The position numbers were made by a program, and so were the translations under genes. From the NCBI GenBank assembly GCA_021904315.1, contig CM038911.1, positions 17,271,390 through 17,335,389 on the forward strand: 64,000 bases of DNA. Direction: 5' to 3'. Shown here in pieces: positions 1 to 64,000 of this stretch. This DNA comes from Sphagnum magellanicum (lineage: Eukaryota; Streptophyta; Sphagnopsida; Sphagnales; Sphagnaceae). The first letter of the stretch is position 1. Every line of letters starts with the position of its first letter. The notes below the pieces were generated by a model. The model saw nothing but the letters and a program-made list of their open reading frames with translations, was not told the DNA's origin and did no database searches.

Positions 1-1086
1 AGGGTTTGGAATGAAAGGATAAATATTGTCCTCTTACGTCTTGGTTTCTAGAAATGTCAACTTGACCGTATCATTTGTAAATTGAAACATCAATACACTT
101 GATGTTTTTTTTGCTTTTTATGTGGATGACTTATTTATTTTCAACAAGGAGATAAAAGAGATAGAGAGGGAATGAAAAACTTCTTGTTACAAGAATTTGA
201 AATGAGAAATTTAAGAGAATTCACATATTTCTTTGGAATCCAAGTAATGAGAGACCATAACAAAGGAACCATTAGCCTTGGTTAGCCTAAGTATATAAGA
301 GAAATCTTGAAATCCTTTGACATGGATAATTGCAATCCTATAATTACACCTCTAAAAGCCAATATCAACCTTTATAAGCCAATTACAACAAAGACACCAT
401 AAGTAATTGACGCAATGAAGGGGGTACCATATTATAGAAAACTTGTTGATAGCCTTATGTATGCCATGGTTGCCACTAAGCTAGATCATTCCAATGTAGT
501 GAACATCATTAGTTAGTTTATGTAAAATCCCTCATTAGAACATTGGGTGGCACTCAAAAGGGTTCTAATATATTTGCAAAGTGTTCAAGGTTTGTGGTTA
601 TAATATTTATGAGTGCTTAATGACAAAGTGATTTTGATAAGCTTTTTAGATTCAAATTGGGGAAATAACATTGAAACTAGAAGGCCCACTATAGGTTTCA
701 CATTCCTTCTAGCAAATGGAGTTGTGAGTTGGATGAGGAAAAGAAAGTTCATGGTGGCATGCTCATCAATGGAGGTAAAATATATGGTAGTTCTTTCTAT
801 TACCAAAGAAACAATCTATTTAAAGAGGCTACTGCATGAGTTAACCTTCACTCCTTGAGTCACCACAAAGATTTTGATAGAAAACCAAGGAAGCATTACA
901 CATATGAAGAACCCTATCCACCGCAAGAGTACAAAACATATTGATATCCAACACCATTATGTTAGGGAGATGGTGATTGCCAATGAGGTAGCTTTTGAGT
1001 ACTGCCTTATGTTAGACATGGTAGCTAATGCTTTAACCAAGTTAGTAACTAGTAATGAAGATCACAAGGGGTATGGATGGGAGTAG
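1..1086 (+). mobile_element. Ty1-copia retrotransposon remnant (RT end and RNase H)
   Basis: Conceptual translation gives the 3' part of a copia polyprotein. The reverse transcriptase YVDDL-type box is seen as VDDLFIF near 120-140. It is followed by a FEMRNLREFTYFFGIQ block near 200-240, a SLMYAM block near 450, and the RNase H region with SSMEVKYM (normally SxMEAEY) near 765-790. The C-terminal stretch STKHIDIQHHYVRE lies near 930-970. In-frame stops at several places (for example after TISLG near 283, and near 400, 513 and 843) and a frame change near 600 show it is dead. The 5' end lies outside the window. The last codons (to 1086) overlap the left arm of a perfect inverted repeat (1055-1126). 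Confidence 0.85.
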
Positions 1087-1126
1087 GCATAAGAACCCTC
1101 CCATCCATACCCCTTGTGATCTTCAT
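1055..1126. repeat. Perfect 28-bp inverted repeat with 16-bp loop
   Basis: The left arm (1055-1082) begins ATGAAGATCACAAGG. The right arm (1099-1126) is its exact reverse complement. The left arm encodes the end of the copia ORF, while the right arm belongs to the unit duplicated at 27.2 kb. The duplicate locus carries only the right arm (27170-27197). Confidence 0.9.
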
Positions 1127-1163
1127 AGGTTTGGTTCATGATAAATTTTGCCTCGTGCTTTAC

Positions 1164-1279
1164 TGTAGGGAAAGCCCATGGGTGAGGGACATTCCCAAAA
1201 TGTGGGGCTGAACTCGGCTATTGCCTTGTCCTAGGTCCCTTATTTTGAGAATGCCCCCACCCTAGGGCTTTACCCTACA
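1164..1279. repeat. Short foldback element (MITE-like), copy 1
   Basis: The ends form imperfect terminal inverted repeats of about 31 bp: TGTAGGGAAAGCCCATGGG on the left, and on the right the reverse complement TGTAGGGTAAAGCCCTAGGG. The whole unit is about 116 bp. The same unit is at 27235-27350, and a related one at 47670-47776. Confidence 0.6.
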
Positions 1280-1417
1280 CGAAATATCTTTGCGTCATTG
1301 ATGTTCTGGCACAACGAAATATTCTGCGTCATTGATGTTCTGGCACAACGAAATATCTCTGCGTCATTGATGTTCTGGCACAACGAAATATCTCTGCGTC
1401 ATTGATGTTCTGGCACA
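1279..1417. repeat. 35-bp tandem repeat, four units
   Basis: Four consecutive units of 35, 34, 35 and 35 bp start ACGAAATATC and end GTTCTGGCACA. The duplicate locus carries a single unit (27350-27384). Confidence 0.95.
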
Positions 1418-2150
1418 AATATGATAAGAGGGTGGAATTACTGTTTAGAATTTCATTTCCAAGCTAGATGACTCATATGCTAAGCTGTTACAGCTTCTGA
1501 TCGTCCTCACCTTCCACAGTGATGATCATCCTTCTCTCTGACTTACAGGTTCGCCAACGCTAAGACCGGCGTTTTCTTCGGTTTAGCCATTAAATTTGCT
1601 AAAAAACAAAGTCCTGAGGTCAAGGGAACTTTTTGGGAAATTTCTCAAAAAAACGCTACATTTAGAGGAAGAAAGTTACGAAATTGCCAAGCTTTTGGGA
1701 GGATTTGGGCACAGTTTCTCTATAAATTACCACAAAATTTTTTAGCATTCCCGAGTGGGACCATCAAGAAAAATTTCCCCTATGTCAAACATGCATGAAA
1801 TGGTTTGTTGACAATGGGAAAATACAATGATCCCCCTATTTCACAATGGGGAAATTAGAATAAACAAACAATGAAATAATATTGGCCCCACAATTCCCTT
1901 GGAGAGTTTTCCCTGTGACGTTTGTTAATTCAACAGCTTCAAGCTCTTAGAGGTTTCCACTCTTTGCCCTAGAGGGAACACGCCAAAGAAGTTTGTTGTG
2001 ATGTGTAGGAGTCTAGAAATATTTCGACCCCTTTAGGAGTGTTTTTGAGAGTTCTCAATTTTGTCTCTTTGATGGCACAGAGTACATTCAAGAAGAGCGC
2101 ACAGACGTCCTCGTAGCGATCAAACTAAGCCTTGGTTATAAGAAAGTAGT

Positions 2151-3536
2151 ATGGCCAATCCTTCAGAGATGATCGGTGGACCAGTCATAGGAGCACAGTA
2201 TTGTGTACCAAGTACATGTCAGTACAAGCTTTTCCAGACACGCAGAGGATCGGAGAATTGGAGCGTGGTTGATGCAGCAAACGGGACTGTGATTTTTACA
2301 CTGGTGAAACATAAGACGAATTCCAGCAGATGGAGGCCGAAGTACGAAACCCAATTGGTGGATGCGCAGGGAAATATTGTAGCTCGAATTCAGGACGAGG
2401 TAACATATTTACTACTGTGTTTACTGTAATGTTCTGTTTAGATCAAGGTATATAAGGGATCTGCCCGATGATTTATACTTCAAGTGTGATGATCATCTCT
2501 CCATGAGAGTGACGCAGTGATGACTAGATGTTCATGGAGTGTGAATGGGTATTTTGTCTCCTTTCTGGTGGAGAGTGACATTTGGAGCTGCAATGCATGG
2601 ATTGATTGTTTTGGCAGCGGAGCAGATGGAAAGTATTGGGTGGATCTGCAGATTCTAATGTCCTTTGTAGCGTGAAGATCTGTGGGGGGCTGTTATATTG
2701 GAAGACGGCTATCAAAGTTTTCCTTGCTTCCAACTTGTCTGAGAAACAGCCTGACTACATGGTGGAGTTGAGGAAGATTTGTGGGTCGGATTGTATCATT
2801 CTCCATGGAACACAACCCATGTCAGAGGTATGTGTCCGAAAAATCTTTGGACTGCTGATCAGATGGTTGATCTTGAATATATTAGAAATTACTCAACCAT
2901 CATGGAGAAGCTGCTATCGATGTATTATGCTTCTGATTAACTTGATTCATGACAAGATCTTATAGGCGGTGCAAGGGAGATTAAAGGTAGAAAGCAGAAT
3001 TCATTGCGTAACACTCACGTCATGGATGGTGCACGCTGTTTCTTTGTAATGATATGTTTGTGATAATATAGTGGCTGGGTGCATGACGCCCTGAGCAATA
3101 TTAGCCTCCTTTACAGCTTTTGACTCGACGTCAAGTTTGCCAGATCTAGAGATCTTACGCACACCCATTTGGAGCCTTAGTAGCTCAGAGTGTACTACTA
3201 CTTAGCTCATCGATCGATCATCCCCTGAAGTAATAATCCGATGAATTTGATGAGTTTAGTTACAAGATTTTGTGTGGGATCTTGATCTTCATTCAACATC
3301 ATCGCCCTTTGTGGGTCTGGATCCAGGTGGAGGTTAATGGCAGGTGGTTCGGGAGACCTGAGTACACAGTGACAGTGAATGCAGGTGCAGATTACGCCTT
3401 CGTGTTGCTTCTTGTCATGATCATGGAGAAGAGTGACGAGGAAAAAAAAAAGCGGGCAGCTAGGGCCAACGCCGCTGCCGCCAACGCCGCTGCCGCCAAC
3501 GCCGGTCCACCTGCTGGTCCACCTGCTGGTTGCTAA
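2151..3536 (+). CDS. LURP-one-related (LOR) protein, copy A
   Basis: Three-exon gene: 2151-2399, 2618-2827 and 3327-3536, all joined in phase 0, with GT-AG introns (GAG|gtaaca, ggcag|CGG, GAG|gtatgt, tccag|GTG). It encodes about 222 aa, the usual LOR size. The fold is the tubby-C-terminal-like barrel of the LOR family (PF04525). Strand signatures seen are QYCVPSTCQYKLF (residues about 16-28), NWSVVDAANGTVIFTLVKH, YETQLVDAQGNIVARI, then RWKVLGGSADSNVLCSVK and FLASNLSEKQPDYMVEL. The last exon holds GRPEYTVTVNAGADYAFVLL, matching the hydrophobic C-terminal helix of the family. After the conserved EKSDEEKKKR the protein ends in an Ala/Asn/Pro/Gly low-complexity tail of about 24 residues. LOR members include Arabidopsis LURP1, needed for defence against an oomycete; most others have no known role. 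The start is the first ATG in the conserved frame. The gene lies inside a 3.9-kb duplication shared with copy B. Confidence 0.88.
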
Positions 3537-5006
3537 ATTAGTTCAAGTTGTTCTAACTAGTGCGCAAAACTGAGCTTTTAAGTTTGGTCATTTGTAGACT
3601 TTGCTTGACATTTGAGTAGCTATGTACAATTTGGATCATCACATGTATGAAAGAAATAGTATATCTGGGGATTTTGAGTACAGCGCCATTGGATAGTTCA
3701 ATGGGATTTCAGTACCCATTAGTAGACTGGACATGACATTATTTTATTAAATAAGGGTATGAAATACTGAGACTCAGGATTAAATGCACCAGGCTTGAGA
3801 ACATTTATAGCTACAGTACACATAGCAGCAGCAGTGATTGGTTGAAAGCGTTCAGGAAAAGAAAGGACAGGCCAAACTTAGTTTCGCACCAAATTTGCTG
3901 CTAAACTGAGTTTCATGCCCTGTTGAAGCCCGGTGTACCTTTTTTTTTCCTGCGTTTTGAAATCTCGTCCCGTGTGTGACCAACCAGGAGGTTTCAGTGC
4001 CGTCTTTGCTTGACTTCACGAATAACTTTATTGCGTTGTCACTTCCTTCATTGAGCCTAGCTTTGAAAAGGTTGTTCGGAATTTTTTACTTCTTTCTTTG
4101 TTGTTGTTGCTTGCCCCTTTCTACAAGTTTGCATCATGGCTAACATGGGAGACAACACTTTTGAAGCCAAGAGGCTTCTGGGTTAATCAAATCATAATGT
4201 GTGAAAGTTCAAAGTAAATATTGTGTTGTTAAGAGAGGATTTCTAATTCAAGGTAAAGAATTTGTCCTTGAGAAAGGATTTCTGATTCAAAATAAAGATC
4301 TTGTTGCTAAGAGAAGATTTTTAATTTTGTGATGAGCAATCGTAATCAAATGAGGGAACGGTGACAAAGGATTCAACCAAAACCTTTTTTGAACATTTTG
4401 ATTTTTTCATAGAAAGAAAATTTTTAAAGAAATTTTTTGCAACATATTATCTTGAATAATTCAAAATAAACTGCGATATCTTATTTTGAAATATTAATCG
4501 ATGATTTTTCACATTTGTACATGATTGTGCATGTATATGGTTTAAAAGTTAAAATGCAATAAATGTCAAAATGGGTTTTTTAAATCAATTAAATTTTTTT
4601 TTGCATAATTATTTCCTGCACATGTGACTTGCACCTAATGGTAGAAACTTTGAACCTAATCCATACAAAAACTAACCAAATCATTTAATAAAATAATCAT
4701 GTCCCTTGTAAACCTTTGTTTCAAAATCTCAAAAGTTTGAAATTTTCATATGATTTATTTTGTCATGAAGTTGACCCAATGAACAAGTAATTGCATAAGG
4801 GAAGCATGGTTTTTTTGCACAAGTTTGAAATCAATTGCATCATTTCATGCATTCATTTGTATAAAACTCTAATGTGGACATTTGGCCATAAATTAGTCAA
4901 GAATTCAAAAAAAACTTTTATACAACATCCAATAATTATTTAAATTTATTTTTTTTCCCTCATACTTTAATAGTAGAAACACAATAGTACATCAAAGTTA
5001 CAACAT

Positions 5007-6366
5007 CAAGGTTTTCAATACTTTGGACTTGAAGTCTAACTATACCATCAATTGCCATTTAAAGGAGGGTGACAAGGTGAAGATGAAATTTTGGGGAATC
5101 AATATTAACAAGGATTGTTTGTACCAATGGAGATGTTTGCCATATTTGGTTTAAGATACGTTTCCAACGTCCAAGCATGATTGGGGTACCACATTTGAAC
5201 CCTAAACACTCACTCCAAGGATTCCCAAATTCACTTTTTTTTTCACTTTTCCCATGACATGTTTTACATTTGATTGGGTCCAAATTTTTTAAGGTGTACC
5301 AAAATCTTGTCACATTGTCGCTTTTCTTTTTTTGTCTTTTTACCTAGTCCTTTTTTATCATGTAAAGACACATTTATGGATGATTATGATGGAATTTAAA
5401 ATTGCAATGGTTTAAAATATAATCCTTTTGAAAAATTTGACAACTTTTGATCCATTATTTTTTTAATGGGGATCAAAATATGGGGTAAAAAAAGACTACA
5501 ACAAGGACTAGGCCCTTTTTGTCATGTGTGGTACACCTTATAGGATTTTCACCCCCACCCTTTTTTCTCATGTCAAATCAAATGATTTTGTTCCAAATTT
5601 TATATAGGCTTTTTAAATATATATTTTTTCACTTATGAAAATAATAAAGTTTATCCAATGTGGGCCATGTTCTATTAATGGCCCAAAATTCCCAAAAACT
5701 TGACTTTTTCAAACTTTTTACATTACAATGGTTCATGTCGCATTCATACATTTTATACAAATTAGCACATAAGGTGTTTGTGGTACAAATCTTCCAAGCC
5801 AAAAAAAAGTTGTTTAGACATTCTTTAAATGAATCCTTGAACTTTTTTTTCTCATGAGACAAACTCCTACATGGATTTTTTCCAAGGACTTAATAGGAAT
5901 CCTTAAATTTGTTCAAATTTGACATTATATGCATAAAATAATACCTTTGTAATGTGTCTATTTATGAATAAAATCAAAATTTCAATATGAATGTGTCATT
6001 AAGTTTCAACCACATGTTTAAATGAAAGGGTCCAATGAATATAAAATACGATAGTTTTTTGGGTACCCCAAAAGGTCATGGATCCACTGGTAGAAGGTTT
6101 TGGTTTTGGTTCGGCCAAATGTTATATTAATAACATCATTGTTTTTAGCTTGACCCCGAAAAAACACATGCAACATTTGCAAAAGGTGTTTGATTGATTT
6201 TAAAAACATAACATGAAGTTTCATCTTGGCAAATCCTAATTTTTCCACACTCAACTTTTTTCATCCACTCCCATTTTAAGGCAACCCATTTGGGGACGAT
6301 TGTTCTAATTACACATTGATTGAAATAGTTTAAGGTTGGGGGCTATGTTTATCCAACTTGATGATG
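5007..6366 (+). mobile_element. Broken Ty3-gypsy RT fragment with internal insertion
   Basis: The 5' part (5007-5155) translates to the gypsy RT motif FNTLDLKSNYHQLPFK, with two bases shifting the frame, and ends in LYQW plus a PFGL-like site. An unrelated insertion of about 900 bp follows, containing a MITE-like element (5277-5553). RT then resumes at about 6050 with VMDPLVEGFGF, AKCYINNIIVFSLTP (the YxDD box is decayed) and KHMQHLQKVFD. It breaks off at 6366, just inside the RNase H domain. The same arrangement is present at 36191-37559, so the insertion predates the duplication. Confidence 0.8.
5277..5553. repeat. MITE-like element with GGTGTACC ends, copy 1
   Basis: About 277 bp with imperfect 25-bp terminal inverted repeats. 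The left end has GGTCCAAATTTTTTAAGGTG; the reverse complement of the right end is GGTGAAAATCCTATAAGGTG. Both continue TACCA. Other copies are at 36462-36735 (same orientation) and 37859-38126 (inverted). It encodes no protein. Confidence 0.75.
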
Positions 6367-6727
6367 TTTTGTGTTATGCAGTTATGTGTACATTTCAGGT
6401 TCTGCCTTATCCCCAAGATTTAGATAATAAAAGTTGATCCTAAAGATGGATTATAGGAAGAGAGGAAAATTGTGTGTGATGAGTTATTGTGGGGAGGAAT
6501 TTTATGATTGTGATTCACAACTTAGGACCTGATGCTAGATCAAATGCCTCCAACTTGGCACCTTCTAGAAGAATCACCCCAATGGGTTCTGTAATTTCTA
6601 TCTACAACCACATTTCAATTGCAATCATCAACAACATATAATTGTGGATATGTTTAAAAAGAGATCATCAACACATATTGTACATAGGTGCTCACCATTC
6701 ACTAGATCAAACCTTGGAATCTTAGTT

Positions 6728-6834
6728 CTTACCAGTGAGCCCGTGTGCCATTGGCCTGGGCAAGTATATTTAAACCTCCTGGAAGGTCACCCATCCCAAT
6801 ACTATTCCCACTGAATTCAGCTTAATTACAGGGT
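6728..6834 (-). repeat. 5S rRNA-related sequence (SINE-like or 5S pseudogene)
   Basis: On the minus strand, the stretch TTAAGCTGAATTCAGTGGG followed by AATAGTATTGGGATGGGTGA and CC matches the internal promoter half of plant 5S rRNA. It preserves the order A-box (GTTAAGC), the AGTAGTACT-like element, then C-box (GGATGGGTGACC). The 5' half of 5S is not present and the 3' part diverges. This suits a 5S-derived SINE head, a Cassandra-type element or a truncated pseudogene rather than a working 5S gene. Confidence 0.55.
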
Positions 6835-6840
6835 TCTTAT

Positions 6841-8731
6841 GAATTTTTAACGTTTTTAATTTATTTTTGGGAAAAAAAAAACTCTAAATTCAATAACTAA
6901 ATTTGTTCCTTTGGTGTGAAAATTGTGAAACAACTAATGTGCAACCACCTTGTCGAGGGTGTTTTAACATTACCAATAGTGGAACAAAGAGGCCACCTTC
7001 TTGAAAGATTTTTGGCATTATTTTTGATACCAACATTTCCAACATGCCATAAACCCTTGGGAGGGTTATGGCATGGTCATATGAAACAAACAAACACTTA
7101 TTTTAAGTAATAGATTAAACTAGTTGTTTTGATGCGTTGAGATATCAAGCATCAAACTAATAGCAAGACTTTCTTGCAATTTGGATTCATGGTCATCTTG
7201 CAAATGGTTGTGTATAATACGTTCAATGTTTGTTGAGGCCATTAAATGTTTCGACTTATAAAGTCTACCAAAATATTACAAATTTATTATACCATGATGG
7301 CCTATTTGGCCAAACTTGGGATTTGAACCATATGTTTTGCAAATTTTGTGTTTTGGATCTTGTTGGTGAGCATGAAAAAATTATATTCATTACTACAATT
7401 TTATTTTAGCTCATACATTATATCTTGTTGGGTACATTCAACCTAATAGGATCCATTGGTGCTTCCTGAGTTGTTTATGACTAGTCTCGACAAGTTAATG
7501 TGACAACATGGGATTGGTCAAAATGTTGAAAACAATGCTTATATTTCTTTTTAACACTTTCATTGTGCTAAGACACATTGGTTAATTATGGGTTTTAGCA
7601 TGTTTTGAAAGATATTTTATATTTATTAAATTACTTTCAAATTTATCCAAATGTTAAATTAATATATAGAAAGGGTGTCATAAAAATCATTAAATGAAAA
7701 ATGTCATATTAGGATTATAATTTGTGATTACAAAATAAACACAACAAACATTTACAATTAAAATTGCATTAGTAACATGAGTTTAATTGCACACAACTTA
7801 TAGTTATAAATGTTGACATTATTGTGATGTTTTGCATAACTAAGGAATGAAGGATACAATCAATGGATACAATTTCATTCATTGACCAATTGTATATCAT
7901 TTGTCATTGCTTTCCATTATTTGCAATTAAATTGTAGGCCAATTACTAGTTGCCATGAACCAACATAACTAAAACTTCAAAAAGATTAAATTCAAAATAC
8001 AAGTATTATCTTGGTTGAACCTATTTTAAATGGAACATGGTTTTGCCATGTGACCCAATTGACTTAAGCCATGTGGCATGATAATTGGACTTTGAAAAGA
8101 ATGAATTAAAAAATAGATAACATAATTTACATTGTCCATTCGATTGTTTACATCAATTTGATCCAAAAACAATGATGTTGACTTTAATGCTTAATCCCAT
8201 ATTCAAGGATCTCTCTATTTTGAATAATTATATGGGACTAGAAAAAACCACAATTGCAGCAACAAAGTATAATTCTGAAACTCTAATTCCCCTTTTGTGT
8301 TTACATTACATTATTAAACATTAATAAATCACACTATTAAATCCATTATTACATAGTCCTCATCATGTATGAGCAAAAACATTATTACAAAATGAGCTTA
8401 TCAAAAAGTTCATCCTTTTGTAGAACACCCATCAAATTTTGACCTTTAAGAATAGCCATTGGCGATGTTTGTTAGAATATTAACTAGAGATCAAATGATC
8501 ATGGAACAAAAAAAGGTGTTGACAATCACGTTCTCTCTCTCTTTCGTTTTTCATCACTGCCCTACTGAAACCTAATTTACTCTGCCACCACGATATTTGC
8601 CCACATTGTACAGGCAGGAGAACAAGTATAACCTCGTATAACCTTATACATGATGGAACTATGCATATGACATAAGTGTAATGCACATTTTTTTCACCTT
8701 TTATTCCATAAGTTGTGTAGGAAATTAAAGT
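6841..8731. other. AT-rich intergenic sequence without recognised gene
   Basis: Short ORFs here (60-110 codons) show no family motif and occur on both strands, as expected by chance in AT-rich DNA. Nothing else was recognised. Confidence 0.5.
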
Positions 8732-8987
8732 ATGGCGGTGGCCAGTGATCATGTAGTATCTGAGAAGAATTTCAAGGGTGAACAAGTCATAGGGGGACAA
8801 TATTGCCTACCCAATACAGTCTAGTACACACTTGTGCAGACCAAGAGAAGATGTTGCACAGAGGATTGGAACGTGATTGATGCCAACATTGGTCAAAACC
8901 AACACCAATTTGCATGGATGGATCCTCAAATTTGAAACCCAATTGGTGGATGCTCAAGGAAATATCATAGCTCGCTTCAAGCACAAG
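8732..8987 (+). pseudogene. LOR exon-1 relic, copy D
   Basis: An ATG at 8732 opens a frame leading to GEQVIGGQYCLPNTV, matching the LOR start (GPVIGAQYCVPSTCQ). A TAG then stands where copies A-C have CAG/CAA for Gln. Further on, EDWNVIDAN, a deletion of about 17 nt, and then KFETQLVDAQGNIIARFKHK (in another frame) match exon 1. It ends at a splice-donor-like AAG|gtacta at the homologous position. No exon 2 or 3 was seen downstream. The nonsense codon and deletion make it a pseudogene, more diverged from A and B than C is. Confidence 0.75.
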
Positions 8988-10964
8988 GTACTAATATAAT
9001 TCCCTTTTATAATTAAGGGAAGGAGTTTAGGAGTTTAGGGTCCCTTAATTACTTTCAAGTATATTCTTTATCTTCTTTGAGCATGGAGTTTGTGAGGCTT
9101 GTTTTTACACAACTTATTGGTATTTGTTTTGCCTCATTGACAAAACATTAGCAATTTTGTTGCATGGATATATTGCAAATATTTGACATTTTATTGAGAT
9201 TTCAAAAACCCAATTTTTATTATGATTGATTAACACAATTCATTGTCAGCTTTGCAACACAAATATGTCAATTTATGAACAAAAATTGTGATCATTTTTT
9301 AACAAAACATTATTCAATTATGTCCCAATTTTGCAATGATAGTTTAAATTTTTTAATTGATATTCTTCTTAACTTCAACAATATGTTTGCAATTTTATTA
9401 TGCATGTATTGTGAGTACTTGTCCAATAAATTACCAGTTAAATTAACTTAATTATTTTGCAATACATCTACAAATCTATTTGCAACAATTTAAAAAGGAT
9501 CTTTTACGATTGTTTATATATGTGCAGTGTTATTTATATATAACACTGCACTAAACCTGAGAAATGGGTTATGGACAAAGAATATTAGAACTCCGAAGTA
9601 TTGCCCAGTTCATTGTCTTCAAGGGCAGACATTGAGCTTCAGATGATATCCATCAAATCCAGTGGCACCAGAAGATGAAGTTGAAGAATGGGTTGAGGAA
9701 TGTTGCTGATGCTTGGCACCTGATTGAAAAGGAAGGCCTGCTTGCTGTAAAGTATGGATATGAGGATAGGCATTGCGCTACATGATACCCCTCTCATTGA
9801 TGGGTTCTTCCGTTTGAGAATCATTTCCCTTGACTGGATAGAGTGGTACCCCAATCAGTGCATCTCCATAGTACTTAACAAGACATCCCACCACTACAAT
9901 TTGAAGGTTTAAGAACAAATTTTTCATAGATTTAGAGGGTGGCTCCCCATGCCATTTTGTTAGAAATCCATTTATAAAAAATATAAATTACATTTTTAAT
10001 ATTTTTTTAAAAAGTATTGTGCTACTGTCCATTGTTAAATGGCCTATACTAATGCATCTATTATACAAATTGAAACACATTTACACCACATTTTTTAAAG
10101 ATTTTGATAGTTCAGACAATACCATTCAATAGGAAAACCCATTGGAAATTTGTATCTACATTATGAAAAATATGTGTAAATTATGTTTTAAGACCTGATG
10201 TATATATTATGGAAGAATTGTGTAAATGTTGTTGCAAAAAATATTATTCCATCCAACATAGTACTATTGGTAATCCACATATATATCATGAAAGAGATGT
10301 CAAAACATCATTTTAAACACGTTGTGCAATTAATCATTGGTAATTAGCACACAGTGATAAAAATTAACACGGATTTTCAACGATTTTTTTCTAATGTTTT
10401 AATAGCACGTACTAATGCATTTGTGATAAAACCAAAATACATTTCTAACAATTTTTTTTCATTTTTAATAGCTCATACCAATAGCCTTTGTTCAATAAGA
10501 CTAACATTTATATTTCCAACGGATTTGTCCTAAAATTTTCATAGTAAATATTAATGTATATGTGATGTGATTTCAACATACATTTTCAACCCATTTTTTC
10601 TTAATTTTCTACTGGCACATACAATTGCATTTGTGATAAAATCAACATATATATTTCAAATGGATTTTCAGAAATCTAATGCATTGATCAGTAATCTAGA
10701 TGAAAGACATGAAAATCAATTTTTAAATTTTTTCCTAATAAGTTCTCTTTCTTACAAAGATCTAAACACAACTTAGGGTGAATCCCTGAAGAAAAAAGCC
10801 AAGCCAAACCCTTAGTGGGCTCTTGTGTAGGTGGAGGCTTAGACTCCAGACTCCAGGGATGGATTCAATAAGCTCCATTTGTAAAATTTGCAGTTGTGGA
10901 AAGCATATAAAAACAATTGATGAATGAAAACTTACAGAAAACTCTAAATCTTTGAAAACAGTAC
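8988..10964. other. AT-rich region, no gene recognised
   Basis: It contains many runs of T and A and several short degenerate repeats around 10380-10620. A less AT-rich patch (9570-9870) has short open frames on both strands but no recognisable domain. Confidence 0.4.
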
Positions 10965-11340
10965 CTCCAATAGTCTCCATACATTGAGAAGTAATAAGGC
11001 ATCCTTCCATGTTCAAACTAAAGAGTTTTTTCAACCCTACAAGGGCACAGATGATTCATCAAACCTGCCTTTGGTGTTCCGAGTGCTATATGAAATTTTC
11101 ATAAAATAATCAAAGGTGGCAACATCATGATCTAATAGAGCTTTCCAAGATAGTAAAGACAAATCAAGAACATGACAATGAACTCCTTCCAACAATTGGG
11201 GCCTTGAAAAGGCACAAATGAATTTTGCCATCCCTTCAAAGGAGAGTATACCTTTCAAAGATGCAATACCCACATCATTCACTTTGTAAAATCCCACCCC
11301 AAGAATCAATAGATTTACATGAAAAGATATAACTTACTCA
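10965..11340 (-). CDS. Two leucine-rich-repeat exons (RNI/F-box-LRR type), partial gene
   Basis: On the minus strand, one exon ending at 11252 (donor AAAG|gtatac) reads HVNLLILGVGFYKVNDVGIASLK. After an intron of about 215 nt the next exon, 11036-10965, reads GLKKLFSLNMEGCLITSQC and continues METIG. That exon is exactly 72 nt (one 24-residue LRR), has phase-1 boundaries on both sides, and has good sites (ttgtag|GGTTG and GGAG|gtactg). The repeat pattern (LxxLxxLNxEGCxIT, VxDxGIxxLKG) is that of plant ribonuclease-inhibitor-like LRR proteins related to F-box/LRR proteins and amino-terminal-like receptors without kinase. The 5' boundary of the first exon (about 11330-11340) is uncertain. No other LRR exons were found nearby, so this is either part of a gene with large introns or a captured fragment. 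Confidence 0.6.
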
Positions 11341-13440
11341 AAAGGGACACAACAAAATATCAAATTAAGAGGATATTATCAGCAGTTTACATCCAATGAG
11401 AGTAATGACTTTTGTAGGCAATTTAATTGGAATCAGCAAATGAAAAATCATATTGTTAAACCAGGAGTTTATATCTAAAGCACTACACTAGCTGCAACAA
11501 CCATTCAAAGGTTGTCATGCTAGGATACTTGTAACATCTGTAGTGTTTTGTGAAAATACAATCCTAGTGGTGGGGCACACATAGTACTTTTTGGGTGATC
11601 TGGTTTTAACCTTTGACACACAAAACAACACATAAATCATTCACATTTTCAAATAACACCCTCATCATATTTTTAGAAAAATATAATTGGTAACCCAATC
11701 AAAGAAACCTATCAAATATCAAATTTCAAAGTTCATTTATTAAAACTAGTATCACACACTACCATTCATAAAAATTGCTAAAACTAATATCTAGATAGTG
11801 GCCTAATATAAAAATTTGGTGTAGAACTACATCTAACATACTAGGTTATGAAAGAGGATAAAATATTGGGTTAGGGAGTATCTTAGTTACCAACCTTAAA
11901 AGCCACATAATTTTCAAATGAGTTGACAAGGCATAATGGAAGATGATGTTTGCTTTTTCAATTCAATTGCTCCACCAAAGTGACAAAAAGTTATAGCTAA
12001 TTCCCAAAAAATACATCACATAAACAAGGCCGAAGTTGGCAGAAGGGTATATTCAAACTCATCTGACAACTATTTGCGATAACATTTGCAAATAAACAGA
12101 ACTCTTCAAACATGATTGTTCAAGAATAAAAAGACAATGGAGTTGAGTAGCCTTTTTCCCTTTCATGTGGCTTGGTCATACTTAGCATAGAGTCCATATA
12201 CAAAACACATATAATAGTTAAATTTAGGAACATGAATAACTTCATTGTATCAAAAGTGTGCCAAAGGTACATGGAACATACATGGGAATTTTAGCTACCC
12301 AAGCTGAATGCTGAGAAGTTTGCTAGGCATGGATGCAATTCTTTTAACTCCCCCCTCTCAATTGTTTATATGTTTTCCAAGTCTCTTGCTTTTGCATTGT
12401 GGAGATTTCAAATTTCCACTCTAATGTTGTACATTAATATGATGAAAGGCTTCAATTAGGTCCATTTTCGTTACCCTCAGTTTATTGACTTTTGATCTAG
12501 GGCAAAAAGGCCTTGCAATACTTGACATTCTAACCTTTCAATACCAGGTTCATAAATTGGCTGAAAAATTCATCCTTCTTAGCTTTGTTGCAGTTAAGGT
12601 GAAATCAAAGATCCTGACTATAACCTTGAAAAGTTTAAAACATAGGGACAAAAGCCTAGTGATGTCTGCAACATCATCTTCCATCTGGACTGAAATGGCT
12701 CATCACTCATGCCACCAAAATACACATTTGCAGATAAGAATTACAAAGGATAAGTATGTAGTTGCATGCCCCATCCCTATGCAATATTAATCATAATTTC
12801 AATCATCAATAAACAAGTAATAGAAATAATCTAGTCCCACACCACATGCAAACCAAAAAGTAGTTTAATCAGGCATAGATATTGGTGGCATATCTTAGTG
12901 CGAAGGATAGAAATTTTTTTTGCTTTTCTCACATTGCAAAATAGATAGGCAAGTTGAATATTATAATCCTTAATAAATTCCTAAAAACTTTTTATGACTT
13001 TGATTTCGTCTTGCTCTCATTTTTTGCATAATAACACATGTTGAATTGGAAAACAATCTACAAACATTGCAATGTCCAATATAAATTATGACAAAAAATG
13101 GAGCTTTTATCAACTACTAAAGTTGGGGTGAATCATCACCAATTTTGAAACCATGCCATGGATGTGTTGCAATTGACCAATGTGAGGATTTCTCGCACAC
13201 TTCCACCACTAAAATATGCACTCACAAAAAACCCGGTTAGAAGTGGAACTACTATGTAGTTGAAGTCTAACGAGTTAGGTGGTTCGAGGTAAGTAATGAA
13301 ATTTACTAAAAATCTAATGCGTTGTGTCCAAATCTCATGATTTTATTTTTATTTTATTTTATTTTATTTATGTCTTTGACCAAAAGTTAAGCTCGAAACT
13401 AAAAACCACTTGTTTAGATTGAGGGGAAAAAAACAACTCA
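11341..13440. other. Intergenic or intronic sequence, nothing recognised
   Basis: AT-rich with only short open frames. If the LRR exons belong to an intact gene, upstream exons should lie here, but none with an LRR pattern was seen by eye. Confidence 0.4.
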
Positions 13441-13442
13441 AC

Positions 13443-14000
13443 CTCCTCTACTTTCACAAATGTAACTCCTTCACAGCAAAATCGATGACGTTGAATTTTT
13501 GGGAGAAGGTTCTACACATTTCAATCTAAAACTGATCTAATTTTGAGACAAATCCAACAGTGGATTTGAGAGAAACAATTAATTAAACCAAAAGTCTAGA
13601 GGCTTCCCCATGGAAATCATTCCATGAAACCCACTTCAACACCCTCTACTTTCACAAATGTAACTCCTTCACAGCAAAACCGATGACGCTGAATTTTTGG
13701 GAGGAGCTTCTACACCTTTTGAACTAACACTGATCTAATTTTGAAGCAAATCCAATGGTGGATTTGAGAGAAACAATTAATTAAACCAAAGTCCAGAGGC
13801 TTCCCCATGGAAATCATTCCATGAAACCCACTTCAACACCCTCTACTTTCAACAACTGTAACTCCCTCACAGCAAAACCGATGACGCTGAATTTTTGGGA
13901 GGAGCTTTTACACCTTCTGAACTAACATTGATTTAATTTTGAGACAAATCCAACGGTGGATTTGAGAGAAAAAAATAATTAAACCAAAGTCCAGAGGTTT
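13443..14000. repeat. Tandem repeat of about 198 bp, three units
   Basis: Units start near 13446, 13644 and 13841 (periods 198 and 197) with CTCTACTTTCA. Each contains CGATGACG(T/C)TGAATTTTTGG, AAATCCAA(C/T)(A/G)GTGGATTTG and TTAATTAAACCAAAG-like sequence. The third unit is truncated at about 14,000. It may be the internal repeat of an LTR, because the following sequence up to 14,830 has a TATA-like ataaaaagg and no coding signal. Confidence 0.85.
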
Positions 14001-14907
14001 CACTACAATTACTTGCTACACACAACTCCATTCCATACTTCATTTTTTCATAACCTTTCCATGAACACCTCCACACACAAGAACTAACAACCTTTCTCAC
14101 ACTTCATTCTCCTCTTCCTTCTCATTTTTTCACATACACACAATGTTTTTTTTTCTTGGCAAGCCTCCATGACCTTCCTTGAGCTTGTTCCCCTTGTCCA
14201 ATGAAAACTTTAAAATCCTTTTGCACCAATCGATGGCCTCCTCATCCTTCAAGGGCCAATGATAATTTGAGAATGAATGGCCATCCAATTGAAATTAGGA
14301 TGAGAATCCTTGGGCCCAATGAAACACAAGAGATATTCCATCCTCCAATCAAAGAGGATGACAATCCTCATGACTAATGGGATTGAAGGATCTAACCTCC
14401 CCCTTATCTTGGATATCTTGATGAGGTCTCTTGAGCTTGATCCTTTTTCGTCCGTTGACCCTCGCATCTTACTTCTTCATCCTAATTACTTCAAGTAACT
14501 AACTACTAGGATAAATTATCGGTAGTAACAAGGAAAAGTCCTTGAATTCTTATTTGACTAATTCAATGGTTGAAGTCACATTTCCGTGTAACATTCACTC
14601 CTTGATATTTCCTACCTATTTACTTTACTATGCACTAATTAACTATGTAGTACATAGTAAATTGGAATTACAATTTGCATCACAAAAAAAAAAACTTTCA
14701 CATACTTCTAGATCCACCGTTGAATTTAGGGTTTGATGAATCCTTTAGATCTAGGGTGTTCGAATTTTGATGAGGTTCTGCCATCGTTCCCACACCTTAC
14801 GCCTACCCTAATTTGTTAAATAAAAAGGCCTCGACCCCTTTTGAACGCAAGTACCACCTTGTTGTACTACCTTTTTGGTTTTTTTGTTGATGCAGGCGCA
14901 ACTAGTC

Positions 14908-15321
14908 ATGGCGGACGATGACGCTATGCCTTCAAATCCTCCAGTCGCACCCGTACAACAAGAAGAACTTGAAGAAGCACTGCTCAACTTGAATGTTTCT
15001 CAACGGCCGCGCGAAGAAGAACCGCCCAGGAGAGTGGTGCGCACTCGAGTCGCTCGTTCGGTATGGGATCGTCGATTGTCTCCTAACCCGCGTGCTCTAG
15101 CAATTTATTTAGAGTTTATTCTTGCTCGTGGAACCGTGCCAGAAACGTTTGAAGAGTGCCAGTGCGAAGATGATGATGTCCGTCTCCATTGTCGAACGTG
15201 GGTTCCCGGTGATGGCCATTATCGTTGGCTACGAAGCCCAATCAACCCACTTCCCCTGAAGCATCGAGCTGAGTACCTCGCTCGCACCATTTGTTGCAGC
15301 CTAAATTTTTTACAACTGTGA
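14908..15321 (+). CDS. GC-rich ORF of 137 aa, function unknown
   Basis: Begins MADDDAMPSNPPVAPVQQEE and is rich in Glu, Arg and Pro for its first 60 residues. It ends with a Trp- and Cys-containing part (EECQCEDDDVRLHCRTWVPG, then HYRWLRSPINPL). GC content is clearly higher than in the flanks. The sequence just upstream, tttttgttgatgcag, is a strong 3' splice site, so this may be an internal or last exon (open from 14875) rather than a whole gene. No family was recognised. Alternatives are the N-terminus of a retroelement gag, since LTR-like repeats lie upstream, or a captured host exon. The start at 14908 is the first ATG after the splice-like site. Confidence 0.45.
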   Translation: MADDDAMPSNPPVAPVQQEELEEALLNLNVSQRPREEEPPRRVVRTRVARSVWDRRLSPNPRALAIYLEFILARGTVPETFEECQCEDDDVRLHCRTWVPGDGHYRWLRSPINPLPLKHRAEYLARTICCSLNFLQL

Positions 15322-17648
15322 TCTATCCTTTAAATCAATTATTCAGTTGTAATTCACTTGAGGCTACTTAGGCGGAAATGTTTAATACTTAAGTTTGAAT
15401 TGATTCTATTTAAAAGTCTGATAGAAGTGAAATGAAATAAAGATGTATTAGGACTACATCCTAAAAATCTTACAAGTACATCATTAGTGCTTGAAGATTC
15501 TTCTACAGACTAACTTAACCTTGTCATGGCGAAATGCTATTGTTACCTATGGGCTTGTATTTCCTACATATCAATAAATCACATCTAATTCTACATCCCC
15601 TTTCCCTTCTCTTCAACATAAAAGGGATAATGTACTCTAAAAGGTTTACTAGGTGCTTAACTGATTAAGTGTTACATCAACTGAAATAAAGAAGTACAAT
15701 ATGCCTGGAAATATCACAAAGGCTGATTCAACTATTAATAATCACTACTTGGAGGCTTATAAACATTCAAATCATTATACCTAAAGAAAATTACGGAACT
15801 AAGGCTTAACTAATTGTTGAGCTATAATCCATGGCTCACAACCAATAATCCATTCTTGCAAGGATCACTAGTAATTTCAAGATCATTTTACATTGATTTA
15901 GTTTGTCAAACCTTACTTAACATGTCCAACCTACTTTTACTATCCCACCAATGGCAATTTGAAATCTGTTTAACCATGGGAATATAACAATCAAAAGAAA
16001 GCAACACCAACAAAAACTACATCAACCATGGCATCTCAATTGATGTGCAAATCTGTGTAAGAACTTATTTAAAAAAATAGTGGTTTTTTAGTTTTCTCTA
16101 ATCAATTAGAAATAATATAACCATATAACTAGTACTAATAAGTATGATTTCAAAAAAAAAAACAATGCTCCAACCAAGTCTATGAGCACAACTCGTTGAA
16201 GTACTCATATGATGTAGCAAATGAATCAACACTAGCAATGGATGCCAATGAATCCAAAGAATTCAATGCCACATTAGATGCCTTGCCCATGTTAGCAAAG
16301 AACATTTTGATGTCGATTTCCTTAACCTGCTTTAATTCCACATGTGATGACATTTTTCTGTATGTTGATTTCTATCACAATTCAACTAGATGAAAATATA
16401 GTTTTGGAAACCTAAAACCTCAAATTTTCAAGAAATGCCAAAATGAATGTTTTTTTGTTTTAAGGAGTTCAAATCAAATCTTATGTACATATTGTTTTGT
16501 AAAGTTGTGTGTGCCCCCATTGCCAAGGTGATTTTTTAACTAGTGTGATGTTCATGTAAGCTTTAATTACTTGCGATGTTAATCAAAATCTGCACTTTGA
16601 GATTGTTCCTCTAAAAAAAATACCTTCCAACTTGTAGAAGAATAGTTAAATGGTTTCTTTGTTACACATTAACAATCAAAACAAGATAGAATGAGCAAAA
16701 ATCACAAATCAATGTTTTAATATAAGCCTAAACCAACAATTAAAACATGTTCAATTAAATTGAACAAAATTCAACCATAATTATTTTCACCCAACCCTAA
16801 TTTAATTGCCTATCATTTGGTTGTTTTGCACCTTCATTAGCCATGTTGTTGAGTTTGGAAAAAAATGATGTGTCATCACAAATAACCAGAAAAAAGTTGT
16901 GGCACACTGTGTGAAAAAAATTCCCATTATGAATTATAGTGTAACATTAAGTTGTAGGAAGAAATAGACACTAAAAAAGATCTTGTCCATTCCAACACTT
17001 AGTTTGCAACTACAATGTGACTATTGTCCAAACCGATTGATTTCGCGACTGTTATGTTATTCCTACATCTCACTATAGTCGCAAGTCTTTTTAATCACAT
17101 ATGTGACTATAAGAATATTGAGTCGAAGTTGTAGTCGTAAATGTGACTTTAATTAAAACTATAATAATTTTAGTTGAAAATGTGGATGAAAATTGAACAT
17201 ATGTCATCCAATTTTGATAACATCCATTAAAGGATGATAATTTAGTTGTTTCTTCAACTATATGATTTCTTTTGCAACTGCAATAATATATTTTGCCACA
17301 CAAGCAAAAAAAACATTGATGTGCATGCATTTTATAAATTGTTAATATGTTTCAATGGAAATATTATTTTTAAAATTTATCTACTTATACATGGGTTTTC
17401 TTTTCTATTATCCATGGGTCTTGGATATATTATTATCTACATGCCTATATTATCTACATTATCTACATATGTGGAATATCTTTTGAATCCACACATAATA
17501 TCCATGGATAAAAACTTTACATGGGCCATTAAGTTCAAGTCTTATAGGTGTTCCAATGTATTTCAAATGTGACCACCATCATGTACATGGCCTTGGATAA
17601 ACATGTCCCATTGCCACTGTTCACTTTTTAGATAATTAGCTACATATG
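15322..17648. other. AT-rich sequence, no gene recognised
   Basis: Contains scattered short ORFs only. Around 17020-17150 repeated GTCGCAA/GTCGTAA and GTGACT words occur, of the kind found near transposon ends, but no clear inverted repeat was found. Confidence 0.4.
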
Positions 17649-20600
17649 CACTACTACAAAAAAATAAAAAACCTTCAAGTGTAACAAGGTCATGGCTTAA
17701 TAATCTATGTGTTAAAAAGGTGGATCATTTGCCAAAAAAAATAAACAAAATGTACAATTTAGGAACAAAGTCTAATAGGTAGTTAAATACTCCAATTTAC
17801 CATAATGTTTAAAACTAGACACCGTAGATTAAAGATCCACCAAATCAAAAACTCCACATCTTCAAGTAAAACATCTCATTGCAATTTGAAATGAATTGTG
17901 CAAATGTCATTGCAATTTAAAATCAAGATCATGTGTAATCATCTGTTTTTAATTTGGCTTGCAAGGGTTGAGTAGTTAGGACAATTTCTTCTCTATTCAA
18001 TTTTATTACACCTATTAATGCCCTACCACTATCTAAATCTGGAAATTTTAGTAGAGTTTTAAGCCCAGACACAACACCTCGTGTGTCAATGCAATCATCA
18101 TAAGTGTCCACAACAACTTGATGGCTTTTGGGTTCCCTCCCAACCACAACTTTTCCCCATGGTGTCTTTGGTTCATTCCAAAAAAATGTTTGCTGAACTT
18201 GTGCAAGAAAAACAAAAGGTTCATTAAACTCATGTGCAACATGTGATGAAAATTTGCTAGTAAAAACCTAGCATCACCTCGCTTGTAGGTGGGGTTGCCT
18301 TTATTGTTAGTCCCATTTTTCACCCAATTACAATGAAACAAAACTATTGGTGAAGCCATTGGACCATAATCCAACTGCAAAATCTCTTTCAACGTCCCAA
18401 CATATTGGATATGACCCAACATAACATCTTCACTCCCTTGTGACTATTATAAAATAGATGCAACACCATAATCATATGTAACCAACAAATTATTTTATTC
18501 ATCATCAATTTTGAAGTGGTTCCCGTATGTATTCACTTTTTTGTAACTCAATGTAGTGAAACTTGGGGGAACTGAAAGCAACAAAAGATCATCATCAACA
18601 AATAAGGTCCCATCAACTTGATGGGTTTGAATGCTTTCTCTCACCCACTTTGCCATCTAATCAATTTCTTGCAGATGTGGTGGGAATATGATAGGCTAGC
18701 CACTTGTAATAGGGTTTGATAGCCAATCACGTTGGAATTCAACTCTTGCATCTTCAATGCGCTCCTTTTCATCCTTATATTTCCTATAACCGCTAGAAGA
18801 TAGAATGTTAAAAAAGACCTATATCTAACAACTGAATCTTAACCTACTGCCCATGAAGGTAACAACTTGCAAGTTGCACTAAATGTAAGAGCATGATATG
18901 GTAGAGAATTAGAATTAGGGTTTCAAAAAGGATAGAAAATTAACTACCTAATTTAGCTCATATGAGAATATTAGACCTAAAGTCATCAATGAATAAGAAC
19001 CATGTGGGTTTAAAAGTGCCATTAGCTAGATGGACATCCATAGATGACAAAATGTGATCAGTCCTATAAGTAATTAATACACAATCCTGCATGTTAATAT
19101 TTCACATGGTAATAAAACAATTTGGGGTCATAACTAAAATAAAAAATGAATTAGAGACATGTAGGTTTAAAAATACTAACAACTAACTGTACATAAATTA
19201 CGAATTGTGAATAGTCCTTGAAGTAACTAATACATAATCCCTAGCATGCTATTAATGCAACTTGGGGTTCAGGTCTCAATAAGTAAATAACATTGCAAAG
19301 GTTTCTGATGAATGTGTCTATTCATGTTTTGTGGCAATACTAATGCAATTTTCATATCTCACGGAAAAAAGATAAAATGATAAGGTCTTAGTATAAAGTT
19401 AGTGGGTGGAAAAAATGCAAGTGGGAAATGATAGGAATATGGAGGTGTGCAAACCTAAGGGTTTATGGATCATAGACATGATGTGTTATGTTCCAACATT
19501 TCTATGATCTATAATCAACTTATTTATCAAATGCTATGATACTTTTAGGGTTTATTCTTGACGTAAAAATAGATTTGTTAATAATCAAATATGTTAATAA
19601 GCATCCTAAATTTAAGGTTTACTTTTGACCTAAAACAGACTTGCTAATAATCAAATTATATAACGTCTTAAACATTAGACCTAAATACATATCCATGAAA
19701 CATAGTTAATAATGTTTTGGAAATTAGGAGTTGGATGTAAAACAAAAGCCATGAGAAGGCTTAATGGCTAAAGGTTATATACCAAAAGAAACATTGGGCT
19801 TTGTGACTGAATATTTGCATGAATTTGAAAATGTAACCAGAAGAGTTTGGGATATAAAGGAATAAGAAGGAGTATCTAGAAAGATTTTGGAAGGTGCTTT
19901 TACAATAGTTATGTTCAACCCTATTATGTGCTAACAAATATCGAGGTTATGGGTCCATGGATACAATAAGCTCCTTTCAAGCCCTCTTGTATTAAATTGT
20001 TAGTGGTTATTTATTTTTAAGTGCATTGTACAAACCCTAAAATATGGCAGATTTTGAACAATCACTTGATTTTTTTGGAAATTTTGAGGCATACTAAATG
20101 TGTTATCTACTTATTGAAATAATAGACCCAAAGTGCATTATTAGCATGTGGGATTGTGTATTAGTTGGTTATAGGATTGTTCACAGGTCATGCCATGGAA
20201 CAGACGTAACCCTTTAAGACCTTCATTAGCCATTCCATTAGATACATCCAACGGTTGTGAACTAGCTCGCAAACATCCAATTCATCCGCCACATGCAATA
20301 ATAAATGAGTCATTACATCAAAAAAGGTTGGAGGAAATTCTTTCTCTAATAGGGATAATGTATTTGCCACATCTTTTCAAAGATTTCCAATATCAACTAG
20401 GTTCCAAACCTTCACAGGAATTTGTTGAAAAACACGACTAAGCCTCATAATGGCCATTTGTGGTTCCACCGCCATGAGCCTTCGCACACACAAAGGTAAT
20501 AGTTGTTGCATCAACATGTGATAGTCATGTGATTTCATTGAGCCCAATTTCCTATCTGCCACGTGTTTAGCCAATGAAACCCATAATTTGTGGGAAGTTT

Positions 20601-23130
20601 AATTGCACCCATCCTCTCCAAGAAAATGTTCAATTTTTTTGCTATAAGGACATATGATGCATGTGGTTTCAACATTTTTTGCTAGTTATTTGGGTGTTAT
20701 TTTAGCCATAGATGTTGCCAAATGCATTCAATTTGCATGTCTCACCATGCTTTAATTATGTCCTTTTGACCAAATATGAAACAAACCACATTCTCACAAA
20801 CATTCTTTTCAATGTGCATCACATCTAAAGCGTGTCAGATTTACAAGTTTTGCGATGTCCATCACAAACCATTCCACATTAATCCAACCCTAGCTAATAA
20901 CCTTTTTGAATTAAAAAACCAACCTAGGGAAGTCACAACACCACCTGAACACATCTTTTGTGTATGTGTACAATGGCTAGAAAAATTTGCCTCTAATTTG
21001 CATGGCGGTGAAAATAAGGAGGGAGGTATAAGAGCTACAAATTAAGTCACACAAATTGAAAATTGAATGTTACATTTAGTTCCTCTTGACAAAACTAAGG
21101 TGTAGATATCAAAAGATAATAACCCAAAATATATATTAATCATGAAATAAGTTACAAAGAATTGAATGTTTTTGTAATTAGTTTTTAAAGTTTAAGTTTT
21201 AATCAATTCATGATTTCTAATTTTAGAAGTTAGTTTTTAAAATAAAAATTTAAAAACATTTTTTAGAGTTTACTTATATATAAACTTGATTTGTATTTTA
21301 ATTTATACTTTTAGCTTTTTATTTTTGGTTTAACAAATTAGTTTTAAATCCTACAATGCATCCATTGATAATTGGCCATATAAGTTGAAATGACATATTG
21401 GAATTCCAAAGTCAATAATAAGCATTCAACTTTGGGGAGTACTGTGGAATGTAACTTACATACCTCAAAATCAGGTAGGTCATACATGGCATTACGATGT
21501 ATTATGCCACTAACCTTTGACAGATTGCCTTTCGATCTTGGTGTGTTTCCAGCTATTAGCCACCCTTCATACTCTACCACACTCTTCAATGTATCACTAG
21601 CCATGATGGGCCTTGGTTTACTCCGATGTTCTTCTTTCCCATTGAAGTGGGCTAGATTCTGGTTTCTTTGATATGGGTGGCCTCTTGGCAACCAACATCA
21701 AGATCCTTCATAAGCAACCTTACCCAATTCCAACAAATGCCAAGAGGTCAAGTCTAGCCCACAAATTGGACAAGCTTTGTACCCTTGGTGTACACATCCA
21801 ACGACAAGCCCATATGCTAGCAAATCATGGATCATCCACATTCAAATTACTCTTAAGGTGAAATGTCGTTGCCCTTCAACCCTTACCACATCATATGCTG
21901 CAACCCCCCTCCACAACACTTATAGCTCCTCTATTAAAGGTGCCATGTAAACATCAATGTTATGCATTTTCATAGACTCCTTGCCAGGGATAATCAAGGC
22001 TAATATGACCCAAATTTTTTTTGTCACAAGCCATGGTGGTAGATTATAAATTTGAAGCATGACTAGCCAAGTAGACCATGTAGAACTTTGAACACCAAAT
22101 GGATTGATTCCATTTGTGGCAAATCCTAGCCTTGCATTATGGGGTTCAACTGCAAATTCTGGCCACATCACATCAATGTGCGCCTAAACTTTGCTGTCAG
22201 CAACATGTTTCACCAAACCATTAATACTCCTATTGTCATTATGCATAATTTCATTGGTACCTTTGCTCTGCCTACATCCTTGTACCATGTTAATCCACAC
22301 TTTGGACAGGTGTCTAGTTTGTATGCACCCTTTGAAACAAAATGCAACCATTTGGACATGCATGGATAATGTGGTAATTGAGGCCTACCTTCGTGGTTAA
22401 AGTTTTTACATGATACATATTTGAAGGGAGACAATTATTAGGTGGGAATAAGTATTTGTGCAAAAAAAACAACAGTTCATCTACAAATTTTTGTTAACCC
22501 TATAGATTGTGTAAATGTTCATCAACAACATTGTAGTTGTAAGTTTTGTGGAATGGGAACCTAGAAACAATGGTTGGCATGCCTTTTATAACCCAACCGG
22601 ATCAACCCCACTATCCTCATCATTCACATTTGTTGTTCCCATTCCATTTGCAGGTGGTCCATCTTTTACATTGCCTTCAAAAGTTCCAGGCATACTTTTG
22701 GGGATTGCTGCAAGTTCATCCACAATTGAAAACACTTTTTGCACTACATGAGTGTTGGCCATATCAGTTGCACCTAGTTGGTTTTAGTTTGTTGTGCCCT
22801 ATCCATTTGAGGTGTAAGTTGCACTAAATGTGCCAACATTGTCTCCATGTGCACACTTTCATCCAGCTATATTGTAGTGGATTCTATATGTCTTTTAGCA
22901 TGGGCTGCCCATTCTTCATCGGAATCATTTGTGGGTCTTGGTCCTTTCCAAACTCGATATTAGGGGGTGTCACCCAAATTTGATCAAATGTTCACGTACA
23001 ATTTCTACTAACTTAGGTTTCAATCTCCCTAGGCAAAGGTTGCATGGGCATTTGAATTTTTGCACACCTAATTTATGTGCCCAAGATAATTCTCACGCCT
23101 ATAACTTATCATCTTGACTTCTTTGCTGGT
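17649..23130 (-). mobile_element. Degraded CACTA (En/Spm) transposon with TNP2-type transposase
   Basis: Minus-strand coding pieces occur in the expected order from high to low coordinate. First is a transposase-associated Cys motif, CPCNLCLGRLKPK followed by VREHLIKFG, at about 23,060-22,960. Next is the TNP2 region DTCPKCGLTWYKD and KVPMKL at 22,434-22,210, then EPHNARLGFATNGINPFG, YNLPPWL and IDVYMAPLIEEL at 22,171-21,920. GHPYQRN plus FNGKEEHRSKP lies at 21,690-21,600 and MHIEKNVCENVV at about 20,820. The DUF4218 region (SHDYHMLMQQLLPL, PPTFFDVMTHLLLHV, MKVLKGYV) is at 20,574-20,188, and the DUF4216 region (VTYDYGVASIL, GTLKEILQLDYG, NWVKNG) at about 18,490-17,929. Stops and frameshifts break every piece. 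The low-coordinate end carries CACTACTACAAAAAA at 17,649, a plausible CACTA terminus. The opposite terminus was not found. Confidence 0.82.
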
Positions 23131-25860
23131 CAATGTCCTTTAGTTGGTCTTGCATATCTTTTGCCAAGTTTGCAAAACATAGGAAACAAAAACACCCCCA
23201 ATAACCATAAGGTTGGAAAATAATGTACAAGGGTGGTCAAAATGGGAATACCTAACAATAAAATTCAATGGGGAAAATGCACTTTTGGGCACATTAACAT
23301 TTAATATGTGCACAAACATATTTTCTGAAGATTATTTTCCAAGGACTTCCTTGACCTAATTTTCCCAATTGAATCAAATAGCCTAAACTAGTTCAAAAAT
23401 TCAAGTAACAAATTCAACATTATCAATATGGGAAGAGGAGTAGTGACTATCCATTCCATTATTTTATAATGACCAGACTATAGTAGCTAGCCACAAGATG
23501 CATACCTTTTATGCAACCCGATGTTGTTTGGGTATGTAGTAGAATTGTCAAATGCAATAGTTGCTTAATTTTAAACAATAAGATAAGCCAAAAACTTTAG
23601 GCATAGAAAGACCCCATAAAAAGAACATTGTCATCATTTGACCTAAACTCTTTTTTTTTTATGTTGGCATTATAATATAATCTAAATGACAATTTCTCAT
23701 ACTTTTACATGTTATTATCTCTTTAGGGGAATCACAATCCCTAGTTGGACTTTGAACATTGTGCATATAACATTGCATATATAAATAATGTTCATTAATG
23801 TCTGTAATAAATAGGTCTATTGTAAATTTGAATGACAAGGTAGTTCCATGTAGTTTACTTCCCTAACATAGTAAGGCTTCAGACAAGTCAATGCACCAGT
23901 TAAGCATGATTTAAATTTACTCAATGGTTAGAAACTTGATTCTAAGGGCCACCTATTTAGTTTTTCTTTTAAATTTTTATAGCAGCAATTGTATTTTGTA
24001 CAAAACATCATACATAAACTTCTTCAAACAAAAGGAAACACCCATAAACATTCCCATGTCATCATTATGTGATGCATATAAATGGGGTCTTCTCTCTATT
24101 TAACCTAATTTATATGCGTCAGCAAATTTAACCTAATTTAATTTTCTATTGCAATTTAACTTAATTAGTTGCAACCACACATAAGTGAAAAGGTTGAAGA
24201 GAATAATCAAATTCACAAGCATTCATAACACTTAATAGGACGTGTATGGCACAACACATGGCATCATTGGCATGCCCATGTAATTGAACCCCAATATGTC
24301 CATGGGTGCATTCACAGTAAAAGGAGCCAAAAGTGCTAGGAACTCAGTGCTTTGTAATGATTGGGTTTAATCATATTTTATACATTCACTTTGAAATATA
24401 TAAAAAATTTCACCCAACTTTTGGCAATATTATCTACTTATAAACATTAATGAATTTCAAGTACAAAAAACTAAATGTGTAGAAAAAATGATTATCCTTT
24501 GAATATAAGAAGTGATTACATCTCGAAAATAAATTACACATCCCAAAATTGTATATTAAATTGAACTTTACATTATTTGGAAGAAGTTTATCACATAAAA
24601 TCATTTTTTAAACATACAAAAGTTGAAAATTGAACATAATTTATGCATTTTTCAAGACAACATGATAGAAATCAATGAAATAAATAAATAAATAAATATT
24701 TTTTTATCCATAAAATTTATCCATACCCTTCACCATATAAAAATGAACAACTTTTGTTAAAGACACATCATCAAATTTTGTAATTTAGAAGACCAAAACA
24801 CGTTTGAACCAAATGTGTAGATATGTGTAATAAATAAGTTTTTTATTGATCTCAACTCCTTTTGCACTTTTAATTATCAATATGAATCTCTTCTCAAACT
24901 TTGGGAATGAATGGTGCACATTTGATAAACAAAAAGGACGTTCAAATCTAAAAGCATTATTTGATGACTACATTTTAAATGTTTTATGTGCATGAAAGGA
25001 CTCTCAAAACTTAATGAAATGACTTTAAATTTGTGGAAGATCATTAGCAAATAAATATAATTGCAAAAAGAAATAGTAATTTGAATAAATACATTACACA
25101 AACTTGTCTTTCAAAGTAAACATGGTACAATATCACATTGCATTTGATAACTGCTTTGGCTCCTTTTAATGTGAATGCACCCCCATGTCATTCATTGGTT
25201 TCAAATCCATTTGCAAAAAGTTCAACATAAGAATCTAGATGGTGCAATTCTAACACATAGATTTCATTGATGTAGAATGATTCGTAGCAAAAATATAAAT
25301 AGGTTTATGTTCTATTGTATTTTGGATGTGTTGGAGTCTTACAGAGGAATATGGAAGTAATTACATGTCTAAACCATGAACAAACATATCAAATATACAA
25401 AAATGTGATCCAAAATTAATGGGATTTGCAATGGATGTGAGGCTCAAAATGCCACAATCAAAATCCTTGTATCAGAAATGCAGATGAGAAGGGTCGACCT
25501 TTACACCTTTCAGAAATTTTCCCTTCTGTTGGTTAGGCCAAACTAGCCCTGGAATAAGCCCTAATAACTTGGCAACCTAACTCCCCCAAACTTGGGCAGC
25601 TGCCAAGACCCATTATCTACAACATGACCATTCTGCAAAATTGACACATTAACATTATGCAAATCCACATGAAAACCATTGTGTAATGGAGCGTCCCAAC
25701 TACAGACTATCATGCATGTTTGGAACTTTGGGCTAGCACTACCAGGTTCACCCAAATTCCTTACAGGCACGTCACCAGGCACGATGGCCTGTATGGATTG
25801 ACATCTTAAAATGAAAACCCAAAATTACTGGTTTGAAAGTTAATTTTTTATTTTATTTTA
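23131..25860. other. AT-rich sequence without recognised gene
   Basis: Probably transposon debris. The missing 5' terminus of the CACTA element may lie here, but no convincing TTTTTGTAGTAGTG-like end was seen. A minus-strand open frame at 25,561-25,782 (73 codons) has no recognisable domain. Confidence 0.4.
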
Positions 25861-25925
25861 TTTTTGTTGGTGTGTGTGTGTGTGGAAAAGCACAACCACA
25901 GATCCAACCAACATGCTCTTGGCAG

Positions 25926-26274
25926 CAGTGTTGGGCAGTTTTGTGAAGTTTTAAAGAATCGTCAGTTTGGTTCTTTTATATTTCAGAATCAAAGAATTGC
26001 CAGTTCCAGTTCTTTGAAAAATATTCAGAATCAAAGAATTGTCCATTCCAGTTGTTTCAAAAAACCTCAAAGAATGGATGGCCTTCATGAAAGAACCGGC
26101 AAAGAACTGATGATTCTTTGGCCAGTTCTTTGACTGTTTAAACAATTTGAGAACCACCATTATACACCAAAACCATTTATTTGAAAATTTTGAGAACTGG
26201 CAGGTAAGTGGATATATACATGGGTTGATAACCGATGGGCATCTGTCCCTCATCCTTAGAACTGCCCAACACTG
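25926..26274. mobile_element. hAT-like non-autonomous element (349 bp)
   Basis: The ends are perfect 15-bp inverted repeats, CAGTGTTGGGCAGTT at 25926 and AACTGCCCAACACTG ending at 26274. Flanking octamers cTTGGCAg and gTTGGCAc share six central bases, fitting a decayed 8-bp target duplication. The CAGTG start and 8-bp duplication are typical of hAT. The interior has repeated AAAGAATTG, AGTTCTTTG and TTGGCCAGTTCTTTGAC words and no transposase. Related interior sequence recurs at about 32,570-32,730. Confidence 0.75.
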
Positions 26275-26492
26275 GTTGGCACCCCCTGCTGGTTTAAAGT
26301 GTGGCAAGTAGGTGATGTGCAGAGCCAATATATATAAACTGCTTTGTTGATCTTTGCAAATTAAGTTCAAATTCAGAGTTGCTTGATGTGCCCCGGAAAT
26401 TTACAGTTCCCAGAGTTACATACTTTATTCTGAATTAATGAACGTCGGTTCAATACCCTTCATTATAATTTAGCTTGATGCGCAAGCTCTCG

Positions 26493-26815
26493 CCCATTCC
26501 ACACCAGAATGGATCTGTGTCATACGCGATTCTGACCAAGAGACTAGAATTCTGAAAACGCGGGTGCACCGGGACTTTAGTTGAAATCGCTGCCTAGCTC
26601 ACAAGGAAACTGTGTACTAAAGAGCCCATTCCACAGCAGAATGGATCTGTGTCGTAGGTGATTCTGACCGACAGATTAGAATTATGAACTGACCTTAGTT
26701 GATGAAATCGCTTCCTGGCCCAAACGCAAAGTGCGTACGAAAAAGCGGATTACAAAGTTGAATAAATCGCTGCCTGGTCCACAAGCAGATGCGTACAAAA
26801 GAGCAGATTACAAGT
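26493..26815. repeat. Degenerate tandem repeat, about 132-bp unit
   Basis: Two units start CCCATTCCACA at 26493 and 26625, each with CAGAATGGATCTGTGTC and a GATTCTGACC block. A partial unit begins near 26,760 with AAATCGCTGCCTGG. Located between the hAT-like element and the LOR copy B duplication. Confidence 0.75.
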
Positions 26816-27150
26816 CTGTCGGGAGGAAACTACGGACGTACGTAGGAGCCAATTACAAGTTTCGCGTAGGTGAGTAAACGTCGTGGACGCGGGAAACGTG
26901 GTGCGCACGCGGCGATGGCTTATGTTGGGTTTTGTTGTATGAGTAAGCGCCGTGTTTCTCACGTTCTTTTTGACTAAAGAGTTTTAGAATACCGTTAAGC
27001 ACGCCGAGAAAATTTGTGGTGTATGTGAAGCTCACCTTATATCCATGAATTTTCCCTCCTGAGGAATTGGGAGGGATATTTTGCCTGCCCCTCAAGGGTG
27101 GGATGGAAATTATGCTTACTTATATAGTGTAAGAACCCTCCCACTATTAA

Positions 27151-30100
27151 GGAGTAGGCATAAGAGCCCTCCCATCCATACCCCTTGTGATCTTCATAGG
27201 TTTGGTTCATGATAAATTTTGCCTTGCGCTTTACTGTAGGTAAAGCCCATGGGTGAAGGACATTCCCAAAATGTGGGGCTGAACTTGGCTATTGCCTTGT
27301 CCTAGGTCCCTTATTTTGAGAATGCCCCCACCCTAGGGCTTTACCCTACACGAAATATCTCTGCGTCATTGATGTTCTGGCACAAATATGATAAGAGGGT
27401 GGAATTACTGTTTAGAATTTCATTTCCAAGCTAGATGACTCATATGCTAAGCTGTTACAGCTTCTGATCGTCCTCACCTTCCACAGTGATGATCATCCTT
27501 CTCTCTTACGTACAGGTTCGCCAACGCTAAGACCGGCGTTTTCTTCGGTTTAGCCATTAAATTTGCTAAAAAAACAAAGTCCTGAGGTCAAGGGAACTTT
27601 TTGGGAAATTTCTCAAAAAAACGCTACATTTAGAGGAAGAAAGTTATGAAATTGCCAAGCTTTTGGGAGGATTTGGGCACAGTTTCTCTATAAATTACCA
27701 CAAAAGTTTTTAGCATTCCGAGTGGTACCATCAAGAAAAATTTCCCCTATGTCAAACATGCATGAAATGGTTTGTTGACAATGGGAAAATACAATGATCC
27801 CCCTATTTCACAATGGGGAAATCAGAATAAACAAACAATGAAATAATTTTGGTCCCACAATTCCCTTGGAGAGTTTTTCCTGCGACGTTTGTTAATTCAA
27901 CAGCTTCAAGTTCTTAGAGGTTTCCACTCTTTGCCCTAGAGGGAACACGCTAAAAAAGTTTGTTGTGATGTGTAGGAGTCTAGAAATATTTTGACCCCAT
28001 TAGGAGTGTTTTTAAGAGTTCTCAATTTTGTCTCTTTGATGACACAGAGTACATTCAAGAAGAGCGCACAGACGTCCTCGTAGCGATCAAACTAAGCCTT
28101 GGTTATAAGAAAGTAGTATGGCCAATCCTTCAGAGAGGATCGGTGGACCAGTCATAGGAGCACAGTATTGTGTACCAAGTACATGTCAGTACAAGCTTTT
28201 CCAGACAAGCAGAGGATCGAAGAATTGGAGCGTGGTTGATGCAGCAATTGGGACTGTGATTTTTACACTGGTGAAACATAAGACGAATTCCAGCAGATGG
28301 AGGCCGAAGTACGAAACCCAATTGGTGGATGCGCAGGGAAATATTGTAGCTCGAATTCAGGACAAGGTAACATATTTACTACTGTGTTTGCTGTAAGGTT
28401 CTGTTTAGATCCAGGTATATAAGGGATCTGCCCGATGATTTATACTTCAAGTGTGATGATCATCTCTCCATGAGAGTGATCCAGTGATGACTAGATGTTC
28501 ATGGAGTGTGAATGGGTATTTTGTCTCCTTTCTGGTGGAGAGTGACATTTAAATTTGGAGCTGCCATGCATGGATTGATTGTTTTGGCAGGGGAGCAGAT
28601 GGAAAGTATTGGGTGGATCTGCAGATTCTAATGTCCTTTGTAGCGTGAAGATCTGTGGGGGGCTGTTATATTGGAAGACGGCTATCAAAGTTTTCCTTGC
28701 TTCCAACTTGTCTGAGAAACAGCCTGACTACATGGTGGAGTTGAGGACGATTTGTGGGTCGGATTGTATCATTCTCCATGGAATACAACCCATATCAGAG
28801 GTATGTGTGCGAAAAATCTTTGGACTGCTGATCAGATGGTTGATCTTGAATATATTAGAAATTACTCAACCATCATGGAGAAGCTGCTATCGATGTAGTA
28901 TGCTTCTGATTAACTTGATTCATGACAAGATCTTATAGGCGCTGCAAGGGAGATTAAAGGTAGAAAGCAGAATTCATTGCGTAACACTCACGTCATGGAT
29001 GGTGCACGCTGTTTCTTTGTAATGATATGTTTGTGATAATATAGTGGCTGGGTGCATGACGCCCTGAGCAATATTAGCCTCCTTTACAGCTTTTGACTCG
29101 ACGTCAAGTTTGCCAGATCTAGAGATCTTACGCACACCCATTTGGAGCCTTATTAGCTCAGAGTGTACTACTACTTAGCTCATCGATCGATCATCCCCTG
29201 AAGTAATAATCCGATGAATTTGATGAGTTTAGTTACAAGATTTTGTGTGGGATCTTGATCTTCATTCAACATCATCGCCCTTGTGGCTCTGGATCCAGGT
29301 GGAGGTTAATCGCAGGTGGTTCGGGAGACCCGAGTACACAGTGACAGTGAATGCAGGTGCAGATTACGCCTTCGTGTTGCTTCTTGTCATGATCATGGAG
29401 AAGAGTGACGAGGAAAAAAAAAAGCGGGCAGCTGACGCCAACGCCGCCAACTCCGCTCCACCTGCTGGTTTCTAAATTAGTTCAAGTTGTTCTAACTAGT
29501 GCGCAAACTGAGCTTTTAAGTTTGGTCATTTGTAGGCTTCGCTTGACATTTGAGTAGCTACGTACAATTTGGATCATCACATGTATGAAAGAAATAGTAT
29601 ATCTGGGGATTTTGAGTACAGCGCCATTGGATAGTTCAATGGGATTTCAGTACCCATTTGTAGACTGCACATGACATTATTTTATTAAATAAGGGTATGA
29701 AATACTGAGACTCAGGATTAAATGCACCAGGCTTGAGAACATTTATAGCTACAGTACACATAGCAGCAGCAGTGATTGGTTGAAAGCGTTCAGGAAAAGA
29801 AAGGACTGGCCAAACTCAGTTTAGCACCAAATTTGCTGCTAAACTGAGTTTCATGCCCTGTTGAAGCCCGGTGTACCTTTTTTTTTCCTGCGTTTTGAAA
29901 TCTCGTCCCGTGTGTGACCAACCAGGAGGTTTCAGTGCCGTCTTTGCTTGACTTCACGAATAACTTTATTGCGTTGTCACTTCCTTCATTGAGCCTAGCT
30001 TTGAAAAGGTTGTTCGGAATTTTTTACTTCTTTCTTTGTTGTTGTTGCTTGCCCCTTTCTACAAGTTTGCATCATGGCTAACATGGGAGACTACACTTTT

Positions 30101-30957
30101 GAAGCCAAGAAGCTTCTGGGTTAATCAATAATGTGTGAAAGTTCAAAGTAAATCTTGTGTTGTTAAGAGAGGATTTCTAATTCAAGGTAAAGAATTTGTC
30201 CTTGAGAAAGGATTTCTGATTCAAAATAAAGATCTTGTTGCTAAGAGAAGATTTTTAATTTTGTGATGAGCAATCGTAATCAAATGAGTGAACGGCGACA
30301 AAGGATTCAACCAAAACCTTTTTTGAACATTTTGATTTTTTCATAGAAAGAAAATTTTTAAAGAAATTTTTTGCAACATATTATCTTGAATAATTCAAAA
30401 TAAACTGCGATATCTTATTTTGAAATATTAATCGATGATTTTTCACATTTGTACATGATTGTGCATGTATATGGTTTAAAAGTTAAAATGCAATAAATGT
30501 CAAAATGGGTTTTTTAAATCAATTAAATTTTTTTTTTGCATACTTATTTCCTACACATGTGACTTGCACCTAATGTTAGAAACTTTGAACCTAATCCATA
30601 CAAAAACTAACCAAATCATTTAATAAAATAATCATTTCCCTTGCAAACCTTTGTTTCAAAATCTTAAAAGTTTGAAATTTTCATATGATTTATTTTCTCA
30701 TGAAGTTGACCTAATGAACAAGTAATTGCATAAGGGAAGCATGGTTTTTTTGCACAACAAGTTTGAAATCAATAAGTTTGAAATGAATTGCATCATTTTA
30801 TGCATTCATTTGTATAAAACTCTAATGTGGACAATTGACCATAAATGAGTCAAGAACTCAAAAAAACTTTTATACAACATCCAATATCATTTAATTTAAT
30901 TTTTTTTTTCTCATACTTTAATAGTAGAAACACAATAGTACATCAAAATTACAATAT
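27151..30957. repeat. Segmental duplication, copy 2 (LOR gene B locus)
   Basis: Direct duplicate of 1080-5006. It includes a single 35-bp unit at 27350-27384 and the foldback element at 27235-27350. At its 3' end the similarity to copy 1 stops near 30,957, whereas copy 1 continues directly into gypsy sequence that in this locus lies 5.2 kb further on (36,191). Confidence 0.9.
28118..29475 (+). CDS. LURP-one-related (LOR) protein, copy B
   Basis: Exons 28118-28366, 28591-28800 and 29299-29475, phase 0 throughout, GT-AG introns at exactly the positions used in copy A. It encodes about 211 aa. The domain pattern is the same as copy A: GPVIGAQYCVPSTCQYKLF, NWSVVDAAIGTVIF, YETQLVDAQGNIVARIQDK, RWKVLGGSADSNVLCSVK, FLASNLSEKQPDYM, GRPEYTVTVNAGADYAFVLL. 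Against copy A, eleven codons of the alignable coding sequence change an amino acid and only one changes silently (Pro CCT/CCC in exon 3). The C-terminal tail is shorter and different (AADANAANSAPPAGF). The reading frame is open throughout. Expression is not shown by sequence; a TATA-like TATAAATT lies about 425 bp upstream of the ATG in both copies. Confidence 0.88.
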
Positions 30958-31992
30958 ACCAAACATAATGTACAAAAATTTAAAATTGTCATTTGCAATC
31001 TTTTTTCAATTAAACATTTCTTTTTAGAACCCCAACTATGAATGAACCATGTTGACCACTAGGTTCAATTTGCAATTTCAAAACTTCTTTGAACTATTTA
31101 AATTGCTTTAACTATTTTTAGATTTTTTTAAAGTTCAAAATTAATTAAATACATTATTTTTGGGTTAGTCAAATTGAACAAAGTTAATTGTGTTAGTCAT
31201 GTTGAAATGATTTTATAGTCACGTTAATCACAATGGGTTGAAACTAACATGTTTTTGTTGTAGTGATATTATTATGTCACTTTACTCCTCATTTTAATTT
31301 GTGAGAAAAGAGACTTTGAGTAATTAATGATTCTACTCATCAGTTGCATGAGCTTCGTATATTAATTGATTATTTATTTATTTATTTAGTAAATAAATTC
31401 CCAAACCTACAATGAAGGTTGGTTGGGCATGCACAATAGGTAATGAACAAGTAGCTTGTCAGAGAATGACTCTGCCCTGGCATGCATAATAAGGATGATA
31501 AATATTCAACGTATTACTAAGGGTGACTTTAGATGAGGGTCCAAGACCAAAAAGTGGAAAATTGAGGCTAAACCTACATGGCACCTGTTTTGGAGGGAAC
31601 ATCAATTGGTTCTGACCAAACCTGGGCTAAAAGGAGAGCTCCTGATTTGATTTGTAGAACCAAGAATCAGGTACAATCCTTGAGAATCCAACTCAAGGAT
31701 TCAATTTGCTTCAAATCAGTCCAAATTGCTTCCTAGGAAATCGGACCCTGGACCCTTGTCAAAAGTGGGCCTAAATTGGAATCAAATGGTGATTAGCACA
31801 TTGTGACGCCCAAGTGGACCCTTCAATTGTGCTGGAAAGGTATGTAGGAGCAGGTGACAAGTCTTCATGGCGATCCCATTTGTTGTGTGAGAAGTAGGCG
31901 CCGTGGCTCTCGCGTAATTACGGCCTACCATTTCAGATTTTTATCGAGCTCTCCAGCTGTCAGGCCACCACAGTTTCTCACATACTTTCTCG
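30958..31992. other. AT-rich spacer between LOR copies B and C
   Basis: At 31,253-31,266 the sequence GTTTTTGTTGTAGTG is the reverse complement of a classic CACTACAACAAAAAC CACTA terminus. It is preceded by repeated TTAGTCA-type words, so a CACTA-type end is probably present. From about 31,870 the sequence becomes GC-richer and shares a short block (GTGTGAG to GCGCCGTG) with 26,930-26,965. Confidence 0.45.
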
Positions 31993-32075
31993 GAGTCTAA
32001 TATTTCGACCCCATAAGTTTGACGGTTCTTAGGAGTAGTTCTCGAAAGTGTTGTCTGTTTTATGACACTAGTGTG
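31993..32075 (+). promoter_or_regulatory. Detached LOR upstream-region fragment
   Basis: GGAGTCTAATATTTCGACCCC and the following sequence to GACAC are alignable to 2008-2075 upstream of LOR copy A and to the equivalent place in copy B. There the block lies 80-140 bp before the ATG. Here it is followed by about 1.5 kb of repeats before LOR copy C, so it has been cut off from the gene. It is called regulatory only by homology to a LOR 5' region. Confidence 0.5.
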
Positions 32076-32176
32076 AACCCCGTGCATAATGCACAGGTGT
32101 GTTATTTCAACAATGTTTGGTTCATGTTTTTGGTTTTTAAAAAAAACTTTTCTTTTCAAACAAAACAACTGTTGGT

Positions 32177-32564
32177 CCCCCCCCCCCCCCCCCCCGCCTC
32201 GGTCCTTTGCATTTTCCACTCCAGTTCTTTACCTCGTCAACCCCCTCCGCCTGGTCCTTCGCATTTCTCACTCCGGTTCTTTAACCCGTCAAGCCCCCCC
32301 ACCCGGTCCTTCGCATTTCCCACTCCGGTTCTTTACCCTGTCGACCCCCCCCCTGCCCGATCCTTCGCATTTCCCACTTCGGTTCTTTAACCCGTCAAGC
32401 CCCCCCGCCCAGTCCTTCGCATTTCCCACTCCGGTTCTTTAACCTGTCGATCCCCCCCCGTCGATCCTTCCCATTTCCCACTCCGGTTCTTTAACCCGTC
32501 GATCCTCCCCACCCGGTCCTTCACATTTCCCACTCCAGTTCTTTAACCTTTCGGTTCCGGTTTT
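32177..32564. repeat. Poly-C tract and 52-bp minisatellite, seven units
   Basis: A run of 19 C (32177-32195) is followed by seven units of about 52 bp beginning at 32201. Each unit reads roughly GGTCCTTCGCATTTCCCACT, CCGGTTCTTTAACCCGTC and then a C tract of 5-9. The final unit decays at about 32,560. The unit core CCACTCCGGTTCTTT resembles the interior of the hAT-like element at 25.9 kb. Confidence 0.9.
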
Positions 32565-33409
32565 TTAGAACCCAATAGGAACAAAAGAACTGTCAATTCC
32601 CTTCATTTCAACAACCTTGCCGAGCTGATGGTTTTCGTGGAAGAACTGCCACTTCGTTGGCCAGTTCTTTGACTTTGTCATTATTTTGAAGCCCATAACT
32701 ATGTACCAAGACTACCTTAACTGTCCGTGGTCAGTGTCAGTCCGGAGGTACCCATTGCCTCCCTCGCTCCCTCCAAGACTTCGAAAATCCTCCCCTATAG
32801 GAATCGGCGGGCAAGTATCGGGTATGAGGGTCCTGGACCGACGGTTCTCAAAGATCCAAAGATCTGATTTCGTAAATCGCAGCTGATTATTTTCCGGTGT
32901 TTTCAAGAAACGTACCAGTTCTAGCCAATCGGTGGTTCTTCACCGGTTCTTTTAGGAAATGTTGTGGTCCTTTGAACACACACTCTCTCTCTTTCTAGTT
33001 ACTGTCCATCCGGAGTCAGGGGAAGGAACTTTCTTCCTTTAATATATATGGATTCTTGGTGGGTAGAAACCTGCAGTGTCAGACTCAGCAGAGGGATGGT
33101 GTGCAGCCGCCAACCTCGGAACTTCTAGGGTGTCCATCCCCATGGACGACCGAACGGATGGACAAAGGGATGACGGGACGGATGACGAGACACACGGATT
33201 TAAGGGAAGCTTCATTCTTCCTTTAATATATATAAATTATTTAATATACCACTGAAAGAAGGGATAGGGAGTGGAAGCAGGCCCAAAGACAGGGTGACTT
33301 TCTGGATAACTCCAGTACACAGAAAACAAAAGGGGGACCAAAATTGGTTTTGTCACCTAAAGTCGTCACTGCACTTCGACCCCTAAAAAACGACCACCCA
33401 GGGATATTA

Positions 33410-33418
33410 TATAAATAG
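33410..33418 (+). promoter_or_regulatory. TATA box of LOR copy C
   Basis: TATAAATAG within ATTATATAAATAGAC, about 190 bp before the first in-frame ATG at 33603. It is a good plant TATA match, in a GC-mixed stretch without nearer alternatives. Confidence 0.5.
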
Positions 33419-33602
33419 ACAAAGCACTTCCTACAACAGGAGCATAGATCAGACCTCACAGATCATCAGTTTTAGCAGTGTTTCCTGAGGCTAGTTAAAG
33501 GCACAGCAAAGCTTAATTTTCCCTGTTGTTAATTGGCTAGATAGTTTGATCAGTCGAGGTGGGCTGCTCTGAGTAGTCTCCCACCTATTTGCAGTCCCAG
33601 AA

Positions 33603-35148
33603 ATGAAGTTATTAACCTGTGGTTATACTATCGCCAATCATTCAGCGAACATGGGTACACCTGCAGTAGTCATAGGGGCACAGTACTGTGTACCAAGTAC
33701 ATGCCAATACACGCTTTCCAAGGCAAAAAAAATGATCAAAGAATTGGAGCGTGGTTGATGCAGCAAATGGGGCTATTATTTTTAGGCTGATGAGATTTAA
33801 GACGAATTCCAACGGATGGTTCTCCAAATATGAAACCCAATTGGTGGATGCACAGGGAAATATTGTAGCTCGAATCCAGGACAAGGTAATGTATTGTACA
33901 GTAAGATTCTGCTATGATCAAGTTATATAAGGGATCTGCCGATGATGTTTATACTTCAAGTGTGATGATTATCTCTCCATGAGAGTGATTCAGTCATGAC
34001 TAGATGTTCCAGTAGTGCAAATGGATATATTTATCTTGTTTCTTCGCTGGTAATCATATTTGGAGCTGTCATGCGTGGATCAATTGATTGCTTGATTTTT
34101 TACAAAAGCACGGCAGATGGAAAGTATTGGGGTGGATCTGCAAATTCTAATGTCCTTTGTAGTGTGAAGATCTGTGGGGGGGCTGTTACATTGGAAGACG
34201 GCTATCAAAGTTTTCCTTGCTTCCAACTCGTCTGAGAAACAGCCTAACTACATAGTGGAGTTGAAGAAGATTTATGCGCAGGATTATACCATTCTCCATG
34301 GAACACAACCCATGTCAAAGGTATGTGTGCAAAAAATCTTTGCACTGTTGATCAGATGGTTGATCTTGAATATAATATTAAAAATTACTCAACCATCATG
34401 GAAAAATTGCTATTGATGTGTTATGCTTTTGATTATCTTGATTCATATACAAGATTTTATATATAGTCACTACTAGGGAGAAAGGTGGAAAGCAAAATTC
34501 ATTGCAAAACACATGTGTGGATGGTGCACGTGCATTATTTCTTTGTATGATATGTTGGGTGATAATATAATGGTTGGGTGCATGAAGTTTGGAACAATAT
34601 TAACCTCTCCTACAGCTCTTGTTGACCTAATGTCAAATGGGCGAAATCTAGCTGAGATCTTGAACACACCCATTTGGAGGCTCAAAGTGTACTACTTAGA
34701 TAATTCCTTGAAGTAATTGATGAACTTGATGTGAATTTGATTTTACTACATTTTTTGTGGGATTTTGAATTACATTGAACATCATTGGATCTAGGTGGAG
34801 ACTAGTGACAAGTTGTTCGGGAGACCCAAGTATTCATTGACAGTGAACACATGTGTAGATTGTGCCTTCGTCTTCCTTCTTGCCATGATCATGGAATGGT
34901 CTAGAGATGATGGTGGTGATGGTGGTGGCATTGGGGGCGGCAACGGCACCTTCGGTGGGGGTTTTGGTGGTGGTTGTGGCATTGGGGGCAGCAGCAACAC
35001 CCCTGATGGGGGTTTTGGTGGTGGTGGTGGCATTGGGGGAGGCGACGGCACCCCCGGTGGGGGTTGTGGTGGTGGTGGCATTGGTGGTGGTGGCAGCAGC
35101 AGGGGTTGTGGTGGTGGTGGTGGTGGCGGCGGCGGCGGCATCTCTTAA
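33603..35148 (+). pseudogene. LOR protein copy C, frameshifted, with glycine-rich tail
   Basis: Exon positions equivalent to A and B are 33651-33885 (an upstream in-frame ATG is at 33603), 34109-34320 and 34795-35148. Relative to A and B there is one extra base in an A-rich run in exon 1 (about 33,724-33,733). Exon 2 has two extra bases, in a G4 run (about 34,129) and a G7 run (about 34,170). As read, exon 1 terminates at TGA shortly after the A run. The three insertions add up to +3, so the frame is right again from the second half of exon 2 to the end. Exon 3 starts VETSDKLFGRPKYSLTVNTC and keeps the hydrophobic DCAFVFLLAMIMEW helix. It then runs into about 78 residues of glycine-rich repeats (GGGIGGG, FGGGFGG and similar). 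Either a recent pseudogene, or an intact gene with homopolymer errors in the assembly. Confidence 0.75.
34909..35145 (+). repeat. GGT/GGC-rich coding minisatellite
   Basis: Repeats of GGTGGTGGT and GGCATTGGGGG(C/A) with a GGCACC(C/T)(C/T) spacer make up the glycine-rich tail of LOR copy C. It also keeps other frames and the opposite strand open by composition, giving Pro-, Val- and Thr-rich shadow ORFs. Confidence 0.9.
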
Positions 35149-36190
35149 AGATTGTGGACCAACCCTAGCTAGGTTTATGGTTGACCATGTGATAATAGTA
35201 TGATGTACACATTGAAAGGGTAACTTAGGATGTCCATGTGATTGTTTGCATTGGCTAAATAAGTTTTTGGTTGATTTTCCTAGATTTTTGTTTGTGGCAC
35301 TTATAGTTATTAACATTAGTATATTTTTTGGTTTTTTCATTGACAAATCTAGTAAAAAAAATCCAATTTGGATAGAAGTCAAATAGAGCACTCTACTTGA
35401 TTTCAACATGTTTGTTGTGATTAAGGTGATATCTTTTACTAGTAAAATACAAACTATTTGATTAATCATTTTGACCAATTATTTTTTTTGACAAACATTG
35501 GACTAATTGATTGGTCATATGTGGGTGGGTAAGTAAGTACATGTGTTACATTCAAGTAGGTGGGTGGGTTGGAAGGTAGGTGTACTAAATCTAAGTAACG
35601 GTAGGTAAGTTATAAAATTGCAAATGGGAGGTAAGAGGTAAGTATGTAATAGGCATAAGATGTCCCATTTAATTAGGGAACATTGGTCATCTTGATTAAT
35701 GATGTCAAAATTTCTTATGATCAATTTCACTAAATGTCCCATTTGACCAATTTGATTATGGTTGTCCAACTTGATTGAATATGTTGGTCAAAAAGTACAT
35801 GTCTCGAGCTTTTAGTCAAAATAGACATGTCCATTAGTAGAAAAAAACCAATTAGTCAACTTGAACCATTTGAAAAACCAAGAATTCTAGTAATGTAGTT
35901 TGTTAGGATTTTTAAAAATTTCTAATCCTTTTTTGAGCCCCCAAAAATTCTATTCACGAATATAATCTTTCTATAATTAATTTTTTTTGGTAATGCACGA
36001 ACATCACAATTTGGGTTAGTTTTTCTTATTTTTAATATTTTTAAATTAATTAAAATTTTAATCTAATCATTTCTTTAAAAATTCAACAAATAATGAAAAA
36101 CTTGAAATGATCACAGAAACATAAATGAACCCATTCAAACAAATATGTCATGCCCCTACCAGAAGAGATATTTAATGTCCTTGGTCAAGC
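35149..36190. other. Spacer with GGTA tetranucleotide patch
   Basis: 35,519-35,650 is a degenerate (GGTA/AGTA/GGTG)n purine-rich stretch. Around it, TTGGTCA and TTGACCA words recur (35,430-35,870). No coding sequence was recognised. Confidence 0.5.
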
Positions 36191-36461
36191 CAAGGTTTTC
36201 AATACTTTGGACTTGAAATTTAACTACCATCAATTGTCATTTAAAAGAGGGTGACAAGGTCAAGATGAAATTTTGGGAAATCAATATTAATAGGAAGGAT
36301 TTCTTGTACCAATGGAAATGTTTGCCATATTTGGTTTAAGATACGTTCCCGACGTCCAAGCATGATTAGGGTACCACATTTGAACCCTAAGGACTCACTC
36401 CAAGGATTCCCAAATTCACCTTTTTCTTCACTTTTCCCATGACATGTCTTACATTTGATTA

Positions 36462-36735
36462 GGTCCAAATTTTTTAAGGTGTACCAAAATCTTGTCACAT
36501 CATCACCTTTTTTTTGTCTTTTTTACTTAGTCCTTTTTTATCATGTAAAAACACATTTATGGATGATTATGATGGAATTTAAAATTGCAATGGTTCAAAA
36601 TATAATCCTTTTGAAAAATTTGATAACTTTTGATTCATTATTTTTTTATGGGGATCAAAATATGGTGTAAAAAAGGATTACAACAAGGACTAGGCCCTTT
36701 TTGTCATGTGTGGTACACCTTATAGGATTTTCACC
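36462..36735. repeat. MITE-like element with GGTGTACC ends, copy 2
   Basis: Same 25-bp imperfect inverted ends and interior as 5277-5553, inside the same gypsy interruption, so it was co-duplicated. Confidence 0.75.
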
Positions 36736-37858
36736 CCACCTTTTTTTTCTCATGTCAAATCAAATAATTTTGTTCCAAATTTTATATAGGCTTTTAAAAT
36801 ATCTATTTTTTTCACTTATGAAAATGAGAATAATAAAATTTATCCAATGTGGGCCATGTTCTATTAATGGCCCAAAATTCCCAAAAACTTGACTTTTTGA
36901 AACTTTTTACATTACAATGGTTCTTGTCACATTCATACATTTTATACAAATTAGCACATAAGATGTTTGTGGTAAAAATCTTCCAAGCCAAAAAAAATTT
37001 GTTTAGACATTCTTTAAATGAATCCTTGAACTTTTTTTCTCATGAGATAAAGTCCTATGAGGATTTTTTCCAAGGACTTAATAGGAATCCTTAAATTTGT
37101 TCAAATTTGACATTATATGCATAAAATAGTACCTTTGTAATGTATCTATTTATGAATAACATCAAAATCTCAATATGAATGTGTCATTAAGTTTCAACCA
37201 CATGTTTAAATGAAAGGGTCCAATGAATATAAAATACGATAGTTTTTCGGGTACCCCAAAAGGTCATGGATCCAATGGAAGAAGGTTTTGGTTTTGGTTT
37301 GGCTAAATGTTATATTGATAACATCATTGTTTTTAGTTTGACCCCAAGAAAACACATGCAACATTTGCAAAAGGTGTTTGATTGATTGATTTTAAGAACA
37401 TAGCATTAAGTTTCATCTTGGCAAATCCCAATTTTTCCACGTTCAACTCCTTTCATCAACTCCCATTTTAAAACAACCCATTTGGGGACGATCGTTCCAA
37501 TTACACATTGATTGAAGCAGTTTAAGGTTGGGGGCTATGTTTATCCAACTTGATGATGATGGTCAAGAATTTGTGGTTGCATATACTAGTTGTTCTAATA
37601 ATAAAACGAAAGCCAAATATAGTTCATATGAAAGGGAGTGCCTTGCAATTGTTTCAGATGTTATCTTTATGGTCACCCAATCACTTTGGTTATTAATCAC
37701 CAGCCATTCAAGTTTTTGATAAAGACAAAAAAGTTGGCCAAGTGGGCATTTATCTTGAAGGAGTATGATTTTGATGTAATGCATAGGGCTGATAGAGCTA
37801 ACCGAAATGTCGATGGGTTGAATTAGAACCTAAATTCCAACAAAAAGGATACTATTAA

Positions 37859-38126
37859 GGTGAAAATCCTTTAAAATGTACCACACAGGATGAAAAGTGC
37901 TTAGTCCTTACTATAGTCCTTTTTTCTTTATATTTTGATCCCCGTAAAAAGTAAAGAATCAAAAGTTGTCAAAAATTTCAGGACTATATTTCAAACCATT
38001 ACAATTTTAGATTCCATCATAATCAATCACAAATGTGATTTTACATGGTTAAAAAGGACTAGGTAAATAAAATAAAATAATGTGATGTTGTGATGAGATT
38101 TTGGTTTACTTTAAAAAAATTTGACC
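37859..38126. repeat. MITE-like element, copy 3 (inverted)
   Basis: Reverse-complement orientation relative to copies 1 and 2. It begins GGTGAAAATCC and ends AAATTTGACC. It lies between the RNase H end and the integrase zinc-binding part of the gypsy element. It is diverged in sequence from the other two, so it is an independent insertion. Confidence 0.75.
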
Positions 38127-39925
38127 CATTATGGCTCATTGGCATGGTGATGTGGATTTGGAGGTAATACCAAAGTGGCATTTTTTGGCACATTGTACCC
38201 TATTGGGATGTTCTGGGGATGTACCTCAAGCAAGATTGGGTAATGGGGATTCCCAAGAGGAGCATACTGAACCAAAAGGTAATGGTGCCTTAAATATACA
38301 TCATGATTCACCTATTATTGCATATTTGCAAGCAAGTGAAATTCCAATCAAATTGACTATTAAAGAGCGGGACTAGGTTGTTCATAGGGCCAAGCAGTTC
38401 AAATGGGAAAATGACTCCCTACTACAAATGTGGATAGATGGATGAATATGGATAGTACCTTGCCCAGAAGAATGTGAAGGCTTTGTTTAGTATGTTCAAA
38501 AGGAGTTGGGCCATTTTGGGGTCCAACAAACTTATAATTTATTCTAAACACAATACTAGTAATAAGGGATGCAATTGCAAGTTCAAATTTTGTTTTTCGG
38601 TGTATGGTGTGTGACCAAATTTGGGCATCTTTCAATGCACCTACACTTCAATTACAATCCTCACCAATTATCGGGCTTGGATATCGATGGAGTTTGGATT
38701 TCATTAATTCATCGAGTCTAACACCTCAACATAACTAATATGTTTTGGTTATTTCAAACATTTTTTCGATTGGTTAGAATTGGCGCCATTATCAAATGTG
38801 AAGGGGCATCATATGCATTTTTGGGCAAGGTATTCAATAAATTTGGGGCTCCAGTTGAAGTTTTCACTAATCAAGGTACAAAATTCCATGGCAAATTTCA
38901 AGAGTTATATGAATCATCACTTATTAATCATCACATTACTTCATAAGACCATCTTGAAGTAGACAGGTTAGTTGAACAGATGGTGCATGTAACCAAACAA
39001 AGTTTTTCAAGGTATGGATTTAAAAAAGGTCATGCTCAAAATTAGAATATACAACTACCATGGTTAGTTGTGGGGTATAGGTTCAATCAACAAGCCTCCC
39101 TTACATCTTTCTTTCCATTTATTTTGTTACATGGTCATGAGCCTAAGTTACTATCAATCTAACAAGATGTGATGGCTATCATCAATTTGGATTATTCAAA
39201 TTTGTGGTTTCAAGCATGTGAGTAATGAATAGCTTTGTTATAATGTTTAATGTCCATGGCTATGTATAATTTGGTTATTGTTCAACACCAAAATACACTT
39301 CAATATGCCACTATTCAAGGAGGTGGATATTGGCCACAAGTTTGTGGATTCAAGCCAGCAAATTATGTGTACCTATAAGAAACAACATTAACTATTTTGG
39401 ATGTGATTGTGAGATGTGTTATTTTGTAAATACAAATGGTTTTACCTTCTAGTGTGTTGTTATTAGAAAGCCAAGATGGTCAAACATGGAAAAATCATGT
39501 GCATAATTGTGCACTATGTCATCTTCCCCATGTGGATGGCAAAATAAACCCATCTTCGCTAGTTGTTCTTGTCAAACTTTGTTATATGTTGTGTTGGTAA
39601 TGTCACAAGCACAAAAACAACCAAGATTACAAGATTTTTTTAACCAAAACGAAAACAAAGGTAGGCCTAATTCTAAATTTAGATCATGAAACAAAAAAAT
39701 AAGAACAAAAATAAGACATGTGTAAAACAAAAATCCAACAAAATTTTATTGCAAAAAATAAATAGAGTAGGGTTATGAGAAGAAAACGTACCCAAAATTG
39801 GTGTTGAACAAATTAAAAGTAATGGGGAATTTTACCTTTATTTATACCTATCGAACATTTAGCTCAAGAACTTCCAACCTACATGTGGGCCATTTACACC
39901 CATATGTGGGCCATGTGTACCGATG

Positions 39926-40249
39926 TGTGAACTATGAGTTAACTAGAAATGAACTAAAATTTAACAAAGAGTGAATTGAGAGTTAACTAAGAATGAATTA
40001 AAAGCAAATTAAAAATGAACTAAAAGTTAATTACAAGTGAACTGAAATTGAATTAAAAGTTAACTACAAGTCAATTGAACATTAATTAAAAGTGAATTAA
40101 GAATCAACCAGAACTGAATTAAGACTTAATTAAGAGTGAATTAATAGTTAATTAGAAGTGAACTAAAATTTAACTAAAACTTAACTAGAAGTTAATTAAA
40201 AATGAACTGAAATTAAATTAAGAATTAAATGCAAGTTCATTACAAGTTA
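39926..40249. repeat. 10-bp-period AT-rich array
   Basis: About 32 degenerate units of 10 bp, alternating GTTAACTA(G/A)A, GTGAATTAAA and GAACTAAAAT type words. The period stays close to 10 bp along some 320 bp, and TTAA occurs in most units. Confidence 0.8.
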
Positions 40250-40670
40250 TGGATGAACATTCATATGAATGAACTCCATGGCACCTACATCCATGACAAG
40301 TAATCTATTGGGGTTGCCAATATGTCAATGTATGATCAATGTTCAAAAGGTTAGCATATGGGATGTTTTACATCACCCTTGAACAAAATATTAATCAACA
40401 AATGGTTTTGCCCTTACTACACTTAAATAGACCGAAAATCTTTAGGTAAAATTAGCCTAAGTATTTTTTTCATGGTGATTCATATTTGGTCAAAAAATTT
40501 GAAGGATTATAGTTAAGTAATTAATGATGGGGCTTTCATTTGCACTTCACCTAACAGTCTTTTTCCTTGGAACCAAAATGTTCATTAATGATTGATTTTC
40601 ATATGTCATTGAACTTATAATACCATTTGGTTTAGAGGGACCTTAGTGCCAAATAGGGGGGTAGTTTGGG

Positions 40671-41168
40671 TATGGTGTACCATTTAAGGTTTTATTTGTT
40701 AAGGTTCATATGTGTGATGACAAAAATAATTATAGGTGCCAATGTGGTAGTGCACAACAATTGTCAAGTGGTTATGATTGATTGTATTCTTAAATTTAGA
40801 TTAATTATGCCTAATTTATCTTATTAGGTTAATCTAATTTATTGTGTAGTTTAATTGTGAACTAGTTCTAGTGTGAATAATTCAACCTAATTTCTGGATT
40901 GGGTGAATTCTTGTGGTTTCAAATCCTTTTTTGATGATTTGAAATTCGAAAACATAGTGTGTTGATGTGTTGCAAGTTTTTTTGTGTTTATGTAGTTTTT
41001 TGTTGTACATAATGTTTATGTTTTCATTTCTATGTTTTTGGGCTTGGATTCACGTGTGTTGTAGGTGAATTTTTTTATGTTTAGTATGGTGTACCATTTA
41101 GGGTTTTATTTGTTATGTGTTACATGTGTGATGACAACAATAGTTATAGACGTTGATGTGGTAGTGCA
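40671..41168. repeat. Direct repeat pair of about 84 bp, 414 bp apart
   Basis: 40,671-40,754 and 41,085-41,168 share TATGGTGTACCATTTA(A/G)GG, TTTTATTTGTTA and GTGTGATGACAA, ending GGTAGTGCA. Both start with the palindromic GGTGTACC also found at the ends of the MITE-like family. It may be the two ends of a small degenerate element. Confidence 0.65.
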
Positions 41169-41340
41169 TGAAAGATTAATAAATGATGAAGTGGTAACAA
41201 GATGGAGGGTGTTACTTTTCATCCCTTTTATTTCATCTACATGGCATCCATAATTAATGACAAAAAGATGTGGCCGTCCAATTGTCATTATAATGATTTT
41301 AAAATGATTACAAGTAATTTGATATGAACATAGACAAATT

Positions 41341-41530
41341 TAAGCCCCCACCTACCTACATACCTACCTATTTACCTATTTACCCACCCACCTACCTACT
41401 ACCTATTTGCTTAGCTACTTACCTACCTATAACCTACATGCTTATCCACCCATACATGCCTTACCCACCTACCTACTCACGCACCCACTCACTTACTTAC
41501 CTACCCATTCACCCACCTACCTATTTTTTT
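41341..41530. repeat. Degenerate (ACCT/ACCC)n tetranucleotide array
   Basis: About 190 bp of CTACCTACCTAT, CCCACCCACCTA and similar words in 4-bp register, giving a Thr/Tyr/Pro/Leu-rich shadow ORF. A complementary GGTA-type patch occurs at 35,519-35,650. Confidence 0.85.
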
Positions 41531-42467
41531 TCCTATCATCTTACAACTTGTTTAATACTTATTTCATAACCTTGTAATGATATGAAATAAACATGTGAAA
41601 TAAAACACTTGACAAAAATTGAACACCTTTCGATGGTGTGGTCCATTAGTAAAGACTTGGTTTATAATTATAAAAGTGAAAAGTGCAATTCCTAATACTT
41701 GCAACCTATGTGCATTCTTAAAGGGTTAAAGTAAATAGGCTAAATTAAAATTGTTAAATAAGTTAAGTAAGTTATGTAAAGCAAGTTAGGTAGGCTAAGT
41801 TACCACTTACCTATCTACATGCCTTTTTTTACTTACCTAGACCTATTATCCATCTACCTACTTCTTAAAAAAAATAAAAAATTCAAAAATATGATTTTAA
41901 AAAATATAAATTCACCCAATTCAATAGTCCATTGTTTACCAATCATATTCTAGTCATTCATAACACTTTAACAATATATATGACTTGTTTAATATAACTT
42001 GATAATTATTTTTATAACTATAAAATGAAAAGTGCGATGTCAAAGATTCAATGATTTCTTATCCTCAACAACTCATCTATCACATCTAAAACTCCCTTAA
42101 TTATATAATGTGCAATATGATCACAAAATCAATCATATATAAAATCTAAATTAAGATGTGATATTTTCTTGTGTTCAAGAGTTCACTCTAGTTAAGCAAC
42201 CATATGCATTCTTGTTATTCTTGAGTTGGTTTCTCTGCATGGCAACTGTCCACACCTATCTTCATTTACATCAACATGACTTACACTTGCCTTCTAGCTG
42301 CATATAAGAACCTTATTGCTTACGTTGCTCATCACTCCCTCAAGTTAGGGTTCCTTCATTTTGCAAGTTGATTAGACTTGGAAAAATATTTCTCTTTCTC
42401 TGTTTTTATTATTGTATCGATTGTCTTCAGTCATCCTTGCATAATGGAAAGATCTGACTTCTCACAA
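41531..42467. other. AT-rich spacer, nothing recognised
   Basis: Contains a further (AAGT/GGTA) and (ACCT) patch at 41,755-41,865 whose halves are loosely complementary. No gene signal was seen until the repeat cluster at 42,468. Confidence 0.4.
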
Positions 42468-42900
42468 GATTCTGCAAATCAACACACGGGTCGCATTGAA
42501 GTTTTCTACAAAACAATACAAAGGCCGTGGAACTTGGGGGCAGAATGGTCATGCCCAAGATGTTTAACAGTACTTTGTAGAATGTTCGTTGCCAAACCCT
42601 GAAAATGTTAACGAAGTAGATTCCGCGAACGCAAACACGGGCAAAATTGAAAACATTTGGAACTTCCCGGGCAGAATGGTCACCTCCGGAGATTCTCTAC
42701 CTCAATACGTTGAAGGAATGTTCGTTACGAAACCCTAAAAATGTGGAAACCGAGGTGGATTCTGCAAACCCAAACATAAGCAGAATTGAAAACATTTGGA
42801 ACAGCCAGCGCAGAATGGTCATGTCTGGAGATGGTCTACAGTTCGACGTCGTAGAATGTTCGTTGCGAAACAATTAAATGCGGAAACGAAGAAACCCGAC
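42468..42900. repeat. Tandem repeat upstream of PGES2-like gene, three units of about 140-150 bp
   Basis: Units start at 42468, 42619 and 42758 with GATTC(T/C)GC(A/G)AA. Each contains (C/A)(G/A)ATTGAA, GCAGAATGGTCA, and GAATGTTCGTT(G/A)C(G/C)AAAC. The array ends about 300 bp before the ATG, so it lies in the promoter or 5' leader of the gene. Confidence 0.85.
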
Positions 42901-43195
42901 AAGGAACGGTCCGAACGTCGGGATGCCCGGCAATGGACAAGACGGCGAAAGGCCCGCCAGAATTTCCGTGATCGGAGATTGTCTTCCCACTTTGCCGTTG
43001 ACGAAGAGAATTGTGTTTGTGATACGCAATCGTGTCGAGATGCGTCTCTGTCTCCGCCATGAATTGGCAAGAAGAATCGGATCGTAAATTCTCTCTGACC
43101 TATTGTTTTCCTTGAGCATAGCAAGAGTTGTTCGGGATTTGCTTCTAGTTTGCGCCTTTGGGAAGCAAATTGAGAGACAGAGAGGATTGGCAGCG

Positions 43196-45679
<2,484 letters not shown>

Positions 45680-47640
45680 GGGATAGGAGGTTCTTGTAGA
45701 TTGTAACAGGCCAGCAAGGTATGAATTTGTGGTTTCCTTTCCTCAGAAATTCAGGCTAAGTGCCTGCAATTACCAAAATACCTGCTGCAAGGGATGAGTA
45801 GAATTTTAAGGTGAAAAGAAGTCACAATAAAAAGATTTTTTTGTGCATTATTCTTGTGCACCTCTCAGGAGTATGTGTTTTCTGTTGAAGGATGAAACAT
45901 TCTTTGCAGAGGATGTAGTGTCATTGTCATTTTGTCCATGCACTAAGGGAGACATAGCATAATTAGCTTGCATTTCAGGAGGTGCTCAAGACAATAGATT
46001 ATAGGACTGAAGCTGGCCTTTGCTCTGGACATTGAGAATACAAATATGTGAAGTGTACATGGTACAGTACAAGGTCCCAATTACATTTTGAGTGGAGAGT
46101 GGGGAACCCAGTGGTGTCAATTGCTTGCCTCACTTTCATCATAGATTTCCAAAGAGAGTAGGCTTTAGGGCTTAGGGTTAGGAAATCATGGAAGTTTAGA
46201 TTCAGAAAGAAAAAATGTTCAGAGGAACACATGCTGATGATCAAAGGTGACCTGAGGAGGTGGATTGAAACCTGGTACCAAGCTCCAGGCTCCTGTTACA
46301 AATAGTCCCTTTTTTATTCAGGTTCCAAGTTTGTGTGCAGGCAAATAAGATTTTATGGAAAGGCAAAAGGCAGGTCGTAGTTTATATTACTTTTTAGTCA
46401 AGAAGACAGGATATCCGTCTTCATGCTGAAGATGAGAGAAATGAACAGGAACATTTCTACAGATACTATGGAATGGGCCCGCCCCACCCCACCCCTTGGG
46501 GCAAGTGGCATTCTGTAAGGTGGCCACTTGTCTATCAGGGCTATTCTAGAGTGAAACCAGCGTCTTGGTCGCTGACTCGCAGTATGGAAGATTGATATGT
46601 GTGATTTTCTTGGCATTTGTGCTGTATTTTAAATTTTTGTTCATGAATAATATTCCCATTAGGTGGAAAGTGCAGACCACCACTACCGGCACATGAGAAA
46701 AGACACACAAAAGTATCCCAAGTATCCAAGTAAGAGCCCAAAAGTCATAGTGAGTAGGGTAAGGCTGAAAGTGAACTGGCACCCAAAATCACACCACTCA
46801 GATCCTCAGCTGTGGATGAACCTCAACTGCTTCACCTTGGGAACCCATTAGGCAAGAAGTAGGACTTCTATATAGGTAGATCCATAGGAAAATAAGTGAC
46901 TACTTGGAAAGTAGATGATTTATACATAATTCAGAGCAGCTTCATGCATGCACACACTGGAATAGCATATTTTGAATGTAGAATAATAAAACTTTGTCTA
47001 TTTGTTCAAAAAAATGGTTTTGGGACAGCATATTTGCATAGGATATGGTGACTAGAAAAAGCCATTACACCATTTAAATCCTGTTATGGATTGCCTAGAT
47101 GACTTGATTGGTCCTCATGGCATGAATTTTTATCATTATTGTTTATTCAAATTATCTATTTGGTTTCACAAAGCTTTGGTATTAGTGATTTCTCACTTTC
47201 AAGTTTATGGGTGGGACCTGAGATATATAAGTAAATAGTTATGAATGTGAGAAATATTGATGCAAGCCTTTATACCGAGTATGGGTGAAATTGCTCTGTT
47301 TTTCTACCTCTAGGAAAATCATCAAAATCTGACAAGTTTTTAAGTTGAAGGGCCTATCTTTCAAACCTTGCTGCCAATCCCATAAGAGATAGGCCCTTCT
47401 CTTATAAGTCAAGCCCTCCTGAAAATTGGCCACTGTAAATGTTGGGCTCCTTAACTCATGCAATTTACCTCTGCATTGCAGGCTCTCGAATGGCAGTGTA
47501 AGACAGGTGTGAGACAGGTTCTTTCGCATGTACAGAGGGAAATTACATTTTGTAATTTGCCTCCATACAAACATAGGAACCTGCCCTGCTGTCAACTTCA
47601 AACCTACATGAATGGAAATCATCAATTTTGTACCTTCCTG
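45680..47640. other. 3' flank and spacer, no gene recognised
   Basis: Short open frames on both strands without family features. A small hairpin at 47,350-47,395 (GGGCCTATCTTTC and GAGATAGGCCC) precedes the foldback element at 47.7 kb. Confidence 0.4.
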
Positions 47641-47669
47641 CTGAATCCAGCGATCAGGTTTTACGCCAA

Positions 47670-47776
47670 GTAAGGCCCTCGGAACAGGGCACTCCTGAAA
47701 TTCAGGCCTGCCCTCAACTCTCGTCTCAGGCAACAGACCCTTATTTCAGGAATGCCCTATCCCTGGGGCCTTACAT
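47670..47776. repeat. Short foldback element, related to 1164-1279
   Basis: Arms: GTAAGGCCCTCGGAACAGGG then CACTCCTGAAAT on the left; the reverse complement of the right arm is GTAAGGCCCCAGGGATAGGG then CATTCCTGAAAT. Same architecture and spacing of motifs as the foldbacks at 1.2 and 27.3 kb, but diverged. Confidence 0.6.
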
Positions 47777-47779
47777 ACC

Positions 47780-48770
47780 ACGTAAAGCAGTGCCTGGATT
47801 TCTCCTTTGTATTTTCAGCTCCCTTGCCTGCCTGAAGAAACATGTTTTCAGCAAAGGGGATCTTATGCGGTGGAAGGTACCAGCCAGGCTGTACTGGGAT
47901 CTTCTGACCAGCGGAACATAACAGCCAGCCTGAAAAAATCCCAGCTCTGCTTTATGTAGGAAAAGGGCGTGAGTACAGGCCCTTCTCCTATACATAACCT
48001 GCATTGGTGTCTTATATTCACATACTTATTTAGGTTTTCTTTCTGATGTGCGAGAGGTGATCATCTGCTAGTAGCACTTTTGGTCCTACATGTTCTACTT
48101 CTGATGTAAGTCAAGAGAGTGGAACATGGCAGTTATGTGAATGAGTAAACCCTTGGCCCTAGTAGTTTCAATCTGGAACAGGCCCTGGTAGAACCCTTGG
48201 CCACTGGACAGAATGGTGTCTTGCCCTAGGTGGAACATGGTATTGCACTCAAAATCTTCCTAGGTAGTAGGGCCGTTCCACATAGGATCGGATTGTGGTT
48301 CACCCACAAGTGAGTATTCACATGTTTCTAATGGATGGTGCACAGGTGGGTCCATTCCTATGGACCCAACCCAGCAAGTGGCCCATGAGGAATGGTGGCC
48401 TTCAGTAAGGTCTTAAACATCTACAAGGACTACTCCAGGCCATAAAGCAGTGCCTGGATTTTTCCTTTGTATTTTCAGCTCCCTTACCTGCCTGAAGAAA
48501 CCTGTTTTCAGCAAGCGGGATATTCTGCGGTGGAAGATACCAGCCAGGCAGTACTGGGGTCTTCTGACCAGCACAAGGTATCAGCCAGCCTGTCACTATA
48601 TCTAAAAAGTGAAAAAAATTCAGCTCTGCTCTACGTAGGGAAAGGATCTGAGTACAGGCCCTTCCATGATTTTTGACCTGTTCCCTTGGCCTACTGGGTT
48701 CGGGCACAGATCTCAAATCACGGAAGGGCCTCTACTCAGGCCCATCTCCTATACATAATCAGTGTCTTCA
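47780..48770. repeat. Dispersed repeat, two direct copies
   Basis: 47,782-48,000 and 48,442-48,770 share AAAGCAGTGCCTGGATTT, TGTATTTTCAGCTCCCTT, CCTGCCTGAAGAAAC and TGCGGTGGAAG(G/A)TACCAGCC. Both end with a CTCCTATACATAA block. The second copy contains an additional foldback at 48,659-48,730 (GGCCCTTCC...GGAAGGGCC). No coding potential was recognised. Confidence 0.8.
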
Positions 48771-51080
48771 TTACTGATTCACATTACTCTATATTCCCAA
48801 CTCAATAGTTAAACCAAAATCATCATCATCAATCAAAGCAATCAAGAGAGATGATTCATTTCTTCCTTTAGCTTTAGGCTCATAGATATGGCTCATAGAT
48901 CAAAGCCTCAATCAACTAATGACCCCTGAACTAATTTAAGATGCAAGTAATGACAACAAGAAACAAAATTTTATTATAATATGTGACATGTGCCATGTGA
49001 TTGGAAAGGGCATATGGCTAATGACCCTAGGACTATTGTGCTTGTTGTAACAAGGGGCAATAGCTTCTTAAAATTGAAAGTCTTTCGAAAACATGATCAC
49101 TTTGCTTGCAAACTTACACAATCACATATTAATCAAAAAACACCATTTTGAATTACAAAAATTCAAAACAAAGGAACTTGCATTTTGCTTTGTTTTGATT
49201 AATATGTTTATTTTTTTGGGCTTGAGGCTAGTAGTAATGCAAGCCCTCATCCATTCCTATCTTTCTTTCTTTGACTTTTTAAACTATGTAATACATTTTT
49301 GCAAATTTCCTTGGGCAAATTTAATGAAAACATATTTCAAGCCTACAATGGCTCTCTCTTCTATATATAGTTGCATATTGAAAAGCCTTAAAGAAAGCAT
49401 GTCCAAAAGAAATCCCTTGAAAACTTTCCATTAGACCCAAAGTTTCACAATTTACAATTGATTTCAAAACAACTATATATGTCATGGTATTTGGATTTGC
49501 ACCTTCATATTTAACATAAGCAAAGATCTTTTTGGTCAAGCCATATTGCTTTAAAAGTTTTTGCAAACTTTTTGCCAATGTTTGCCCTAATGTTCAAATG
49601 TTTCAAATAAGCCAATTGTAATGGGTTTAAGAATCCATTTTTTTTTCAAGAAATTCATAACCAATGCAAAAACAAAATGTGCCCCCTTAGACATTCACAA
49701 ATCAAAACTTGCAATAGTATAAATACATTATGCTAAAATTGGTAAGACACATTTGTTTTCTCAACCAAGTTTAATAACACTTCTTGATTGAAGGTTTTTC
49801 TAAAAGGGAAAATAACACAAAGACATAATTGCATTACCAAACATTTTAGCCAATACTCTCAACAAATTGAATGGCAAATGGTTTTAGGAAACTTGAATTT
49901 CCTATGATGGTTACAAAATATCCTTACAAAAAAATGTGCAATATAAATTTTTTGTGAAAAATTTGGGTTTCCTATAGTGGTTTAGTGAAAAAAATTATAT
50001 TACACTTTTTTTTTAAAAAGGATCTATGGCCCCAAAAAATTTAGAAATTGCACTTGCACTCATTACATGTCTTTTCTTTGCAAGTCATCTTTCTAATGGA
50101 TTTTCTAGGTTATTGTTCAATTCATCCTCTTTTTTTTGACAATGAGTCCATGCTCTACATGCACATGTTTTTAAAATGTAGTTATTCCATTACTCTTGAA
50201 ATACAAAATAAGACTTTTTTTCAACTTTTTTCAGTACTACATGACGTATTGGTTTACTATAACACAACATACAACACATGACTTGTGGCACCTTAACATC
50301 AACTAGTGATTCATCATTAACACAAAGAATGTTCAAGTTGGAGAATTATTCCATGAGGTTTCCACTTTAACCTTTGCTCATGTATTTTTTTCATAATTAA
50401 TTACATTGTATCACCATTTTCTAATTGAAAACTTAAAATTTCTTTAAACCTCTCACCTTCACTTCTTTCCTTCAATTTAATTTCACTTTCATTCATGCCT
50501 CATTTTTAAAAAATTGTTCCATTTTCAAATTGTGTTAACAAATTAAGGTTGAAAAAAAAATTACATTTTTTTCCAGTTTTGGATTTTTTAAGTGTACATG
50601 TCTATTTGGGACCTAAAATTAGGCACAATATGGGTCTATAAGTATATAGAAAAAAAATGAAAATGCGCACAAATTTTTCACAAGTTGACACACTTTCCAT
50701 GAAAGACATTATGCAAGTAGAGTGTTCAAGTGCAAAACTGTCTCAAAATGTCCTTTAACAATAGAAAGTAAAAGTAAAAGTTGTGAGCAATTTGAAAATT
50801 ATTTTTGCACAAACAAATCCAAACATGTTATTAGCACATTATTTTCAATATAAGAGAGAAAAAAACAAAATGAACAAGAACTACACAAGTTTAGGGAAAA
50901 AAATGAACATACTTAAAATGCAAAAGTTTTTGTTAAAACCTTGCAACCACTAACCTTTTGCTTCCAATGAAACCCTAATTTACAAGATAATGCAAGGATA
51001 GGGATAATACTAAGTATAAAGGGGAAAAAACAACATAATGAACAATATTGATGATACTTTAGAAAGTAATCGAACACGAT
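48771..51080. other. AT-rich intergenic sequence
   Basis: No gene, RNA or element recognised. ORFs are short, AT-driven and without motifs. Confidence 0.4.
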
Positions 51081-51084
51081 GAAA

Positions 51085-51430
51085 ATTAACAACATGATGA
51101 ACCCCTATAGCAACATGATCAACACCAACAAGAATACAATGAGCACCAACAACAACACAATGAGTTTCAACAATAATAACAACAACATAATGAAGGCTAA
51201 CAATAATGTTAAAACTTTAATTTTTTGAACATGATGAAAACCAACAACATGATGAACACCTACAATTAGTGATAACATAATGAACACCAACAACCAATAA
51301 CAAAATGATGAACTTCAACAACACAGTGGACACCAACTAGTAATAACATGGTGAGCACCTACATCTAGCAACAACATGAGCTCCAACAACACAATGAATA
51401 ACTTTAAAACATGATGAACACCAAATACAA
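51085..51430. repeat. Degenerate minisatellite AACAACATGATGAACACC
   Basis: About 13 irregular units of roughly 25-30 bp built from AACAACA(T/C)(G/A)ATGA(A/G)CACCAACA-like words spread over 345 bp. Confidence 0.8.
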
Positions 51431-53040
51431 CATATTTGAGTTATAATCATGCTTCCCACATGGGAAAAACAATACCTCCAACCTACACCCTAAACCTTAA
51501 TTAAACATAGGCTCCCTACTCCCAAACCTTTAAAAATCAAACCTAGGGGTTTTTAAATAAAAGCATGTATCAAATTTTGAATTTAAAAAAAAAAAAACCC
51601 AATTTTTTTTTAACCAAGTATCGCAAATTACATACCCTAAAATCTAGGTATCACTTCAAATATCACCTTAAATGATACATGGCTAGTTCTTTGCATGACA
51701 CCTACTTGAGAACCGAGTTGGTTCTAGACCACAATTTGGTACCCACCCATCATTGGTATTTAACATTTCGTGGTGGGAATCATCTAGTTATGTGAATCAA
51801 TGGTAAGGAACACCTTTACAATCTAGTATTGGCTTTGGTAGAACCCTTTATGGGTTGAAATGAACTTCAAGGAAATTTTATTTAGATGAAAACCTAATGA
51901 AAAGGATCCAATTGTCAAAAGGTCAAAAGGATAAAAGAGTAAACAATTGATTGATCCTTTTCTCTCCTTAGTTGTTGTGAGTGTGTTTTTTTGTTTGTTG
52001 CATTTTTATGGTGTTGAAGAAATTAGTGATGTTGCATTTGTGTGGTTTAATTCAAGACAATGGTTGCACCAATTGCTTGTTTGTTGTTCGTGATGACGTT
52101 TGGCAATGGTGAAGCTTAGTGGGAGGAATTGGTGGTGGAATTCAATGAAGGAACAAACGATGGAAGATCTAAAAAGGGACACCTTGCTAAAGCTAAGTAT
52201 CTAGATTTTCTGTAGGAAATCTTGGACCCAAGTAAATGAATTGATGTTTGTATGTTTGGACAAATTTGGGAAGAATGCCTGCATTTCTCCACTGCGCACT
52301 AAAGGTTTTAGATCATAAATGTGTAAGACAACAATATGAATAAGAATGTGTGTACATGTGGAAGTGATGAAAAGGTTGGTTTGGAAAAGGCATGGAAAAG
52401 CAATTAGAATTGTTGGTTAGTAGGAATGTTGGGTGTGTTTGAGTGAAAACTGTGAGAATTCACATTTAGGAAGAGATTCAAATAGTTGGGAACTCTAGGG
52501 ATTTGGGTTGTGCATTGCATGAAAGGTTGGGGAAGAAGTGGGAACTATAATTGGTACCGATGTCAAACAATATCCCTTTCAAATTTACATGAATATAGGT
52601 GTGAGTTAGCATGTGACTTCTTTGAAAATGGATGGATTGATTGATGTGAGAGAAGACCATGATAGCCAATTGAGAGATGTTTGTAGAGATCTGATCCACC
52701 AGATCACATTCTTATCATGGCGCTATGGTTTGTGTAAGTCAATTGATTAGGACAGTTGGTTATTAAAAGTATTTTTTGCTGTAGGAATGTATGAAGTATG
52801 TAGCAATGTCTTCTATTATCCTAATTGCTGGATAATTCATAGCTTCCCTCCTAAAGCTAATTGTCCTCAATATTACCATGACCTGGTTTGAAGTAATAAT
52901 TTGAGGTGTTGTGATATTGTCACAGCCTCTCTTTTTTGTTACACCTTCACAACTAATCGGAGCACACTATCACACTATGTGGAACCAGTTACCAGGTTCC
53001 ACACGTTCCTAGGTGGAACTGGCCCAGAAGCATATTCCTA
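51431..53040. other. Intergenic sequence, nothing recognised
   Basis: Moderately AT-rich with no conserved coding block on either strand. Confidence 0.35.
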
Positions 53041-53890
53041 GGTGCAACAAAAAATATATTAACCGGTGTTGTATTGGTATCGACTTTTGAACATACTAGA
53101 CTGGTTTGGGTATCAGTAATTTTTTTAAAAAAAATTTGCATAATTGGTATTGGTTACTTTTTTAAAACTCTCATGGTACCAGTCTGGTACTGGTATTAGA
53201 TCCAAGGCTGGTTTTTGGCTGGTATGCCATGGGTATAAAGTATAAACCTGGTATTGGGATCAGGCAGGTATGTACTTGACATTAACTGAGGTCTCATAGC
53301 AGACTGGTACTGGTATAAGGCTGGTACTGCCTCACGGCATACCCGACTGGTATTTTCTTTAACATCAGTACTCATAGCAATATTATATACCCAGGTTGCA
53401 CCCTATATACCAGTATAACACTGGTACTAACCAGTGTGGGGCGGGTAATTCGTTTGGAGGGTTGAAAACTTGAAACTGTCTGTTCCAGTTAGTAAAAGCC
53501 AAACTGGAACCCGGTCTGATTTTTGGAATTGGTTCTAGAATTTTTGTTCTAGTTTTTCGAAGAATTGGATCCAGAACCAGATTCCAAGTCATGTGTGAAA
53601 CCGAAACCAAAACCAAGATTTTTGAAGTCTTGGGGGCGTAGAACCTGGGGCTAGCCTCCAGTTAACCAGTAATCAACTGCCAGTTCTAGTTCAGGTTACC
53701 CGGAAACTGTGTCTGATTTTCAAAACCGGAACTGAAAATGTTTTTCTTTGAAAAATCAGACCTGGAACCGGATTTGAATCCAAATCCATTTATGTGTGGA
53801 ACTGGAACGGAAATCAATCTAATTTAGTTTTTTAGAACCAGAACCGGGGGTTCTTCCTAAAATTAAAGAACCACCCACACAACACTGGTA
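53041..53890. repeat. CTGGTA-rich and GAACCGG-rich degenerate arrays
   Basis: 53,050-53,430 is filled with CTGGTACTGGTAT-type words in both orientations. 53,450-53,890 is filled with GGAACCGG/GGTTCTAG/GAACTGGAAC-type words. There is no fixed unit length. The second half resembles the GGTTCTTT/AGAACTGG vocabulary of the hAT-like elements at 25.9 and 32.6 kb. Confidence 0.65.
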
Positions 53891-54772
53891 CTCAAATTGC
53901 CAAAAAGCATTGGATACGATTTCTAACATAGGTACCTAAGAGGCAAGTTAGAAGCGTTGAGTAAGGACCTAAGCAGAAGAACCTTGCGCCGAAGGTACGG
54001 TCACGGTCCTTGGGAGGCTAGCCCTATGCCGGAGGACCCTGTCCTTGAGGGTCCTTATCTTCGTCCGTAAGGACAACAACGAGGCCGGGAATGGCAAGTG
54101 GGAAGCGAAGGCGGCGACGAGAGAGGAGCACAGGTAAGCTTTGAGAATCGTTGAAGAAGCACGGTCCGTTTGCTTGAACAAATCCCATGCCTCTTTTGCG
54201 TCAACAATCCATGCCTTAAGTTTCAAGGCGGAAATCTGCACCGAGCTTTCGGGATGAATAAAAAACAAACTTTTATAATTTATTGTTACTTCAGTTTTTC
54301 CTCTGAGAGTTTTCATTTTCATTTTTTTCCCCAAAGGCCTTTTTTTTAAAAAAATTTTTAATTGTTTTTTTTTAATTTTTTTTTTTTTGGTTTGGATGGC
54401 TATGGCGACGGTACAACAAAAGGATGTGAAGTTTGAAGGAAAAAATCCGTTTGCGGATTGTTTTTGGAATTCGGAACTTCTTCTTCCTCTTGCTTTGGAT
54501 TCGTCGTTGTATAAGGAGGATGTGCACCAAAGAGGCTGGATCATGAAGAGTAAACAGATGCAAAATGCAAGGAAGGAAAACTCCAAGTTCTTTTGAAGTT
54601 TCTTTGCTCTGGAGGAGTTCCCAGCAGACGGTTTTTGGAGGGCTTGAGGAGGAGACGCAGCAGCCGAGGACGAGGAGGAGGATGTCGGGGTCAAGAGGAC
54701 TAGCATGTTTAGAGTATGATTGCAGATAGCTAAGAGGACGTGACGGCAGGCAAGAAGGTAGAGAGAAGGGAG

Positions 54773-57264
54773 ATGACGCAAGGCATGAACACGTCTGCTG
54801 GGGTTTCTCCAGCGAGCGTGAGGCTATGGCTGGCGGAAAGGAGGATGCAGTCGGGACCTCTTTCCGTCTTGTCCGAGAGTCAGCCCGAATCCGGCTTAGA
54901 CGCGCTGCTGGCTGGCAACGAAGGTTGCAGTCTCACATCACAGCATCGCGATGGACGCAAACGGAAGGAGTAAGTCAAGTTTGTCATCTCTCTGTGCTGC
55001 TGATTTTGGTTTGTAATGGATCGGAAGCGTAATCCTGTTACAGGCTTTGATACACTTCTTCCTCCTTGTGTCTTCTCTCTTGAAACCCTTTCCTCTGCCT
55101 GGCACCTCCTTCTAAGCTTTTATATTGTAACATCCTGTGAACATCTCTTTACAAGCCGTTCTCTTGTGTCTTCATTCTCATTTAGAGAGATGTATGTTCT
55201 CCTCCTTTAGCTTTTCTGTGAAGCTTTCTGTTCTGCCGGATTTTCCTATGCCCTTGTTTTGGATCTATTTTATCTTGAAACTCTCGTCAGCAGCTCTTAG
55301 AAAGAATAAACTGGGATTTCTCTGGCAGGCACACTTCATGGTGCAATGTCACTCACTCTCTGAGGATGGTGAAGAATATGGTTGTCAACCTTCTGCTTGG
55401 GTCTTGGATTAGGATGTTAAATAAGTTTTGTATCCCCTTTATGCCTCAAAGTTTCCCTTCATCTTAGGTGCCAATTCCAGGGTGCATCAACCTTTCTGAT
55501 TCCACCATCTTTTCTGTGCATTCAAACCACCTTGTTCTATTTTTTGTTTCACCCATTGTTTCTGAGAAACTGGAACCCTTCATGTCCGTAGGAGGACCTG
55601 GGGCCTAATGGCCATCCTTCTATGAGTCTACAACCCCAATTCTTGTTCTTCACTTTTCTTTAGAAATTGGAGAAGAGAATGCTACAACACTGGGGCTGTC
55701 TTATTCCAGTAGCCCAATGTGCTGAGACCTTGGTGGATCCTCTACTTACAGAGTGTCATGAATGCTTAGGTTGTTAGCTGGACATTCAGAGGAGGATTCT
55801 GGAGCTTCAGATCACAAGCGGCACCGAAAATTGCAGGTGCAGTCAAGTACATCTTCAAGCTATGGCTCTGTCATGACATCTAGAACAGATGTGCTCAGCT
55901 GTGATGCCATTGCAGAAAGGCCAGGCTGCTGTCTGCACTCAGTAAAGGAGCCAGTGTTTGAGGAGCAGGTCAGAGCTGCCCAAGTTCTTGGACTTGCAGA
56001 AGTGGACACAATCTGCTGGAGTAGTGGACATGATGAGATCAGTGGAGGTAATGCAAGTGTTATCATATCTAGTGAGGAAGGAGACAGCCAGATTCATCCA
56101 TCCTTGGGGAGGTTTCTCAATGTAGACCAGAGGGGAGGTGCTTCAATTGACCCAAAAGGAAGAGCAGAAATGCATATGTGGTCTGATAGTGGTGGTCTAC
56201 TGAGTTTGCAGCTCAACTCCTTCATAGCAAAAGAGAAGAAGAAGCTTGAATCATCAGATACTGCAGGTAGTGGCACTCAAATCTTCAGTCAAAGTGAACA
56301 GTCACTTTTGGGTTCTGTTTATGGAGAACAATCTTCAAGTTTGCAAAGGCAGCCTTTTCAAAACAGATCAATAGGAAGTGGTGGACACATTGGCAGTTGT
56401 TCTATGGAAGATGGGCCTTGTTTTCTAGCTGGAAGCAGCACTGAAGCCAGTCAAGAGAGGTCAAGATTGGAAATTCTTGAGTTGAATCCACTTACGTCTA
56501 TGCTGCTGTCACGTATGAGCAAGCGACAACGCTCCACTTTGGAGTTTTGCTGCACTGAAGATAGTGCTACATCTGCTGTTGAGGACCAAGGTGAAGAAGA
56601 GAGGAAAAGAAAATTTGCAGTTCGCAAATCCTGTACGGACTCTATGGGTCTGCAAGGATCAGTCTATAATCTTCAGGGTGTTCCATCCTCAATGGCAGAG
56701 AACACAAGGATACATGATGAGGATGGTGCAATAACCCCAGATCCACATCAGACGTTTGTCCTTTCATCAGGCCGACCAAGCAGCACTGAAGGTATATTCA
56801 TGATTTGTATGCTTCTCAACTTTTTCCTATGGTCCTCTTCCTCTCTGTCCAGTCATCAGCAAACAAAAATTGCTTGAGTCTGTTCTTCTTATTTCTTTGT
56901 TTGCATTTTGTAAAGAGCTAAGCATGCCTTAGGCAAGATTGGACAGAATTGCAAATGTTGTTGCAATAGCTAACAAGGAGAAAATTCTCTCTGTACAATA
57001 TTCGTCACCCTGCACCTGCCTCTGATGGAGATTCTGACAAGAGGAACTTGTTAACTGCTCTTAGTCTGTATGGGAAGTCTTCTCTCTATATATTCTTGCC
57101 AGAAATAAGCAACCTTCAGCTTTTTATCCCTGTGTCTGCTCTGGGCAAGTTTGCTACATAGGTGAAACTAAGGTTTCGTGGAATGTGCAGAGGAACGGTC
57201 AGGCAAGCCGATGTTGACTATCGACTGTGATTTTGACACGTACTTCTCCAAGCTCATGCTTTAG
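54773..57264 (+). CDS. Protein of about 430 aa, function unknown
   Basis: Three-exon model: 54773-54969, 55770-56791 and 57191-57264, 1293 nt. Joins keep phase: exon 1 ends at GGA|gtaagt in phase 2, exon 2 begins after gcttag and restores Glu, and exon 2 ends GAAG|gtatat in phase 1. Exon 3 (after tgtgcag) gives ERSGKPMLTIDCDFDTYFSK and then LML and a stop. No known domain was recognised. The protein is Ser- and Glu-rich, low in order, with basic nuclear-localisation-like clusters (GRKRKE at the exon 1/2 join, SDHKRHRKLQ, SKRQR, EERKRKFAVRK). Its most family-like blocks are LNPLTSMLLSRMSKRQRSTL and the C-terminal YFSKLML, possibly short interaction motifs. The long uninterrupted exon 2 and matching phases support a real gene. 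The start could instead be another ATG in exon 1. It lies head-on towards the SUMO gene, 1.5 kb away. Confidence 0.65.
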
Positions 57265-58777
57265 CAGTTTGCATGCACATACTTGGCCCTCTGCTTGATG
57301 TGAGTAATTTTACATTTGCCACCTAGTCTTTGGTAAGTCTGAGTATGTTCATTTGTGATTGCTTTAAGGTATAATGCACTGATGAAAATGAAACCAGTGG
57401 TTCTTTGCAGTTCTAAAGGTTGCAACACTCCTGGCTTTTTGCAGGTCTTCAACTCAGCTTGAAGGATGTACTTCAGTACAGTATGTAAGGAGTTTGCATT
57501 CAACTACTCTGTTAACAATATAGGGCCCTAGAGCTGCACAGACTAGTGTGGTCATCTGGGCCTTCTACGCCAATGAGGTGTGTCACTTGGCAGCTCCACA
57601 CATTTCCTAGTACTTTTTTTTCAGTTACTTCTCACACCTAAGGTTTCAGAGTCATTGAATAGACAAAACTTGACTTGAACTGCACTTGGCAAATCAATCT
57701 GATGCAGAAACATGTCCATCTATGTGCTTGCTCAATATTTGTCACAGTAGTTTCCTTTATTGGTGTACAGACAGTAAGCACTGACGGGAATCCACTGCAG
57801 TTTTCAGTGTTATCCAAGAAGGCACATCTCTAGAGGCTGTGCATCTTCTTGGATGTGCATCTTCTTGGAGAAGGTATTGTTGTTTTCATTATTACAATGG
57901 TGAAGTTGATTGAATTGCATGAGTATGTTATTCGGGCATCATCCTTGAGATGATTATATCCACAAACCCGACGTTCTGTGGGACTGATGTATAACTATTA
58001 AACTATATCCCTTCCTATGTTGTGCTAATGGTTGCTATTACTTTTTCTTTTGTTATGATTGTTGATTGATACAGCTCCTGTCAGACCTTGCAACCACATG
58101 TGAAGACACTTCACTGACAACCAGGATACACAGATTTAGGGCTACATTAAATACAGGTGTTGGACATTCCAGTCATTCTGCTACTTGGAGTACCCTTCAA
58201 ATCAGAAATTGCATATGTTTAGGTCCAGACATTAGAACAATTGACTATGTAATTGTCACATTCAACAGGTTATTGTCAAAATCCATAAGGGGAATAATTC
58301 TTTTATTTTGAACTTAAAGGGGAATTTAAGATAAGACTGTACACAATTTGTCCTGATATTGTGGGCAAACATCAACTACTTACCAGTAGCATCAGAAGGA
58401 AAACATACAAATACACATTTGCCAGAATAACATGCATGCAGAACTAGAAATTCCTTCATGAAGTTTTTCAGAATGTGTAAACTACTCCTGCTGCCTAACT
58501 GGGAAACACTGAGGACTATGGTGCAGACACTATCTGGAGTGGTAGATCTATTCTGCCATTTGGCAAGCTTTTAAAATCCCTGACTTCCTGAGTGATCAAA
58601 ATCCTTATATCATCAACTAAGATCTTCCATTAAAGGAAATGAACATTAGACCTTTTTATCTGTTTTTTTGTCTGCTTAGGAGAAGAAACTAAAATGCAAC
58701 ATTTCTAACATGAATGCCCCAGAAAACTTTAAAGCATGCAATAACATACATCATTCTGTCTCAAAGTACACTACATG
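57265..58777. other. Convergent intergenic region between two genes
   Basis: Should hold the 3' UTRs of the unknown gene (plus) and the SUMO gene (minus). No clear additional gene; one 81-codon plus-strand frame at 58,066-58,311 has no recognisable domain. Confidence 0.4.
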
Positions 58778-61500
58778 TCAAAGACCTACCCCACCAGTCT
58801 GATGTAGCATTGCATCAATCTCATCCCCATCCTCCATCTCAAGCTGTGCATCCAAACCCTCCCCCATTCATTTCATATCAGTTTTCCAAGCACATTCTAC
58901 CTCAAGAACAAATGTAAGTCACACACAGTACATATGATTTCTAAGCAAAACTGCGGCTGCAAACAACTACAGCTGTGATTTGCATGCCTGGGCCAGGTAT
59001 CAGTAGCACAGGTTCTCACTACAGCTCCCATAAAACCAGCTAATCCACTAGAAACCCAAAACCTCTATTAAAGTAATATTGCAAGCAAACAGCCACTCTA
59101 ATTCACATAATAATAAAGGTCATTGGACCCAAAGCAACTGAGACACGTGCTAAACATAACAGAAAGATTTTACTGAGGTTACAATGAAGTCTAGTTCTGT
59201 TTCAGCATTAAGAAACAAAACTGACATATAAAGAAGCAAACTCAAATCACATTCAAAACACCCCTGCAAGACAAGATTGTGGCTGAGTTCACTAAAAGGG
59301 ACAGCTTGTATCACCCTGACCCTTGAAGAAAGAAGATAGAACTGCCATGATAAGTGAGAGAGGACTCAGCAAATGAAGAGACCTTGAGAATTTGGCTCAA
59401 TAAGCTATGGAGAGCTATGGAGTGTAGAATGAAGCCTTCAGGAAAACATTTACATAATCAAAACAACAGGGACTGTACTCAAAAAACTGGTTGGGATGAA
59501 AACCTTATGAGTGCTTCAAAGAGATTGGAACAGAAGAAACAGACAAAGCAAAGAACAAACTCTTCAAACTTAAGTTGAAAGAAAAGCATAAAACAGGGGA
59601 GGCATGGCAAAAAGATCTCAGGAAGGAACCTCTGCAGGAGTCTGTTCAGCCCGAAGACGTCTGCCATCAAAAAGGAAGGCAATGGACTGAGGGTCCACAG
59701 ACTGGCGGTCACAGTATGCATGCATCAGCTTCTTTAGCGTGGCAGTGCTCTTGATCCTGAAGAACACTTCTCCACCATCCTGCACATCAGCCACACTTCA
59801 ACCCTCTCTAGGATCACCCTCTCATGCAGAATCCAGACAATCCAATATTCTTCTGAAACATAAGATGTGATCCCCAACTTTTCGACATCACTCCTTAGCA
59901 CTTCTGCAAATAGAGCTTGATGAAGTTGCAGAGAAATCTCCACAACAACAATTAAAGGTAACATGACAATGAGTGCAGTCATAACCTCATGAGTGTTGCT
60001 CACAAAGTGACAGACCATCACCTTCATCACGAACGGCAGTGACAAGCTGCCATGACTACCCACCAAGTTCATCAGCTCCCAACAGTGGGTGTAGATAAGC
60101 ATATAATAATCTGCCCAAAAACTTGGGCAAACCATTATACACAATCTGAGTCCGAGTTTCTGTTGCCTTTCTGGAAGCAATGGGAAGACTCTGATGTGAT
60201 GTTGGCTAGCACTCAAGAGACATTGCTAATAAAAAAAGACTGCAAATAGACTATTCTTTATGGAGTACACCATGCCTCAATTTGAGGAGAGAGCTCCTTC
60301 CTCATCAAAAGAGAATGAAATAATACCAAAGGGTAATATCCATTCTGAAGCAATTTTCTACAGAGAAGAAACATGCTGGAAGTTCTACCCTTTGGAGACA
60401 TCCAATTAGCTCTTTTATACACAAACAAGCTTGGAAATCACAAGTAACAGTGGACAGAGCTTCTGTCATAAGACCAGATGTAACAGGAAAACTATATTTC
60501 ATGAGTAACTGGGAAACTCCACAACAGTAAAAGCACAGGAGGAGACCAAGGAAACCAAGAAGAATTAGGCAAACAAAAGGGAGAAAACAGAAAGACAAAC
60601 AATAAAGTGGAAGAAACAAGACACATAACTTTAAGAGCATGATTTTTTGAGCACAAAGTGAGCTTTGAAAAGCTCCCTAATTAGGGTTAAGAGGTCCTTG
60701 GAATAAGCATTTTGCAGAGATTCTGAAGGTGGAAACACCAAACAGAGATGTTTCATTGTTTAAGCCCAAAAAACACTTTGAATCCAAACCATTATGTCAG
60801 TTCTGGCCAAATCAAAACACACATGACAACAAGAATGTGTTGCGGTCATAACCTTGTGAGTGTCAGGGCATCACCTCCATCATAGGTCAGTGACTAGCTA
60901 CCAATCTAAGTTCTCCACTGATTGCATCACCTCCTGATGGTGCGTGTACCCACAAACAAGTATAATAATCTGATAAAAAACTGGGGCAAACAATCATGTG
61001 TGTACAAATCTGTGCCCTCAGTTTTTATTCACATTTCCACAAGTAACTGGAAGACTCAGTACTAATGTTGGCTAATAAAAAATTCTAAACATCCACAAAA
61101 AACAGCAATTACTGGTAGGATTATTATGATCTAGAAATGATCCAGTTAGGAAGCCTGACTCAGGAGGAGCCGAATGGACTCAGTTCACAAACAAGCAGAA
61201 ACCCTTGAAATCTTCGCGAAAGCGCCACCTTACAACAAGAAGAAAAAAGAAAAACTGAAGAAGTGGTAAAACTTCACGGCCCTCCTCCTCCGACCTTATG
61301 GCACTGAGAAAAAGATGGAGAGAGAGAGAAGAAAACTGAGAGCGGACTAAAACTACAGGCATGCATCTATTTCACAGCATACCTACCTGACCCTTGACCT
61401 TGAGGTTGATATGGGCACCACCCCCTCCGGTATCCACCGGCTTCTTCTCCTCCTCGTTGTGAACCCCCGTGTTATTGGTGCTATCCTCCGCTCCGGCCAT
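58778..61500 (-). CDS. SUMO: Small ubiquitin-related modifier (SUMO)
   Basis: Minus-strand gene with exons 61500-61387, 59779-59630 and 58843-58778; 38+50+21 = 109 aa. The protein starts [20 protein letters not shown] and continues [69 protein letters not shown] and AMLHQTGG, followed by VGL. This is canonical plant SUMO1/2: a flexible acidic N-terminus, the ubiquitin-like fold, and the diglycine that SUMO proteases expose by removing a short tail. Mature SUMO is attached to lysines of nuclear target proteins through the E1 (SAE1/2), E2 (SCE1) and E3 ligases. Introns sit at the positions usual for plant SUMO genes (after VKGQ and after the TPxE). Intron 1 is about 1.6 kb and contains a diverged internal duplication (59,978-60,215 and 60,843-61,075). 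The second 5' splice site (GAG|gttcct) is weak; reading through it gives AEVPS and a stop. Confidence 0.95.
59978..61075. repeat. Intronic duplication in SUMO intron 1
   Basis: 59,978-60,215 and 60,843-61,075 are diverged direct copies sharing TCATAACCT(C/T)(A/G)TGAGTG, TATAATAATCTG, GGGCAAAC(C/A)AT and GGAAGACTC, ending TGTTGGCTA. The copies are 865 bp apart. Confidence 0.7.
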
Positions 61501-62650
61501 TGACGCTAAAGACTCTGAATACTCTTCACCAGCTTCTTCTTCTTGAGCTCGACAAGTTTTATCAAATCGTTCCCCTCAGGTATGAAGCACGCAAGCACGC
61601 ACGACGACGACAAAGACGCTATCTCTTCTCGACCCTTCCCCCTCGCTCCCTCCCTCCCCAATAAAACTCTAACCCCCGCCAAACCCTAATTCTCGAAGCT
61701 ACTAGTTTCCTACGAACCCTCTTGTAAGGTACTAGTAATGCTCTTGTTAGGTTTTTTTTTCTTCGAACTTTCGCCTCTTGGCTAACAGAAAAAAAATCCA
61801 GTGCGTACGAAAGGAAGGGTTTTGGTGAAAATTTTGGGCCAAAGTCGCCAGGTTTTGAGGAAATTTTTTATCTAATCGCCATAAATACACAATAGGTTCC
61901 AACAGGTCGCAAAAATATCCCAGGATTCTTAAATTTTTCTATCTGTTCTCTGACCTGTAGCCAAATTTGGCTAATTTTCCTTGTGAATGATCATCAATGT
62001 GGCTACATCACCACCAAAAAAAACTTTAAAAAATCTAGGTCACTCACATTAATTTAGTGTCAATTAAGTTAATTTATACTAAAATTTTAATAATCATAAC
62101 TAATTTTACAAAAAATCTAAAATTTACAGGTTCACTTGCAAAAACTACAAGGACATTATTTAACACATATTAATTATTGAAACTACATGGAGTAAGCCCT
62201 TCCTATTTCATATTCTTGGCATTGACATCCAAAACAAACATTCAAGTTGTTGGAGGAAATCTCAAGTTTTATTTTATGGCTATCAACTTACAACATTTCC
62301 ACCATACTTAGATGGTCAAAATCTTTCAACAACATTAAAGTTGTTGGGAAGTTTGTTGGACTTAAAAGATGGTCTTGATTTGTGCCCCATTATAATCCCA
62401 TGTCACAAACCTTACTATTGGTTTTTTTTCTTTCCGTTTGGTGAGATATTCAATCTTTACTACCCAAGGTGGTTTGTTTTCAAGTCTCTCCTTTAGAAAG
62501 TCTTGTGTTGTACTCACATTTTCATTTATAGATTTTTTTAATTGATCACTTACAAGAGTAGGAGTTTTTCACATTTCTAATAAATGCTCCTTTGGACATC
62601 ATGTGAACATGTCTTTGATCTTGTGCAGGTCCAACTATGGGCACTTGGTT
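61501..62650. other. SUMO 5' region and AT-rich spacer
   Basis: 61,501-61,730 is pyrimidine- and CpG-richer on the plus strand (GA-rich on the transcribed strand), as expected for a leader and promoter. From about 61,860 the sequence becomes AT-rich with no recognised feature. Confidence 0.45.
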
Positions 62651-62673
62651 ATTAGTTCATCCCTACATTCCAT

Positions 62674-63340
62674 TTGTCTTCAACTCATTTCCTTACAATG
62701 TTACATACTCATCTTGACTTGTCACATCTTATTATTGCACATCTTTCACATTGTCAAAGAGGACTTACCATTGATGGTTTAGGTATCCACTTGCTTTGGT
62801 GCCTATGTGGGGGTGAACACACCGCATCCCACAATATTCTCCAAAATACCGTCACAACGATTACTTTAGAAAATGGAACACACATACAAAGAGAGGTTTC
62901 CCACCTTTAATCCACCACACCCAATGGCGAGCCAATATTTCAATCATTAACGATGTTGTGATAGTTGATTCAACCCACCTGAATATGGTATATTGTCCAT
63001 TGCCCATGATAACACATGCAATGATAATTGTCATGCAAGAAAAGACACAATCATATGTAAAATGCACATTAAAAGATGACTTCATTCCCCTTGCAATAGA
63101 GACTTATGGTTGTCTTCATTCACATTTTGACCTTTTTAAATTTCTTGTGTTTAGGCCACTATAGCCCATCATTAGCGATCTTCTTTAGTTCCTATGATGT
63201 TTATTTTTTATTATTCGCAACATGTGTCCATAGCCATCCAACGTGCATAGGCCATAACGATTCTTCAACATGCTACCGCACTTGGGAGACATTCCTCATC
63301 TTTTTCACACATTGCAATTAGTGTCACTAGCCAATTTGTG
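62674..63340 (+). mobile_element. Non-LTR retrotransposon C-terminus (decayed), with endonuclease-like block
   Basis: Reading frames shift but the order is clear. First is HLSHCQRGLTIDGLGIHLLW with CLCGGEHTASHN, a Cys/His finger-like motif near 62,740-62,830. Next comes THIQREVSHL at about 62,877-62,908, then a DVVIVDSTHLNM-like block at about 62,950-62,985. TQSYVKCTLKDDFIPLAIET and YGCLHSHFD follow near 63,047-63,125. The layout CxxC...H...C, then E, then D(I/V)xI and DVxIxDP resembles the zinc finger plus restriction-like (PD-D/ExK) endonuclease at the C-terminus of some non-LTR retrotransposons. Frame breaks at 62,909 and 63,164 and several stops make it dead. Confidence 0.5.
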
Positions 63341-64000
63341 GAAGACAATACATTTTTAGCTTATGGTCTTCCATTTCTTTAGTGTATTATTGGTGTTTTG
63401 ATTATTATGTGTTTTTGTGATCTATTTTTAGGCTTCTATTTCTTGTGGATGGGTTCCCATCCTTGCCTTTTTGTAATATATGGTCTTCTTCTACTACTTG
63501 AACCCAAAATCATAAGTTAAAAAACAAATGTTCTCACCTTTTGTTTGCCTAGTAGCTCTTTTCTTACACAATTGTTGAACATTAAATTGTGATTCCAAAA
63601 CTTTTAGGAAATGGATTGAAAAATCAAGCTAACTTATTCAAATTAACATCTAATCCTAACTTGTTTGTTGAAATAAGCTTGAACCCTATTTATTTTCATG
63701 TGCCTATTCTTGTTGGATTTAGAATAGATGAATTTACTACAATGTATAGAAATCTTTGCATCTACCTTATAGAAATCAAAACAAAAGAGCTCAAATAGAA
63801 TCTCCATCTAAAGTGCAAGTGGCTCAAGACCACATAGATGTGCCTGACACCCTATGTATGATCAATGCTAGTGATGTAACCAAGAGGTGACAATGGCCAC
63901 CTTCACCTACCCATCATGTGAGGTGGAGCCCCTCTATTTTTTTTTGTTACATTATAAGTTGATGAATAGGTGGTTAACATTGCAATTTTTTTGGTCTTTA
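63341..64000. other. AT-rich end of window, nothing recognised
   Basis: One open frame of 69 codons at 63,589-63,798 is without motif. The last 150 bases are without feature. Confidence 0.35.

Follow-up and report, generated by a model that had tools for sequence, protein, structure and literature searches.

Probable collapse of a LOR locus by two end-joining deletions in a tandem array of Sphagnum magellanicum

Results and Discussion

The locus carrying LOR copy A very probably represents the right-hand portion of unit 1 in a tandem array of roughly 40-kb units, in which two internal segments were later lost and the ends sealed by end-joining. The window is the whole stretch of 64,000 nucleotides analysed here (C5:17271390-17335389), and the genome searched amounts to 439 Mb. 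Coordinates below 1 or above 64000 lie on this chromosome beyond the ends of the window. The repeat pattern within this one window is confusing, and it turned into a readable history once an outgroup paralogue, copy D, was found. The history is an ordinary one for a genome, recorded unusually clearly at copy A. The features are collected in Table 1.

Table 1. Positions of the features discussed, in window coordinates
Feature	Position	Strand	Remarks
Decayed copia-type pol fragment	1..1052	+	begins upstream of the window, right-truncated; right edge set by eye
Putative snap-back arm	1055..1083	+	inverted copy of 1098-1126, joined to truncated copia
Block 1 with LOR-A	1080..5003	+	copy of 27151-30954
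Native palindrome arm	1098..1126	+	identical letters in B
LOR-A exon 1	2151..2399	+	predicted gene model
LOR-A exon 2	2621..2827	+	predicted gene model; left edge to within a codon
LOR-A exon 3	3345..3533	+	predicted gene model
Patch unusually alike in A and B relative to D	3891..4987	+	found by scan, 1.1 kb
Dispersed repeat	4392..5003	+	truncated at 5003 in A; runs to about 31048 in B
3-nt filler CAT at deletion joint	5004..5006	+	A compared with B and D on both sides
Gypsy-A pol fragment	5007..6366	+	truncated on both sides
Insertion of about 0.9 kb nested in gypsy RT	5157..6067 (edges approximate)	+	A, B and D align through
Tandem-duplication joint gypsy-A / R'	6367..6372	+	6 nt of no assigned source
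R', start of unit 2	6373..6715	+	copy of -33596..-33251, 94.2%, 343 bp
S1'	6714..8477	+	copy of -28942..-27514 (95.2%) and -24982..-24645 (96.8%)
LOR-Z fragment, unit 2	8712..9001	+	91% to pieces of -30474..-30156; after S1', not at the unit-1 place
P'	20241..25474	+	copy of -23184..-17945, 90.8%
X	25475..27150	+	in B and D, absent in A; almost blunt join to P' in unit 2
Block 1 with LOR-B	27151..30954	+	from self-blastn
Middle interval, lost in A	30955..36190	+	present in B; in D without 31429-33740 (D matches to 31428, resumes at 33741)
LOR-C	33668..34679	+	frame-shifting indels; D counterpart without 5' end
Gypsy-B part matching A	36191..37558	+	element extends both ways

The duplicated blocks

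Comparison of the window with itself by blastn relates the A locus to the B/C locus in four segments: 1080-1314 to 27151-27385 (97.0% identity), 1383-3475 to 27350-29447 (97.5%), 3486-5003 to 29428-30954 (95.6%) and 5007-6366 to 36191-37558 (92.8%). The E-values, 2e-110 or lower, exclude chance. The 35-bp tandem repeat at 1279-1418 has additional copies in A relative to B. The initial annotation had described two blocks that adjoin each other in A and are separated in B/C by 5.2 kb containing LOR-C, with short shared words at the joint 5006/5007. The second block does adjoin the first, the separating interval measures 5,236 bp with LOR-C inside it, and the shared words are present in the sequence. 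The match of the first block is equally real, but it ends at 5003/30954 and not at 5006/30957, the letters at 5004-5006 being CAT in A and TAT in B.

Copy D and the direction of loss

The genome search yielded a third copy, D, on the same chromosome about 1.05 Mb away and in inverted orientation, which holds both blocks. The order of parts in this copy is uncollapsed: copia, X, LOR, LOR-C and gypsy. D matches window positions -14652 to 1041 in pieces, the last of them the copia stretch -582 to 1041 (89.9% identity), and reads on past 1041. Beyond copia, D has 2.4 kb, then 25461-27385 (92.8% identity between B and D), block 1 through to 31428, and finally 33741-37416, which comprises LOR-C without its 5' end and gypsy. 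The match between D and the left side of A is discontinuous; for example, -14152 to -10975 and -9087 to -583 are present in A and absent from D. In segment Q, A and D each have kilobases that are missing from the other.

At the right joint of A, copies B and D continue together, apart from a few differences, beyond the LOR tail and enter gypsy together from the left, and A alone breaks. At the left joint, X running into block 1 is common to B and D, and the copia of D goes on where the copia of A stops. The tree of the repeat tail, with 10 of the 18 compared genomic repeat copies as outgroup, is ((A,B),D), with support of 99/97 for A+B and 100/100 for A+B+D. Both losses are placed in A because B and D read on together past its breaks and D branches outside A+B. 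The loss left of LOR-A amounts to about 4 kb as measured in D, of which 1.7 kb is X. The loss to the right, which includes LOR-C, comes to 3.0 kb if measured in D and to 5.2 kb if measured in B.

D carries the order copia, X, LOR, LOR-C and gypsy; therefore A lost the middle interval and B/C did not gain it. The direction of change, loss in A, is thus shown by comparison of the paralogues. The earlier description of A as a collapsed version of the B/C interval stands, D having the uncollapsed order while lying outside A+B. Its alternative, that B/C gained the middle after duplication, is disfavoured, as D has part of the middle and the same edges as B. In a fuller form this alternative makes A an old compact arrangement, with X, the middle and LOR-C all gained by B/C after the duplication. 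The raw identity of the two blocks is unequal, as two separate events would give. This reading is nevertheless very unlikely: D, outside A+B, has X, LOR-C and the edges of B; the joints of A cut a dispersed repeat, copia and gypsy that continue elsewhere; and the palindrome at the left joint of A is an added structure, absent at the edge of B or D.

The two joints of copy A

The right joint truncates the dispersed repeat. At least 23 matches to the repeat tail outside the A, B and D loci are among the matches listed in the genome search, and 18 of these were compared. All 18 run past the break of A, and 15 end at positions equivalent to 31045-31052 of B. A natural end of the repeat (4392-5003) at 5003 was rejected, as the repeat extends to about 31048 in B, and likewise elsewhere. 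The letters across the right joint in A are TTACAA-CAT-CAAGG. The word ACATCAA recurs 14 bp upstream of this joint; that the 3-nt filler was copied from there is only suggestive.

The left joint contains a perfect inverted repeat (1055-1083/1098-1126) with 29/29 complementary positions and a 14-nt loop. B and D have the second arm only, that of D with differences. Perfect hairpins with an arm of at least 16 and a loop of up to 60 number three in the 94 kb examined, the 1055-1126 palindrome being the longest, and none occurs in the 65.5 kb around D. The block edge in B starts with GGAG, which is able to pair with CTCC; the letters of D are GGAA there, so the 4-nt fold-back match relies on the letters of B. 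This palindrome and the duplication joint at 6366/6373 go beyond what had been reported in the initial annotation. The truncated copia has a match to RVT_2 at L030:9308-9457 (window -692 to -543; E=3.5e-7, 30.5 bits, below the cut-off of 31.6) and another at 130-282 (E=0.0068).

Transposition of block 1 was considered and rejected: inspection by eye found no terminal repeats or target-site duplication fitting the edges, and D shows the left side of A in its native place. Helitron ends have the motif TC...CTRR, and none were seen by eye at the block edges.

Since similar units repeated in tandem are easily misassembled, the A locus might be an assembly artefact, a collapsed or mis-joined tandem repeat. 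However, misjoins are usually located in long identical stretches; the joints here lie between unrelated sequences and bear distinct scars. A also has substitutions of its own (34 in block 1 and 30 in gypsy in the three-way count). An artefact is therefore highly improbable.

Proposed history and repair mechanism

In the history that we prefer, an ancestral segment was duplicated head to tail, with the joint between units 1 and 2 at 6366/6373. D is an older inverted copy, and B/C belongs to unit 2. Unit 1 subsequently lost about 4 kb between copia and LOR-A and, between LOR-A and gypsy, 3.0-5.2 kb that included LOR-C. End-joining at a double-strand break explains each of these losses best. At the left joint, the LOR-side end of the break may have folded back on the 4-nt match GGAG/CTCC, copied 29 nt of itself and been joined to copia, which would give the perfect palindrome. 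On the right, the ends would have been joined with the 3-nt filler. A later exchange may have made A and B alike over approximately 3.9-5.0 kb. The sequences show the arrangement, the direction of loss, the common history of the gypsy fragments and the letters of palindrome and filler; we infer the breaks, the priming by snap-back, the involvement of a polymerase-theta-type pathway, the conversion and which of the losses came first.

The initial annotation had offered end-joining or template switching for the joint. End-joining is likely from the scars: material is lost relative to the outgroup copy (B and D keep X, and the middle is kept in B and partly in D), the left joint has a 29-nt inverted copy from nearby, and the right joint has the 3-nt filler. 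Template switching is kept as a rival. In that case one complex replication-based event (fork stalling, break-induced replication) would have made the joints. It would fit the short or absent matches at the joints and the inverted local copies at the left joint of A and at the deletion in D, where the loss of 31429-33740 is filled by about 40 nt that are an inverted copy of sequence at about 33455-33500, inside the lost interval. On the other hand, short local fillers at deletion joints are described as scars of plant end-joining in the accessible parts of PMC2686159 and PMC10923293. Template switching is unlikely, although it carries appreciable weight, and the two mechanisms are not firmly separated.

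We return to end-joining for the comparison with known systems. Tandem duplication, deletion with filler DNA and gene conversion are all known processes, and the present example is clear but ordinary. One of the comparisons below draws on an animal study, the animal presumably being C. elegans. Filler DNA of this kind has been described for plant end-joining (PMC2686159, PMC10923293), and snap-back copying for polymerase theta (PMC5068794), at least in the portions of these papers available; according to a supplement legend of the last, snap-back replication accounts for a small share of the deletion-insertions. Polymerase-theta scars as described in the same portions, in Arabidopsis (PMC10923293) and in PMC5068794, are similar in being deletions with short matches and with fillers that map to the flanks, also as reverse complement. 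The Arabidopsis scars (PMC10923293) come from induced breaks according to that text, whereas the scar here is old, with a polymerase-theta-type pathway as a candidate. The maize P1-wr cluster with its p2/p1 chimeric gene, as far as the accessible text of PMC2686159 describes it, resembles the present locus in being a tandem gene array with a deletion joining separated sequences, in its filler copied from nearby sequence and in exchanges between repeats. The present locus departs from the one in that text in that its left filler forms a perfect snap-back palindrome, both losses occurred in one unit, and the gene family is another. A snap-back scar of this clarity can serve as an example for studies of plant break repair.

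Inverted local copies were found at two of the six joints read (A left, A right, D deletion, P'/X, R'/S1' and gypsy/R'). A preference of this cluster for fold-back copying in the repair of breaks is improbable. If it existed, comparison of paralogue scars could date snap-back repair in a plant germ line over long periods, and the perfect palindrome that survives could be a fragile site.

Relative age of the blocks and gene conversion

Equal divergence of the two blocks had been proposed as support for one event with a deletion, and clearly different divergence as evidence against it. The raw identities are indeed unequal (about 98% vs 93%); relative to D, however, block 1 outside one patch and gypsy look equally old. 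We judge the raw-divergence test invalid at this locus because the excess consists mostly of gypsy transitions and because, in one patch of block 1, A and B resemble each other unusually closely. The unequal identities were dropped as a refutation of a single event after the transition/transversion, polarised and patch-scan counts, and columns within 4 of a gap were excluded from the divergence, polarised and patch counts. More generally, the raw identity of adjacent blocks cannot decide between one event and two, because transition rates and probable gene conversion vary along the locus.

Transitions between A and B amount to 1.17% in block 1 vs 4.70% in gypsy (p=1.9e-12), and transversions to 1.11% vs 1.46% (p=0.30, with limited power). 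When CG and CHG sites are excluded, the transition excess of gypsy stays (0.73% vs 4.11%), with p=0.097 for transversions. Polarised by D, the changes in A and B are 30 C>T/G>A and 15 T>C/A>G in gypsy, and 16 and 24, respectively, in block 1. The bias in gypsy is such as methylated retroelement sequence would give.

Differences in rate were cancelled by counting sites at which A or B alone differs against sites at which D alone differs. This gave 45:42 for the left part of block 1 (1080-3430), 23:70 for the right part (3600-5003) and 60:47 for gypsy. The left part, set beforehand, agrees with gypsy (p=0.57) and the right part does not (p=7.6e-6); block 1 as a whole is unequal to gypsy relative to D (72:128 vs 60:47, p=0.001). 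A scan with segments of at least 8 sites, from which variable sites at 3430-3600 were excluded as low-complexity and badly aligned, located the patch at 3891-4987. Of the 82 variable sites in the patch, 15 distinguish A from B, compared with 113 of 205 elsewhere, a contrast reached in 0 of 500 permutations. With the patch removed, block 1 (53/98) and gypsy (60/107) agree (p=0.78), a value obtained after the most deviant segment had been taken out on the strength of a scan of these same counts.

This bounded patch of excess similarity against the outgroup D is likely to reflect gene conversion between A and B; faster change in D at this place is a possible alternative. The support for the A+B branch of the tree comes largely from this patch, which may be gene-converted. 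In the final 174 bp before the joint, partly within the patch, A and B differ by 7.0%, which speaks against a uniform patch. Segment P, compared between units, has 1.94% transversions, more than block 1 (1.11%, p=0.0024) but not more than gypsy (p=0.30).

Gypsy fragments

The reading frames of gypsy-B match RVT_1 at 37233-37382 (E=0.048, below cut-off) and RT_RNaseH_2 at 37516-37716 (E=5.9e-10). The gypsy fragments of A, B and D most likely descend from one insertion carried along with the duplicated segment, because the nested insertion of about 0.9 kb is common to the three and absent in 6/6 other gypsy copies fetched, out of at least 12 other gypsy matches listed in the genome. Other gypsy copies match only in short pieces. 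One might consider that an abundant element inserted independently next to A and within B/C, with a coincidental order, as the element is repeated genome-wide and the gypsy divergence is above that of block 1. This is extremely unlikely: apart from the nested insertion, the fragments of A, B and D have the same orientation and lie on the same side, and their relative age agrees with that of block 1 outside the patch.

The larger tandem unit

The arrangement of segments places A and B in adjacent units of a tandem duplication, the unit being about 40 kb. Copies of a single colinear unit follow each other head to tail, and a unit end is linked to a unit start: gypsy-A ends at 6366 and R' starts at 6373, and gypsy continues in B. 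The order of unit 1 is R, LOR-Z, S1, P, Q, LOR-A, gypsy, and that of unit 2 is R', S1', P', X, LOR-B, LOR-C, gypsy. Unit 2 is without LOR-Z between R' and S1' and without Q (nearly blunt joint 25474/25475).

A third stretch, at 94004-100000, has the 3' end of LOR-Z, S1 and part of P, followed by the same sequence as after P in unit 1, up to window position -16557. The sequence that units 1 and 3 share after P points to a continuing P as the older state and to the P'/X join as derived. The third stretch supports P and the following sequence only; the part of Q shared with D begins at -14652. R, S1 and P are absent within the 65.5 kb around D. The full unit is not visible in the outgroup, D showing Q to gypsy only. 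The ancestral order would have been R, LOR-Z, S1, P, Q/copia, X, LOR, LOR-C, gypsy.

LOR genes

Six LOR pieces were scanned separately with Pfam: exon 3 of A (3237-3533) matches LOR PF04525 with 14.1 bits, below the cut-off of 24.5, and the other five gave no LOR match. The translation of 2606-2890 (exon 2 of A) matches At5g01750 (1zxu) with E=0.0061. The gene is LOR-like, and the copies share with the LURP-one-related (LOR) family, as presented in the accessible text of PMC10264818 and PMC8624885, a weak but consistent match to At5g01750. They differ from the family described there in that the pieces fall below the Pfam cut-off and show no sign of protein-level constraint. The exons are open in A, B and D. 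The pS/pN values, with exon 3 limited to its first 105 nt, are 0.017/0.018 for A-B, 0.042/0.050 for A-D and 0.029/0.053 for B-D; in these three pairs the changes do not favour synonymous sites, and constraint at the protein level is not visible.

LOR-C is 81% identical to LOR-A and LOR-B. Searching the genome with the LOR family gave 17 exon matches, none of them on C5, and the DNA search with 2100-3560 gave 10 matches, every one of them on C5: A, B, C, D, the LOR-C of D, three LOR-Z pieces, a fragment near 8777 and one near 94090. Pfam scans of nine further reading frames of the window gave one sub-threshold match, to DUF4216.

Open frames and repeats

The LOR exons stay open in LOR-A (the copy in unit 1), in LOR-B (unit 2) and in the copy at locus D, the older inverted copy located about 1.05 Mb away on C5. 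However, the changes among these three copies do not favour synonymous sites. The 371-residue frame gave no match at E<=0.01 in a Pfam search. A carries 4 copies of the 35-bp tandem repeat, B has 1 and D about 2. The C-rich 52-bp repeat falls in that portion of the middle interval which is missing from D.

Positions of the features (window coordinates; below 1 or above 64000, same chromosome outside the window)
Feature	Position	Details
LOR-A exons	2151-3533	
Open frame	55762-56877	ATG start, 371 aa
35-bp tandem repeat	1279-1418	
52-bp tandem repeat	32187-32548	about 7 copies
Filler at deletion in D	C5:16219725-16219760	about 40 nt; opposite 31429-33740
S1'-P' gap, unit 2	8478-20240	about 11.8 kb
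198-bp tandem repeat	13438-14001	
Similar pair	13635-15841; -6367 to -4177	78% alike
Perfect hairpin	-11766 to -11673	arm 26, loop 42
Third tandem stretch	94004-100000 (C5:17365393-17371389)	3' end of LOR-Z, S1, P minus its start, post-P sequence

Rearranged segments

The filler at the deletion in D was reverse-copied from inside the lost interval and has matches of 2-3 nt at its edges. The gap between segments S1' and P' of unit 2 contains a fragment of LOR-Z, the 198-bp repeat and the first member of the similar pair. The hairpin, the second-longest, is located in a stretch that is present on the side of A and absent from D.
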